A DNA stretch of 64,000 nt from Daphnia carinata. Lineage: Eukaryota > Arthropoda > Branchiopoda > Diplostraca > Daphniidae. Positions 1-64,000 of the stretch are shown here, one piece after another. Numbering within the stretch: position 1 is the stretch's first letter; every line of letters starts with the position of its first letter. Made by a program: the position numbers and the translations under genes. The stretch covers positions 58,829 through 122,828 of the forward strand of contig NW_026712501.1 in the NCBI RefSeq assembly GCF_022539665.2, written 5' to 3'. The notes under the pieces were generated by a model, which saw only the letters and a list, made by a program, of their open reading frames with translations, did not search any database and had not been told where the DNA came from.

Positions 1-1184
1 TTGCATTACAACCCTTATGTACCGTGACTTGGGTCCCGAAACACAGTTGATAACGCCGTGATGCAGTTTTCCGCCAACTATCTCATTTCAAATATTTAAT
101 GAAATAACAATTGGTAAATGTAATAAATGGACATTATTCGAAATATTGTGTAGAATACGATTCGACTTCATTATGAAACAAAAATTTATGAAAAGTTAAA
201 AAAAATGACAAATTGAGTGAAACTCTGCATAGGGGAATACAGCCATGCTGAGTGCAACTGTGTGCTTGCTATAGGCTTTCCGCTGCCCGTTTTTTGATAT
301 TTTAATATGTAAACTGGCTGAAATTTCGTCACATTTTTCATAGAGGTTGTCACCGCAGTATTGCTAAAGGTGGACTGCCCGGACAGCCGGTGTGCATTGA
401 ACCGATTCCACAGTTATCCAAATGTAAAATAACTCACAAAATGTATGTATCAAGTAAATATTAAGTCACTTTTCGTGATCCTCATTGAATTTTGAATATA
501 AATCTTGTATTTTAATAGTTATATCATATTTTCTTATCAAAATATAAAAAAAATAAGGAAAAGTCGGGCTTATAATGTCGGGCTTGTATTTTGAAGCCCA
601 ACTTTCTTGTGAAAAACAAATCAGACCATTCCATGATCTTTTTAAAGATTCTGGTCGCACGATAAAAGCTGGAAATCACTTGTAAATGAGGATAATCGAA
701 GAAATGCAATCGATAGAAATGTGTCGTTCACACCAAAGCTCTAAAGATGAAGTTTCTTTGAGACGCAAACAAACTAGAATAAATTCAATAAATCCTTGTA
801 CAGCATATTCTAATGCCTCACGATTACGGAGCTCGAATGATGTGGTTTCGCGTTAGTATTTCGTATGAGGTTGAAAACAAAGTCAGGCAGTACGCACCTT
901 CCTGATGATAAACATTTACCACCAAAAATAGTTTTCATTTATCGCCTTGGCTTTTAGAAGCAATCCGGCTATACGATACGAAAGTAGTTTCCGTTTTTAC
1001 GCAAAGAGCAACCGAAAAGCTTTGCTGAAAAACGTACGAGCCAAACTTTTGTTTTCTTTACACAGGTTATGCTGTGGAAATGCATCACTCAGACCCAAGA
1101 ATCAAGACAATGAAGCTGTAGATAATACTAATGTTGGCAGACTGTTAATACGGGTAAGCTTAATCAATACAGCGAAAGTTAATT
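1..1184. other. Intergenic, nothing recognised
   Basis: I read AT-rich sequence with only short chance reading frames. None shows a domain, a codon pattern or splice-linked partners. No RNA gene or repeat boundary is visible. Confidence 0.5.
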
Positions 1185-1257
1185 AACCTCTGGCGGGACT
1201 CGAACCCGCAATCCCTAGGTGAGGAGGCCGAGGCCTTATCCATTAGGCCACAGAGGC
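1185..1257 (-). tRNA. tRNA-Arg(CCT)-like gene, possibly degenerate
   Basis: The reverse complement folds as a 73-nt tRNA. It has a 7-bp acceptor stem (first pair G-U), a D-arm of the GGCCTAATGGATAAGGC type and a perfect T-arm GCGGG/CCCGC around TTCGAGT. The anticodon loop reads CTCCTCA, giving anticodon CCT (Arg). The anticodon stem has two mismatches (C-A and C-C), and the base after the acceptor stem is T instead of the usual purine. It is either a decaying copy or a tRNA-derived repeat head. Internal A and B boxes are intact, so transcription is possible. Confidence 0.65.
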
Positions 1258-1458
1258 TGTAAAAGTATACCTGCCTTCCAATTTGCAAGCCGCAAATTTT
1301 TCATTTGGGTCAGGTCTAGGTTATTTATATCATTGCCTTTATTCCACAAACTATCGTAAGGACCCAAGCGCAAATATGTCCGTTTTCTTCTGGTTATATT
1401 AATACACTAGCGGATACATTTAAAGGACCACTTTTGAGGTTAGTATTTCTGTTTCCAG

Positions 1459-1578
1459 TAGCGCAGCTGGTTGGCGAATGGAACTTATGCGACAGTAATT
1501 TCATTGTGTTTCGGGATTGAACGATTCTCTAAGTAATGCCGAGGCCACGAGTTCGATGCTCGCCTGGAGAATGTGTTA
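1459..1578 (+). repeat. tRNA-derived (SINE-like) fragment
   Basis: A pol III A-box-like TAGCGCAGCTGG at 1459-1470 is followed about 80 bp later by a B-box-like GAGTTCGATGCTC at 1549-1561 and a CCTGGAGAATG tail. The A-B spacing is long for a tRNA, which suggests a SINE or a tRNA pseudogene with an insertion. A related B-box-plus-tail segment lies on the other strand nearby. Confidence 0.35.
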
Positions 1579-1820
1579 TTTTTAACCTGCCCGATCCCGA
1601 CAGGTTTAATGAAATAGAGGAAAGTAATTGAAACTACGTTTGCTAATTGAATGAACAGTCAGTGCTTTGTATCCATTTTCCACAAGAGTTTTGTCCAACT
1701 TCCAACTTCAGGAGATGTATTCCAGCATTTTGTCTGCTAGTTTTACCAAAGTAACACAGTTCAATCAGGTGATCGCAGGCAGCTACAATCCTCGTAAAGA
1801 GATAGAAATAAAAACCCAAC

Positions 1821-1850
1821 GCTCCAGGTGAGGATTGAACTCGCGATTTC
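1821..1850 (-). repeat. Second copy of the SINE-like B-box segment, inverted
   Basis: The reverse complement reads GCGAGTTCAATCCTCACCTGG, matching the B box and tail of the plus-strand copy at 1549-1568 with few changes. No A box is clear. It lies just 3' of the YYT-repeat pseudogene. Confidence 0.3.
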
Positions 1851-1887
1851 GGTATTCCTTCGGAAATCTTTAGATTCCTTCGCACAT

Positions 1888-2714
1888 TCACATTACTGAC
1901 ATATAAGCGGCGTAAGTGGTAGTGTAGTATTTGGAAATAGTGCTTTGGTGGCTCGCTGTAGTAGCTAGGAGTGGCAGATGTTGTTGTGTAGTATGTTGGA
2001 GCTTCAGTGTAATAACTTGGTGCCGCGTACATGGTGGTGTAGTACTCGGGAGCCTTCGTCGTGTAGTATCGTGGACCCTCCGTCTTGTAATACATGCGAA
2101 CCTCAGTATAGTAAGCTGGGACAGCGTACGTGGTAGGCGGGGAAGCGTAGATTGTCGTGTAATAGTCAGAGGCGTATAGTAGGTGGGAGCTACGGTGTAG
2201 TAACTTGGAGTGGCATATGTTGTTGTGTAATACACTGGCGCTTCTGTGTAATAGCTCGGTGCGGAGTAGTATTTCAAGGCCTCCGTATAGTAAGTCGGAG
2301 CTGCATACGTAGTGGTGTAGTATTCAGATGCCTTGGTGCTGTAATACTTGGGCGCATCGGTGTAGGAAGTACGGGCCACATATGTCGTGGTGTAGTGCTC
2401 GGCCGCCTTCGTAGCGTAATACGACACAGCAGTGGTTGTCTGGTATGAATAGATACCGTATCCACAAGATGAACCCATCGGCACACTTAAAGTCGATCCA
2501 GTCATCAGAAGACGACAGCTAGTAGCAGCATAATGCCATCATAACCTGACGAAAAAAAAACAAACATTAATTTTCATAATTCCATTATGACATTGAAATG
2601 CTTAAAACGACAATAAAGAATCATTTCACCTCGTTCAAACATCAATTTAATCAACAATTGCATCATCACATTAACTAAAATCATTAAACAAGTTGAAGTG
2701 TGTACATTACCCAT
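1888..2714 (-). pseudogene. Tyrosine-rich YYT-repeat secreted protein, frameshifted
   Basis: A mini-exon ATGG (2714-2711) has a donor at 2710. The main exon begins after an acceptor near 2548 with a hydrophobic leader (LLLAVVF) and continues as repeats of the type YYTTTYAAPSYYTEAPxYY. The leader frame meets TGA directly before the repeat frame, about one base out. A second shift near 2172 moves the repeats into another frame. A third near 1937 restores the first frame, which ends in TGA at 1888. Compensating shifts suggest a recently broken gene or assembly error. The repeats resemble low-complexity structural or cuticular secreted proteins of cladocerans; I do not assign a family. Relatives lie at 11.35, 23.98 and 25.89 kb. 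Confidence 0.7.
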
Positions 2715-2835
2715 GATTGCAGGTTGGAACTGGAAGACACTATATTAAATCAGCTATTGGTATTTGAAAGACTGCTAGTACTATACTGTGTCAGAGATGT
2801 TCACTCGACTAACCTCTACCTTCGATTTGACCTCG

Positions 2836-2842
2836 TTTTATA
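2836..2842 (-). promoter_or_regulatory. TATA box of the YYT-repeat gene
   Basis: TATAAAA on the minus strand lies about 120 bp upstream of the mini-exon ATG. That leaves room for a transcription start and a 5' UTR of roughly 90 nt. Confidence 0.5.
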
Positions 2843-2849
2843 AGGTTTT

Positions 2850-5800
2850 CTATCATCCTGATTCGTCTTTTCAGGCCAGAGGGTCCACCTGTTCATTCTG
2901 ACATAACAACCACTATTCCTACACTACCTCTAATCGCTCGTGTCGTATGCATTTTCAAATATCGAAGAAACGCATAATTATCTTCCCCATCCCACTAACC
3001 ATTGTTATGCGAGCGAATGAAGCGCCTAGAAAAAACGAATGCTGATTTAAATGTAATATCGACAATAATGAAATTATATTCAAGATTATTTGCTGCGAAT
3101 CTTAGAACTTACTGAAAAGAAATAAAGGTTCAACAGTAAGAATTATTAATTCAATATCATTCCTTACGTGAAGAACTGTGAGGCTTCCAGCATCGTTGCA
3201 AACCCATGTATCGCGTATACAGAAGTATTTATATTTCTTCTTTTTCTTCGTCATTCATAAACGTTGCGGAATGATCATTTTTCACCGCCTTTTTTTTGTT
3301 TCGATTTCGTCATTATTGACGATGGTGTAGTTATCCAATGGCACGAAATGGCTATGAATAATGAGCATCAGTAGCGCAATTGCGTGTGTCCACTAGTCAA
3401 AACTATCCGCCAACATGTTGTTCCAAAGCTACCTAATTAGTAATTTGCTTTCAATGTGCGTCACCTAGTTTAATTTGTTCTTGTACAGTACGTTTAAATT
3501 CTATACCTGTGATTCATTCCGGATGCCGTCGAGTCATTCCAACTAGTTGGAATTTTGTTTTTCTAGAGTTTCGTTTTGTGATGAAGCACTTGCTATTGAT
3601 GTTAATACCTGGTGTTATAGTTTTCATTCACGCGCTAAATAGGGTCCCTTTAGAAATCTTTGCAATCACGCGTGATTCAGTTTCAACGATGAAGCGCTAC
3701 AATAGAAAACAATACCGTTGCCATAAGAAACTGGGAAAAGATAATGTAAAGGCTTTGTTGTTTTATGAATAGCTACGCCAAACGGTTTAGAAGAGTTTTC
3801 AACACCATCTCGAGTTTCTAGTAGAAAGAAGTTCTGTGTGTCAACAACGATGGTGAATAACGTCAAAGGTGCTGTGCATATTAAAGTTGTTTTCCACTTC
3901 GGAAGCGAATGACGCGATTGATTTTCAAAATAAACTGAAATACGATTGCAGAAATTGAAATGCAAAGATTTCTAAGTCAAATTGTATACTACCTGAATAG
4001 GAATTTCCTGCTTGCTTCTCGTACACTTTAGTACAAGTCTTAGTACACATTAACCAACACTTAATCTGTGTTGCCTTTCCTTTTCATGTAAAGAAATTAG
4101 ATGTGTTATTATTGCTCTTCAGGTTGTCTGTGTGCATCAGGATGTGGCACGTCATTTCGACGCCCTCTGTGCTCCTACGATTGCCTAATTAAATGTGTAT
4201 ATACAAATGGAGGCCGATAATAGGCGTAAGAAAATCATACAATCTATATAATAAGAAAAATTACTATTCTTTTGGTAAAACTACAAAGATACTCAAAAAA
4301 AAAAAAAAGAAATGAAAAAAAATTTCACAGAACTATACGCTAAGAAAAGTACTTAAGGCACCACAAAACTTTAAGAAACTCCAGCAAATTGTTTTGATTT
4401 TATTATTTAACAGACAACGGCAGAATGCACCAGCCAACTAAGAATTCTCCTTTTTCCGTTCGGCGTTCGTTGGTTTGTTTACTTTCATAACGCATTTCAT
4501 CGTCTGCTTGAAGCCTAAATCGTTGCCAGATCCACAAATAATGAAAATAATTTTCTCTAATTTTCAAAATCAAGGCGGGGTTCTATTAACTTTAATACAC
4601 ACATTACCTAACCTGTTAGTATTGTACAATTCATGCCCACACGAGGCAGATTGAAAAGACAAGCACGCATCTTTCAACTTTTGTTAAAACTAATTAATAA
4701 GCTGAAAATATTCTAGAAAGCCATTCCATGAATCGAAAACATACAACGAACCTAAAAATGTAATAAAATCTAAAATTGAAGCTGAAAAAATGTTTTAGTG
4801 CGGGTCCCGATTTGAACCTTTGGCCCTGGCGATCGTCTGGACGGACATAACGTTGTAATTTACCGGAAGTTATTGTTAATTATTAATAAAATAATTACGT
4901 CGAATTGCTAATTTTACATTTTGCTTTTTCCTTTGTTTTATTTTATTTCTCAAATGCCATTAATTCGAAAAAATGTGATCATCGACCGTAGACTCGCGCC
5001 CCAAGTTCAGGTTCCATGTCCCATGTTTCCATGTACATTCCTTCAATCCCTCTAAGCCTCATCTAGGGTCATTGATGATCATCAGACGCCATAACCACTC
5101 GGCTATGGACGCCCAACTTAATGTGTTTTCGAATTACTTTTAATGTTCCTTCCATAGAGCAGTTTAATGTTACAAAACCCGTTAGGACATTGTCAAATTC
5201 ATTTCATGCATTCTTATATGAGTTTTATTTTAAACTTTGTAAAACAATATTTTTTTTTACCAAATGAAAAAATTCATTTAATTTCATAACTCTTGTAGAC
5301 TTTAAACTTGGTGCTGATAGTACATTTGTTTCTGTTTGTTGAACATTTTTCCACCATGGCATAATTTTGAAAAATAGCGGGGTTCCCGCCGTTGCCCCGA
5401 AAACCCACCCCGCTTGAAAAGCATGTATGTTTTTCACCCCGAAACGACCGCCTTTTCGCGATGCCCTGCGGGACAAGCTTGAATATTACGCTGCCCCGAA
5501 ACTAAAATAAAAAAATTGAATTAAAGTGAAATTATCCGTCCTTTGTTATGATGCTTTTTTTGGCCGCCCGTGGCCACCCATTTAACTACGTTGCATCCAG
5601 CAGACAAATTGCTGCACTGATCTCATTATCCGCGAAATGCCAACAATCCATCACGGTACATTTTGTTTCGAAAATAAATTTCAGATACAACACTTCTCTT
5701 CAATTGCTTTAATTAAATCGTCTAGTACGGTTCCATCAGTGCCCTATTGCAATTCAACGGTGTTGACTTTTCATGGTGGGATGACAAAGAACGGAGAACA

Positions 5801-5980
5801 GCAATACTTTTGGTTTGGGAACAAAAAAGCATGCACACTTGTCTATGCGAAATGTTAGCCAGTTTGGTGGTACCGACCGGCATATAGAGCGGGTGCCAGC
5901 GGGCCGAATTTGTTTGGCCATTACCTACATCACACAGTTAGTTTAATAATCCTAGATCAATTCGAATACGTAAATGAAAA
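2850..5980. other. Long intergenic stretch, nothing coding recognised
   Basis: AT-rich non-coding sequence with homopolymer runs (for example A-run near 4296-4310). Frames of 60-100 codons occur but show no domain, no splice partners and no repeat structure. The only item worth noting is the tRNA-like half described separately at 5082-5114. Confidence 0.4.
5082..5114 (-). repeat. 5' half of a Leu/Ser-type tRNA (tRNA-like relic)
   Basis: The reverse complement begins GGGCGTCCATAGCCGAGTGG and continues TTATGGCGTCTG. This is a good acceptor 5' strand, A box and D-arm of a type II tRNA. No matching T-arm or 3' acceptor strand follows, so it is a truncated copy or the head of a tRNA-derived repeat. 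Confidence 0.35.
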
Positions 5981-5989
5981 CGTTTAAGT

Positions 5990-6500
5990 TGAGCATAGCG
6001 GAAAAGCTTGCTGTATGTGGCGAAAAATTGATTGCAATGCAGATAAGTAACAATACTTTGGGATACAATACTCGATAAATACGGATTCTGGATTCCATTA
6101 ACAAGATTCAAAGCATCTTTGAGCAGTTGGTTATGAAGAAATAATGCAGCAAAATGACAACACAAATGGCAATTGTAGATGAATAGTCTTGCCATATTAA
6201 AACGTTAGATTAGGTTAGAAAGAGTTGAAAGACAGGTTTTTCAGCTTTCAAAAAATGTAATATTTCTTTCTTATCTGACAGAAATAAAATAGTATTGGAT
6301 TATTGGCATGATGCCATGAATGTTCGATGGTTAAACTTGAATGTAACCTTCATGTGCTTGTCGAAATTTACCAAAATGCACCTGGTAGATTGATTGCATT
6401 TATATTTACACCACACTTGCGATTAACGAGATATACAAAAATTATCGGACATACTTTAAATATTCAATCACGTGTCGGGAAATCTAGTAAATCTTGTAAC
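5990..6500. repeat. Direct duplicate of 26,740-27,235
   Basis: This stretch can be followed almost base for base in the 3' flank of the cuticle gene at 27.2 kb, including the AGCTTGCTGTATGTGGC start and the GGTTAAACTTGAATGTAACC core. It shows that the broken cuticle gene that follows was duplicated together with its 3' flank. Confidence 0.8.
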
Positions 6501-7553
6501 CCTTTCCATTGAAGGGGATGTGAACGGGGGCAACGGGGAGCTCGTATTCATGGACGGGGGCCACGGGCAAGTGATCACCTTTGGGCTGGAATCCAGCATC
6601 ATCAGCGATCCAGGTCAAAGTGAATTTCTCGCCTTCAGGTGAAATCCAGTGAGAAGATCTCTTTGTTATTACGCATAAACCATGAAGTTGGCCTTTCCGT
6701 ACCGTAGGCTTCTTGTTGGATGTTGCCCATCATCTTCGTAGGTGGCCTTTCCGTAAGAATCATGGTAAGCGACTCCTTGCCTTGTTGAACTTGAGATTCT
6801 TCACGATCCCTTGTTGAGCTGAAACATCCGGCTAGCATGAGATTCTTCACGGGTTGTGTAGTCAGACTGGCCGTAGCTGTGGGTTAAAATTTCATGTTTT
6901 GAAATATGAGCCTTTCTATAGTCTCTTTGTTATTACGCTCCATGCAAACTTGAGATTCTTCACGGTTGTCGTAGTCAGACTGGCTAGCTGACTTAAAGGT
7001 AAGAATTAATTGGACTCCTATATTCTTCTGAGCATGTAAAAGGCAATTAGTTACCAAATTGTGTTAGTTTGTACTGGGAAAATTAGGCTGGAATGTTTTT
7101 GAAATATGAGAATCTATAGTCTCTTTGTGACTGTAATGTCAGCCATGATTTGTTATCCTCCATGTAGCTGCTGGTGTGGGGTGTTGGCTACGGCAGCTGG
7201 TAAGTGCGCTGTTGGTGTTTGTAGCTAATGTCAGCGTCGTCCAATGTATAAAGCTGGGCTGGTGTGGGGTAGCTGGATAGGCAAAGTACAATATCTTTTT
7301 TAGTATTAATTAAATAAAGCGGCATTATCATGCTTCATGAGGACTTTGTACAAGACGGCAGCGAAGGAGGTCCAATGTATGAATTTTGATGCAGGGTAAA
7401 ATTTTTAGGAGCTTTGTTTCAGAAAATATAAGCAAGCGGCAATAGCCAAGACGGCAGCGAACAACAACTGTCGTCCAATGTATTAATTAAATAAATATCT
7501 AAAATTTTTAGTTTTCGGAAAATATAAGCAATAAAATGCCTCACGAGCTTCAT
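6484..7553 (-). pseudogene. RR-1 cuticle protein pseudogene, scrambled
   Basis: The minus strand keeps ATGAAGCTC mini-exon 1 (7553-7545), fragments of exon 2 and a recognisable 3' exon ending in TAG at 6484. The C-terminal part encodes the chitin-binding core (ADxAGFxPKGDHLP type) and the family ending FNGKGYKIY. Inside exon 3 the sequence is shuffled. Pieces corresponding to the EESQVQ region occur three times (around 6780, 6840 and 6955), and an intron-derived piece sits inside the exon near 6660. No reading frame spans it. The 3' half resembles the gene at 27.2 kb, while the promoter resembles the one at 31.0 kb, so it is a chimera. Confidence 0.8.
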
Positions 7554-7609
7554 GCTGTACTAGGAGGTTTTGATAAACAACTGATGGTCTGAGTCCTTCC
7601 ATCCTGGAC

Positions 7610-7616
7610 TTTTATA
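7610..7616 (-). promoter_or_regulatory. TATA box of the minus-strand cuticle pseudogene
   Basis: TATAAAA on the minus strand lies 57 bp upstream of the mini-exon ATG, the same spacing as in the intact paralogue at 31,084-31,090. Confidence 0.6.
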
Positions 7617-8129
7617 GTTGAGTGAGAGGCAAAGAGCATTCAGTTGACCTAGTTGTTTTGGCAGCTAGATTTCGCTAGAGCAAATTAGGTTTTGGGCGTT
7701 GAATAAAATACCTTACTTTCGCTTTTACCCTTAACCACAGTGTATTTTTGATTTCGTTTGGCTGGTGAAGGATTTATTTTGTCTCCTGGTCTATGATGAT
7801 GAGAAATCAATATCTTGTTATAGGAGTATTCACACGTCAGTGTCTATGAAATACAAATAATATAATTTATCTTACTAAAATCAGGTTGACGAACGATAAT
7901 TTGCTCAATTCCTAAATCATCAGTCGGTGGTGATATGTGACAATTCTGAAGGAAAATCATCAGCAAATTGTGTTAGGTTTCTACTTATCGAAAACAATCA
8001 CTGCATTACAAGGGCCATGACCTGTAATGCAAACCAAATCATTTAGCCACCACAAGGCGGTGATCGCCGCTTTCAAAAACTAAGTAAAGAAATCAAATGA
8101 AAATGAAAGACACCCAATATTTTTTCGAC

Positions 8130-8137
8130 TATATAAG
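8130..8137 (+). promoter_or_regulatory. TATA box of the plus-strand cuticle pseudogene
   Basis: TATATAAG lies 57 bp upstream of ATG at 8194 and is identical in the paralogue at 31,603-31,610. Confidence 0.65.
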
Positions 8138-8193
8138 GCCGTCTGAAGGTGATTGAAGACATCAGTTGTTCAACTCTTCAACCCGCTCTCAAC

Positions 8194-10274
8194 ATGAAAC
8201 TAGTAAATATAATTTCTTTAAATTTTTCTTTTATTTACAATTTCATAGCTTATTGAAAAGCTTTTTTCGCAGTTTATTATCGCCGCTTTCTTGGCCGTCG
8301 CTGCCGCTGTTCCATCCAGCTACAAGCCGGAAAACAAGGCTCCTAGCTCCCCTGCCCCAAGCTACCCCGCACCGGCTTACCCTGCACCAGCCTACCCTGC
8401 ACCAGCCTACCCCGCACCAGCTTATCCTACTCTCAGCAACATGGTCTCACTACATATGTACTAAGTAGTACATAGTTGCAGATGCACTTTTTCTTATGGG
8501 GTAAATGATAAACGCGCAGGGCGTTAGTCAATTGTTTTTTTTTAATATTGTCTGCTTGGAGCTTTTCCACGCGGAAGTCGCGATAAAACGTGGTTTTCCA
8601 TGCGGAATGTGAAAAAAGACACCTAAAATTGTAAATTAAATGAGAACCCATGAAATAAATTTATTTAAATTATCTAGTTAATTTTTAATATAAGACGGAA
8701 TGCTGAAATTTTCTAGACACAAACAAAATGTAAATATGTATAATTAAAATTTTTTACACTTATATACACTTTTTAAAATTTGAACTTGGCGCGGTAAAAA
8801 AATGGCCGCCATAATGGTTTATCAAAAACCACTTTTTCAAACGTAATTTTTGGGGTTAAATATAGCATCTTAAAAGTAAACGTTTAGAACAACTTGTTCC
8901 TCAATCACCAGGAACAAAAATATTATAATGGTTTCCTGTTTTGACGAAGATTAAGCATCAAACAATCAATGCAAAGTTTCGTCTTTTTCACACACCCCTC
9001 CCCTTTCTAAAATCATGAAATCCTTTAATAATTATTTATGAAGAAAATAAACAGTTAAAATTGACAAATTTTGCATCAATCGATAGCTCTTATCAAGAGC
9101 TATCTAATTCTATAAAACTTATGTTAAATTTTCGGAAAACGAAAAAGTTCAAGTGTAACATCAATTTTTTTGTTTTATCGGTTGCGTCCATTAGAACCTT
9201 AGATCGAAAAACAACAAAAACGCATTTTGCGTTTAAGATTTTTTCGATTTGAAAATATTGATTACAATTATCTAAAAATGGATAGCCCTTACCAAGGGCT
9301 ATCGATTTATATTATATTTATATTATTTATATATTAAATCAGCGAATATCATAATTAATTTTGCTGACAAGTAATAAAAAAATTGTTTCTCTTATATTCG
9401 TTTATTTCAATTACCATAACTATTGTACATATATATAATAGTAATATATATATTGTAATTGTATGTATGTATAAATATATAAATATAATTGTACGTATGT
9501 ATAAATATATATATATAATTGTAATATACTGTATATATGTGTATTTATTATATTGTAACATTTATGTACATTATCATAATATTATAAATATAAATTTATA
9601 TAAACCTAATTCATAATATTCGCTTTGAAAAAATTAAGACATGCGCTACACGCATTTTTGTTTAACTGGTTTAACTTTAACGGTTTAGCCATTAAAGCAA
9701 CCAAATCAAAGCCCTAGGGGTGAAAACATACACTTTCCCCATAAAGAAAACTGCAGGCGCGATTATGTACTAAGTAGTACATATTGCCTCGCGACCAGCC
9801 TGACTCTCAGCTACAACAAGGATAACAAATACGCTGGTATCACCATCACCAGCCAATCTGACGAGCGCAATCTCGATGGCAGCAGCCAATGGAGGTGAAT
9901 CTATTTCATACTTTATACTCATCATTTTAAGAACTAAAAATAACCATTAAAAATTTTTTATTATTTCAGCCGATAGCTATGCCCAGTCTGACTACACCAC
10001 CCGCGGAGAGTCTGAGGTTCAGAAAAAGATGGAAGGAATCACCTACGATTCCTACGGCAAAGAATCGTACGGTGAAATCCTAGGCAACACCAATAAAGGA
10101 TCCTCTTACTGGGTTTCTCCTGAAGGCCAAAAATTCACTTTGACCTGGGCCGCTGATGATGCCGGTTTCAAGCCCAAATGAGAACACTTGCCCGTTTCTC
10201 CCGTCCACGAATACGAACTTCCAGTCGCCCCTGTCCATATCCCTTTCAACGGCAAAGGCTACAAGATCTACTAA
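8194..10274 (+). pseudogene. RR-1 cuticle protein gene, split by a transposon
   Basis: Exon 1 is ATGAAACTA (8194-8202). Exon 2 starts at 8273 with a signal peptide core (IIAAFLAVAAAVPSSYKP) and proline/alanine/tyrosine-rich SYPAPAYP repeats. At 8437 it is interrupted by a transposon and resumes at 9803. Exon 2 ends at 9894, and exon 3 (9977-10274) encodes the RR-1 chitin-binding domain with the SYWVSPEGQKFTLTW core and the GYKIY end. A second lesion is an in-frame TGA at 10179-10181, where paralogues have Gly of KGDHLP. Products of this family are structural proteins of the chitinous cuticle. It is divergently paired with the pseudogene at 6484-7553. Confidence 0.85.
8438..9802. mobile_element. 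Non-autonomous TIR transposon in a cuticle exon
   Basis: The 1365-bp insert is bounded by the 9-bp direct repeat ACTCTCAGC (8429-8437 and 9803-9811); deleting it and one repeat restores the paralogous exon. Its ends form imperfect inverted repeats of about 70 bp. They share GGTC near the tip, then TATGTACTA...TAGTACATA, then a TTTATGGGG-type block. Each arm contains a small hairpin of its own. Inside are two more hairpins (ATAGCTCTTATCAAGAGCTAT near 9083 and a variant near 9283) and a TA-rich microsatellite (9420-9600). No transposase frame is present. A 9-bp duplication fits Mutator-like or Merlin-type elements, but I cannot assign a superfamily. Confidence 0.8.
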
Positions 10275-11349
10275 ATTAATGAAACCTCAGTTGAGTAAAT
10301 AATTCAAAGTCATTTATTCTATGCCTTACGCCTCTGTTGCTTTCGGTGTAAAAACGTGTACATATAAAACTAATAGCATCTAGCAAACGTGTTCGTCTGA
10401 AATTTTATTTAGTTCTTCATGAAATTGGGTTGTTGCGTCGAAGCTGGGTGCTCGGCGTTGATTTGTTGTGGAAGAGTACTGGGATACGACTGAATTATAT
10501 GTAGGTGCAACATGATGTGAAACCATGCTGGATATTGAGCAGAAACGGACGGAGAGATAAACACTTAAAAAAGTGCTTAATATAGTAACTAATCAAAATT
10601 GTTGTTCATGTTCGATTATCGGTTTACGATTAAAATTTCAAGTGTAGAGTCCAAGGTTCCTCTTTCAATAAACCTTGGTATTAAATAGCGAATTTGCTGA
10701 AATAAACTAATTATGAAAAACAGCTATGACGTAATCTCGTTTTTTATTACTTTACTCCTTCTCTTGTTTTTTTCTAATAATGATAATAATTTTTAATATG
10801 ATAATAATGATGGCCGCTGCCTTATTTTTATCCCTTTTTCTTTTTTTTTTCTGTCATATTGTCTCACGTTTCAGTTTCAACCTCGAAAGGTTACCGCTGG
10901 GATTGAGCTACGTTACATTTTTACCATGTCTGAGCAGTTCGTTTACATTACCTCTGTGATTAAGATGCACCCATAATGGATACTTTTAGCCGCCTTAAAC
11001 ATTAAACAGATAGATTTGTATTACGCCATATCTACCTTCTTCTATTTACTGGCTTCCTGTGAAACGAAAGTTTCCTCCTTTTCCTCCCAACTAAAAATCA
11101 AACGACTATTAAACCCTACCTCAATCGCCAGCTATAGGAGGAATCGCACAATTTTTTTCCCATTGCCTTTTATTTCACTCACTCGTATATCCCACTTTTC
11201 TTCCCATTGCCTTTTAGTTCGCTCACTGGTATCGCCCACTTTATCACGTTCTTTTTTTTATTTTCTACTACCTCTTGGTTCGCTCACTCGTATCCCTCGT
11301 TGTTACACGCCTCTTCGTCCTTTAGTGTACTTATACTAATGGCTATTCG
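10275..11349. other. Intergenic
   Basis: No gene is seen. The stretch contains pyrimidine-rich tracts and a block with two near-copies of CCCATTGCCTTTTA (around 11159 and 11205). These give a misleading Ser/Phe/Leu-rich open frame just upstream of the YYT remnant. Confidence 0.4.
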
Positions 11350-11698
11350 CGCTCGTAGTATTACACTACAATCTACGCTTCTCCGGCTTACTACATTGAG
11401 GCCTCAATATATTGCTCTGCTCCGAGCTACACGACAAGTGCGTTGTACTACACCACTGCAGAGGCGCCCAGTATTACGTAGCCCGTAACATACTTTACCG
11501 CAGCTGCTCCATCTTTTTACGCTGAGACGACCTACTACACTGAAGCCCCGAAATTCTACGCTGCCCCAAGTTACTACAGCAACGCTGCTCTTTCATACTA
11601 TGTGGAACCTACCTACTACACCACAACTTATGTTGTCCCATCTTACTACAGCACAAAGGCTGCTGAATACTACACTATGTCCCAAACGGGCAACTAGA
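11350..11698 (+). pseudogene. YYT-repeat protein remnant
   Basis: The plus strand encodes degenerate tyrosine-rich repeats: one block around 11385-11475 (types SAPSYT and ALYYTTAEAP), then after a frameshift near 11476 a second block ending TAG at 11698 (types FYAETTYYTEAP and YYTTTYVVPSYYSTKAAEYYT). No start exon or signal peptide is recognisable upstream. It is the only member of the family here on the plus strand. Confidence 0.65.
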
Positions 11699-11699
11699 A

Positions 11700-12871
11700 T
11701 AGCCCAGAGGTGAATGGAAGTCATGATTGTCGACCACTGAGTTTCTGACAACTAAAATGTAATAGGAACAAAATTTAAATCAGATTCTTTCGAGTTTATG
11801 AAAAGGTTTACATCGTGTGTAAGTGATAAAAAGGGAAATATTTGCCCTCCGCAATTGGCTTCAAACCCCCCTTTAACTTGTTTTTTCACCGTTTGAAGGC
11901 ATATCGTGATGATTAGACATATTAATATTGCCTAGCATCGTAGTAATCCTTACCGACTGTTATTCTGTTAACTCCACAATAGGATAGACTTTCGCTTAAA
12001 CAACAGGAGGGTCGTAAAATACATAGTTTCCCGTCTCTGAACTTGCACGGGTTTTTAACGCAAGGCCCTGTATTCATAGTGGTAAAAAGTGCTCCTTGAC
12101 TTCAACAGGCTACGTTACGTAACTACTAAAGCCCCGCATCCAAAGCATCTGTGACTTAATTTAGGTAGATGAACTTCATCACCACTAGGGTAGATTTCTT
12201 CTAACAGGAGAATCAACCAACACCACCAAGCTGATACTATCAACTTGATGATCCCTCCCAAAGAAGCCTAGTCTATAGGCCATCAGATACTTTGAACAAG
12301 CTTTACTGTTCGTCAAGGAAGAAGTGTAAATCCGGTTAGGTTCTCAATGCTCAATGTCAACGCATCGAGAGGCCCTTTTACTTGTTTCTTCACCGTATGA
12401 AGGCATATCGTGATGATTAGACATCTCAATATTGCCTAGCATCTTATTACATGAGTTTGTTCCAGACGCATGCCGATGACACCCCATATGGCGTAGCAGG
12501 ATGAAAGTCAACTCACGGGAACCGTAACGGTGACGCAATGCGTTGTGAACCGCGACTCACAACTGGATCACGAGATGGCCACCACGGCTCCAATAAGCAG
12601 AGGCACACACAAGTGCTTTATACGTGTCTTTCTGCACGAAAACTGCGTTTGCAAGAAGTTGCGGGAGTCCCGAACAGTGATTCGTTTTTAGTGTCAATAA
12701 ATGAATTTCGTAAGAAATCGTTTAATGAACTTTGTTTGAATTTTCATTTTGATTTAAAAAATATAAATAGTTTTCAAATTGTCTAGTTGTATCTTTCTAT
12801 TATTATAAGATAACTGATGGGAACCCCCACCTTCTTGCTCTTCTTCTTCATCTTATCCGTATGATAAATAT
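11700..12871. other. Intergenic with a ~75-bp direct duplication
   Basis: The segment at 11871-11947 (CTTGTTTTTTCACC, then GAAGGCATATCGTGATGATT) is repeated at 12371-12447 with few changes. No coding region is supported. Confidence 0.45.
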
Positions 12872-13139
12872 TGTCACGGCCATGGATCTTGTACCAAGAT
12901 AGAGACGTTGTGCTTCAGATTAAAAGATAATGTGTATTTCACCAGAAGGTTTAATGACACACCTGCTAACTAACTGCCCTAACCAATTAATCAAAAAGCC
13001 AAACAGGTGTGCCAAGTCGCCCCTTTTATATCCGGCGACGAGGGTGGCCGTCCAAAGGACGGCCATAACTGGGGCGGGATTTCCATCCTAGCGCTGTTGT
13101 CGCTACCGCGATGACGAATCGAATATTTCCGACTCGACA
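12872..13139 (-). repeat. 3' LTR of the gag-only element
   Basis: It starts TGTCACGGCCATGG on the plus strand and ends CGACTCGACA. The second LTR differs at only a few positions, indicating a recent insertion. Confidence 0.9.
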
Positions 13140-13151
13140 TCCCCCTCCTTA
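13140..13151 (-). promoter_or_regulatory. Polypurine tract of the gag-only element
   Basis: The minus strand reads AAGGAGGGGGA directly before the TG of the 3' LTR. This is the expected plus-strand primer for reverse transcription. Confidence 0.8.
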
Positions 13152-13417
13152 AGTCGCGACTCGTCCCGATCGCGCTCGTGTGCCAGGAAAATAGAAGTCT
13201 AAAATCTAATATTTGTGTTACGGGGTAGAGGGATTACAGGGTTAGAGGAATTACACGATATTGACTTCATTTATCAGGGGGAATAAAGTAAATAAAAGCA
13301 TTTTCCATGAATAAAAGCTGGGACCGCCGCAACGCCATCTAGCGCTCGTAGTATCAATACTCACCGACCAGCCAAGAGATGGCGTGGCCAGTTAGTGTCC
13401 TTTTCCAACCACGCTAT

Positions 13418-15130
13418 TCAGTCTCTTCTCATGTCCTCACGTTCTCGCCGGCTTCCATCACGTCCGTTTGGTCCCCTTTCGTCCTCCCTTCCTTCCCGAT
13501 CGGGTGTTGGTGATCGTGGTCTCGTATTATCCGAGCTGGTCTCGCAAAAACGAGCAATATGACCGGAGCTTCCACATCGGTAGCAGATTGGTTTTCCGTC
13601 TACTGTTCGAGAAGGTTTCTCTCCTCCCCCTCCCAGGCATAATTGTTTAGTGCCTCGTTCCAGCTCTTCTATCCGAGCTGCCATATCGCGTATTAATTTT
13701 TTTAACTCGTCATGCGACCCTGGGCGCGTGCTGTCTCGCTTTGCGTCGGACTCGTAGGCTTCTTGTTTCAACGGAGTTCGCCTTTCTTCGTAGTCATTAT
13801 ACGTGACTCGCCTGGCTGGAATAGGATCCTTCGCTTGTCCCATAAAATTAACTGCCTGATTCGGCTTCTCTGAATCCTCATACGCCCTAGTATAAATTTG
13901 AGTGCCCTCAAAAATTCATCTGTCGTCCGGGGCTGTTTAATTGTCATGTCTCGCTTCAAAGGCTAATTAAGCCCACGCAAAAGATAATCTATTTTCTTCG
14001 CTTCAGGCATCATAGGGTTCAACCTACGGCACTGATTGAGCACGTCATAGAAATATCCTACGACTGTTTCCGAAGCTTCCTGCTTCCGATTACGTAGCCT
14101 AGCTTTATGATAACGGTCGAAATCATCCGATCGAAATGTTTCTAAAAATCGGGTTCGTAGGCCCCTTATCCTGGTTTTGGCCTCCCTCTCAGGCGCGGCT
14201 TCACGCGGAGCAACGTCGTCCCAGACCACCTGTCCTATTTGAAAAGCTAGTCAATCCTTTTCTGTGCCTTCTAAGAATAATCCAAAGTATTCCGCTTTCT
14301 CAGCGGGACCCTATCCATTAAAATTGGCGGTCCTCTCGAAACGTTCTATCCATTCAGCGGCGTCGTCGTCTGGTCCTCCACGGAAAACTGGTACTTCACG
14401 ATACTGCGATGGTTGAGCCGGTGCACGCTGAGCGGCTCCTCCTGCTTGTGCAGGTACACGGGCGGGGGGTCCATCGTTTCCTCTAATTTCAGCACGCTGG
14501 GCTATTTCAAGCGTTGGTGCTACAACGAGCGGTGAAGCTCCAGAAAAATCGTTTAACCCCTTATCTCTTCCTTCCCTTGAGCACTCGTTAAAAGGTTCCT
14601 TGCTTTTCGGCTATCTTCCGTTGCTCCCTCGGATCAATACACATTTGTTCTCCTACACCACTATCTCTCGATCTTGCTTCCTGATCAAGCTTCCGATACC
14701 TACAAGATGAATTTGTCCTCGCGCTCGACTTTCCGATCGGGTTCAGTGATACGATTCCTCTTCTCGGAAAGGTATGGCCGATCGCTTGGGCAGTCTATGC
14801 CCCAACTTCTGAAGAATTTGTCCTCGCGTTCGACTTTCCGATCGGGTTCAGTGATACGATTCCTCTTCTCGGAAAGGTATGGCCGATCGCTTGGGCAGTC
14901 TGTGCCCCTACTTCTGTAACTCTCTTTAGAGATTCCGCCTGACTTCCGTCAAGACCATCGTTGCGTTGTCCTTCCTCGCTTATCGGGGACCCGGCTAACC
15001 CTCGTAAACGCCTGCTTTGCCTAGGCGGATCCGTACTCATGCACCGAGCTACGTCTCTCTCTCCCACCCAATGGTAGGCCTGTCGGGCTTGTACTACGCG
15101 CTTTCCATAACTTACTCGGACAGGTCTCAA
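13418..15130 (-). pseudogene. Gag polyprotein, frameshifted, with zinc knuckle
   Basis: Three minus-strand frames follow one another: 15130-14795 (amino-terminal, with a duplicated block), 14229-13963 (capsid-like, with FLETFRSDDFDRYHKARLR) and 13843-13418. The last carries a nucleocapsid CCHC knuckle, CYRCGSSGHIARFC (CX2CX4HX4C), followed by an Arg/Asp/Glu-rich tail. Frames are separated by shifts and stops, so no full Gag can be made. The knuckle and the retropepsin-free end support a non-autonomous gypsy-type element. Confidence 0.8.
14710..14919 (-). repeat. 105-bp tandem duplication inside gag
   Basis: The block beginning AATTTGTCCTCGCG at 14710 is repeated at 14815 with near identity. 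The 105-bp period equals 35 codons, so the duplication keeps the reading frame. Confidence 0.9.
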
Positions 15131-15326
15131 ACTAACAGCGAATCAAGGAAATCGGCCAGGTCTGTGGTCCTGTACCACGGCAATTTAAGGCACTTTCTAG
15201 CCGGCCGGCCACACTTCCCAAGGACCCCTAAACAGCACCTGCCTCCAAGTCCCTTATTCAAAAACTTCCCAAGACCCGTGCGAAAAGAACAACAATTGCG
15301 TTTACCTTACTCAGCCTAATAGGTGG

Positions 15327-15344
15327 TACCCTGCATCTCCACCA
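15327..15344 (-). promoter_or_regulatory. tRNA primer-binding site
   Basis: The minus strand reads TGGTGGAGATGCAGGG immediately after the 5' LTR ends in CA. Its complement ends in CCA, as expected for a tRNA 3' end. I cannot name the tRNA. Confidence 0.7.
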
Positions 15345-15612
15345 TGTCACGGCCATGGATCTTGTACCAAGATAGAGACGTTGTGCTTCAGATTAAAAGA
15401 TAATGTGTATTTCACCAGAAGGTTTAATGACACAGCTGCTAACTAACTGCCCTAACCAATTAATCAAAAAGCCAAACAGGTGTGCCAAGTCGCCCCTTTT
15501 ATATCCGGCGACGAGGGTGGTGCTCCAAAGGACGGCCATAACTGGGGTGGGATTTCCATCCTAGCGCTGTTGTCGCTACCGCGGTGACGAATCGAATATT
15601 TCCGACGCGACA
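15345..15612 (-). repeat. 5' LTR of the gag-only element
   Basis: 268 bp, same TG/CA ends as its partner. Its distal flank carries the ATATT of the likely target duplication. Confidence 0.9.
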
Positions 15613-15807
15613 ATATTCCACGATTTCATCAAATTTGTTCCGCGAAAACCCTTCCGGTGGTGGTTTCCACAATTGATGGCGCCTCGATTTCCACGGTGAT
15701 TTCCTCGCCATAGCGTTCAACGATCCAAGTATACACAATAAACACGGTACCATTTGGACTATCACAGCTGATTTCAATTGATTTGAGCAGAAGGAATCAC
15801 ACCTGAC

Positions 15808-18800
15808 CAGACTTGCCGCGATCGCGATCTTCGATCACCGATTACGATCAAAAAAACGATCGACGATCAAATCTTTTCATTTTGATTTTGATTTGATTTT
15901 GATTTGATTTTTTCGTTGATCGTTGATTCCGATTGAATTTTGCGCCACCAAACGTAGGAGTTTAGAACTCATATAAATTTTTGTGAAACATTTTGCCTGA
16001 GGAAGCTGTTTAGCCCTCATTCACAGTACTAGAGCTTGTAAAATTTAGTTGGTGATGACGCTATTTCAAATCTTGAACACATGTTTCACATCTTGAAGGT
16101 AATTATGCAATAATTTTGATAGTGTATATATAATTGACTAAAATTTAAAGTTTGCGAAGAAGTTTCAAGAACAATATAGTTGCTGACTAGAGGTGTTGAC
16201 TGACTAGGCTGTGCAGTGCTGTATACATTGTGGGTTTTTTGAAACTTATTTCATCAGGATTCTTTCTAAGGTAATATGATACTATTATTACATGATTACA
16301 GTATCAAAGCTTATACTTTAACTATGTTGCAGTGGGACGTAGTATCATTAACCTCTGACGGTATACCTACCAATTGTGAAGAGTCTTCTGCGAAGTGGTC
16401 ACTAAACTCATACAATGTCAGAACGTCAGCTTGGAGAAGTTCTGAGTTCTAACACAAGTTTGGATTACAATAAAAGGTAAAAACAAAAATTTTTAGAATA
16501 ACATAGATAAAGTTTTAATGAGTATTCAATTTAACGTCTTCATAGCTGTTTATTTTCAAGTAGCTCTTCCAACATTCTTTTTTGTTTGTCTTTCCCTATA
16601 CCAGAACAGAAAAAAGACTTCAGCTGCCTAGTGAATATTTCGAGCTTGTACGAGTGGCACATGGAAAAAATGCTAGTATGTATAAATGCCTAATGGAAGG
16701 CTGCAAGGAGAAGATTAGAAAAGGATCTCCAAAACTGCTTATGGTTTTCCATAACACAAGATGCAATGCGAAAAGGCATTTCTTGGTAATGTATTGAGTA
16801 GGTTTTTTGAAGAGTTTTATTACATCTAATAATATTTTTCTAGTCACATGATCCGGACAATAAACTCGGCCACGAAGACAAGTGGAGCGTAGCTGTTAAC
16901 AGCTTAAAAGAAAAGGAAAACTTGGATGACTCATACATACATTGTGGTACGAGTACACCTCATCTTTCAAAACAAAGTGATTTAGACAATTATGTGATGG
17001 TAATTTGTTCACATAATTCAATTTTTAACTTTTTACTAATATTCTCTCTTATTCAGAATTTCCTCATCGAAGACGTGTGCCCGCTGCACATTGTCGAAAG
17101 AAAAGGATTTCAGTTACTTATCTCGAAATTGGCACCGCACTTGCAGTTGCGGGGAAGAACATTTTTCACTAACATGCTGGAAACTAAGTACTATGCAATG
17201 AAACTGCAGCTAAAGGATGCGCTGTTAAAGTGCACTGATGCGGCGACGACTGTGGATGCTTGGACGTGTAGAAGGAGATCCTACCTCGGCGAAACTATCC
17301 ATTGGTACGATAGTGAATCCCTAATAAGGAAAAGCGCGTGCCTTGCCACCCGTCGCATTATTGGGCATCACACCTTTGATGTGTTGTCCAAAGTAATTGA
17401 ATCCATACACGAGGAATACGAAGTGAAAGGAAAATTAAGAGGATCAACAACCGACAATGGATCGAATTTCATCAAATGTTTCAAGGAAAAGGGTGCAAGA
17501 TCAACACTTCCCAACTATGAATGCCAGACTTCCGAGGAAGAAGAAGATGAATTCTTTGATGGTGAATCAGAAGATGAAGATATGATTTTCTTAGAGCTGG
17601 CTGAAATCTTGGACGACCATTTTATCGAATCGGAGGAATCACTTTTTGTTAACGCGACCCTTCCGGTTCACAGAAGATGCGCTTGTCATCTATTGAATCT
17701 GGTCTCCAAAGTAGATGTCCAAAAAATTCAAGACTACAATTTCCTAAAACTGAAAACCGGCGCATTTGAAAAACTGAACAAGCTGTGGAACAAGCAGAGT
17801 TCCAGTTCTTTGAATTCCGACACTGTCATTCGCCACTTGGGTAGGCTGTTAGTGCTGAAAAACGAAACGCGATGGAATTCGGAATATTCCGCAATCTGCT
17901 GCTTTGTTCGACTTCACAACAAAAAAGGTCGTGCAATGCGAAAATTATTTGAAGATTTCAACATCACGCCTATCACACAAGGTGAAGAACGTTTTTTGAA
18001 CGAGTTTTTTCCATCATGAAATCGGTGGCAGAAGCGCTGGACATTTTACAGGCGGAAAAAAATGTGGGTATGGGATTCCTACTGCCAACTCTTGTGGTTT
18101 TGATAAACAATTTGAAAACGCTCAAAGACGATGCTTCCATTATTCTTTGTCAGCCTTTATTGACGAGCTTATTGGATGCTATTCATATTAGGTAACTTTT
18201 TACATTTTGTATTATCCAGCTCATAATAATCTTTTTACACTGATTTAGGTTTCAAACTATGTTTGCAGACAACGAGCTGAGATTGGCTGCGATATCCAAT
18301 CCCATGTTTAAATTGTCCTGGCTAGATTCAGAAGAAGATGTTTGCCGTGCGAAGTTTTTGCTACAATGTGAATTCCGCCGTTTGCAGGGGTTTTTTGAAA
18401 AATGTGATTCGTAAGTAATGTCTTAGTGAATGTTGCATTAAAGTATGGTACTTAACTTACATGTTTTTATACATTTACAGCTCAGACGAGAATAGTGATG
18501 GAACATCATCTTCACGGTCGGATCCCAGTCCCCAAAAAAGAATTAAGAAAAATTATTTTGCGTCCCTTACGAAGAAGATTAAAGTACAGCAAACCAATGA
18601 TGAAGTGGAAAAATATTTCAATTTCTGCCACAATTTGGACCAGTTGAAGGAATATCCGACGATGACATTAATTTACAAGTAGGTCATATTCTTTCTTTCC
18701 ATTTCTATTAAGCAAGTCTTTGATTATTTTTTCAGGCGATATAATGTGGCCCTGCCTTCTTCAGCTGCAGTCGAAAGATTGTTTAGCCAAGCGGGTCTAA

Positions 18801-19314
18801 TTTATTCACCCAAACGACTGAAATTAAGTGACAAACACTTTGAGATGCTACTGTTCTTAAAAGTTAATTCTTCAGCTTTTGAACAGTGGCAATAAATCAA
18901 TGAGCTAATGTTGTTTGAAATTCAAATAAACAAGAGACGATGGTTACAGATTTGCAATATTTTTTTTATTGATGTCTTCAATAGCACTATCATTAAACAT
19001 AATGTTATCTTATCTGGTATAAATAGAATACGTATTAACTTGAGGCATGGGTGATAGGAGAAAATAAGAAATAATACGATATAATACGATAATTATTCGC
19101 GATCTCATTTCGTTCAAATTAGTTTTTATTAAGCAAAAATTGTTTTTAATTAATTGAAATTTCGACCGCCAGATGTCGCTAAAAAATGATCGCAATCGCA
19201 GAAATTTTATCGCAAATCAAATCATTTGGAAAAGATCGAATCGCCGATCGAAATCAATCAGTGAAGATCGGATCGGCGATCAAAATCAAAAAAACAATCG
19301 CAACGGCAAGTCTG
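15808..19314 (+). mobile_element. hAT DNA transposon, near-complete
   Basis: The 3507-bp element has terminal inverted repeats beginning CAGACTTGCCG at both ends. It is flanked by a perfect 8-bp target duplication CACCTGAC (15800-15807 and 19315-19322), the hallmark size of hAT. Subterminal regions are rich in GATC/GATTTTGATTT motifs, which may be transposase-binding arrays. It contains a seven-exon transposase gene with one frameshift. The clean duplication and long coding region suggest recent activity. Confidence 0.93.
16415..18895 (+). pseudogene. hAT transposase, seven exons, one frameshift
   Basis: Inferred exons are 16415-16476, 16605-16785, 16844-16999, 17057-18191, 18249-18410, 18481-18678 and 18736-18895. 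Introns are 56-128 nt with GT/AG ends, and phases agree. The amino end has a BED-type zinc finger (CLMEGC in exon 2, H-x3-H across the exon 2/3 junction). The RNase H-like core shows DAWTCRRRSY, TTDNGSNF and the hAT-specific CACHLLNLV. The C-terminal dimerisation motif is SSAAVERLFSQAG with SPKRLKL. The only lesion seen is in a T run at 18005-18010, where the downstream frame is off by one base. It could be a real deletion or a homopolymer error, so the gene may be functional in the living genome. Confidence 0.88.
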
Positions 19315-19879
19315 CACCTGACGTGCTAACTGATTCGAAGTCGCACATTAGCTAATGACATTCTAAATACAATCGACCAGGTAGTATTTTGAAATTTAGA
19401 TCACGAAAATGGCTATGGGAAAATGTTACAAGATTTGGCATAAAATTAATGGACAGGGACCGGACAGTGTTTTGCTCTAACAACGGAACCGAGACGAAGC
19501 CCTTCTCTTTGAATCTTTAGTTATTGCTGCTTTGGGTAATGAAACTAATTTTTTTCACAAAAAAGCTAAAAAACAAACCAACAAAATTGCACATATAACT
19601 CCTAAATATTTGCTAGGTCATGCTGAGGTTGACATAGTAAAAATGTTGTATACAAAACTTTCTGACACATAGGGATGTGTTGGTGTACTACTAGTTAATA
19701 CAGGTTTGTCAAATGAACTAGAATAAAAATTGAAAATAATTTTGAACTTTGATAGTTCAATCTATTTAGGAGATGGGCCCTTGTAATATACGTTGTCTTA
19801 CCAATACCTAGTCTTGGTTACAAGTTGTATTTCTGTTGGGAAGATTGGGGAATCTGAAGTTTTTCACATCAATCAAACA

Positions 19880-22860
19880 ATTTTTATACCTTTGAAGGGG
19901 CCACAGACAGTAGAAGAAGAAAGAGTGACCGAGCTTTCGGAAGCTGTTTAACTCTGGAACATTCTATTTCGTCTAGTCATCTGGTGAAGACCCAATTGAT
20001 GCTACATTATGCACCCAAAAGCTTCAGCAGAATCGTGGAACAGACAACAGATTCTTCTGGAATAGGTAGATATTCCCTATAGGCTGGTTCACTGTACAAT
20101 TATAATTTAAAAAATGATCCTCTAAAATTGGCAGGCTTTTGCACTTACCATTGCAACACTATGGAATTGATTTTTCTCACTGGCTGTTACGAGTTACATG
20201 TGGCAGTGTTGAAATCCGTACGTTGAAACCAGGAGTTCAAGTAGGGTCGCACAAAGTGAGATTCTCACGCGGCCCCGAGGCCTCTTCACCAGCTCTAGAA
20301 CGCCATTTGAAGCTCATGCAAGAGCGTTATCATGACACAGCTACCGTGAATCTACTCGGTCTCTACATGGTCGGTGCAAAAGAAGGGGAAGCTTCACTTA
20401 GTCAACCCTTCCAAGCTGACCAGAAACGCTATTATTATTAATTTAAAAAAAAAAGAGTTTTATAGGAAACTAACGGTCTAGTTTTCATACATAAGTGATG
20501 TAAATTACTTGAGCTCGACTGCACCCCTCGCAGCGGTTGAATGGAGCAGCCTGTTGCGCCCATTAAGGGGTCGGGAGCCGGAAAGCACGTGGAACTTGCT
20601 TTCCATCGTCCGCGCGAATTGTTCAAACGCCATGACCGCAATGCCGTTCCACGTTTGGGGGTTTTAACGGAAGAGATTGTGTCGTGTGAACAGGTAGTGA
20701 TAAACAATTAACAGCAATAGGTACAAAGTGTTTGTTAAATTCACCTTCTTTTATATTTTAGATTATGGTCTGGTGGTTTAACACCAAGGTGGCATTACAC
20801 AATGGAAGTGCAGCTGGATACGGTAGCGGTATCAAATCAAGCAACCTGGGAAGCCAATCGCAAGCTTCTGAGCACGCTTGCTCTTCTTTATGTGACGAAG
20901 TGGTTATCCTTTAGCGATTGGCTGCACTCAATCCAGGCCTTTCTGGAGAAGAACGCGATCTACTTCGTCAACATTTCAGCGAATGGCATGTCAAAGTCAT
21001 TGACAAGGTCACGAAAAGCAAAGGGTTAACAATCTGTGCTACTCATGGCGCACCCCATGTTGCTGGCGGAAATGGTGCCGAACCGTCCACACCTCGTCGT
21101 ACTAGCCAATCATTAAAAGCAGAAGTTGAGGTGTTTACTGGCTTCAAACCTTCAGTTGAAGCTCGTTATCTTAACTGGGACGATTACTCCATTCCCGGTG
21201 TTACTTACACTCAAGGCCACCGTCTTTACCATTGTCCTTTTACCTGCTTTCGACACACAGAGGCTCATGGTCGCTTTCATATCGGCCGTCATCACCAATG
21301 ACCTACCCGTTCACATGCTCCAAAGACGAGCGGTAGTGCAAAGCGATTATGCCCAGGCTATGGACGACATGCGTCACGTGAGGGAAAGGATTGGCTGATT
21401 TCACCCTGCATCACCTCTTGTCCGGCCGAAAAGAGTAATAGATCAAGCGGGCAAATAGAAGCAGCGTTAGCATCGAAGATTTCTGCGAAAATGAAGGCGA
21501 TCCAGCAGTCGAAGCGTTTGAGCCGGCAGTACCTTCAGGTCTGCGGGATCTAACCCGCCAAGACATTGACGATCCGGCTCTGGGCTATGATACCAATGAG
21601 CTGGAAGTTTTGGCGGTGGATAGTTGCACTTTGACAGATAAAGAAAAATCATCATCTGAAGATTTTGATGCTGACTCGGACTGGTTGGGAGTTGATGCAC
21701 GTTTAAAGAATTCACGACTTGAAGCCAGCAGTGGAGTGCTACTCCTGCCTGGATCAGGATTGGTGGCTGGATCTTCACGAGATACTGACGATATGGCCAG
21801 TTTGTCTGCCAGTCCTCGAGAATCTAGAACAATGGGCTTACCAGCAGCTCAAGGTGCCGTGCCACAAGAGCCTTGCGTTGTTACCGTTCCTAACCGGAAC
21901 GGTGGAGTCTTTGGCGAGTTAAACCCACTCGATGATCCACTGGAGATCCTCTTTGCAAGTGCGGAGGGACTTCACGCTCATGGGCATAGTTCCGAAGCTT
22001 GTGAATTGGGCATAGAATTGGCAACAGAACTATTAGCAAATACACCCGATTTGATGGTTGAGTTGCCTCCTGTCATCACGCAGAATGGCAAGAAAATGAA
22101 GACGAATCCTGCTTGTCATCAAATTAGCTTTGGCGGAAAATTGCGACTATTACCATCTTGCCTTCAGGGTAGAAATGTTTGGATTGGAATTGGCACGGCC
22201 ACCTGCTACAACGAAACCATTAGAAGTGAACTGGCTCACCAAGAATCTGAGTTGGTTACACTATTGAAACGAATACCTTTAGGTAATTAAATATTTTTTC
22301 TTTAAAATTGTTCAAGATATTCAATCTATTGTTTTAATTCACAGGTCATCCATAATTGTCGATTGAGTGAGAAAGCTGAAGAATTACCAGATGGCATATT
22401 ACGACCATACCATCATATCACGAAGCATTGGTCACTGTGTCAGGAGCACAGCAAGTTCTTGCTGACGAGACTCTTGGACTCTTTCGCTTCGAAGCAGCCG
22501 TGTCTGCCCTAGGATTTAAGGTAACAATATCGTAAATAAAAATAGTCAAGAAAATCAGCAATGTAATGCATAAAAATCAGGCAAATGTATCGGAGGCGGA
22601 CCATCCTCTGCTCTACTTTGTGAAGTAACGCGTCGTCAACGAGATGATCTCGCTGTCATGTTACTGGTTCATTACAAGGACGACCCAGACAAGCTAGCCA
22701 AAATTATGAAAAGCTACTGGATCGTCAAGTGCATCCGATGGGCATATCCTCCCAACACGTCTTCCAAGACCCATCGAGTTTTTTCTATGCGTGTAGCAAA
22801 AATTTCTATGTCTATGAAGGCTATGACATACCTATGATCGCTCTGTTTTAGTTCTGCACG
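19880..22860 (+). pseudogene. ZSWIM8: ZSWIM8-like host gene fragment, decayed
   Basis: Exon-like pieces with intact splice sites encode parts of ZSWIM8, the substrate receptor of a Cullin-RING ubiquitin ligase (Dora in flies). Recognisable blocks are AALNPGLSGEERDLLRQHFSEWH (20,918-20,985), the 21,610-22,290 exon with ILFASAEGLHAHGHSSEAC, LANTPDL and ESELVTLLKRIPLG, and pieces near 22,450-22,720 matching FEAAVSALGFK, SEADHPLL and YKDDPDKLAKI. Between them are stops and frame changes (for example after GHP near 22,352). The SWIM finger region and the far C-terminus are missing. It is a partial duplicate, not the working gene. A host-gene call is strong because consecutive blocks keep the family order. 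Confidence 0.8.
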
Positions 22861-22984
22861 ACCGTAACAGACAGTTCGTCCTGGGTTATGACCATGATCA
22901 CGCTGTTTGCATAACAGTACACGATCTATCTATGCCGGCGCTCGCCTCGCTCGTTAAAGGGCAAGGTTACCACCTTGCATTCTT

Positions 22985-23180
22985 AGTGATAGTTGATCAC
23001 GGTATGAGGCATCGACTCACAATAGCGTTTTTGGACAGCTTGGAAGAGTTCACTAAGTGAATCATCCCCTTCTGTTCTTCCTCTTTGTTCCACGATTCTG
23101 TTGGAGCTTATGGATGCATTATGTAGCATCAATTGGGTCTTACCCAGATGACAAGAGGAAATAGAATGTTCCATAGTTAA
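22985..23180 (-). pseudogene. ZSWIM8: Second ZSWIM8-like exon piece, inverted
   Basis: The minus strand encodes TQLMLHNASISSNRIVEQ, then EGDDSLSELFQAVQKRYC and PHTVINYH. These match the plus-strand copy at 19,990-20,440 (TQLMLH, SRIVEQ, EGEASLSQPFQADQKRY). This copy lacks the intervening LLGLYMVGAKE stretch. It forms part of the inverted duplication. Confidence 0.65.
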
Positions 23181-23470
23181 ACAGCTCCAGCCGCTCAGTC
23201 ACCCATTCTTCTTCTACTGTTTGCGGCCCCTTCAGAGGGATAAAAGTCTATTGATAGATGCGAAAAACTGCAGATACCCCAATCTTCCCAACAGAAACAC
23301 AACCTGTAGCCAAGACTAGGAATTGCAAGCGCCAATCTCCTAAATAAATTTAAGTATCTAAGTTCAAAATTATTAAAATTTTTTATTCTAGTTCATTTGA
23401 CAAACCTGTATTAACTACTAGTACACCAAGACGTCCAATGTGTCAGAAAGTTTTGTGTGCAACTTGCGCC

Positions 23471-23981
23471 AGTTTCGGCTGCTAGATCAATAGTTTAAAT
23501 ACCTATGGCTGATCTAATGACAGAAATTTATTTACATCAAAGCAGATCTAAGAGAAATTCAATACCTCCGTAAACGCTCGTACAATTACATAACACACAT
23601 TTAAAAATTCTGCAATTCCACAAGGAATTGAATTATTTACCCATTTAGTTAAAAATTAGATCTCCACAATCATTTTTCAGTAGTTATTGCCCCATTTAAA
23701 AGACTTTGGCATGGCAGGCATATTTGACAGATGAAATGCGATTGATCGCAAAAGCTAGATTCTGGACAGTCCAAATCTAAGCGGCACTAATCCATAAAAA
23801 AAAACCTCAGTAAAACGTATGAATCCCGCTACTACAGTTTGCTAGGGCTAAATTTATCTCGTGGGACGTAGCAGCAGCATTGAATAAATGAAGCAAATGC
23901 ACGAACAAAATTCACACCATGAAGTTCATCGAATGAAAGGTGTACATGTTGTGAACGTCCTGCGAATACTGAATGAGTAAA
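23471..23981. other. Intergenic
   Basis: No coding or repeat structure recognised beyond the end of the inverted arm. Confidence 0.35.
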
Positions 23982-24371
23982 TTATCTTACACTTAAACGT
24001 ACGCTTGTGTAGTATTTGGGAGCATCGGTGTAGTAGCTTGCAGTAGCAGATGTTGTCATGTGGTAAACTGGAAACTCTTTGTAATAACTTGGAGTAGAGT
24101 AGTATTTGGTGGTTAGGGTGCAGTACATTTGAGCAGTATAGGTGTTGGTGTAGTATTCCAGATTTTGGACATGTAGTACTTGGGGGTTCGGTGCACTAGC
24201 TAGGGGCAGCCTGTATGGTCGTGTAATACTTGGTCTTCTTCGTTGTGTAGTAGTCACGATCTTGGTGGTATACTAGGATGACGGGGTAGTATAGTATCCA
24301 GAATAAGACGAACCTATTGGTCCACCCATGGCGTTTCCAGCTATCTGAAATGCAACAGCCAACATCAGCAT
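23982..24371 (-). pseudogene. YYT-repeat secreted protein pseudogene
   Basis: The exon opens ATGCTGATGTTGGCTG (24371 downward), encoding a signal-peptide core MLMLAVAFQIAGNA, then GGPIGSSYSGYYTT. An in-frame TAG near 24274 stops it after about 32 residues. Further YYT repeats (EYYTNTYTAQMYC, PSYYKEFPVYH, ASYYTDAPKYYT) follow in another frame to 23982. The leader helps define the architecture of the family: signal peptide, MGGPIGSS-type linker, YYT repeats. Confidence 0.65.
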
Positions 24372-24869
24372 TGTGGCGTAGTTAGCTACAAATTGAAAAC
24401 GAATGTGGTTTAAAAAATCATTCAAGCAGCCATAATTTGGTTGGTATTACAAATACCAGCCAATTTACTGTACCTTTTGATTAAATTGAGGCTTTTACCT
24501 GAGCAAATGATGTCAGAACAGGTCAACTTTTTTCAGCTTGTGTATGAAGATCAAGTTTAATGCATACAAAAGGAGACGAACGGAACACGATTTCAATATT
24601 CAAAATTTCAAAAGAAATATCGTAACTTACCGTTTAAAAAAAAGAAATGAATTAAATTAGAATAGCAGGCTACCCATTGTTATTTATTTACATGATAATT
24701 CGTCTGATTTTGAACAATGCTCTACACTACGATGCCACATTTACAGAAATTCCGATTAGGGAAAAAGTCATGGATGAAATTAAAACGGATGAAATGAATT
24801 TAGTAACTGTATATTTAAATAACGTCTCAGTGCTAGTCATTCTTGGGAAGGAATAGTACTTTACTAGTC

Positions 24870-25010
24870 TCGCTGTAGTAGCTGGGATTGAACCTTTGTT
24901 GTAGTGTAGTAAACCGAAGGTTGGGAATGCTAGCTTGAAGTCAAATGGTATTTAAAAGCAGGTTTGAGTTTAGGATGTGGTTGAGTAGTAATAATACGTT
25001 ATGGTCATGC
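24870..25010 (-). pseudogene. Short YYT-repeat scrap
   Basis: A few minus-strand GTAGTAGC/GTAGTGTAGTA codon patterns typical of YYT repeats are visible, but no frame of useful length. Likely a residue of another family member. Confidence 0.35.
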
Positions 25011-25019
25011 AGAATTTTG

Positions 25020-25886
25020 TAATACACGATTTTTGTGATAACTGGTACCAATCATTCAATCCAAAATGTGTTTGGCTCGACAACTTATAATTTCACAGCA
25101 CACCTGGAATAACACTTTGCCAATGTATCAACACATTAGTGACAAGATTGGCCGCACGGTGTTGCAGATACGTAGGATTCTTGCATAGCATTAACGGTAT
25201 TGTTGCGTGATGCCACACCTAATTCGTGAATGCTAGATAATAATTGAATTTTAAACGTTTAGTTTGTTTTTGGCTTTATAACGACGTTGAATAATATTCA
25301 TTACTATTTTCTCGATAATGTTCATTTATTACATTGTATAATAGTTTCTCTGAATTTAAATGAGAGTTACTTTTACTACGGAAAATGCACGCTTGTGTTA
25401 TCAACATGGTTTGGTGCCGTAATTCACTGTATATAATAGTTGCGTGTATATCTAAATATAGCGGCACTTGAAATGACTGGGTATGGCACCCTCCCAATGT
25501 TGGAATTGCTAGTAACCAAGAGTCTGTAAGCAATTACAACTCGAAACGTCAAGCGTTGGTATGGGACTGGCCATCCATTCCAACGCAAGACTGAATAGAG
25601 AAGTAAGAGCTTTCAGCTGATGTCACGGTGGGGATCATGTAGTACAGCAATATGATCCGGGCCAACATCGTGACAGTTCTGGAGGATACTAGCATGTCAG
25701 TCAAGTGCTTAGCGCAACCATTTTGACTATTTTCCTAATAACTAAAATAAAAACTGGCAAACCGAGGCTTCTATCTTTACCGATTATTTGAGTATTTCCT
25801 TAACATAGAAATTTCTGATTGAAACTAGGAATTAAGTTAAATTAAGTTTAAAATGTTAAAATAATTAGACTATTCCGTCCTCGAGC
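25020..25886. other. Intergenic
   Basis: Nothing recognised. Confidence 0.35.
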
Positions 25887-26246
25887 TTAAGTAGTAAATA
25901 TAAAACTCGAATTGGGGGCAACAATGTAGTAATGGGGTTGCATAGGTTGCTGTGTAGTTAGCTTTAGCCTCGGTGTAGTAGCTGGGTACGGCGTATGTGG
26001 TAGTGTAGTGCCCTGGTGCATTTGTGGTGTAGTATTTTGAGGCTTCGCCTTGGTAATACTTGGGGCATCAGTGTAAGAAGCTGGAGCAGCGTATGTTGTT
26101 GTGTAATACTCATTAGCCTTTGTGGTGTAGTATTGGAAAGCCTCGGTGTAATAAGCCGGGACAGCGCAGGTGGTGGTGTAGTAGTATTTGGGAGCCTCGG
26201 AATAGCACCTCGGTGCAGCATACGTTGTTGTGTATTGTATATTCAT
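25887..26246 (-). pseudogene. YYT-repeat protein pseudogene
   Basis: The minus strand encodes YTTTYAAPRCYSEAPKYYYTTTCAVPAYYTEAF-type repeats from about 26,246. Near 26,060 the frame shifts; the YYT pattern continues one frame over (KYYTTNAPGHYTTTYAVPSYYTEA). No signal peptide is present; upstream the repeat runs into a TGTATTGTATATTCA tandem repeat. Confidence 0.65.
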
Positions 26247-26285
26247 ATGTATTGTATATTCATCTGTATTGTATATTGTATATCA
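26227..26285. repeat. Short tandem repeat, ~20-bp ATTGTATATTCATNTGT unit
   Basis: Two to three imperfect copies of TGTATTGTATATTCAT abut the truncated end of the YYT gene. It may mark the breakpoint. Confidence 0.6.
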
Positions 26286-26299
26286 GATTCTTCTTTTGG

Positions 26300-26735
26300 T
26301 AATTTTCATCCGCTGACGAAGGAACAATCTTTGAGCTGCGCCCGATAAGGCTGACCGTGCGGAATTTTTCCGCAATAATAGCTAGCGTGAGACATCTGCA
26401 TTATTATAGCACATACCAGATTTTTCAATCAAATGCTTTATGGAACAATGTTCCAATGTAGATTATCCAGGTTTCTTTTGGTCATTAGCAATTTTTGGCG
26501 CATGGTCGGTAATGATTTTATGCTGTGCATTAGAGTGTATAACTATGCATTAGAAAAAAAAGTACGTATATATATCTGTGATTTGCCGCTCATTTTCCAC
26601 CATCCCTAACACCAGTCATAAATTTGGATTATGGATAGTTAAAAATTTAGATAACTACACCATAATATTTATAATCGCATCATGGAAGTTTTGATACTCT
26701 TAAGAGATGTGCTAAGGAATTAAACAATATTTATT
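26300..26735. other. Intergenic
   Basis: Nothing recognised before the start of the duplicated block at about 26,740. Confidence 0.35.
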
Positions 26736-27217
26736 GCAATAAGCTTGCTGTATGTGGCTAAAGATTGATTACAATGCAGATAAGCAACAACACTTCAGGA
26801 TACAATACTCGATAAATACGGATTCTGGATTCCATTAACAAGATTCAAAGCATCTTTGAGCAGTTTGTTATGAAGAAATAATGCAACAAAATGACAACAC
26901 AAACGGCAATTGTAGATGAAGTCTTGCCATATTAAAACGTTGGATTAGGTTGAAAGAGTAGAAAGACAGGTTTTTCAGGTTTAAAAAAATGTAATATTTG
27001 TTTTTATCTGACAGAACTAAAATACTATTGGAATATTGGCATGATGCCATGAATGTTCGATGGTTAAACTTGAATGTAACCTTCATATGCTTGTCGAAAT
27101 TTACTAAAACGCACCTTGGTAGATTGATGGCATTTATATTTACACCACGCTCGCGATAAATGAGATATACAGAATTTATGGGACGTACTTTAAATATTAA
27201 ATCATGTGTCGGGAAAT

Positions 27218-27970
27218 CTAGTAAATCTTGTAACCCTTTCCATTGAAGGGGATGTGAACGGGGGCAACGGGGAGCTCGTATTCATGGACGGGGACGACGG
27301 GCAAGTGATCACCTTTGGGCTGGAATCCAGCGTCATCAGCGGTCCAGGTCAAAGTGAATTTCTCGCCTTCAGGTGAAACCCAGTAGGAAGATCCCTTGTT
27401 GGTGTTGCCCATAACATCTTCGTAGGTGGCCTTTCCGTAAGAATCGTAAGCGACTCCTTGCATCTTCTTCTGAACTTGAGATTCTTCACGGGTTGTGTAG
27501 TCAGACTGGGCGTAGCTGTGGGTTAAAGGGATTTCATGTTTTGAAATATGAAAATCTAAAGTCTCTTTGTTATAACACATAAACCATGAAAATGATTTAC
27601 CTCCACTGGCTGCTGCCATCGATGTTGCGCTCGTCGGATTGGCTAGTGACTGTAATATCAGCATATTTATTATCCTTGTAGCTTGGTGTGGGGTAGGCTG
27701 GGGTGTGGGGTAGGCTGGTGTGGGGTAGGGGTAGGCTGGTGTGGGGTAGCTAGGAGTAGGGTACTTGGGCGCGGAGTAGCTAGGGGTAGCGTACTTTGTT
27801 GCAGGGTAGCTGGGAGCTATGTATTCCGGCTTATAGCTGGAAGGAACGGCAGCAACAACAGCCAAGACGGCAGCGATAACAAACTGTCGTCCAATGTATT
27901 AATTAAATAAATATCTAAAATTTTTAGTTGTTCAGAAAATATAAGCAATAAAATGCCTTACGAGCTTCAT
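27218..27970 (-). pseudogene. RR-1 cuticle protein gene, frameshifted in exon 2
   Basis: Exon 1 ATGAAGCTC is 27970-27962, exon 2 27883-27601 and exon 3 27515-27218 (TAG). Exon 2 gives a signal peptide (MKL-FVIAAVLAVVAAVPSSYKP) and SYPAPKYPTPSYPTPAYP repeats. Exon 3 gives the chitin-binding RR-1 core (SSYWVSPEGEKFTLTW, ADDAGFQPKGDHLP) and the GYKIY end. In a G/C run near 27,700-27,704 two extra bases relative to paralogues shift the frame before the conserved KYADITVTSQSDERN block. Everything else, splice sites and TATA included, is intact, so an assembly error is possible. The normal product is a secreted cuticle protein of about 195-200 residues. Confidence 0.8.
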
Positions 27971-28025
27971 GTTGTACTAGGTTTACTTGGTAAACAACTG
28001 ATGGTTCTGTTTCTACGTTTCTAAG

Positions 28026-28033
28026 CTTATATA
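28026..28033 (-). promoter_or_regulatory. TATA box of the 27.2-kb cuticle gene
   Basis: TATATAAG on the minus strand lies 56 bp upstream of the mini-exon ATG at 27970. Confidence 0.65.
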
Positions 28034-28039
28034 GTCAAG

Positions 28040-28640
28040 TGAATGGTACGAAACATTCAACTGACCTGTTGTTGTGCAGCTCAATTTGGGCGTTGTGCAA
28101 AAAAATAGTTCACTCTCACTTTTCACGTTAGACAACACATCGAAAAAATTTTTCTTAATAGTAACAGCTAATTGCTTTTTTTGTGCATGATTTGAGCTAA
28201 TAGTGCTCTACTGGCGTTCTCATTTTTAACAGAATCTGATTATTCACTCTCATTGATTTTTTAAAATGATAACTCGATAATATGATAACTGTTAACTTTC
28301 GCTAAGGATAGTAAATTTAATCCATGAACTAGATGTCAACATAGCATTTGTCTGAATCGGGTATTGGTATTCCCGGCTACCACTTCAATGTTAATCTATT
28401 GGAAATATTAGGCAAATGAATTGTTGTATGCCAATTCAAAAGCGAGCCGTAAGTGGAGGAGGTGAATGTTGGTTTATAATGAACAAAAAAAAAAAAATCT
28501 TTTTGATTCCTACTTGTCGAAAACAATAACTACATGATAGTCTGGAATACAAACCATAGGTAACCACCAAGGAACGGTTGATCGACGTTTTAAAAAAAAA
28601 AAAAGGTTAAGAAGCGAAATGAATGGAAAATTGCACACCC
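28040..28640. other. Divergent intergenic region between cuticle genes
   Basis: This separates the minus gene at 27.2 kb from the plus gene at 28.7 kb, the same head-to-head layout as the 31-kb pair. It does not align with the 31-kb block by eye. A CATAAAAC motif near 28,656 may serve as TATA for the plus gene. Confidence 0.45.
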
Positions 28641-28715
28641 TTTTTTGTCGGCTACATAAAACTGTTTGGAAACCATTGAAGTCATCAGTTGTTTAAACCT
28701 TCCACAATAGCCAAC

Positions 28716-29408
28716 ATGAAACTGGTCAGTATAGATATTTTTATTTTGACAGTTCACAATTTCATCACTTATTGAAAAACGAATATTTTGTTTTCGCAGT
28801 TTTGGCTGTTGCTACTGCCCTACCATCCAGTTACAAGCTGGAATACAAAACTAACAGCTACTTTGTTACTCCTCTACTCTGCTTCTAGGTACAATAAGGA
28901 TAACAAGTACGCTGACATTACCATCACCAGTCAATCCGACGAGTGCAACATCGATGGCAGCAGCCAATGGAAGTAAGTACATTTCATGTTTTACACTTAT
29001 TAACAAAGGGATTAAAGACACTCACATTTAAAAAAATTTATTTTTCCAACCTAAAGCTATGCCCAGTATGACTACACTACCCCTGAAGAATGTCAAGTTC
29101 AGAGGAAAATGCAAAGAATTACCTACGACTCTTACAGAAAAGAAACTAATGACGAAGTCATAGCCAACACCACCAAAGGGTCATCTTGCTGGGTTTCCTC
29201 TGAAGGCCAGAAGTTTACTTCAACGTGGACTGCTGGATTCCAGCCTAACGGTGAACACTTGCCTGTCACTCCTGTCCATATCTATGAGCTCCCAGTTGCT
29301 CCTGTTCCAAATATGAACTCCAGGTTGCACCTGCTCTTCCTTATTCACAAACTGATCTTGGCTATTAAGATTGAAATATTAATGTACTATGCAAGTTTAA
29401 TTTGCTGA
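28716..29408 (+). pseudogene. Diverged RR-1 cuticle protein gene, probably broken
   Basis: Exon 1 ATGAAACTG is 28716-28724, exon 2 28800-28972 and exon 3 29057-29408. Exon 2 keeps VATALPSSYKLEYK and DNKYADITITSQSDEC. However, the splice-linked frame is out of register with the signal peptide, and a TAG lies in the CTTCTAG just before the conserved block. Most of the proline-rich repeats are deleted. Exon 3 is open and encodes a diverged RR-1 core (SSCWVSSEGQKFTSTW, AGFQPNGEHLP) with an unusual tail without the GYKIY end. Amino-acid changes are more numerous than in the other copies, so it is older. Confidence 0.7.
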
Positions 29409-29409
29409 T

Positions 29410-30272
29410 GTGAAATAAAAGTATGATATGTCTTCATATCCGTTTACCGTTATCACGCAGGGACATGAACAGTTTGAAAGACGTTACTTCTCTGTGTGAG
29501 CACAAATTTTGTCGATTTGCATACATTCGAACGCAGGTCTCACGCACAGCTTCATTTAATGCATGGCGGAGTAAAGAATATTTTGGCTTGATTGTTGGCT
29601 AAAAGCAATAAATGATAATGTTGCAAATACCATTGATTGTTGTTGACTTTAGCTCCCGAAGAATTACTGATGTGACAATACAGAATACACAGCAGACGAC
29701 TAAAATATTAGAAGATATCCGTGAATGTGTGGTTTACCTGCCACCTAGCGGCAAACTGAAGAGAAGTTTCCAAATTTTGTAGGGGGACTGGTAGATTCCC
29801 GTTACGAATGCTGGTACACTAAACAATTCATCTATCATAACATTTTTTACGTAAAATTGTTTTTCTTCCATGAAAATAATTTTATTAATAAAAGCCTGTT
29901 GGTAAATATCTATACAGGTTAAGTTAATCACTCGAATTTCAGTGATAAATCTGATGATAATTCCAAGGCGATAATGGGTGAAAGAGTGACTTAAGGATCG
30001 GAACAGTTTGAATAACTTTAAATTGCGACTACGTGGGTTGGTTGCATTGGGAACCAACACTTATTTCTAAATGGAAGAAACTATAGGTGCCCACGTCGAT
30101 TATAAAATGTGGTTAAAGTTAATACGGCTACGACGCACAAACCCACACTTTTCTGACGTGATTTTAGATTGACATTCATATTAACATGTATTTTTTGTAC
30201 CGATAATACAAGAATGTCAGTGCATTCAGTACAGAAATTTAAATAATGTGTTCAGACAGGATTTTATATAAT
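29410..30272. other. Intergenic
   Basis: AATAAAAG near 29,415 is a plausible polyadenylation signal for the gene at 28.7 kb. The segment 30,087-30,170 recurs, diverged, at 33,269-33,345. Otherwise nothing recognised. Confidence 0.4.
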
Positions 30273-31027
30273 TTAGTAAATCTTATAGCCTTTGCCGTTG
30301 AAAGGGATGTGAACAGCGGCAACAGGGAGCTCATATTCGTGGACGGGGGCGACGGGCAAGTGATCACCTTTGGGCTGGAAACCGGCCTCATCAGCAACCC
30401 AGGTCAAAGTGAACTTCTGACCCTCAGGAGAAATCCAGTAAGAAGATCCTTTGTTGGTGTTGCCTAGGACTTCACCGTACGATTCTTTGCTGTAGGAATC
30501 GTAGGTGACTCCTTGCATCTTCTTCTGGACCTGAGACTCTTCGCGAGTGGTGTAGTCAGACTGGGCATAGCTATGGGTTGAAATAATAAAATTTGCCTTA
30601 TGGTTATCTTTAGTTCTTAAAATGATGAGTATAAAGTATGAAATAGATTCACCTCCATTGGCTGCTGCCATCGAGATTGCGCTCGTCAGATTGGCTGGTG
30701 ATGGTGATACCAGCGTATTTGTTATCCTTGTTGTAGCTGGGAGTAGGGTAAGCTGGTGCGGGGTAGGCTGGTGCAGGGTAGGCTGGTGCAGGATAGGCTG
30801 ATGCAGGGTAGGCCGGTGCGGGGTAGCTTGGAGTAGGGTACTTTGGTGCAGGGTAGCTTGGGGCTGGGTAGCTGGGTGCCTTGTATTCCGGCTTGTAGCT
30901 GGATGGAACAGCGGCAACGACGGCCAAGAAAGCGGCGACGATGAACTGTCAGAAAATGCCGTTTTAAACATAAAATTGATTTTAGCTCAAAATAAGAATA
31001 AAAGATTAAATGCCTTACGAGCTTCAT
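30273..31027 (-). CDS. RR-1 cuticle protein, intact, three exons
   Basis: Exons are 31027-31019 (ATGAAGCTC), 30945-30653 and 30570-30273 (TAA). Introns are 73 and 82 nt with GT/AG ends, and the spliced frame is open for 199 codons. Residues 1-18 form a signal peptide (MKLFIVAAFLAVVAAVPS). A proline/alanine/tyrosine-rich region of SYPAPAYP repeats follows to about residue 72. The extended Rebers-Riddiford RR-1 domain runs from KYAGITITSQSDERN to ADEAGFQPKGDHLP, ending VHIPFNGKGYKIY. RR-1 proteins bind chitin and are usually found in flexible cuticle. It is divergently transcribed with the pseudogene at 31,667. This is the only member in the window with every feature intact. Confidence 0.9.
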
Positions 31028-31083
31028 GTTGCACTAGGAGGGTTTGATAAACAACTGATGGTCTTAGTCCTTCCATCTCGCAC

Positions 31084-31090
31084 TTTTATA
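31084..31090 (-). promoter_or_regulatory. TATA box of the intact cuticle gene
   Basis: TATAAAA on the minus strand is 57 bp upstream of the ATG at 31027. The same sequence and spacing occur at 7610-7616. Confidence 0.7.
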
Positions 31091-31602
31091 GTCGAGTGAG
31101 AGGCATAGAACGTTCAGTTGACCTAGTTGTTTTGGCACTAGAATTCGCACTAGCAAATTAGGTTTTGGGCGTTGAATATAATACCTTACTTTCGCTTTTC
31201 CCCTTAACCACAGTGCATTTTTGATTTCGTTTGGCTGGTGAAGGATTTATTTTGTCTCCTGGTCTATGATGATGAGAAATCAATATCTTGTTATAGGAGT
31301 ATTCACACGTCAGTGTCTATGAAATACAAATAATATAATTTATCTTACTAAAATCAGGTTGACGAACGATAATTTGCTCAATTCCTAAATCATCAGTCGG
31401 GGGTGATATGTGACAATTCTGAAGGAAAATCATCAGCAAATTGTGTTAGGTTTCTACTTATCGAAAGCAATCACTGCATTGCAAGGGCTCTGTCCTGTAA
31501 TGCAAACCAAATCATTTCGCCACCACAAGGCGGTGAACGCCGCTTTCAAAAACTAAGTAAAGAAATCAAATGAAAATGAAAGACATCCAATATTTTTTCG
31601 AC

Positions 31603-31610
31603 TATATAAG
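31603..31610 (+). promoter_or_regulatory. TATA box of the plus-strand cuticle pseudogene
   Basis: TATATAAG 57 bp upstream of ATG 31667. Together with the minus-strand TATA it defines a roughly 510-bp divergent promoter. Confidence 0.65.
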
Positions 31611-31666
31611 GCCGTCTGAAGGTGACTGAAGACATCCGTTGTTCAACTCTTCAACCCACTCTCAAC

Positions 31667-32380
31667 ATGAAACTAGTAAATATAATTTCTTAAAATTTTT
31701 CTTTTATTTACAATTTCATAGCTTATTGAAAAGCTTTTTTCGCAGTTTGTTATCGCCACTTTCTTGGCCGTCGCTGCCGCTGTTCCACCCAGCTACAAGC
31801 CGGAATACAAGGCACCCAGCTCCCCAGCCCAAAGCTACCCTGCACCAAATTACACTACTTCTAGCTACCCCGCAGCGGCCATCCTGCACCAGCCTACCCC
31901 GCACCAGCTTACCCTACTCCCAGCTACAACAAGGATAACAAATACGCTGGTATCACCATCACCAGACAATCTGACGAGCGCAATCTCGATGGCAGCAGCA
32001 AATGGAGGTGAATCTATTTCATACTTTATACTCATCATTTTAAGAACTAAAAATAACCATTAAAATTTTTTTATTTTTTAACCGATAGCTATGCCTAGTC
32101 TGACTACACAACCCGCGAAGAGTCTCAGGTTCAGAAGAAGATGCAAGGAGTCACCTACGATTCCTACGCCAAAGAATCGTACGGTGAAGTCCTAGGCAAC
32201 ACCAACAAAGGATCCTCTTACTGGGTTTCCCCTGAAGGCCAGAAATTCCCTTTGACGTGGACCGCTGATGATGCTGGATTCCAACCCAAAGCTGACCACT
32301 TGCCCGTCGCCCCCGTTCATGAATACGAGCTCCCAGTTACGCCTGCTCTCCCTTATTCACGCACTGGACCCGTTTACTAA
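31667..32380 (+). pseudogene. RR-1 cuticle protein gene with two lesions
   Basis: Exon 1 ATGAAACTA is 31667-31675, exon 2 31746-32007 and exon 3 32089-32380. Exon 2 keeps the signal peptide (FVIATFLAVAAAVPPSYKP). Near 31,880 a base is missing relative to paralogues (GCCATCC for GCCTATCC), which shifts the frame through the repeats. Exon 3 begins CTATGCCTAG, an in-frame TAG at 32096-32098 where paralogues have Gln. The rest of exon 3 is open with the RR-1 core (SSYWVSPEGQKF, ADDAGFQPKADHLP) and a different tail ending TGPVY. It is the direct paralogue of the transposon-split gene at 8194. Confidence 0.85.
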
Positions 32381-34849
32381 GTTGTAAACTTTCCCTACAT
32401 GAAATTTGAATGGCATGAACCATTCTAGTGTAATTTATTGATGAGAAATAAACGGAAATTATGCTTTGATTTCCGTAAAAGCCAATTATCTTAGTAGTCT
32501 AAACAAATGTTTTATTATACGAATGGAACTTCGTTACTTGTAGAAGAATGACGTAGCCAGCGCAGTTATTACCTTCGTTTCCACCGATTCCCGTCATTTC
32601 CATTCGTCGAAAACAAAGCGACGAAGGTGACCGGTTCCACACCAATTAAATCAACGAAGCTTCTAATCACGTATTCTCTGATTATATTGCCAACGTTGCA
32701 AGACAGGCGCAATTACAGGACTGGCAAGATTTAGTTATGCGTGCTAGTCACGTGCCACCTAGTGACGACCGAGGAGAAGCTTGCCGGTCTTACGGCGGGA
32801 CACGATCCAATCACGACCCGTGATTACACCATCCGACTTTTCTATTATGGCTTTTTTCGCATGTAATTATTTTTCTAGCGTAAAAGAAATTCTATCCAGA
32901 AGACATTAAAGTAAGTAAAGAATAAAGTTCATTGATTAAAATTCCCAATTTTGTTAATTTTCTTTCCTAAATTTAACATTAAACGTAAGTTTGTGCCATA
33001 ATGACCGTAGCCTTTTATCAGTGATAGTTAGATCATCTATTGTACAGTATAAAAGACTTGATAAAACAATTTATGTTTGGTAACGGTGTTGGTTCGCTAG
33101 CGCCGTTACTGCGTGTATATGCCTTACTAATGTTTATCTAATTCTAATTGCAGGTATGGGAATGGCTGGAAGAGTGACGCAAATGTCGTGCCAGGTAAAA
33201 CAACGATGAGCTGTGACCACACTGGCTGGTTCCATGGAAAGCAAACGCTATCAACTCTAAATGGAAATTTGGTGTCCACATGAATTATAAACGGTGGATT
33301 AATACGGATATGGCGACCAAACCCACTCTTTTCTCACGTTACAGGTAAATTAAACTTCAAAAATATTTTTTATGATTGTTTAATAATTTTATAGTCGTCA
33401 CTAACAAAAATTTTACCGAACCGAAAGAGTTAGAGTAGTGTGTGATTCCATAAACGACGTCCACAAGCTCGTTACGGCAAATATTTGCATGACCATCTAT
33501 GACAACGAAACGTGTAAAGCTGTCCAATACTTTGTAGAAATAAAGGACATTTTGCTTACGTTGACGGCATTTATATTTGCATCATGCGTTCGATGTACAG
33601 ATATAACTTATAGGACATGGTTTTAATATTCAATTACATATCAGGAAAGCTAGTAAGTATCGTGGCTCACGATAGCTATTGTTGCGAAAAAATTCTGCAC
33701 GGTCGGCCTAATCCGACGCAGCGCAAAGATGGTTTCTTCATCGGTGGACGAGAGTTGCCAAAAGAAGAACTGAAATCTCCTATGCCCAGAAAAATGTCGT
33801 AAAGCAAATACCACGTCTGAATGGAGCTTCTGGTGAAAACACACAAAGAACTATCTTGGATGTCTGCTAAATTTTTAAAAATCCTTCTGCCGATGTTAAC
33901 GGAAAAGATAACCAGTTGCGATGTATCGCATGAAAATCATGCAACTCGTCATTCGTGAAAAATAACGATATTTGGAACGCAAGCCCCGCCTCGATGCGAC
34001 GTTTCTACGGCAATCTGAGCTGCGCTGCAGTGTCTTTCAGATGGGCTTTATTCATACTGTACAACATGTTGCCGTGAAAGAAGGGAAAAAAGCGTAAAAT
34101 AGGGTGAATAAGATAAACGGTAGCGCATGATAAAAAGTGACGAATTGCGCGGCAAAATACGCTTATAATATGAAACAAATGGTTTTATGATGGAATTCAA
34201 AACTATGTCTGAGAATAAGAAAAATTGACAGTGTTATATTGGATAAACAGCAAGGCATGCCAAAAGTTCAAGCCAAAAGGTACAGTATATTTGTTGAAGC
34301 TAAGTAGTTGGAGGACCTATTTGGGGCTGGAGAAATCAGATGTTCAAAAATGAATTTTTTACGACAATTTCGATTTTTACGACAAACGATTTCAACAGCA
34401 AACCTTTGCGTAGTCCAAGCTCCCCAAGCGCCGCTGCAGCGTTTGAAAAAAAGGATGAAAAAAGGGTCTTAGCGCAACGAAACATTTCGTTACAATAGGA
34501 GAAAAAGGCCCTTGGCGCAACGAAAGCTTTCATTGCAATAGATTGCACCAGGACTGCAGTCTGTTCTCCATACGGAAGTATGGAGATTTTGTTGACAACC
34601 CGGCGCTGCCAAAGACTAGCAGACGTACCTAATCGCATCACAGCTCTCAATCAAGTATATAATTTTTTGTATTCAAGCTGTGACAATCACTTTCTGTTTA
34701 GGCAATAGACGTATGGCTAGATATACGTGACGATGAGGTTAAGAAACCAGTTCTTAGCCTAATTTCATAGTGCTCTATGATCGTGGGTAAATTGGTTTAA
34801 TGCTTAAATTAGATTTATCGTTAGTATTGACGTATTTCTTTTTTTTTTT
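32381..34849. other. Long intergenic stretch
   Basis: AATAAACG near 32,447 may be a polyadenylation signal for the cuticle pseudogene. A ~40-bp imperfect tandem (GCGCAACGAAA blocks at 34,470 and 34,514) is present. No gene is supported. Confidence 0.4.
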
Positions 34850-35935
34850 TTGAAAGAAAGGTGTCTAAACGAGTATACCGCCTTTTTTTGTGACCCCAGC
34901 CAAATGCGTTTTCAAAGGGATAGTTTGGCAATTGTTTCAGCACTAAGAAAAAGTCCATTTCAAAGTGGCCATCATCTTGGCATAAAGTTTGATCTCCAAT
35001 TACTACTTGAATGGCAGTGTTTAAATGAAAACTGGAACAAACTAGAGAAAAATGGGATACTGACATCTGAACAGATTAATCTGTTGGTTGAAGCTACAAA
35101 TAACAAATCAATAAGAAGTCCAAGTGGAAATTTCCCTTGTGCATGCTGCGATGGTGAATGTGAGTTAAAATGTCAAAGCATGTCCCAAAGCTCAATTGGA
35201 TCTTTATGTACTGAGAAACTAGTTATAAAATTTCGTAACACATGGACATGGAACAAGGTTGCTGGTAGATTTGATTTACATTTGTTACATTATTATTTGT
35301 TGGTTGAAGATTACTCACCTTTTATTTTTAGGTTTGAGGGATGTGATAGAATGTAGAAAGAATCTTGTGACACAGTTAGAGGATCTCTGTATCAGATCTT
35401 CACAAAGCAGTTTGAATCTTCAAAATTTAACGAAGTAACTCATCCTTTTCCCGTCGATACATCGAACAGGGGAGGAAAGTTCGCCTTGCGGAGGATTCAA
35501 GAACTCGAGGGATTGGAAATCTGAATAAAAACGAACTGGATAAATCTAATATCCAGAGAAAATGGTAGTAGTCTTTCCTTTTAGTCTTGTTTTCTTACAA
35601 CTGTATTCATAGCGATAGACTGTACATGAAAGGGTGTATGAAGAAATAGCCAGCATTTCATCAGAGAAGAGTAAAAATCCTGCGTCGTCACCTCACACAA
35701 TTGTTGCTTCCTTAACTGAAGTAGGATCTAATGCTGCACTTAACTTTCTGTTTGCATTTTTCCGTCGCGTATGGCAATCAGGTAAACAAAAGATTCTACT
35801 ATAGCCGGCAAAATGTTTAACACCTTGTTTTGCAATAGGCGAAGAGGGGGTTGCCTGGTTTGAGATGCTGATTCACGCACTAGAATCACATCGCAGTTGA
35901 CCTCTCGCGTCTATCTTTCACCTTCTACATCAAGT
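34850..35935 (+). pseudogene. HERC2-like N-terminal gene fragment
   Basis: Pieces joined by plausible GT/AG introns resemble the start of the giant E3 ligase HERC2. They are a block ending WNKLEKNGILTSEQ and TWTWNKVAG (to 35,264), then LRDVIECRKNLVTQLEDLC (35,332-35,434), then TVHERVYEEIAS to LTEVGSNAALNFLFAFFRRVWQSGEE (about 35,620-35,870). The last matches the HERC2 pattern [23 protein letters not shown]. A TGA at 35,898-35,900 and the absence of RCC1 repeats or a HECT domain downstream indicate a truncated duplicate. The family call rests on recalled similarity and needs a search. Confidence 0.55.
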
Positions 35936-37110
35936 GAATAATAGCACATATGACTCTGATTCAGGTTGCTCAACAAATCTGTCTTATTTCTGCGTTCCAT
36001 TATTTTCGAGTACGGATTTTAAATTTTTTTTAAATTTTCCTACCAATAAAAATTACGGGAACTCCTTTTCTTATTTAGAGATAGTTTGTGTTCCATTCCT
36101 CTATGGGATCGACAAGTGGCACTACAGCTTCTTTTAGAAGTCAGCATTTAGCGTGGAAGTCTCGTCTGTGTTTTACATGCTATACACGTTCTGCTCGAAT
36201 TATGGGACGCATTGTATATTGTCGCGTCAACGACTACCGAAGTGTATTTCTGCGTCTACCAACTATTACAGAGTCCCCATGAAGACTGACCATAAGCAAC
36301 AGCGGTCAGTCTCCCACAATACAACTGATGGGCCGATCCCGACCGGAAGGGATCCGGTCACCGTCCGCCCACACCGATCTCGTGTGTCACTGACCGATCT
36401 CGGCGGACGTGGCGTGATCGGCCGACACTGGAGACATTTGGTTCAATGGTCGCGACAATATTATCGTGAATTTTTTTTTGCCACCCCCATATCCTAGGGC
36501 TAGGCCGCGGGTAGGGACACTCCATGCGTGCGATTTTAGGGGTGATCCAATATTTTATGTCTATGATTTATTTCATAGAATCCTGAACGGATTTTACATA
36601 AAAAATTGGAGTTAAAGAGCATTCCTTTATCTTTCGAATGCAACAAACCCGATAATTTTCCGAGCAATATTTCTATACGAAAAAAATTCCGGCGTGAGAC
36701 ACCGTAGGGCCTATGCTACGCGTGTTAAAACAGCAAAATTGGACGGGGGTGATCCAATTCTTCTGGTGGCGACTGTATATTTTACTTTCCCTTTTGTTTT
36801 TCTTTGATTTGTTCCCTTTGGTTGCAATAAAATAAAGATATTTCTGTTATGTTATTTCATTGAACGAAGAATTGCACAGGTCAAGCCGACCTACAAGTTT
36901 ATGTTTATCTCATCTTACTGTAGGAGCTACTGTGGAGCTAAGCGTTCCTACAGTAATTTGATGGCACTTTCCTGTACCATATTGGGTAACTAAAAACACC
37001 TTTGAGCTGATTTAACTGAAATCCCATCGTAGTTTTAATATGTATATACGTATCTGGCCACGGTACACAGCTTAACCAATGTGAATAATAATACTTGTAA
37101 ACACCACAAC
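35936..37110. other. Intergenic
   Basis: Nothing coding recognised. GGGGTGATCCAAT occurs twice (36,539 and 36,746), perhaps an old repeat. Confidence 0.35.
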
Positions 37111-37119
37111 AACTTTTTT

Positions 37120-38365
37120 TTAAAATGTTGTTTAAGGTGCCTCCCGTGTGGCGTTGCCATATCGGGAACGGGTCGTCCTAGGAGACCAAAATTAGCACCG
37201 GAAAATTACTTGAGTAGATGAGGGGACTTTGACTTGGTTCAGCAGCGTTTGTGAAGTTCCTGAATTCCTGATTTCCAGAAGAAATTTAACACCAGGTCCC
37301 TGATCTTGAGTTTGGCGTGGTTGTCACAGTTTTGCGTTGGATGAAGAAGAGTGGACAGGTTCAGCTGCAGTTTGAGCTCCGATAGGAAGCTTTTTAGCTC
37401 CTCTCTTTCGGCAGCGATGTAGGGACATTCTATTAAAAGATGGGAGGGAGTTTCCTGTACAGGACATCCATAGCTACAGTTTGGGGATACAGAGGGATCA
37501 AATTTCGAGACACGAGCGTTTAAACGTAGCCGGTTCGAGCGGAGTTTGTGGAGAATGCTGTTTTTAAGTCTGCCAGGATGCACCATCCAAGGCTCAGGAG
37601 AAAGCGAGTTCCTGGGGTGGTAATCAAAGAAACCATAGTGACTCTCCAGGTATGAAGTCATCAGTTTGGACCAAGCTCTGCGGAATACATTTGATGCGAG
37701 TTTAGACGGGTCGGTGTAGTCGATTTTTTTACAGCTGGGGTCCGTTCTTGCATCGTTTGCCAGACGGTCCACAAGTTCGTTTTCTGGGATACCTACGTGA
37801 CTGGGAATCCAGTAGAGAACAACTTTTGCGCCGGCGGAAGAGCTACTTAGAGCCCTATTCCGAATCTTAATGACTAGTTCATTTCTAGGGTGTAAATTGT
37901 TGATGGCTGAGATGGCGCTGAATGAGTCCGAGAAGATCCTGATCAGCTGCGCTGGGCCGTTTTCAGTGTATTCTATGGCCTTTAGAATAGCCATCAGTTC
38001 GGCTGTGAAAATGTTTGTATCACTAGAGAATTTCCAGGCTTTTTTTAGTTGAACATTTGGGCAGTAGATGGCGCATGCTGTGGAGTTGTCCTCGTAGTCA
38101 CGGGAGCCATCTGTGAAGACGCTTGCCGTACTATTGTTGGCGTTGTTTTGTGTATACAGTGCTCGGAAAAGTAGTCTGATGAAGGTTGGGTTTTCAAGTG
38201 CCTTGTTTCTTGAAATTGGAAGAATAATTGATGGAATTTTTCGGCATCAACCATGGAGGACTCATCAGCTCTTCAGCGAAGCTAAAGTTGGTAAACAGTG
38301 ATACTTTTAAAGCTGACAATTGGAAGTTGCATACCACAACACTTGGGGTGCTCCTGGTATTCCAT
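37120..38365 (-). mobile_element. Non-LTR retrotransposon (I-like LINE) 3' fragment
   Basis: On the minus strand the end of ORF2 is preserved. RNase H has TDGSRDY, AELMAILKA, SDSFSAI and PSHVGIPENELVDRLAND, the usual D-E-D-D set with the auxiliary His. It is followed by a Cys/His finger CSYGC...HLLIEC. The frame from about 38,200 to the stop at 37,239 is open; upstream a frameshift separates a further piece (SALKVSLFTNFSFAEELM...PPW). RT and endonuclease are absent, so the copy is 5'-truncated at about 38,365. The 3' end runs into a short A tract (around 37,113-37,122, T on the plus strand). Presence of RNase H places it in the I/R1-like group. Confidence 0.85.
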
Positions 38366-38703
38366 AAGGTGAGGCTAGAGTAGGTACATTTTGCATTTCA
38401 AAAAAAGGGTTCTTCGGTTTGCATTATACCTACGAAAGTAACTTACTTTCGACCCTAAGGGTGTAGACGAGATCTATTTAGCTCTTTTAAAGACTTTCTT
38501 TCCTCGCCATCTGCAACCGCCCTCTCCGATCAGACGTTTTTAGCTCTTGTCTAGACATTTCACAAAATTTCCCTCGTTCGGGGCTAGGCCCACGTGGTGA
38601 TTCGAGAAATTTTCGCAATTATTATAACGACCAAGTTCCTTTCAGTTACGAAGGTGATCGCCGGCGTGAACAGTTTTTCAGGGATCGTGAGCTTAGAGAA
38701 CGC

Positions 38704-39923
38704 TTGTGGCACGAGCGTCAGTTACAGCGTAATCACAGCGACTTTCGTAGCAGATCGCCTAGAAGACTGGACTATAGCTTGGCTGATGAATCATCTCAGT
38801 ACTACGGTAGAAGTGATGTATACAGTCAACGGTACGACGCGCAGTTTGAGCCCCATCGGTTTTCGACCTTTTGCATCCCCGAATTTCACGACGATCCGTA
38901 TACCTATACGATCGAGTCCGATGCTATCTACGATGATGATAGGCAAGAGGTAACGGATGAGTGGTATGAAGAGGAGGAGACGGTGGAGCGAGGACGTTCA
39001 TGGCGCCCCGGGTGCGCCGAAGAGCTACCGACCGAAGTATTGACAAGTACGCCAGGTACGGAAGTGACGGGTGCAATTTTACCAACGCCGCCTTCCCCGC
39101 AACCGCCAGAAGAAGCATCTCGAGATCCGGCATCGTTTTCCGCGGCCGTTATTCCTAAAGAAATCTGCCGTGAGATTGCATCGCTCTTAGCGGTTGGGGT
39201 TTCGACGGATCAGTCAAAGTTAGTGTCAAGAGAATTTCCGTTGCTCTTTGAGGAGGAAGGTTTTTCTCTTAAACCCCCGAAGTTAGATGGGTGGATGAGC
39301 AGGCGCGCGAAAGAGAAGAACGCCCTTAAAACAGTCAACTCAATGGAGGAGACCTTAGTGAAAACTCAGCTGAAAGTTATGGACATCGCCCACCATTGAT
39401 CGACTTATACGCGCGGGTGTCAGCTACCCCGGACGATACACCAGCAGGTGTTCGCGTACGCCGTTCATTACAAGCAGCCTTACAACAGTGGGGTAGAGCT
39501 TTTGCGCACATTTCAAGAAAGCGCCGAGAAGCAGTAGTCAGCGCCACAGACCCTAGGGTTGGCTATTTGCTGAAAGACGAATCCAATTTCACTACCGCAA
39601 AGGAGGCCCGCGAGCACCTTTTCACCGGTGAGTTTCTGAGCCACATGCTTAAGGAAGCAAGCCAAGATGAGGCTCTAGCAAAGCGGGATCAAGCGGCAGC
39701 TGCCGCTTCCCGGGGAAGAAGAAACCCGCTTAGGATGGTTCGGTACAGCCAATTCGTCGATAATCTGGCCCCACGGTATTATGGAGACGATTTGCATCCA
39801 GCGGTTCGAAACGCGGGCAGAGGGAGAAACGATCCGAGAGGTGGCCACGGGCGCGGTAGCTCCAGAGGAAGGTATGAATTATTAAGACCTCGGGTTTTTT
39901 TCCCTAGCTATTCCCGTCCTTAA
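38704..39923 (+). pseudogene. DIRS Gag-like protein, frameshifted
   Basis: Two frames, 38704-39399 and 39396-39923, are joined at a one-base slip near 39,390-39,398. The first is acidic (DEWYEEEETVERG) and contains a conserved PKEICREIASLL and PPKLDGWM region. The second continues with LIDLYARV, repeated RR-rich helices and an Arg/Gly-rich tail (GRGRNDPRGGHGRGSSRG), a common nucleic-acid-binding feature of DIRS Gag. It probably packages element RNA. Confidence 0.7.
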
Positions 39924-39927
39924 AGCA

Positions 39928-41037
39928 GTGGAAATCGGGGATAGGTTGCGTTATTTTTCGGAAAAATGGGCATCGATTAGTAACGACCCTTGGGTGCTCG
40001 ATGCGGTAGCTAACGGCGTAAGACTGAATTTTATTTCGCCTCCGTTGCAACACTTTCCTCCACATTCCGTAGTTATGTCAGAGGAGATGCAGGCGGTTTG
40101 CGACGCCGAAGTAGTTAACCTATTAGGCAAACAAGCTATCTCCGAAGTTACGGATAATTCAGAGGGTTTTGTGTGTTCGTTCTTTTGCGTGCCAAGAAGG
40201 CTGGGGGATTTCGACCGATCGTGAATTTAAAGCCAGTTAACAGGTTCATAGAGTACCCATATTTTAAAATGGAAAGCCTGGAAACCGTCCGGTTTATCGT
40301 TAGGGAAGGGGGCTGGTTCATTAAGTTAGACCTCAAGGACCCATACTTAACAATTCCAATGCATATTTCTCACCAAAAGTACCTGCGCTTTGCATGGAGG
40401 GGGCGTATTTATCAGTTTTGTTGCATGGCTTTTGGCCTTTCCCCTGCCCCTCGGATATTTACGAAGCTACTGAGAGTAGTGGTAGCCTTTCTGAGACGAC
40501 AAGGTCTCAGACTATTTATTTTTCTAGACGACATCCTACTTTTGAACATTTCGCACTGATCTTACAAAAACCTTGAGTCTTTTACAAGCCTTAGGTTTTT
40601 TGATTAATTTGGAAAAATCAGTAGTCGTCCCCACCCAAATAATTGAGTACTTAGGTATGATGGTTGATTCTGTGAAAATGTCATACGCGCTGCCCGGTAT
40701 CAAGGTGCGGGAGGTGAAAAGACTATGTGAGGACGCATTGGGCGCCAAACAGCTAGCCTTACGCAAGGTGGTTTCCATTTTAGGAAATTTCACGTGGGCT
40801 ATTCCAACCATTCCTTTTGCACAGTCTCACTATAGACGCATGCAGCGCTTTTATCTATTAGAATCCACGAAGGCGAACGGTGATCTCAGTAGCAAATGCA
40901 AGTTGTCGTCTGAGGCGGAAGCCGACTTAAAATGGTGGATGGCGAATTTGGAACTAACAAATGGGAAGGTATTCTTTCCACGAAAAGCCGATATTGAAAT
41001 ATGTTCGGACGCTTCACTATCTGGGTGGGGGCTGTAT
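39928..41037 (+). pseudogene. DIRS reverse transcriptase-RNase H, broken
   Basis: The start (GDRLRYFSEKWASISNDPWVLDAV) is typical of DIRS RT. Then, after a frame change near 40,200, come FIKLDLKDPYLTIPMHISH, the FGLSPAPRIFTKLLR block and the catalytic FLDDILLL. Another frame change near 40,555 precedes SLLQALGFLINLEKS and the RNase H beginning ICSDASLSGWG. The reading is cut at 41,037. At least two frameshifts and the truncation make it non-functional. Confidence 0.85.
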
Positions 41038-41294
41038 TAATTTACAAGACTTACCATCAAATCAGATTAACTTGCCACTTTGGAACAAATACTCTCTATT
41101 TTAATACTGTATACTAAAGCGAAAGAAAAAAGATGACTGAATAATTAAAGCGTACAGGAAACTCCAATGCCATAAAAGATAAGTTAACCTGACCATCGCA
41201 ATGTTGCCTGTCGAATGCTCATAAAATAACGAAATTTGTTATTTATTTTTAATTTTCTAACAGGAATTTATTTGTTTGACCATTGTTGTGTAAT

Positions 41295-41366
41295 GGGGGT
41301 ATAGCTCAGTGGTAGAGCATACGACTGCAGATCGAAATGTCCTCAGTTCAAACCTGGGTGCCCCCT
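41295..41366 (+). tRNA. tRNA-Cys(GCA)
   Basis: 72 nt, begins GGGGGTATAGCTCAGTGG and ends TGCCCCCT. The anticodon loop is CTGCAGA (GCA). Compared with the mirrored copy at 56,769 its anticodon stem has one mismatch and the variable-loop side is altered (ATCGAAATGTCC), so it may be less functional. Confidence 0.8.
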
Positions 41367-42121
41367 TGAAACTTAAGAGGCATTGGTATCATTTATTAGA
41401 TTGAGTTTAGAAAGGGCATGCAATTATTTCGAGATATTTGGATATAAATTAGTTAAATAATCATCCTAAGCTAAATCAATTGAAAATGCGCGCACTGAAG
41501 GAGAAAGACGATTTCCTTGTTTAATAAGATATTCGATTACTGTCGTATCGATGTAGTTTGTTTTAATTTACATGACCAAGCATCAAATCAGATTAACTTT
41601 CCATCTTATAACAAAAACTCTTTATTGTAATCTAGGAAATGTCATCCAATCATGCAGTAGATGGCTTCATACTACCAGCCAACGACATCACTCCAACGTA
41701 GCCCTGTCTTAGTTGTGTATCCGGAAAAAGGCAGAGATCCCCTTTTCGTGTCGGTAGGACAAGAGCCTATGAAGTCAGACAACAAATTCATTCAGACGTA
41801 TGTGGCCCTATGCACGTACAGACAAGAAGTGGTTTGCGTTTCTTTAAAATTTTCAGTGATGAATTCAGTGGATGGATTCAGTATCGCGATTTTTTTTCGA
41901 AAATTCGGTACCACGATACCGATACTTCTTCAAAGTATCGCTTCCCATCCTAGTTGAAGGTTAAATATTTGTTGCATCGGAAACTAAATATATTGTTGGT
42001 GAAAAGTCCCAGGAAACGGGATTCGAAGGCTTTTGTAAGACATGAGTTCCAAAACAAAGATTGGTTCAAACATGATGTTAAGTATATTATTCAAACAATA
42101 AAATGGTATTTCATTTTAGGT

Positions 42122-42275
42122 TTCAGCAGGGCATTCAGAAGGGCTGTTACTTCGGCGACGACTGTTCTTAAGACTCGACGGTGACTAGCCGATTCCCTAT
42201 GCCAAATTTCATGGTACAGGATTGCAGGATTTTCTTCGCACTCTCCCAAATGCGGTCTATGTGGGTGAGAAAAAT
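42122..42275 (-). pseudogene. BEL/Pao integrase scrap in the left arm
   Basis: The minus strand encodes RVLRTVVAEVTALLNA, matching the VLRTVITEVAALLNAR helix of the BEL integrase at 52.86 kb, preceded by a degraded PHRPHLGE (compare PPHGPHFG). An identical scrap lies in the right arm. Confidence 0.7.
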
Positions 42276-43048
42276 GTCATTCGATTTTGTAACAAACAAC
42301 CTGTATTTTTCCGTATAGTTTGGTCATTTCCTACAAGGCCTGGCGAAGTTTTTGCCGGCTGTGACCAAGTTGGTCCCATTATCGGTTGGTCTTTGGTAAA
42401 ACAGAGAAGCAAAGGAGAAATTCTTGCACCCTGAATCCGTCGAGAAGTATGGCGTACCTTTGGCGATACTCAGTCCCGACTGTATGTGGTAATCTCTATA
42501 CCATAGTGTATACAGTAACCTTAGTGTGCAGGTAACATATCGCTGAAACTATGAGTTCTATTTCAAACTATTTCAATATTTGGGGATGAACCTGCCAATT
42601 CAGTTGGTATTTTATTAGACACCAGGAACGACCCGTTAGCGGTGGAACGGAACACCTTAAGGATTTTTTGCCGCACCGTCATATGCAATAAAGGTGGGAT
42701 AAAAAAACATTGAAGATCAAACTATTTTCAGGTTCAGGATTTCATTAGACTAATAACGTAATGAATGTGTATGGCACAAGGGGCTATTTAAAAAATAACA
42801 AATGCAATTAAATAATTTGCGGTAACTCAAGCATGCACCTTCAACCATACTTGGTGGACATCTTGCAGCAAGTATTTTGCATATCCAGCCTGCAATCCGA
42901 TAAGATAGATTCGTACAATGAATAGTACATATTCCTGGAACCCAGCTGACTTCCAATCGCCCTCCCAGCTCACTCCGAAGAATGAACCGACTACGAAAGA
43001 AAAGAATTTTTCTGTCATTTGCTATTTTCTTGACTGTGAACTCTTTGT

Positions 43049-43131
43049 TACCAGGTGTGAGGATCGAACTCACGTCTCTATATAGAGACCAGAACTTAAG
43101 TCTGGCGCCTTAACCACTCGGCCAACCTGGT
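43049..43131 (-). tRNA. tRNA-Leu(TAA)
   Basis: 83 nt on the minus strand. Acceptor ACCAGGT/ACCTGGT is perfect with discriminator A. A-box is TGGCCGAGTGG, the anticodon loop is CTTAAGT in a perfect CCAGA/TCTGG stem, and the long variable arm is GTCTC/GAGAC. No intron. It is the best-preserved of several Leu copies here. Confidence 0.92.
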
Positions 43132-43238
43132 GGTATATAACACTATTTCACTTAATTGGAGTCCCATCTTAAAATTCCAATCGTCCAATGAAACACTAAA
43201 AAAAACGAACAGACTACGATAGAAGAGAAGATTGCTGT

Positions 43239-43646
43239 TGTTGCTGACTCTCGTGCAAAGTAGCAACAGAGAGAGATGAAAGGATGATGAATGAGGATGA
43301 ATGAAATGATGGAGATATAAAAAAAAAATGCTTTATTGCTGGACTAGGATATGAACATAAATACCGCACGCTTGATTTAAAGAAAGAAAACGGAGGGGAC
43401 AAAACTGAGTCTGAATTTGGACAAGGCTGGACAAACTGTCTGGCAAAACGAGACAAATAACTTAGACTACCGTCTGGGTTTGACAAAAAGAGACGGAGAC
43501 AAAATGACTGTCTGGGTCGGCTAACAAAGTAATACTACCCCTTTGCATAGAAAAGGGTAAAGAGCTCAACTAAAATGGGCACTCAAATACTACGTAGGCC
43601 CGTGCCCCCTACAGCCCTGCCCGCGAGGGCAGCACCGTAGGTGACA
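43239..43646 (-). repeat. Solo LTR, 408 bp, BEL-like
   Basis: TG...CA ends and a 5-bp target duplication GCTGT (43234-43238 and 43647-43651). Read on the minus strand it has TTTAAATC, an AATAAA polyadenylation signal and a CT-rich 3' part. It is the same sequence as the LTR at 54,490-54,897. It inserted into a tRNA-Leu-containing repeat and has lost its internal region, presumably by LTR-LTR recombination. Confidence 0.88.
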
Positions 43647-43684
43647 GCTGTCATTTACCATTCTCGTGACTACAAACTAGTGGT

Positions 43685-43767
43685 TACCAGGCGTGTTGAA
43701 CGAACTCACGGCACTATACAAAGACCAGAACTTAAGTCTGGCGCCATAACCACTCGGCCAACCTGGT
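43685..43767 (-). tRNA. tRNA-Leu(TAA) pseudogene
   Basis: A full-length copy of the Leu(TAA) gene with anticodon TAA kept. The T-loop region is damaged (TTCGTTCAACACG in place of TTCGATCCTCACA) and the D-stem is altered (GGTTATGG). Probably inactive. Confidence 0.7.
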
Positions 43768-43865
43768 ACACTAAAATATCAGTAACAGTAGCAGTAATAG
43801 CTGCTACAAAGAAATTTTCCTTCTTTCCAGTTGTACACAACCGTTAAACAATACATTTAAGATCA

Positions 43866-43945
43866 ACGTGTGAAAATCCAACTTACGTATCTATAAAGAA
43901 ACGAAAACTTAAGTCTGGTGCCTTAACATCTAGGCTAATCAATTA
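43866..43945 (-). repeat. Degenerate tRNA-Leu copy
   Basis: CTTAAG anticodon loop and CACCAGACTTAAG stem strand remain, but the A box and T-arm are heavily mutated. Confidence 0.55.
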
Positions 43946-44081
43946 ATATATCTTTAGCAATCAAATAATTGTGTAAAGTATTATCAGCACATGGTTGCGA
44001 CAGATTTTAATAACAGAAATCGAATTTACCAGGATATAGATGCAATTTAGCGTTACTCGTCTATTGTAGCAAACTTATGGT

Positions 44082-44163
44082 TACCAGGTATGAGGATCGA
44101 ACTTACGTCCGTATACAGAGACAGAAATTAAGTCTGGCGCCATAACAACACGGTGAACCTTGT
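44082..44163 (-). repeat. Degenerate tRNA-Leu copy
   Basis: Acceptor 3' strand, T-loop TTCGATCCTCATACC and the AGACTTAA loop side are visible. The anticodon is mutated (AATT) and the 5' acceptor strand broken. Confidence 0.6.
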
Positions 44164-45199
44164 GTTCACTAATACTATTTTACTTAATTGGAATCCTAGC
44201 TTAGAATTCCAATTGCCCACTGAGACACACAAAAAAATGAACAGACTAAGGTAGAACAGAAGATTGCTGTCATTTGCTATTTTCATGATTGTTTCTTACC
44301 TTTTTCAAATTGATTTATTCCTAAATCTACCAGGAAATAAAATTCATTTAACGATTTTTCGACGTGGCATGGTTCTATCTTCAGCCAATATAATCCTTGT
44401 GGTTAACGATGTTTCCTAGCTTATGGTCCCACCTCCAATGAATGGGCAGCGCAGTTAAAACGTTATTTGAAAAAGTTTACCAACGGAAATCATTTGTCTT
44501 ATAGAGCATGGTAAGAAACACAGCGCGAATGAATTAATCAAAGAGTGTTCACTATGAGAATTTAGCGTTATATTATGATTATTCACATTATATTTTTACC
44601 AGCGAATGTCGGACGGATTCGTTCATCTAAAGATAAAAAAACTAAGGGTAGCTATCATGTCCTGAAAGATCTGAAAACTTTCTCCACCTTACCGCTCAGT
44701 TTATTTTCTACGCAAACAACAGAAAAAAAAAGAAAAAAACTAATAAAACCAAAAACTAAAAAAAAAATAATAAATGCGTATCAGTATAATCATATAGGGT
44801 AAGAGAGCGAATTGGGACAGCGTTTGGGTTAACACTCTTTCTTATGGGGAATGTGTGTAAAGCCGATCTGTTAATTTCGGACAAAAACCATTGGACATTT
44901 ATGTTAATCTGATTAGTCTTATTTTTCAAAAGTAATTTATTCGTTCGATTGTGTTTTGAATCGAATAGCTTAAAACACCGAAGAAGGTGCAATAAAAAAT
45001 ATAGCAAAATGTATGTTTCAATAACCAAAACAATGAGCTGTCAAAACGAAACATCAACTTTTCAGGTTTGGTAACTTGTGATCGAAACTCACCCCAAAAA
45101 CATAAAGTATTGATTTTTAGGATCGTATTAAACACTTCGCTCTTTAAGTAGCCAACAGACCATAGGTTCGGTAAAAAACAAAAAAATAAATGTGATTGA
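44164..45199. other. Intergenic
   Basis: AT-rich, no gene seen. The first 150 bp still resemble the flank of the tRNA-Leu unit (GAACAGACTAAGGTAGAACA). Confidence 0.4.
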
Positions 45200-46975
45200 A
45201 ATTTTCGAGAAACCCGCATTAGGGACAGTAGACTAATTACAAAAAGGCATGTTATGCTTATCAAATGAATTTTGTTAACCATTTTATTATTGATTACCAT
45301 CCTAAAGGGTAATGGTTCTATGCTGTCAAGGAACTATTTTTAAATGTTTTTATCCTCATTTTTCCCTTTTTGGTGAGGTATTTCTAAATCACTACTGCAA
45401 TATCAACAATATTAGGAACAATAGATTCAGTTAAGTTTTCTCTACATGGCTATTGAATATTTTTATGAAAATCATGTGAAAATATGCATCTAATCGGTGA
45501 TTGCAGTTTTTTATTTTTTAAATAAGCTCCCGTGATGCTAATTTAGGACAGCATTCTACATACTGAAATGCACACTTTATGCTTTTAATTATTTTTCTTT
45601 CACCATAGCATAATCGTAAGATGTTGATTTGACAACCAAAAGGCTAACGGTTCTATACCGTATGGGTACTATACATATACTTCAATTTCCTTATTTTTGA
45701 ATTTTTTCTTATTTGATGAGATATTTTGAAATCACTAAGAACACCTTAAACTAAAGCAATATCATCAATACTGATATCAATAGATTGGTTTAAGTTACCT
45801 CTACATGGCTGTTGAATATTTTATGAAAATCACGTGAAAATATTTATCTAATGGGGGATTGTAATTCTTATTTTTTCTACACAAGCTTCCGTGACGCTAA
45901 TTTGGGACAGCAAACTACATACAACAAGACATGTTATGCTTTTTAACAATATTTCCTCAACCATGGCATAGTTGTAAGACGTACGATTGCCACCGTAAAC
46001 GATAATGGTTCTATACTGTCAAGGCGCTATTTTCAAGTTTCGTTTTCCTCATTCCCTCATTTTTCCCTTTTTGGTGAGGTATTTCTAAATCACTACTACA
46101 ATATCAACAATATTAGGAACAATAGATTCAGTTAAGTTTTCTCTACATGGCTATTGAATGTTTTATGAAAATCATACGAAAATATGCATCTAATCCGTAA
46201 TTGCAAATTTTTATGTTTTTTACATAAGGTCTCAAGACGCCAATTTGGGACAGCAGACTACATACTATATGACATATTAGGCTTTTCAACTTTGTGTCGT
46301 TCGAGATGGCATACTCGAAAGAAATTGGATTGCCAAGCTATAGGAGAATGGTTCCATACTGTCTGGGCACTATAATTTCTTTTTCCAAATTTTTGAACTA
46401 TCCCCTTTTTTATGAGATATTTTTAAATCGCTAAAGATACCTTAAACTAAAACAATACCAAAAATATTAGGACCAATAGATTCTTTGATGTTTTCTCTAT
46501 ATGGCTGTTGAATATTTTGTGAAAATCATGTGACAATATTTATCTAATGGGGGATAGCAATTCTTATATTTCTTTACATTAGCTCCCATGACGCTAATTT
46601 GGGACAGCACGCCACGTACTAAATATTAAGTACTAAGTATTATATTTTATTGCTTCAATATGTAAGCAGTGGTATAGTCGTAGGACTTTGGATTGTCAAC
46701 CCGAAGATTAATGGTTCAACTCAAATTGTAGAATATGAACAGATTGCTTTGCCTAACTGTTTCATTTTGTGAGATACTCTTACATATTCCATGACACAGA
46801 ATGACAGACTTGTGTAAGCTTCCTCTACATGGATGTTGCATAACTTCCATGTATGCAATATTCATGCTAAGCGACAATATTCATGTAATCGGTAATGGCG
46901 AATTGTATCATTCATAAAAATTACGATGGCAGTGGCTCTGTCGTAAGATGTTGGAATGGGAACCAAAGGATTGAA
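45200..46975. repeat. ~350-bp tandem repeat array with tRNA-like boxes
   Basis: About five diverged units of 320-360 bp are marked by GGGACAG at 45,223, 45,546 (variant), 45,903, 46,245 and 46,601. Each has a tRNA-like segment (for example GTGGTATAGTCGTAGGAC then ATGGTTCAACTC at 46,670-46,720). Each then has GTGAGATATTT, CTCTACATGGCTGTTGAATA and ATGAAAATCA(C/T)GTGAAAAT blocks. A further inverted copy is at 57,490-57,904. The A- and B-box-like parts suggest that each unit grew from a tRNA gene and its flanks. Confidence 0.85.
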
Positions 46976-47247
46976 TAATTGATTCTTAATGCGGCAAATA
47001 TTTATTATTTTCCATTATTGGTTTTTTAATCACACTTTGTGTGATATTATGGAATCGCAATGAATGTTTGTAGGAAAACCTCAGAAAAATAATAATATGA
47101 ATTATAAAGAAACAGGCCTTATGGATCCACGAATCGCAAACACTACATTGGTTGCAATCATCCTTTGTACCTGTGCTTTTACATAGCATTCAGAGAACAG
47201 GTAGCCACTTTGTTGTACCCAAAGTTGTTGTACCCAAAGCCGAAAAT

Positions 47248-49350
47248 ATGGAAATTGGCCACATTTGGGAACACGGCCCTAACCCAATGGTAGACGCATC
47301 GAAACCTGAACGGCAGAAGAGTGAACGGCCCACACTTCCCGAAAACGATCTCAAGAAGAAACGTGGGAAGAGAAAGGCGGCCCACACGAAGTTATTGACA
47401 CAACTCAGAAAGGCTGTGGAAGACCACAAGATGGGAGCCATCAGATTGAAGAAATTGCAAGTAGCAGCATGGCGTGACGAATTGATTCGTATTTACGACG
47501 AAGTCAAAGCAATTTACAACCAATATACAGAAAGTATATCCGACCTCACTGAGCAGCAACGTCAAGCATGACAAGTGGGAATCAGACTTCGAAACAGACC
47601 ACGTTGAAGTTATCAAATTCGCAAGTCGCAACGCCACTTCCTCAAATCAGTCCGTCAGCTCGATCGGGACATCAGCTTCGGACATCACATGTAGTACCAC
47701 ATTATCTGGAAAGAGGCGTACCAACGTTAAACCAGCCAGCCTTCTCCAACAATTAACCCAAGGGGAGTTGGAGACTGAAGCACAGATGCTGAAGCTGGAG
47801 GTGAAGTTGGAAACAGCAAGGGCTCAGATGGAGGCAAACACAACCTCCATCACAGAAACCCTCAACAAGGCGTTAAGGAGCATGAGCGAACAGCTGAGTA
47901 AGCTCATTGATGGTTCAAGAGTCACGTCCCAAGACATAGCGACCAACAACGCGCTAATCAGAGAAGCACACCACACGTTGGACGGGTTAGATAAAAAAAT
48001 TGATGCAGTCAAGGTGGAGTTAAACGCTAAAATCGAAGACCTTCGAACGGAAGTAGACGTCATGAAAGTTCAACCACGAACGATTCAAGATCAATGACCT
48101 CCTGGGCGATCACCATTCTTACCAACTCGTCAAGACGTTTCTACCCTGTCACCCCTCCGAACGATGGAAGATGCAGTACGACATCACAGAAGATTGTTCG
48201 ACGCCGATGCACCTCTACGAGACCCACGGCAAGGGACGATGGCCACGATGACGTCCAGTTGCAACCGTATGGATCACGACGGAGATGAGCACTCTGAACG
48301 TTCTCATACCCATAGTCATCGTCCTCACAGCAGCTGTTGCAGCCGTCTACAACCTCCAAACTTCAAGATCCAGCCGTTCGACGTTAACCCGAAGAGCTAC
48401 GCGCGATTCAAGGCCAAATTCCAGGCCTTGTATGAAGAGTATGAAGATTCTCCGGTACTTCTTTTTTTGTTGGAGGAGCTACTAGCCGAAGATGTACGAA
48501 ACGAAATCGGTGAATGTCTTACCGATGGAACGATGTACTCCGTGGTGTGGGAACGTTTGGATGCGGTGTACGGTCGTACGGAAATTATGGATCAGACGTA
48601 CCTCGACGACCTTTTACAGGTCCCGCCATTGAAGAGCCTAGATGCTGCCAGCCTCAAGACCTTCGCAAACTGTCTTCATGGAGCAGTAGCTACGCTCTCA
48701 TAGTCGAAGTACATCCACGAGCTGTACAGCCGCACAACTTTGATGGCCCTTGAAGCAAAATTGACGTCCTACCTCAAAGATAAGTGGAACGAGAAACGTA
48801 AAAAGACAGGAGTAGAACTGAACGTTCTAGACTTAGACAACTGCGTAACGTTAAAATCCATGAGCAAGCAACATGGAAAAATGTATTCGAGTCTTTACCT
48901 ACGTCGACGTCCAAAGGTGTAAAGTTCGACGAAAGGAAGCCCGTCAAGAGACCCAGCTTCCCACACATGTCGACCATTGGACACGTATCGACGATGGAAG
49001 GTTCGAAAGTAGCGGCGTCAACATCTTCAGCAACCATGCCTCCAAGGAGCCGATCAACATCGGGGAAGATGCAAGCCGAGAAGACGGAACGGTGGAAATG
49101 CTTTGTATGGAACGGTAGGAACCACCATCTTTCAACCTGCACCGTGTTCATGTCTCTCACGCCCACGAAAAGGGCTGAGAAAGTATTTAAGTCCGGAAGA
49201 TGTCTGTTATGTCTTACGGGTAAACATGAACGCAAGGAGTGTCCCAGGGACGTCAGCTGTAATATCGCTGATTGTACTGGAAGCCGCCACCACACCTTGC
49301 TTCATGGATCCGAATTCACCCCATTGAAGAGGCTAGCTGATCCAACTGCT
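47248..49350 (+). pseudogene. BEL Gag, frameshifted
   Basis: A basic, coiled-coil-rich amino part (47,248-48,097, with one frame change near 47,570) is followed by the DUF1759-type region with PNFKIQPFDVNPKSYARF and DDLLQVPPLKSLDA (48,345-48,700). A TAG lies at about 48,702. A knuckle pair follows near 49,100-49,310. The first knuckle has CFVW, lacking its second Cys. The second, CLLCLTGKHERKEC, is complete and followed by CNIADC...HHTLLHG. Gag would form particles; this copy cannot be read through. Confidence 0.8.
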
Positions 49351-49454
49351 CCATCAGCGCCACTTTCGACGGCATTCCTTGGGACCTTGACCCATTTGGA
49401 AACAGTAAAACGACGTGTACGTTTCAAGATCGTACCGGTTCGTGTTGGAGCTGG

Positions 49455-51070
49455 CAAAAGGGGGGCGACACTTTCGGTTTCCTGGATACCGGAAGCGACA
49501 CCACGCTGATTCGGAGCGACTTAGCAAAGAAGTTGGGACTCGTTGGGCCATCGAAATGCATCAACGTTGTCTCGTATGACGGAGACACGCCTAACGTTAC
49601 GGCTTCCGTAGTAAACTTCATCCTAACATCTCGTGATGGTAATAGCCAGTTTGAAGTTAAACACGCTTACGCCGTCGACAATTTGAAGGTGACGCCGAAT
49701 TCACCGATCGACCCTCGACAGTTGGAGTCATGGACGCACCTACGTGGTATTGCCGTCCCGACCGTTCAAGAAGAGGACGTGACCGTGCTGATAGGAATCG
49801 ACGTCACAGAGGCCCATGATCATGTAGCTTCCATCAAGCCGCCGGCTGGAACGACTGGGCCCATCGCCTTCAAGACGCCGTTTGGCTGGTGTTTGGGCGG
49901 ACAAACGAGCCCGCCACAAAACGGACGCCCGTTCATCGCTCATCTGGGCACCGTGGAACGTCCCGAAGACCTAAATGAGCTGGTGAAGAAGTTCTGGCAA
50001 CTTGAGGCCAACGAAGGAGAAATAGAACCACCCGTTCTATCTGAGGATGACCTACGTGGAAAATGCATCCTCGAGTCTACCGTAAAACCTATTGGTAACC
50101 AGTACCAAGTCGGCTTAATGTGGAAAGCCGACGACGTAAATCTCCCAAACCATCGGGCATCTGCATTGAAGAGACTCTACGCCCTCGAACGACGTTTTCA
50201 TCAAGACGCGGAGTTTGCCCAACGGTACGATGCAGTGGTCAAGGAGTACCTCGGCTTAAAACATGCCCGACTCTTAACGACGCAGGAAGCCCAGAAGGAG
50301 ACAAACAAGACGTGGTATCTACCACAACACGGGGTCGTGAGCCCTTCCAGCTCATCGACCAAAGTTCGTGTCGTATTCGATGGAGCTGCTGAGTTTGGTG
50401 GCACATCGATTAATCAAAACCTGCTTCGGGGCCCTAATTTACTCGTTAGCCTGCTTGGTGTGCTCATCCGCTTCCGCCGTAACCTTGTACCAGTCGGAGC
50501 GGATATTGAGAAAATGTTCCACCAAGTGAAAGTCCCGGAAGAAGACCAGACCGCCTTCAGATTTTTCTACCGGACGCCTGGCAGTATTTCAGCTCCGTTA
50601 ACGTACCAGATGACGGTGCACGTATTTGGAGCAATATCCTCCCCGACGAGCTGCATCTTCGCCCTCAACAGGACGGCCGATGACTACCGCAGCCAGTTTC
50701 CAGATGTAGCTGATAGCGTTCGACGGAATTTCTACGTCGATAATTATCTCGACTCCTTCAACTCCGAAGACGAGGTTATCAAAGGGTCCCGACAAATGAA
50801 ATCCCTTCTTCAGCTAGGGGGATTCAACTTGACCAAATGGACGTCGTCATCCAGAACGGTGATAGCAGCTCTACGAGAATTCGGCCTCGCGTCACCAACA
50901 CTGGATTTGGACTTGGAGAAACTCCCCGTCGAAAGAACCCTTGGAGTAATGTGGGACAGCGAGCGAGATATGCTGACTTTCAAGATTCGGAAGCCGCCGA
51001 AAAACGTGACCCTCACGAAGCGAGTCTTCCTAAGCATCATCTCTAGCGTCTATGACCCGTTGGGGCTTGT
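49455..51070 (+). pseudogene. BEL protease and reverse transcriptase
   Basis: The frame contains the retropepsin active site FLDTGSDTTLIRSDLA (49,480-49,530) and a long RT. RT shows VRVVFDGAAEF, GADIEKMFHQVKV, a catalytic box FYVDNYLDS (YVDN, where BEL elements usually have YVDD) and TLGVMWDSERD. It ends SVYDPLGLVA at about 51,075, where the frame breaks before RNase H. Asn in place of the second catalytic Asp may reduce activity. Confidence 0.88.
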
Positions 51071-51894
51071 TGCATCTTCTTGATGAAATCATTACTCCAA
51101 GGCATCTGGACCAACGAAGAACGGATCGGCTGAGACGACGTCGTACCGGAAACATTGAGTCAACGTTTCTATTGCTGGTACGGCCATCTGGAAAATTTGG
51201 AGTCGTTATCAGTGCCGAGATGCTTTCGTTTCAAACGTGGACACGTGTTTCAAGACGTTGGACTCAACAGCCCCTCCAGGTCTTCACGGATGCAAGCTCC
51301 AAAGGGTACGGAGCAGTAGCCTACTTCCGCACTGTTTTCGAGGACCAGTCCGTCAACGTGTCCTTCGTCATGGCGAAAACACACGTCACGCCGGTGAAAG
51401 GTCTCACGATTCCACGTTTGGAGCTACAAGCTGCCGTGGAAGGTCTCAACATCGCCCTCACGATTTGCCGTGAACTAGAAATCAATCTGCGCCAAGTAAC
51501 CTTCCACTCGGATTCACAAACGGTGTTGCGGTGGATCCATTCCAAATCTTGTCGGTTTGAATTCTTCGTCAACTACCGCATTGGAAAAATACTCCGAAAC
51601 ACGGCTCATCGACAATGGCGTCATGTTGCCGGAGATTCAAACCCAGCGGACCTCTGCAGTAGGGGTATCGACCCAAAGGACGTCAACGAATTGGTCTACT
51701 TCCATCGAGGACCTTCGTTCCAGAACCTAGACCCCTCAGAGTGGTACACTTGGGAAGAGATTACGGAGCCAGAAGAACGGGATGTAAACGTGATTCGCGT
51801 CTTAGCAGTCAAGATAGAAGATGAGAATCATGTCATCGACCGATGCGTCGAACGTTTTTCCAGTCTGTTGAGACTTCAACGAGTGCTGGCCTAG
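51052..51894 (+). pseudogene. BEL RNase H segment
   Basis: Open for 280 codons. From about residue 78 it has VFTDASSKGYGAVAY, the PRLELQAAV block, FHSDSQTVLRWI and the DSNPADLCSRG end, which supply the four acidic residues of RNase H. The first 70 codons are out of frame relative to the family. A TAG at 51,892 separates it from integrase. Confidence 0.82.
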
Positions 51895-52097
51895 AGTAAA
51901 AGATTTGTCAACAACGCTAGAGCAAAACTACGTGATGAAAAACCAATTGTCGGCGAGCTAACTGTAGAAGAAATGGTAACATCGTTGACGAAATGCATCG
52001 TGCGCGCGCAAGAATTGGCTTTCGCTGAAGAATTCTACGCCCTTCGCAGAATCTGGAATTACCACTCAGATCAAAACTTCACACCTTCAAGCCCTTC

Positions 52098-53387
52098 TTG
52101 GATGAAGCTGGACAGATGCGAATTGGCGGACGTATACTTCAAGCGCCGATCGACTATTCAGCAAAGCACCCCATACTTCTACCAGCATCTCAACTTTTGA
52201 CGAAAAGGATAATTTGGGATCACCACGTTAGACACATGCACGTCAAGACCGAAAGATTGCTGACAGACTTACGTTCAAGCTTTTGGATACTTTCCGGACG
52301 CAAAGTGGTAAAATCTGTCATCAACAACTGTTGGCCTTGCAAGCGGACGTCGGCGAAACCTAATCCTCCGTTGATGGCTTCACTACCAATACATCGTCTA
52401 ACACCCCATCTGCCTCCATTCACGTACACAGGGATCGACTACTTCTGGCCTTTGACGGTACGAGTTGGTGGACGAGGACGAAGGCATGAAAAACGCTGGG
52501 TCAGCCTATTCACGTGCTTCACCACCCGAGCAGTTCAGCTGGAAATGGCCAACGGGCTCAGTATGGAGGAGTTCTTACTCTGCTTCTCCCGTTTTGTTAG
52601 CCTACGTGGAAAACCGAAGGTCGTCTACAGCGGCAATGGGACAAACTTTGTCGCCGCCGAGCACGAGTTGCGACAAGCCCTAGAAGAACTTGTTACCAAA
52701 CACCAAGAACTTCAAACAGTAATGGCTTGTCAAGAAATAGACTGGCACTTCTCTCCACCCCATGGACCCCATTTCGGTAGTGTTTGGGAAAGGATTGTAC
52801 AATCCTGCAAGCGGACAATGAAGACCAGCATCGGCAATTGCCTAGTTACGGATCAAGTGCTACGAACCGTAATCACTGAAGTAGCAGCTTTACTAAACGC
52901 TCGGCCGTTAACACATCTTAGTATGGACCCAGAAGACCCGGATCCGTTAACGCCAAATCACTTTCTATACGGTGGAGCTCGGCCATACTTGCCTCTTCAA
53001 TTGGCCGACGTGGAAGACTTGAACGTAACCAACAAGCAGTTTCTGCAAAGTCAAGCTATCCTCCAACATTTTTGGGATAGATGGCTACGTGAATACGTTC
53101 CACACCTAACAGAAAGGAGAAAATGGCAAGAAAACAGACCTAACGTCGCCGTGGGAGATTTAGTGCTTGCAGTTGAACCAAATACTTTACGTGGGCAGTG
53201 GCCGATGGGAAAAGTGTTGGGAATTATTCCCAGTGCTACAGATAATGTTGTTCGAGTCGTAAAAGTCAAGCTCAGCAACCACCCAAAACCATGTATTCGG
53301 CCGGTGGCCAAATTATGTATCATGGTTTCAGCAAAGGAACAACAAGTTTACGCAAAAGAAGAAAAAAAGGAATCTTCCACAGCGTAA
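52098..53387 (+). pseudogene. BEL integrase with a substituted catalytic residue
   Basis: 429 codons, open. The zinc-binding HHCC part (HHVRHMHVKTERLL...CWPC), core start GIDYFWPL, VVYSGNGTNF and PPHGPHFGSVWERIV are present, then a C-terminal DUF5641-like domain (HFWDRWLREYVPHLTERRKW, VAVGDLVLAVEPN, WPMGKVLGI). The family motif at the second catalytic Asp is SDNGTNF; here it reads SGNGTNF, so one of the three DDE acids is Gly. Although full length, it should be unable to catalyse strand transfer. Confidence 0.88.
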
Positions 53388-53755
53388 ACGTTCAAATTCA
53401 GTATCGTAAATGTAAATACTGTCTGTACTGGAGTTACAATTAGTAGCTCCCCGTGTAAAACTAAAATTGTAACCGTAACAAGTAAAATCAAAATGTCAAC
53501 ACTCAAATGTAAACAACGTAGGAAAATCGCAACCTAAACTCTGGTGGAGGAGTCAATAAGTACTTTTGCCCTCAACGCCACCTATATTCAAGTTCAAATA
53601 TAGGGCAAAGGGCAAAAGTCAGTTCGCTTGCTGTTCAGTAACACTGAAAAATTGGAAACTGTTTAACCTATATATATATTATGTTAGCAGACGGCATTCA
53701 GTCGACCTAACTTCGTTTAAGTGCAACGGGTGCGAACCCTACTTCCAACGTGAAA

Positions 53756-54404
53756 ATGGCAGAATATCCGTCTCCATCACCCGCATCGGTAAACGACAAA
53801 CTGAAAGTGAGTAGAGAACGTGAACAAGAGTGTGTGGCCAACATCAACGAGACAATGGAAGGCTTGGAAAAGGCAAAAAAGGAACTCGTGGACAAAGTCT
53901 ATGCGTGTCAAAGTGATTCTTCGTAGCGACAAAGAGCTCAGCCAGATGCAGCAAAATCTCGTTGACGTCCACGTGCACTTCAAGATGGAGAGAGAGACCC
54001 TGCTGAGCAAGTACGTCGGGTCTCTCCTGCGTAAGGATCGAGAGAAGGCGACCGAGGTTTTGGTAACCATGCCGGCCGCCATCCCAGAACGTCCTACGTA
54101 CATCGTCCCGCCGCAAACCCCCAACATCTTGCGGTGCTTAAAATCACATGTCTCGGGGCCGACGCCATGCAAGAAGCAGATTTATGAATGTGAGGAGTTC
54201 ATGCTCCTCACAAACCAAGATCGGCTGGAGGTCTTATTCCAGCAACGTTGGTGCTTCGGCTGCTTTGTGCCGACGGCCGTGGCTGGGCACACGAGACTCC
54301 TAGATTGCTCCCACCCTTGTCAGAGCGAATTGTGTCACACCCGTGACCATCATCAGATTCTCTGCGGCACAAAGAAGACTTATAAAGATCTGCCCAGCCA
54401 CTGA
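53756..54404 (+). pseudogene. Second BEL-type Gag fragment
   Basis: A start MAEYPSPSPASVNDKLKVS (53,756) runs to a stop near 53,924. Another frame continues to 54,404 with KMERETLLSKYVGSLLRKDRE, PERPTYIVPP and a Cys/His-rich end WCFGC...GHTRLLDCSHPC...CHTRDHHQILCG. This matches the double zinc-knuckle pattern of BEL Gag. Its sequence differs from the gag at 47-49 kb, so a second, deleted element lies here, ending in the LTR at 54,490. Confidence 0.65.
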
Positions 54405-54489
54405 AGCCACCCGGATCCATCGCAGCAGAAACTTTTTTTTTGTTATTTTCACCCTTTGTTTATCCACTTGTTGTCACAGTGGGTCCCGC

Positions 54490-54897
54490 TGTCACCTACG
54501 GTGCTGCCCTCGCGGGCAGGGCTGTAGGGGGCACGGGCCTACGTAGTATTTGAGTGCCCATTTTAGTTGAGCTCTTTACCCTTTTCTATGGAAAGGGGTA
54601 GTATTACTTTGTTAGCCGACCCAGACAGTCATTTTGTCTCCGTCTCCTTTTGTCAAACCCAGACGGTAGTCTAAGTTATTTGTCTCGTTTTGCCAGACAG
54701 TTTGTCCAGCCTTGTCCAAATTCAGACTCAGTTTTGTCCCCTCCGTTTTCTTTCTTTAAATCAAGCGTGCGGTATTTATGTTCATATCCTAGTCCAGCAA
54801 TAAAGCATTCCTTTTTTATATCTCCGTCATTTCATTCATCCTCATCCATCATCCTTTCATCTCTCTCTGTTGCTACTTTGCACGAGAGTCAGCAACA
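54490..54897 (+). repeat. 408-bp LTR (3' LTR) in the right arm
   Basis: Begins TGTCACCTACGG and ends GTCAGCAACA, with AATAAA near 54,799. The right flank is ACAGC, the same as the target duplication of the solo LTR in the left arm (complement of GCTGT). The left flank is element-internal sequence instead. This arm therefore retains one LTR plus part of the interior. Confidence 0.85.
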
Positions 54898-55003
54898 ACA
54901 GCAATCTTCTCTTCTATCGTAGTCTGTTCGTTTTTTTAGTGTTTCATTGGACGATTGGAATTTTAAGATGGGACTCCAATTAAGTGAAATAGTGTTATAT
55001 ACC

Positions 55004-55086
55004 ACCAGGTTGGCCGAGTGGTTAAGGCGCCAGACTTAAGTTCTGGTCTCTGTATAGAGACGTGAGTTCGATCCTCACACCTGATA
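55004..55086 (+). tRNA. tRNA-Leu(TAA), mirrored copy
   Basis: 83 nt, same as the minus-strand gene at 43,049 except in the variable loop (TGTATA) and one acceptor mismatch (ACCAGGT/ACCTGAT). Anticodon TAA and both promoter boxes are intact. Confidence 0.85.
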
Positions 55087-55862
55087 ACAAAGAGTTCACA
55101 GTCAAGAAAATAGCAAATGACAGCAAAATTCTTTTCTTTCGTAGTCGGTTCATTCTTCGGAGTGAGCTGGGAGGGCGATTGGAAGTCAGCTGGGTTCCAG
55201 GAATATGTACTATTCATTGTACGAATCTATCTTATCGGATTGCAGGCTGGATATGCAAAATACTTGCTGCAAGATGTCCACCAAGTATGATTGAAGGTGC
55301 ATGCTTGAGTTACCGCAAATTATTTAATTGCATTTGTTATTTTTTAAATAGCCCCTTGTGCCATACACATTCATTACGTTATTAGTCTTATGAAATCCTG
55401 AACCTGAAAATAGTTTGATCTTCAATGTTTTTTTATCCCACCTTTATTGCATATGACGGTGCGGCAAAAAATCCTTAAGGTGTTCCGTTCCACCGCTAAC
55501 GGGTCGTTCCTGGTGTCTAATAAAATACCAACTGAATTGGCAGGTTCATCCCCAAATATTGAAATAGTTTGAAATAGAACTCATAGTTTCAGCGATATGT
55601 TACCTGCACACTAAGGTTACTGTATACACTATGGTATAGAGATTACCACATACAGTCGGGACTGAGTATCGCCAAAGGTACGCCATACTTCTCGTCGGAT
55701 TCAGGGTGCAAGAATTTCTCCTTTGCTTCTCTGTTTTACCAAAGACCAACCGATAATGGGACCAACTTGGTCACAGCCGGCAAAAACTTCGCCAGGCCTT
55801 GTAGGAAATGACCAAACTATACGGAAAAATACAGGTTGTTTGTTACAAAATCGAATGACATT

Positions 55863-56020
55863 TTTCTCACCCACATAGACCGCATTTGGGAGAGTGCGAA
55901 GAAAATCCTGCAAACCTGTACCATGAAATTTGGCATAGGGAATCGGCTAGTCCCCGTCGAGTCTTAAGAACAGTCGTCGCCGAAGTAACAGCCCTTCTGA
56001 ATGCCCTGCTGAAACCTAAA
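55863..56020 (+). pseudogene. BEL/Pao integrase scrap in the right arm
   Basis: Encodes PHRPHLGECEE and RVLRTVVAEVTALLNALLKP in one frame, a degenerate copy of the integrase segment PPHGPHFG to VLRTVITEVAALLNARPL. Confidence 0.7.
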
Positions 56021-56768
56021 ATGAAATACCATTTTATTGTTTGAATAATATACTTAACATCATGTTTGAACCAATCTTTGTTTTGGAACTCATGTCTTAC
56101 AAAAGCCTTCGAATCCCGTTTCCTGGGACTTTTCACCAACAATATATTTAGTTTCCGATGCAACAAATATTTAACCTTCAACTAGGATGGGAAGCGATAC
56201 TTTGAAGAAGTATCGGTATCGTGGTACCGAATTTTCGGAAAAAAATCGCGATACTGAATCCATCCATTGAATTCATCACTGAAAATTTTAAAGAAACGCA
56301 AACCACTTCTTGTCTGTACGTGCATAGGGCCACATACGTCTGAATGAATTTGTTGTCTGACTTCATAGGCTCTTGTCCTACCGACACGAAAAGGGGATCT
56401 CTGCCTTTTTCCGGATACACAACTAAGACAGGGCTACGTTGGAGTGATGTCGTTGGCTGGTAGTATGAAGCCATCTACTGCATGATTGGATGACATTTCC
56501 TAGATTACAATAAAGAGTTTTTGTTATAAGATGGAAAGTTTATCTGATTTGATGCATGGTCATGTAAATTAAAACAAACTACATCGATACGACAGTAATT
56601 GAATATCTTATTAAACAAGGAAATCGTCTTTCTCCTTCAGTGTGCGCATTTTCAATTGATTTAGCTTAGGATGATTATTTAACTAATTTATATCCAAATA
56701 TCTCGAAATAATTGCATGCCCTTTCTAAACTCAATCTAATAAATGATACCAATGCCTCTTAAGTTTCA

Positions 56769-56840
56769 AGGGGGCACCCAGGTTTGAACTGAGGACCCTA
56801 CGATCTGCAGTCGTATGCTCTACCACTGAGCTATACCCCC
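56769..56840 (-). tRNA. tRNA-Cys(GCA), intact
   Basis: 72 nt, with a perfect anticodon stem TACGA/TCGTA around CTGCAGA and acceptor GGGGGTA/TGCCCCC (one G-U). It is the best of three Cys copies in the window. Confidence 0.92.
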
Positions 56841-57097
56841 ATTACACAACATTGGTCAGAAAAAAAAATTCCTGTTAGAAAATTAAAAATAAATAACAAA
56901 TTTCGTCATTTTATGAGTATTCGACAGGCAACATTGCGATGGTCAGGTTAACTGATGTTTTATGGCATTGGAGTTTCCTGTACGCTTTAATTATTCAGTC
57001 ATCTTTCTGTTTCGCTTTAGTATACAGTATTAGAATAGAGAGTATTTGTTCCAAAGTGGCAAGTTAATCTGATTTGATGCTAAGTCTTGTAAATTAA

Positions 57098-57489
57098 AAT
57101 AAACAACATCCACACGACAGTAATTGAATTTCTTTTTAAACAAGGAAATCGTTTCTCATTTAAAGTAAATAATTCTCCTTCAGCGTGCGCATTTTCAATT
57201 GACTTCGCTTAGGATGATTATTTAACTAATTTATATACAAATATCTCGGAATAATTGCATGCCCTTTCAAATCTCAATCAATGAAATGATACCAATGCCT
57301 CTTATGTTTCAAGTGGGCACCCATGTTTGAACTGAGGACCCTACGATCTGCAGTCGTATGCTCTACCACTGAGCTATACCCCTATTGCACAACAATGGTC
57401 AGAAAAAAAATTACTGTTACAAAATTAAAAATAAGTAACAAATTTCGTTATTTGATGAGGATTCGACAGGCAGCATTGCGATGGTCAGC
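57098..57489. repeat. Extra tRNA-Cys tandem unit beyond the right arm
   Basis: The segment continues the ~543-bp tandem unit that carries tRNA-Cys. Landmarks such as GAATAATTGCATGCCCTTTC repeat from 56,705. The left arm lacks this extra unit because it is cut by the DIRS junction. Confidence 0.75.
57312..57383 (-). tRNA. tRNA-Cys(GCA) pseudogene
   Basis: Anticodon arm is perfect, but the acceptor (AGGGGTA/TGCCCAC) has lost two pairs and the T-stem one (C to A). Likely inactive. Confidence 0.7.
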
Positions 57490-57904
57490 TTAAATAGCTG
57501 CAATTACGGATTAGATGCATATTTTCGTATGATTTTCATAAAACATTCAATAGCCATGTAGAGAAAACTTAAACGAATCTATTGATCCTACTATTATTGA
57601 TAATGTAGTAGTGTAAGGTATCTATAATGATTTACAAATATCTCACAAAAAAGGGAAAAATGAGGGAATGAGGAAAACAAAACTTTAAAATAGCGCCTTG
57701 ACAGTATAGAACCATTATCGTTTACGGTGGCAATCGTACGTCTTACAACTATGCCATGGTTGAGAAAATATTGTTAAAAAGCATAACATGTCTTGTTGTA
57801 TGTAGTTTGCTGTCCCAAATTAGCGTCACGGAAGCTTGTGTAGAAAAAATAAGAATTACAATCCCCCATTAGATAAATATTTTCACGTGATTTTCATAAA
57901 ATAT
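57490..57904. repeat. Inverted copy of the ~350-bp repeat
   Basis: Reverse complement of the unit around 45,840-46,200, including the tRNA-like segment (GGTGGCAATCGTACG...ACTATGCCATGG). It is cut at 57,904 by the LTR of the next element. Confidence 0.8.
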
Positions 57905-58287
57905 TGTCACACTGGGCTTTACTTTTTCAATGAATTGTATTGAATTTTAATAAGAAATACAAGACATAGCAGAAATGAGGAATAACTACACTTTACTTTA
58001 CTTTGAATGAGAAGAGAACTGTAAGAGAACTTGAAGAGAACTTTGAAGAACTATCAGAACTCTGAGGAACTGATCTTAGAGCTAAAAATGTAGGGGCTTT
58101 TATACCCTCGTGAAGAATATACGCCCCATCTCTAGGGTTACATAAATTCTAGGGATAACTATCTTTTATCAAATTATCTGCGTGTTGCAGCATCTTTTCA
58201 GGAGAAGCTGCATTGTGCGCAATTTGATCGTTGGTTGTTACGTCTTTTCAGAAATGACAACCACGTCACTATTTTCCCCTCGCGACA
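57905..58287 (-). repeat. LTR of outer gypsy-type element (A)
   Basis: 383 bp with TG (57905) and CA (58286-58287) ends. It is followed on the plus strand by the complement of a PPT, so it is the 3' LTR of a minus-strand element. On the minus strand it has a TATAAAAG (near 58,098) and a downstream CT-rich start region. It interrupts the 350-bp repeat at ATAAAATATT. Confidence 0.85.
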
Positions 58288-58304
58288 GGTCCCCCTTCTT
58301 CAAG
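58288..58304 (-). promoter_or_regulatory. Polypurine tract of element A
   Basis: The minus strand reads GAAGAAGGGGGACC directly before the LTR. Confidence 0.8.
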
Positions 58305-58417
58305 ACAGGCGACCCGACTGTACTAACATTCATTAAAAGGAAATCAAGGGCATAATCAAATATTGGGGAAAAAACCCGTGATTTTCAAAAAACATCAAAA
58401 GCTAGTAGGGAATGAAT

Positions 58418-58640
58418 AACTATAGTAATGAGAAAGCGTACGATAGCGCAAGGTCGCTTTAGAGAAGTAGAGGAACAACTATAGTAAAAGACAAACGTAC
58501 GATAAAGCGCGGTCGCTTTAGAGAGGTAAAAGAGCTACTACAGTAGAAATCAAACATACGATAAAGCGCGGTCGCTTTAGAGAGGTAAAGGGGTAACGAC
58601 AGTAGAAGTCAGCCATGCGATGAAGCGTGGTCAATGTGCT
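58418..58640. repeat. 59-bp tandem repeat, 3.8 copies
   Basis: Units start at 58,418, 58,477, 58,536 and 58,595. The core is CGATAAAGCGCGGTCGCTTT with AACTATAGTA at the unit start. It lies between the PPT of element A and the plus-strand gene and could act as its promoter or enhancer. Confidence 0.9.
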
Positions 58641-58799
58641 TTTATCAAAAAGGAATTTGCTAGAACTATGGAAGCAATACTAGCGTAAGGAAGACGATTA
58701 AATTAGCAATTCAAAAAAAAAAGATAAACAACGTTATGATGCATAAAAAATTCAACTGCTGCCTTTTTCTTTTAGTTCATTTCTTGCTTAGATACGAAA

Positions 58800-59282
58800 A
58801 TGTTTACTCTTCAGTCTGTTCTTGAAAATCTGCGTCGTATTGAATATGCGTTGGTGTGTTTTGTTGAGGAAACTTTTTCCACTGGTAGAAGCCGTTTTAG
58901 TCGTTTGACACAAGCGGATCGAGCCCACTTTTTAGAGATTTTGGGGCGAGCACATCATTCCGGTGCACGTTTAGATTATTCAATCTCCATCAGTGCGCCT
59001 TGGGTGGATGACTTCTATTACAGGTAAGTAGTCTTCTTTACTTGGTTTTTTTAGTTCTACACTAATGTTCTTTTCCTCTTTTTTAGTACATATCCTGGTT
59101 ATGCCGGATATAGAGATTATTTTATGCATTTTCATGCACGTCTGCTGTGGTGGTTTCAGTCCGACCAGGATATTTATCATCCTACCTCTCGCCGCTCTGA
59201 CTTCTACAGAGAAGTCACACAAGCAGAGATGCAAGCCAGGGAAGACGCTCGGCTTGTTCGGCTTGTAATGTTTAACTTGTAA
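58800..59282 (+). CDS. Antisense gene of LTR element A (two exons)
   Basis: Exons 58800-59023 and 59087-59282 with a 63-nt GTAAGT...TTTTAG intron give 139 codons. The product is hydrophilic, with no signal peptide or membrane segment. Exon 1 starts MFTLQSVLENLRRIEYALV, and exon 2 encodes TYPGYAGYRDYF, then LLWWFQSDQDIYH. It aligns end to end with the plus-strand gene at 59,990, and both have a phase-2 intron at the same site. It lies opposite to the retroelement. The last residues (VMFNL) are encoded by the start of LTR-B, so the 3' end is probably cut by that insertion. Function unknown; I recognise no family. Confidence 0.75.
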
Positions 59283-59681
59283 ATGACTTTCAACTCAGCT
59301 TACTAATTACTAAGTGTATTTTCACAAGACTAACAAGACTAATCACAGGTGTAATGTAAGATTCTCTAAAACTCTACTACACTTCAACGCTCTGGACACA
59401 GACACACAATGCACTATAACACACTAAACTCAGACCCCGAGCCCCCTTCTTGTCACAGCTTTTATCAGTTAATATGAGGTCACTCTTGACGTCAATGATC
59501 ACGTGAAGACGAACTGATCGTAGAGGTGAAGAGCTGACAGATACTGGTTTGGCGTGGGAAGGCTCCGTGAGGATGAAGAACTGTTTGATACCAGTTCGCC
59601 GTGGAATCATCCAAGGCTGGAATCTATTAATTAGCTAAGCTAACTAATTGGTGGCGTTCTTCGGTATATGTCCTCATCACA
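59264..59681 (-). repeat. LTR of inner gypsy-type element (B)
   Basis: The right edge is secure: CACA at 59,678-59,681 followed by the complement of a PPT. On the minus strand it starts TGTGATGAGG and contains GATAAAAGC (TATA) and GTGTTATAGTGCATTG. The left edge is uncertain: TGTAATG at 59,264 (418 bp) or 59,350 (332 bp). The first fits best because it interrupts the antisense gene of element A. Confidence 0.75.
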
Positions 59682-59695
59682 TTCCTCCCCTTTTT
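59682..59695 (-). promoter_or_regulatory. Polypurine tract of element B
   Basis: The minus strand reads AAAAAGGGGAGGAA directly before the TG of the LTR. Confidence 0.82.
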
Positions 59696-59989
59696 ACAGA
59701 AGTTGCCTTCGGGGTTACAGGGTTGGAGAATATATTTATGTATACGGAAGTTATAATGAAACAGATAGGTCTACAAAATTTCTAATTCTAATTTATGCAT
59801 TTGCTTCTTTTCTTTCTTCCGTAGGGATTACAATTGCTAAACATTTCTTGTTAGTAAGAGAGTGGAATAGTGGAGGGGATAGGTAAGGGTTATTTTTTTT
59901 TTTTTTTTTTTGATGCGAACCTTATAATTGTTGCTTTTTGTTCCGGTGTGTTTCATTCGTTTCTTGCCCTTCGTCGAGCTCCCTTGTGC

Positions 59990-60518
59990 ATGATGGAGTT
60001 TGATTTTACATGCGTTGTGTCTCATCGTGCTGCCGTTGATACTGCTTTGTGGATTTTCGAAGTTATAGCGTATCACAAGCCTCATTTGCTCTTCCGAAGA
60101 TTTCTTCCCACTGATCGAGAACTGTTCTTCAATTGCTATCGGCCATCGATGAGTGTTGAAAATTGTCCTCCTCTTGACTTCGGGTTCCGACGAGTCAGTT
60201 CCACCGACCGCTATTATGTGTAAGTCGCAAATTGGTTCTTTTCTTAGCATTCCATTTGACTTGTTTTTCTTTTCCAGTCAGTTTCCAGGTTATGCTCGCT
60301 ACCGCGACATTTACCCGATCCGGTTTGCACGATTCCTCTGGTGGCTCGAGTCTGGTGAGGATATCTATCACCGCAACTGTCGTTCATCGCTCTTCTTCAA
60401 TGAACAATTGCAAGAAGAATCCCATCACTCAGTGGCAATGCAGAACGTACACCGTCTTCTCCGTCGGCTTTTGATTGGCACCGATTTTATGCTGGTTAGT
60501 TCCTTGTATTTCCAGTAG
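59990..60518 (+). CDS. Antisense gene of LTR element B (two exons)
   Basis: Exons 59990-60219 and 60278-60518 with a 58-nt GTAAGT...TTCCAG intron give 156 codons. Exon 1 encodes EFDFTCVVSHRAAVDTALWI, then RRFLPTDRELFF; exon 2 encodes QFPGYARYRDIYPIRFARFL, then WWLESGEDIYH. The alignment with the gene of element A is colinear. Shared positions are the AL-x-x-F helix, a conserved T-x-(A)DR block, YY before the intron, PGYA-YRD, WW and DIYH. Residues differ at well over half the sites while the frame and intron are kept, which implies selection. No signal peptide, zinc finger or transmembrane segment is visible. It lies between env and the PPT, on the opposite strand. Confidence 0.78.
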
Positions 60519-60565
60519 AATACACAACTTTAAAGGTTGGTTGTCTATGGACGTTTTTCCTTTTT

Positions 60566-60567
<2 letters not shown>

Positions 60568-60599
<32 letters not shown>
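60568..60599. repeat. T32 homopolymer
   Basis: An uninterrupted run of about 32 T on the plus strand lies between the antisense gene and the env stop. On the minus strand it is a poly(A) tract about 110 nt after the env stop, but it is internal to the element and not a tail. Confidence 0.9.
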
Positions 60600-60602
<3 letters not shown>

Positions 60603-60708
60603 GTTTGGCTAGGTACAGATGATAGGTAGGTTTATTAGTTACATAGACGTTACAAATTTTACGTTTAACATCGCATATAAATTTGTTCTACTTGTCTGGT
60701 TACAAATT

Positions 60709-62730
60709 TCATTTTTGGGGTGCAATGAGGCATCCATCATTCCAACAGAGTCCCTTACCCGGAATGATTTGTGTATCATTATGGATATGTGACAGCATGG
60801 GAATTTCTTGCTCGTGATTGTTAGTGTTATTTTTCTTTTTACACAAATTGAAGATTGTAGCAAATGGTATAAATGCAATGCAGACATATCCAATCAAGAT
60901 TGTTACAGCTATTACACTCACTGCTAGTATTCCATACTTAAATATGGAAACCCAATTGGATATATCCCAGAAATCAACCTGGGCCTTGTTATCTAAGACT
61001 AATCCAGAAAGTGAATTAGTATTAGATAGTTGTACTCTACCAATTAATTCCGTTAAAACATTTAATTGTTCTACGTTATTTGGCTCATACATCGAATGAT
61101 GCTGAGGCAAATAATCGTACGTTTTTAGAGGTAATTCCTCAAATGCTGTAATCAATTTTAGTTTTACCACATGAATTGATGGTTCTTGGAGTTTCCATTC
61201 TCCATTTATCCATGTATAGGTTTTATCGTTGAAATTTACATATTGACCGTTCCAGAAACAATCCTGGAAAGGATGAAGTGACCAACCATCCTTTCCAACA
61301 GTGAAATTGGTTTTCGGGTCTGCCTGAAAAAATGGCTGATAGCCGCACTGTGTTTGTACAGCGGCCATTTTTACAGGTACAATTTCACATTTCTGTAAAA
61401 TTAAACTTTTGCCGTTTCCGGTTATTCTACTACATGTATCTAGATTTAGTGCACGGGCTGCAAGCAGTCCATTTGTTTGTGCTAAAACCATAGCTTGATT
61501 ACGCTGTAGTGAAGTAATTTTGCAATATAATTGACGGACTTCGTTGGCCAATTGTGATTCGTGTTTGATCGCCTGCCCTTCAATGTACTGGCGATTTTCA
61601 ATGTCTAGCAACGTCCTAACGCTATCTGTTAATTGAGTTTTTGTCTCGTTGCCTTTGGTGTTCAAAACTTCACCAGAATCATTTAGTTCAATTAACCTTT
61701 CTTGTCTTCTTTTGTTTCTCTCTTCCCTTCTATTCGAAATGGTAGTCACCTCTTCTATTCTGTCCATTGGAAAAAATGGGGTTGCAAGGGTTCTTTGGAA
61801 AATCCATTCTTGCAACTTTTGTGAGGAATCGCAGGGAAGTGCTCGCACCGTCTTGTCTTCGTAAAATGGAACTAGACAAAATGGATTGTCCTTTAAGGCA
61901 AATTGCCTGTCAATCTCATTGTAGTTCCATAACATTCTATTACTAAATTCACTGTCGCATGACTGCGCCGTCATCGGCGTAACACAAGTGTTGGTTGTGA
62001 GAATTCTTAGTTTCCCATTTACGTAGCCGAAATCCTGCTTAGGGTAACCTTCGATAGAGCTACTTTGGTTACAAAACAGTAACGTGAGGGTCTGTTGTTC
62101 CGATATAGTTAGACAGTAATCCAAATTGGTGGTGGGCTGAATTTTACCGTATAAAGTTGGTGGATTAAACGGTATGTGGTCACTCATTTTGTCGAACTTT
62201 CGTGTGCGATTCCTGTCCCATCTAGTTACTTGTGGCCCTCTTTGTTCTTGTAATTCCCCATCTATTGCCTCATTGGATGATTCTAGAATTTCTAGTAACC
62301 ATATTTGGTTCACGTTACCATTCTCACACGGTGTAACAGTTACAGGATAATCCAGTGTTATGTTTACGGTTAAGCAATTACCTGTGTGAGCTTGAATCAT
62401 ATGGAAAGGAACTAATCCAAATGTCATCGGGTTGGGTTCTAATGACCATACATCCGTCGGGTTATTTAGTTCATCTAAACTACTACCGCATTTCTTGACT
62501 CCCGTGTTGTTTTCTGTAAATTGGTGAATGCAATGCTCGAGATAGCTTTGCATTACCATTCCATTAGCAAGAAATTTGAAAGCTTGACCGTTGGTTATCA
62601 CCTTCTGCGTTTCTTTTTCAATTGACAGGGTGGTGTCGAATGCACAAGTTGGGGTCGAGAATTTTCCACTGCGTGGCATGTACGCCAAACAACGACTAGG
62701 ATCGCTAGCTAACATTAATAATCCTATCAC
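60709..62730 (-). CDS. Envelope-like membrane glycoprotein (second env ORF)
   Basis: 673 codons, unbroken. A short hydrophobic start may be a signal peptide. The ectodomain is Cys-rich with several N-x-S/T sites. A membrane segment lies near residues 598-627, followed by a basic, roughly 45-residue tail, the architecture of a class I-like viral surface protein. A strongly basic stretch around residue 335 could be a furin-type processing site. Q-x-W motifs near residues 141 and 308, each after a Cys, resemble ricin-B (beta-trefoil) lectin repeats, which would suit glycan binding. The ORF starts in the ATGA that ends the upstream ORF. I cannot name the viral family of origin. Role: probably cell entry or spread of the element. 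Confidence 0.8.
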   Translation of the reverse strand: MIGLLMLASDPSRCLAYMPRSGKFSTPTCAFDTTLSIEKETQKVITNGQAFKFLANGMVMQSYLEHCIHQFTENNTGVKKCGSSLDELNNPTDVWSLEPNPMTFGLVPFHMIQAHTGNCLTVNITLDYPVTVTPCENGNVNQIWLLEILESSNEAIDGELQEQRGPQVTRWDRNRTRKFDKMSDHIPFNPPTLYGKIQPTTNLDYCLTISEQQTLTLLFCNQSSSIEGYPKQDFGYVNGKLRILTTNTCVTPMTAQSCDSEFSNRMLWNYNEIDRQFALKDNPFCLVPFYEDKTVRALPCDSSQKLQEWIFQRTLATPFFPMDRIEEVTTISNRREERNKRRQERLIELNDSGEVLNTKGNETKTQLTDSVRTLLDIENRQYIEGQAIKHESQLANEVRQLYCKITSLQRNQAMVLAQTNGLLAARALNLDTCSRITGNGKSLILQKCEIVPVKMAAVQTQCGYQPFFQADPKTNFTVGKDGWSLHPFQDCFWNGQYVNFNDKTYTWINGEWKLQEPSIHVVKLKLITAFEELPLKTYDYLPQHHSMYEPNNVEQLNVLTELIGRVQLSNTNSLSGLVLDNKAQVDFWDISNWVSIFKYGILAVSVIAVTILIGYVCIAFIPFATIFNLCKKKNNTNNHEQEIPMLSHIHNDTQIIPGKGLCWNDGCLIAPQK

Positions 62731-63557
62731 TTCTCTATCATAGCTTCTTTTCTGTCGCTAGGGGTTTCTATAATATCTATGTAGGAATCGGGTAACCCGA
62801 TTACCGGATAGACGGTTATGTTCGTGCAGATTTGCGTTTTGTTAGCAGATATGATAAATTCTAACTGAGCTGCATGATCTTCTATCCTATTTTGTTTCTT
62901 ACTTTTCGTTAAGTTACCTCTACCTTGAAATACCGAATTTATTTCACAGGTGGGCTCTTTTGCATCTGGTGCTTTCCAAACGATCGTTAGTTCATTATGA
63001 TTCGAAAATTCTGCCTTACTAGAATTCGCTATTATACCAAACGGTGACTTTACTGGGCAATCGTGACAATCCTTTGATAACTGAACTATTTGAGTTACAC
63101 AATTCTTAGTTGTGTAGACCTGTGTTGTCATCCAGTGACCTTCTCCCTCAGGCTCCTGGAGGTATTTAAATGTTTTTCCGTCCTTTACCATCGGGCTATT
63201 CACGCATGTATTTGGATACTGTGCCGTGTTCCAGCATTCATTAGCACTAACTTTTAAAATTTGCTTCTTAAAAATAGTGTCATGACTTAAAAGGAAATTA
63301 GTGGATATTTCTTTGGTTGATAACCACTGGGTGCATGCGTACCCTTCCCATGTTATGGGTTCTTTGTTTTTGGTTAGGAATCGGTAATTGATTTTAGTTG
63401 GAATTTCTACTGGTTCAGGGTGTGAACAGTAGTCGGGATCGTCTAAATCTAAAATACCTTTTATTACTGGTTGTGAGCAGTTGCAGGTGTCGATGGTTAT
63501 TGAGTGGGCTATTCCTACAGCTATAATGAAGACGAGAGTTGCGATAACGTTCCTCAT
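62727..63557 (-). CDS. Secreted Cys-rich envelope-like protein (first env ORF)
   Basis: 276 codons, unbroken. Residues 1-18 form a clear signal peptide (hydrophobic core LVFIIAVGIA). The rest is Cys-rich with several N-glycosylation sites and no membrane anchor. It starts only 6 nt after the pol stop and ends in TGA overlapping the next ATG (ATGA, 4 nt). It may pair with the membrane-anchored product of the next ORF, as separate subunits of one surface complex. Alternatively the two ORFs are one env gene split by a frameshift, but both sides have convincing starts. Confidence 0.78.
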   Translation of the reverse strand: MRNVIATLVFIIAVGIAHSITIDTCNCSQPVIKGILDLDDPDYCSHPEPVEIPTKINYRFLTKNKEPITWEGYACTQWLSTKEISTNFLLSHDTIFKKQILKVSANECWNTAQYPNTCVNSPMVKDGKTFKYLQEPEGEGHWMTTQVYTTKNCVTQIVQLSKDCHDCPVKSPFGIIANSSKAEFSNHNELTIVWKAPDAKEPTCEINSVFQGRGNLTKSKKQNRIEDHAAQLEFIISANKTQICTNITVYPVIGLPDSYIDIIETPSDRKEAMIEK

Positions 63558-63563
63558 CTGTAA

Positions 63564-64000
63564 TTACATTTCCGTAATGAGTCTTTGTGGCTGTTTGATT
63601 GCTTGTCTTAGCGATCTTCTAACAGGTATTCCGATATCATCCTGCCTTTTCCGTCTCACTCTAGGTTGCTTAGTTTGTGCTTTACCGCTTTCGGTCGGTA
63701 ACTGTGCTGTTTCTTGCCGATTGCTATCTTCCCCTTCTGTTGCTTGTCTTACAGCGGTTGCTGCTGTCTCTCCTTGACTTTGGATACTCAATTCCCTTTC
63801 CCTACTTTCAATTTCTATCTCACTCTGTGTTTCTCTTTCTTCGCTTTCTGATTCCCTCCTAGGGTTACGTTCATTAACGCTGTTACCTTCTTCCCTTTCT
63901 TTAGCTACGTTTTCCGCGTCTTCCTTGCTTTTCCATTTCTTGAGGCGATTCACATGCACAACCATAGTATGGTTTTCTGTTGTTCTCCTGATTAGGTAAT
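63564..64000 (-). CDS. Integrase C-terminal end (pol), partial
   Basis: The frame is open to the window edge. It reads LIRRTTENHTMVVHVNRLKKW, the gypsy integrase C-terminal pattern around VVHVNRLK. A long Glu/Arg/Ser-rich hydrophilic tail and a basic end (RVRRKRQDDIGIPVRRSLR) follow. Catalytic domains are off the edge. The stop is 6 nt upstream of the first env ATG, so env is probably expressed from a spliced or downstream-initiated RNA. Confidence 0.85.
   Translation of the reverse strand, partial: YLIRRTTENHTMVVHVNRLKKWKSKEDAENVAKEREEGNSVNERNPRRESESEERETQSEIEIESRERELSIQSQGETAATAVRQATEGEDSNRQETAQLPTESGKAQTKQPRVRRKRQDDIGIPVRRSLRQAIKQPQRLITEM

Follow-up and report, generated by a model that had tools for sequence, protein, structure and literature searches.

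A probable family of spliced antisense accessory genes in envelope-bearing Ty3/gypsy elements of Daphnia

Two small spliced genes, here called gene A and gene B, were found on the plus strand of a 64,000-nucleotide stretch of Daphnia carinata DNA (the window, meaning the whole stretch analysed), each of them inside a transposable element that runs on the minus strand. Sequence comparisons suggest, with a probability of about 0.85, that both belong to one family of antisense accessory genes in env-bearing Ty3/gypsy elements of Daphnia, a figure that applies to what the gene is (its position, splice sites, selection and carriers) and not to its function. The sequences on which this assignment is based cover two reverse transcriptase (RT) types, different envelopes and the absence of the gene in some sublineages. 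The original prediction, that of a conserved spliced antisense coding gene of env-bearing LTR elements, was supported by the genome-wide position of the gene, by its splice sites, by selection and by homologues in other Daphnia.

Results

Two nested elements, each with a gene on the opposite strand

The features of the two elements, in positions of the window, are the following.

57905..58287, minus strand: 3' LTR of element A, TG...CA, from LTR-sized matches, with the ends placed by eye
58288..58301, minus strand: polypurine tract of element A, read on the minus strand (from the sequence, by eye)
58419..58632, plus strand: tandem repeats spaced 59 bp apart, lying between LTR A and gene A
58800..59023, plus strand: gene A exon 1, antisense to element A
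59024..59086, plus strand: gene A intron, 63 nt, GTAAGT...TTTTTTAG, phase 2
59087..59263, plus strand: gene A exon 2, truncated by the insertion of element B
59260..59263: target site duplication of element B, GGCT, 4 bp (second copy seen on contig C37)
59264..59681, minus strand: 3' LTR of element B, 418 bp, TG...CA
59682..59695, minus strand: polypurine tract of element B, read on the minus strand (from the sequence, by eye)
59990..60219, plus strand: gene B exon 1, antisense to element B
60220..60277, plus strand: gene B intron, 58 nt, GTAAGT...TTTTCCAG, phase 2
60278..60518, plus strand: gene B exon 2 and stop
60709..62730, minus strand: 3' part of the element B env, with a ricin-B-lectin match (PF00652), its frame interrupted in the window copy
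62727..63557, minus strand: 5' part of the element B env
63564..63965, minus strand: C-terminal end of the element B pol (integrase side), resembling by eye the end of the integrase frame of the B-type copy L086

Both spliced frames were found where they had been predicted, from 58800 for gene A and at 59990-60219/60278-60518 for gene B, with exons that join in phase 2, and their proteins are homologous as claimed (blastp E 8e-15, 50% over 52 aa). It also held that both genes lie inside minus-strand gypsy elements, with the 3' LTR of A at 57905-58287 and that of B at 59264-59681 next to a polypurine tract. The predicted protein lengths fared unevenly, as the 156 aa of the gene B product stood, whereas the 139 aa given for gene A did not, its stop being supplied by the element B LTR. 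Because this LTR starts at 59264, within gene A, gene A is a truncated copy; its final 19 bases, stop included, are LTR sequence of element B, and the end of its product at 139 aa is, as judged from the sequence, an artefact. A-type relatives without the interruption have products of 159-174 aa. Contig C37 has the same insertion as the window, and there the GGCT target duplication was found on both flanks of element B, with an apparent remainder of gene A beyond it.

The region of LTR A (window 57903-58287, query 14-398) has LTR-sized matches, including a second copy on contig C54, where an A-type copy carries RT, env and the antisense gene between LTR matches at 22102-22484 and 30304-30998. 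For element B, the homology shared by its copies mostly begins at 59264 (range 59257-59272 in most), and LTR pairs flank other copies, such as C37:6333-6750 and 16976-17393 with gene B between them. An independent D. carinata gene model (P0001, uncharacterized LOC130697633) encodes a 156-aa protein with 97% identity to the product of spliced gene B. The env of element B is split into two pieces in the window, with open frames of 951 aa in other copies, and the end of the 64-kb window is the end of its contig (C49). The carriers were assigned to Ty3/gypsy from a gypsy-type RT, RNase H and integrase, together with TG...CA LTRs, the polypurine tract and, for B, the 4-bp GGCT duplication; RVT_1, RT_RNaseH, Integrase_H2C2 and rve domains were detected in L086.

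Elsewhere in the window, plus-strand frames at 47152-53387 match RVT_1, Integrase_H2C2 and DUF5641, which we take to be consistent with a BEL/Pao element. Blocks of inverted and direct repeats at 45354-46624 and 56504-57905, up to 98% complementary and around 11.5 kb apart, are perhaps one repeat family flanking the region.

Place of the gene beside env across the genome

Exon 2 of gene B has at least 138 matches in the 108-Mb genome. Among the matches listed, 107 of the 138 have an env match within 3 kb, and 106 of these 107, spread over three env groups, lie on the strand opposite to env and 3' of it, which is the antisense placement that had been set as a check. The single exception (C4:9130063) is on the same strand as env, 2.3 kb off. 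A weak env fragment on the same strand as the gene (E 9e-5) was also seen at L038. The binomial P is around 7e-31 for strand alone and assumes independent copies, when in fact they are related by descent, in such a way that copy numbers do not equal independent events.

The env groups differ in their domains. The A-type env matches PF12259 (Baculo_F) with an E of 4.9e-13, the B-type env of the window has the ricin-B-lectin match and no PF12259 match, and the C-type env, around 36-41% identical to the B-type, reaches PF12259 with an E of 2e-4, under the curated cut-off. Counted from env and among the matches listed, the gene was found at 36 of 47 merged A-type loci of at least 55% identity, always antisense on the 3' side, with none at 11; at the more distant F-env loci listed, no gene match was detected within 3 kb at any of 52. 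The listed B-type loci, merged at the same identity, carry it at 26 of 31, all antisense, with none at 5, and the more distant B-type env loci at 5 of 29, again all antisense. For the 119 merged C-type loci listed, the gene is antisense at 41, on the same strand at 1 and absent within 3 kb at 77. These env searches scored the best 109 of 250 (A-type), 66 of 417 (B-type) and 148 of 420 (C-type) candidates, and the copy counts are lower bounds because only the best candidates were scored. The C-type search gave 154 matches, 150 of them listed, from which 127 were kept and 23 dropped as repeats of B-type loci.

A host gene family that is carried by the elements, or neighbours them, by chance would fit the other 31 of the 138 matches listed, at which the three env queries gave no match within 3 kb, and also the existence of gene models in databases. 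We consider it highly implausible, given the shared orientation and place of the 106 matches, the location of genes within LTR pairs and the fact that at least 9 of the 31 env-less matches show other element remains. Env pieces are present at five of the env-less matches (L005, L024, L025, L036 and L037, two of them judged by eye), and an A-type LTR adjoins four (C8:639844, C8:1351240, C5:7475280 and C9:9592127).

A conserved intron in the antisense gene

The single short phase-2 intron after Tyr-Tyr, with GTAAGT donors, that had been described for the two window genes is indeed present in both and recurs across the family. In 43 of 53 distinct neighbourhoods the sequence fits a GT..AG intron in phase 2 that follows two aromatic residues, and in 35 of those 43 the donor is GTAAGT, GTGAGT or GTAAGC. 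Its length is 57-67 nt across the family, bar one 47-nt case of the 43 (L067), which was judged not credible. In three diverged pairs the intron identity is 49%, 58% and 35%, against 72-77%, 74-78% and 53-61% in the flanking exons, and three other pairs give a less clear picture, with intron identities of 73%, 85% and 77% against exon identities of 79% and 91%, 88% and 85%, and 52% and 80%, respectively.

A profile search of public proteins gave 16 relatives, 13 in D. magna, one in D. sinensis and one in D. carinata, so that homologues were found in other Daphnia. By eye, and in protein models alone, Tyr-Tyr is joined directly to the exon-2 block in 8 of the 13 D. magna models and in that of D. 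sinensis, P0013 reads through the apparent intron, and P0016 ends as expected of a read past the donor.

Downstream of the gene, an AATAAA follows the stop at 25-31 nt in four of the five A-type copies tested; within 260 nt of the stop none was detected in the fifth of them, nor in any of the three B-type, two intermediate and two C-type copies tested. The sequence upstream of the gene may be conserved, as judged by eye, and might hold a 5' UTR intron.

Selection on the protein

The prediction that selection acts on the protein was checked by dN/dS (NG86), which gave 0.14-0.41 across the listed pairs with dS below 1.5, for example 0.17 for L003/L008 (dS 1.17) and 0.23 for L009/L026 (dS 0.97). 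When the same substitutions were placed randomly, all seven pairs gave more amino-acid changes than observed (P at most 0.003), and a stop arose in 86-99% of trials, the copies having been chosen as intact. Third codon positions vary most in 8 of 8 pairs examined, and the antisense-gene frame is the only one free of stops in the copies of those eight pairs, both counts applying to copies chosen for an intact frame. These data indicate that the protein is under purifying selection.

That the frames are decayed or open by chance, and were over-interpreted by eye, is a practically negligible explanation. Among the exon-2 matches listed, 19 of 138 carry stops, and no intact spliced frame was found at L005, L006, L007, L011, L013, L024, L025, L033 and L038, as decay would have it; however, the other 119 of 138 are open, random substitution so often yields a stop in the intact copies chosen, and dN/dS is well under 1 in the measured pairs.

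We regard it as very unlikely that the function lies in the antisense RNA itself, through dsRNA or promoter interference, with the protein being incidental. Non-coding antisense transcripts have been described in some retroelements, and, according to the part of the source consulted, those of micropia in Drosophila hydei have no protein-coding capacity (PMC7264820). Micropia would be alike in having antisense transcription from an LTR element, in an insect, but this is non-coding, unlike the Daphnia gene. Here codon-level constraint is found and the frame is kept in diverged copies (among intact copies chosen), and splice signals are retained while intron bodies diverge, both of which speak against this reading.

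Carrier lineages and absence of the gene

The A-type RT is 42% identical to that of B and 62% to the RT of an F-env element without gene match, so that the gene is found in two well-separated lineages and is missing from a nearer relative of A. The C-type integrase, read in part, is 46% identical to that of B. Either an old gene often lost or a gene moving between lineages would fit; the choice between vertical inheritance and transfer was dropped, as loss and module exchange fit alike.

Absence is visible within the C-type. In L083 and L084 the gene interval is missing, while both flanks can still be aligned to the gene-bearing L066; a third gene-less C-type piece, L085, was left out, as a masked stretch in it is followed by other sequence. 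An open env frame of more than 1000 aa was found in 14 of 32 gene-less and in 1 of 22 gene-bearing copies among the 54 best C-type rows, and the median open env frame was 821 against 522.5 (P 0.0065, with copies that are non-independent). Because the gene-less copies are the more intact ones among these 54, the gene is dispensable for C-type amplification. L083 and L084 compared with L066 make a natural set of gene-minus and gene-plus copies. A 413-aa ankyrin-repeat frame was also seen in L083 (1238-2479), in sense after env (Ank_2 E 4e-34) and interrupted in L084, which, as an accessory gene, is unusual in a gypsy element.

The product and its possible role

The family would consist of compact genes opposite pol and env, located between env and the 3' LTR, with their own start codon, phase-2 intron and stop, and a transcript 3' end that is likely marked by AATAAA in A-type copies. 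Their products, of around 130-175 aa, are predicted to be soluble and mostly helical, and no strongly hydrophobic stretch was detected in six proteins checked. The fold search suggested with the prediction came back empty, as no known fold or domain was matched. In Pfam scans, the two window proteins had no match up to an E of 10 and 10 members of the family gave only DUF3119, in one of them (E 0.19); the bZIP domain and the TRP28 domain (PF04195) were absent from all of these scans.

An intron on the antisense strand would not be spliced from the sense genomic RNA and would survive retrotransposition, whereas one on the sense strand would vanish once spliced genomic RNA is reverse transcribed. 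Because the intron is antisense, the only source of the protein would be integrated DNA, transcribed by Pol II in the antisense direction.

For such a protein the antisense genes of deltaretroviruses are a possible model. In the part of the source consulted, HTLV HBZ and its counterparts APH-2, -3 and -4 are described as antisense genes at the 3' end of an env-bearing provirus that encode small proteins and are spliced, several of which damp viral transcription (PMC10186651); the Daphnia gene is alike in these traits of position, size and splicing, the last being here splice sites only. On the other hand, neither a bZIP nor a sequence relation to HBZ/APH was found in it, its carrier is Ty3/gypsy and its host a crustacean. 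We tentatively suggest, at less than even odds, that the product could act as an HBZ/APH-like regulator in cells with an integrated copy, tuning, and most likely damping, sense expression or the fate of the element in the host cell. Regulation is put forward here by analogy, because neither bZIP nor another known domain was found.

Sense-strand accessory proteins of vertebrate retroviruses counter host defences, and the same gene might do so here, against small-RNA silencing or another restriction, instead of regulating the element. This is a somewhat unlikely reading. It would suit a small diverging protein that is missing from many related elements and present with different envelopes and RTs, and the low lysine content (20 observed against 49 expected from codon composition over 17 related copies) would suit work near ubiquitin ligases; against it, no domain or fold was matched, and the lysine scarcity comes largely from the A-poor antisense strand, in copies that are non-independent. 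As a sign of ubiquitin evasion it was consequently set aside, being explained mostly by base composition and leaving a mere hint.

Discussion

An antisense regulator of the element, proposed above by analogy with HBZ/APH, also has a parallel in plants. The gypsy aORF-3R genes (Grande gene23, RIRE2, and Retand with TRP28, PF04195) are likewise, in the consulted parts of the sources, antisense coding genes placed between pol and the 3' LTR and conserved over a lineage, with a regulatory role proposed (PMC7264820, PMC11963269). They differ in having plant hosts and a TRP28 domain that is unmatched in Daphnia, where the gene has a conserved intron and is found with two envelope types.

Sharing of accessory genes between unlike retroelement lineages is described for ORF3 of bdelloid rotifer LTR elements, whose types in the part of the source covered are GDSL, DEDDy, env-like and others, with no antisense gene reported there (PMC5408684). 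As bdelloid ORF3 shows such sharing (PMC5408684), transfer of the Daphnia gene between lineages is conceivable.

The A-type element has a gypsy-type RT and a Baculo_F env (PF12259) in common with insect errantiviruses. Errantiviruses such as gypsy and ZAM bear a baculovirus-F-like env, and we know of no antisense accessory gene in them; gene-less F-env relatives are present in the Daphnia genome too. The claim that no such gene is on record in arthropod env-bearing elements agrees with searches of open-licence papers, judged from listings and passages, in which no antisense protein gene was found in arthropod LTR elements, and the word antisense is absent from the main text of a D. pulex LTR survey (PMC2996953). 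Antisense accessory genes are already known as a kind, being established in deltaretroviruses and in plant gypsy elements, and what appears new is the protein family, the conserved intron and the setting in env-bearing gypsy elements of an animal.

A joint reading of all these points, which we think improbable as a whole, would be that a spliced antisense gene, with a product without recognised fold, is common to two deep lineages of arthropod env-bearing Ty3/gypsy elements that differ in envelope, and moved between them as a module, that its intron confines the protein to cells with an integrated copy, where it would be a self-limiting or superinfection factor, and that C-type elements that lost it then expanded intact.

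The presence of gene-plus and gene-minus copies within one genome is a ready comparison, and through the intron argument expression from integrated DNA alone can be tested cleanly. If true, a conserved spliced case in animal Ty3/gypsy elements would show a repeated origin of antisense accessory genes and would make Daphnia, which is tractable in the laboratory, a place to study their roles.
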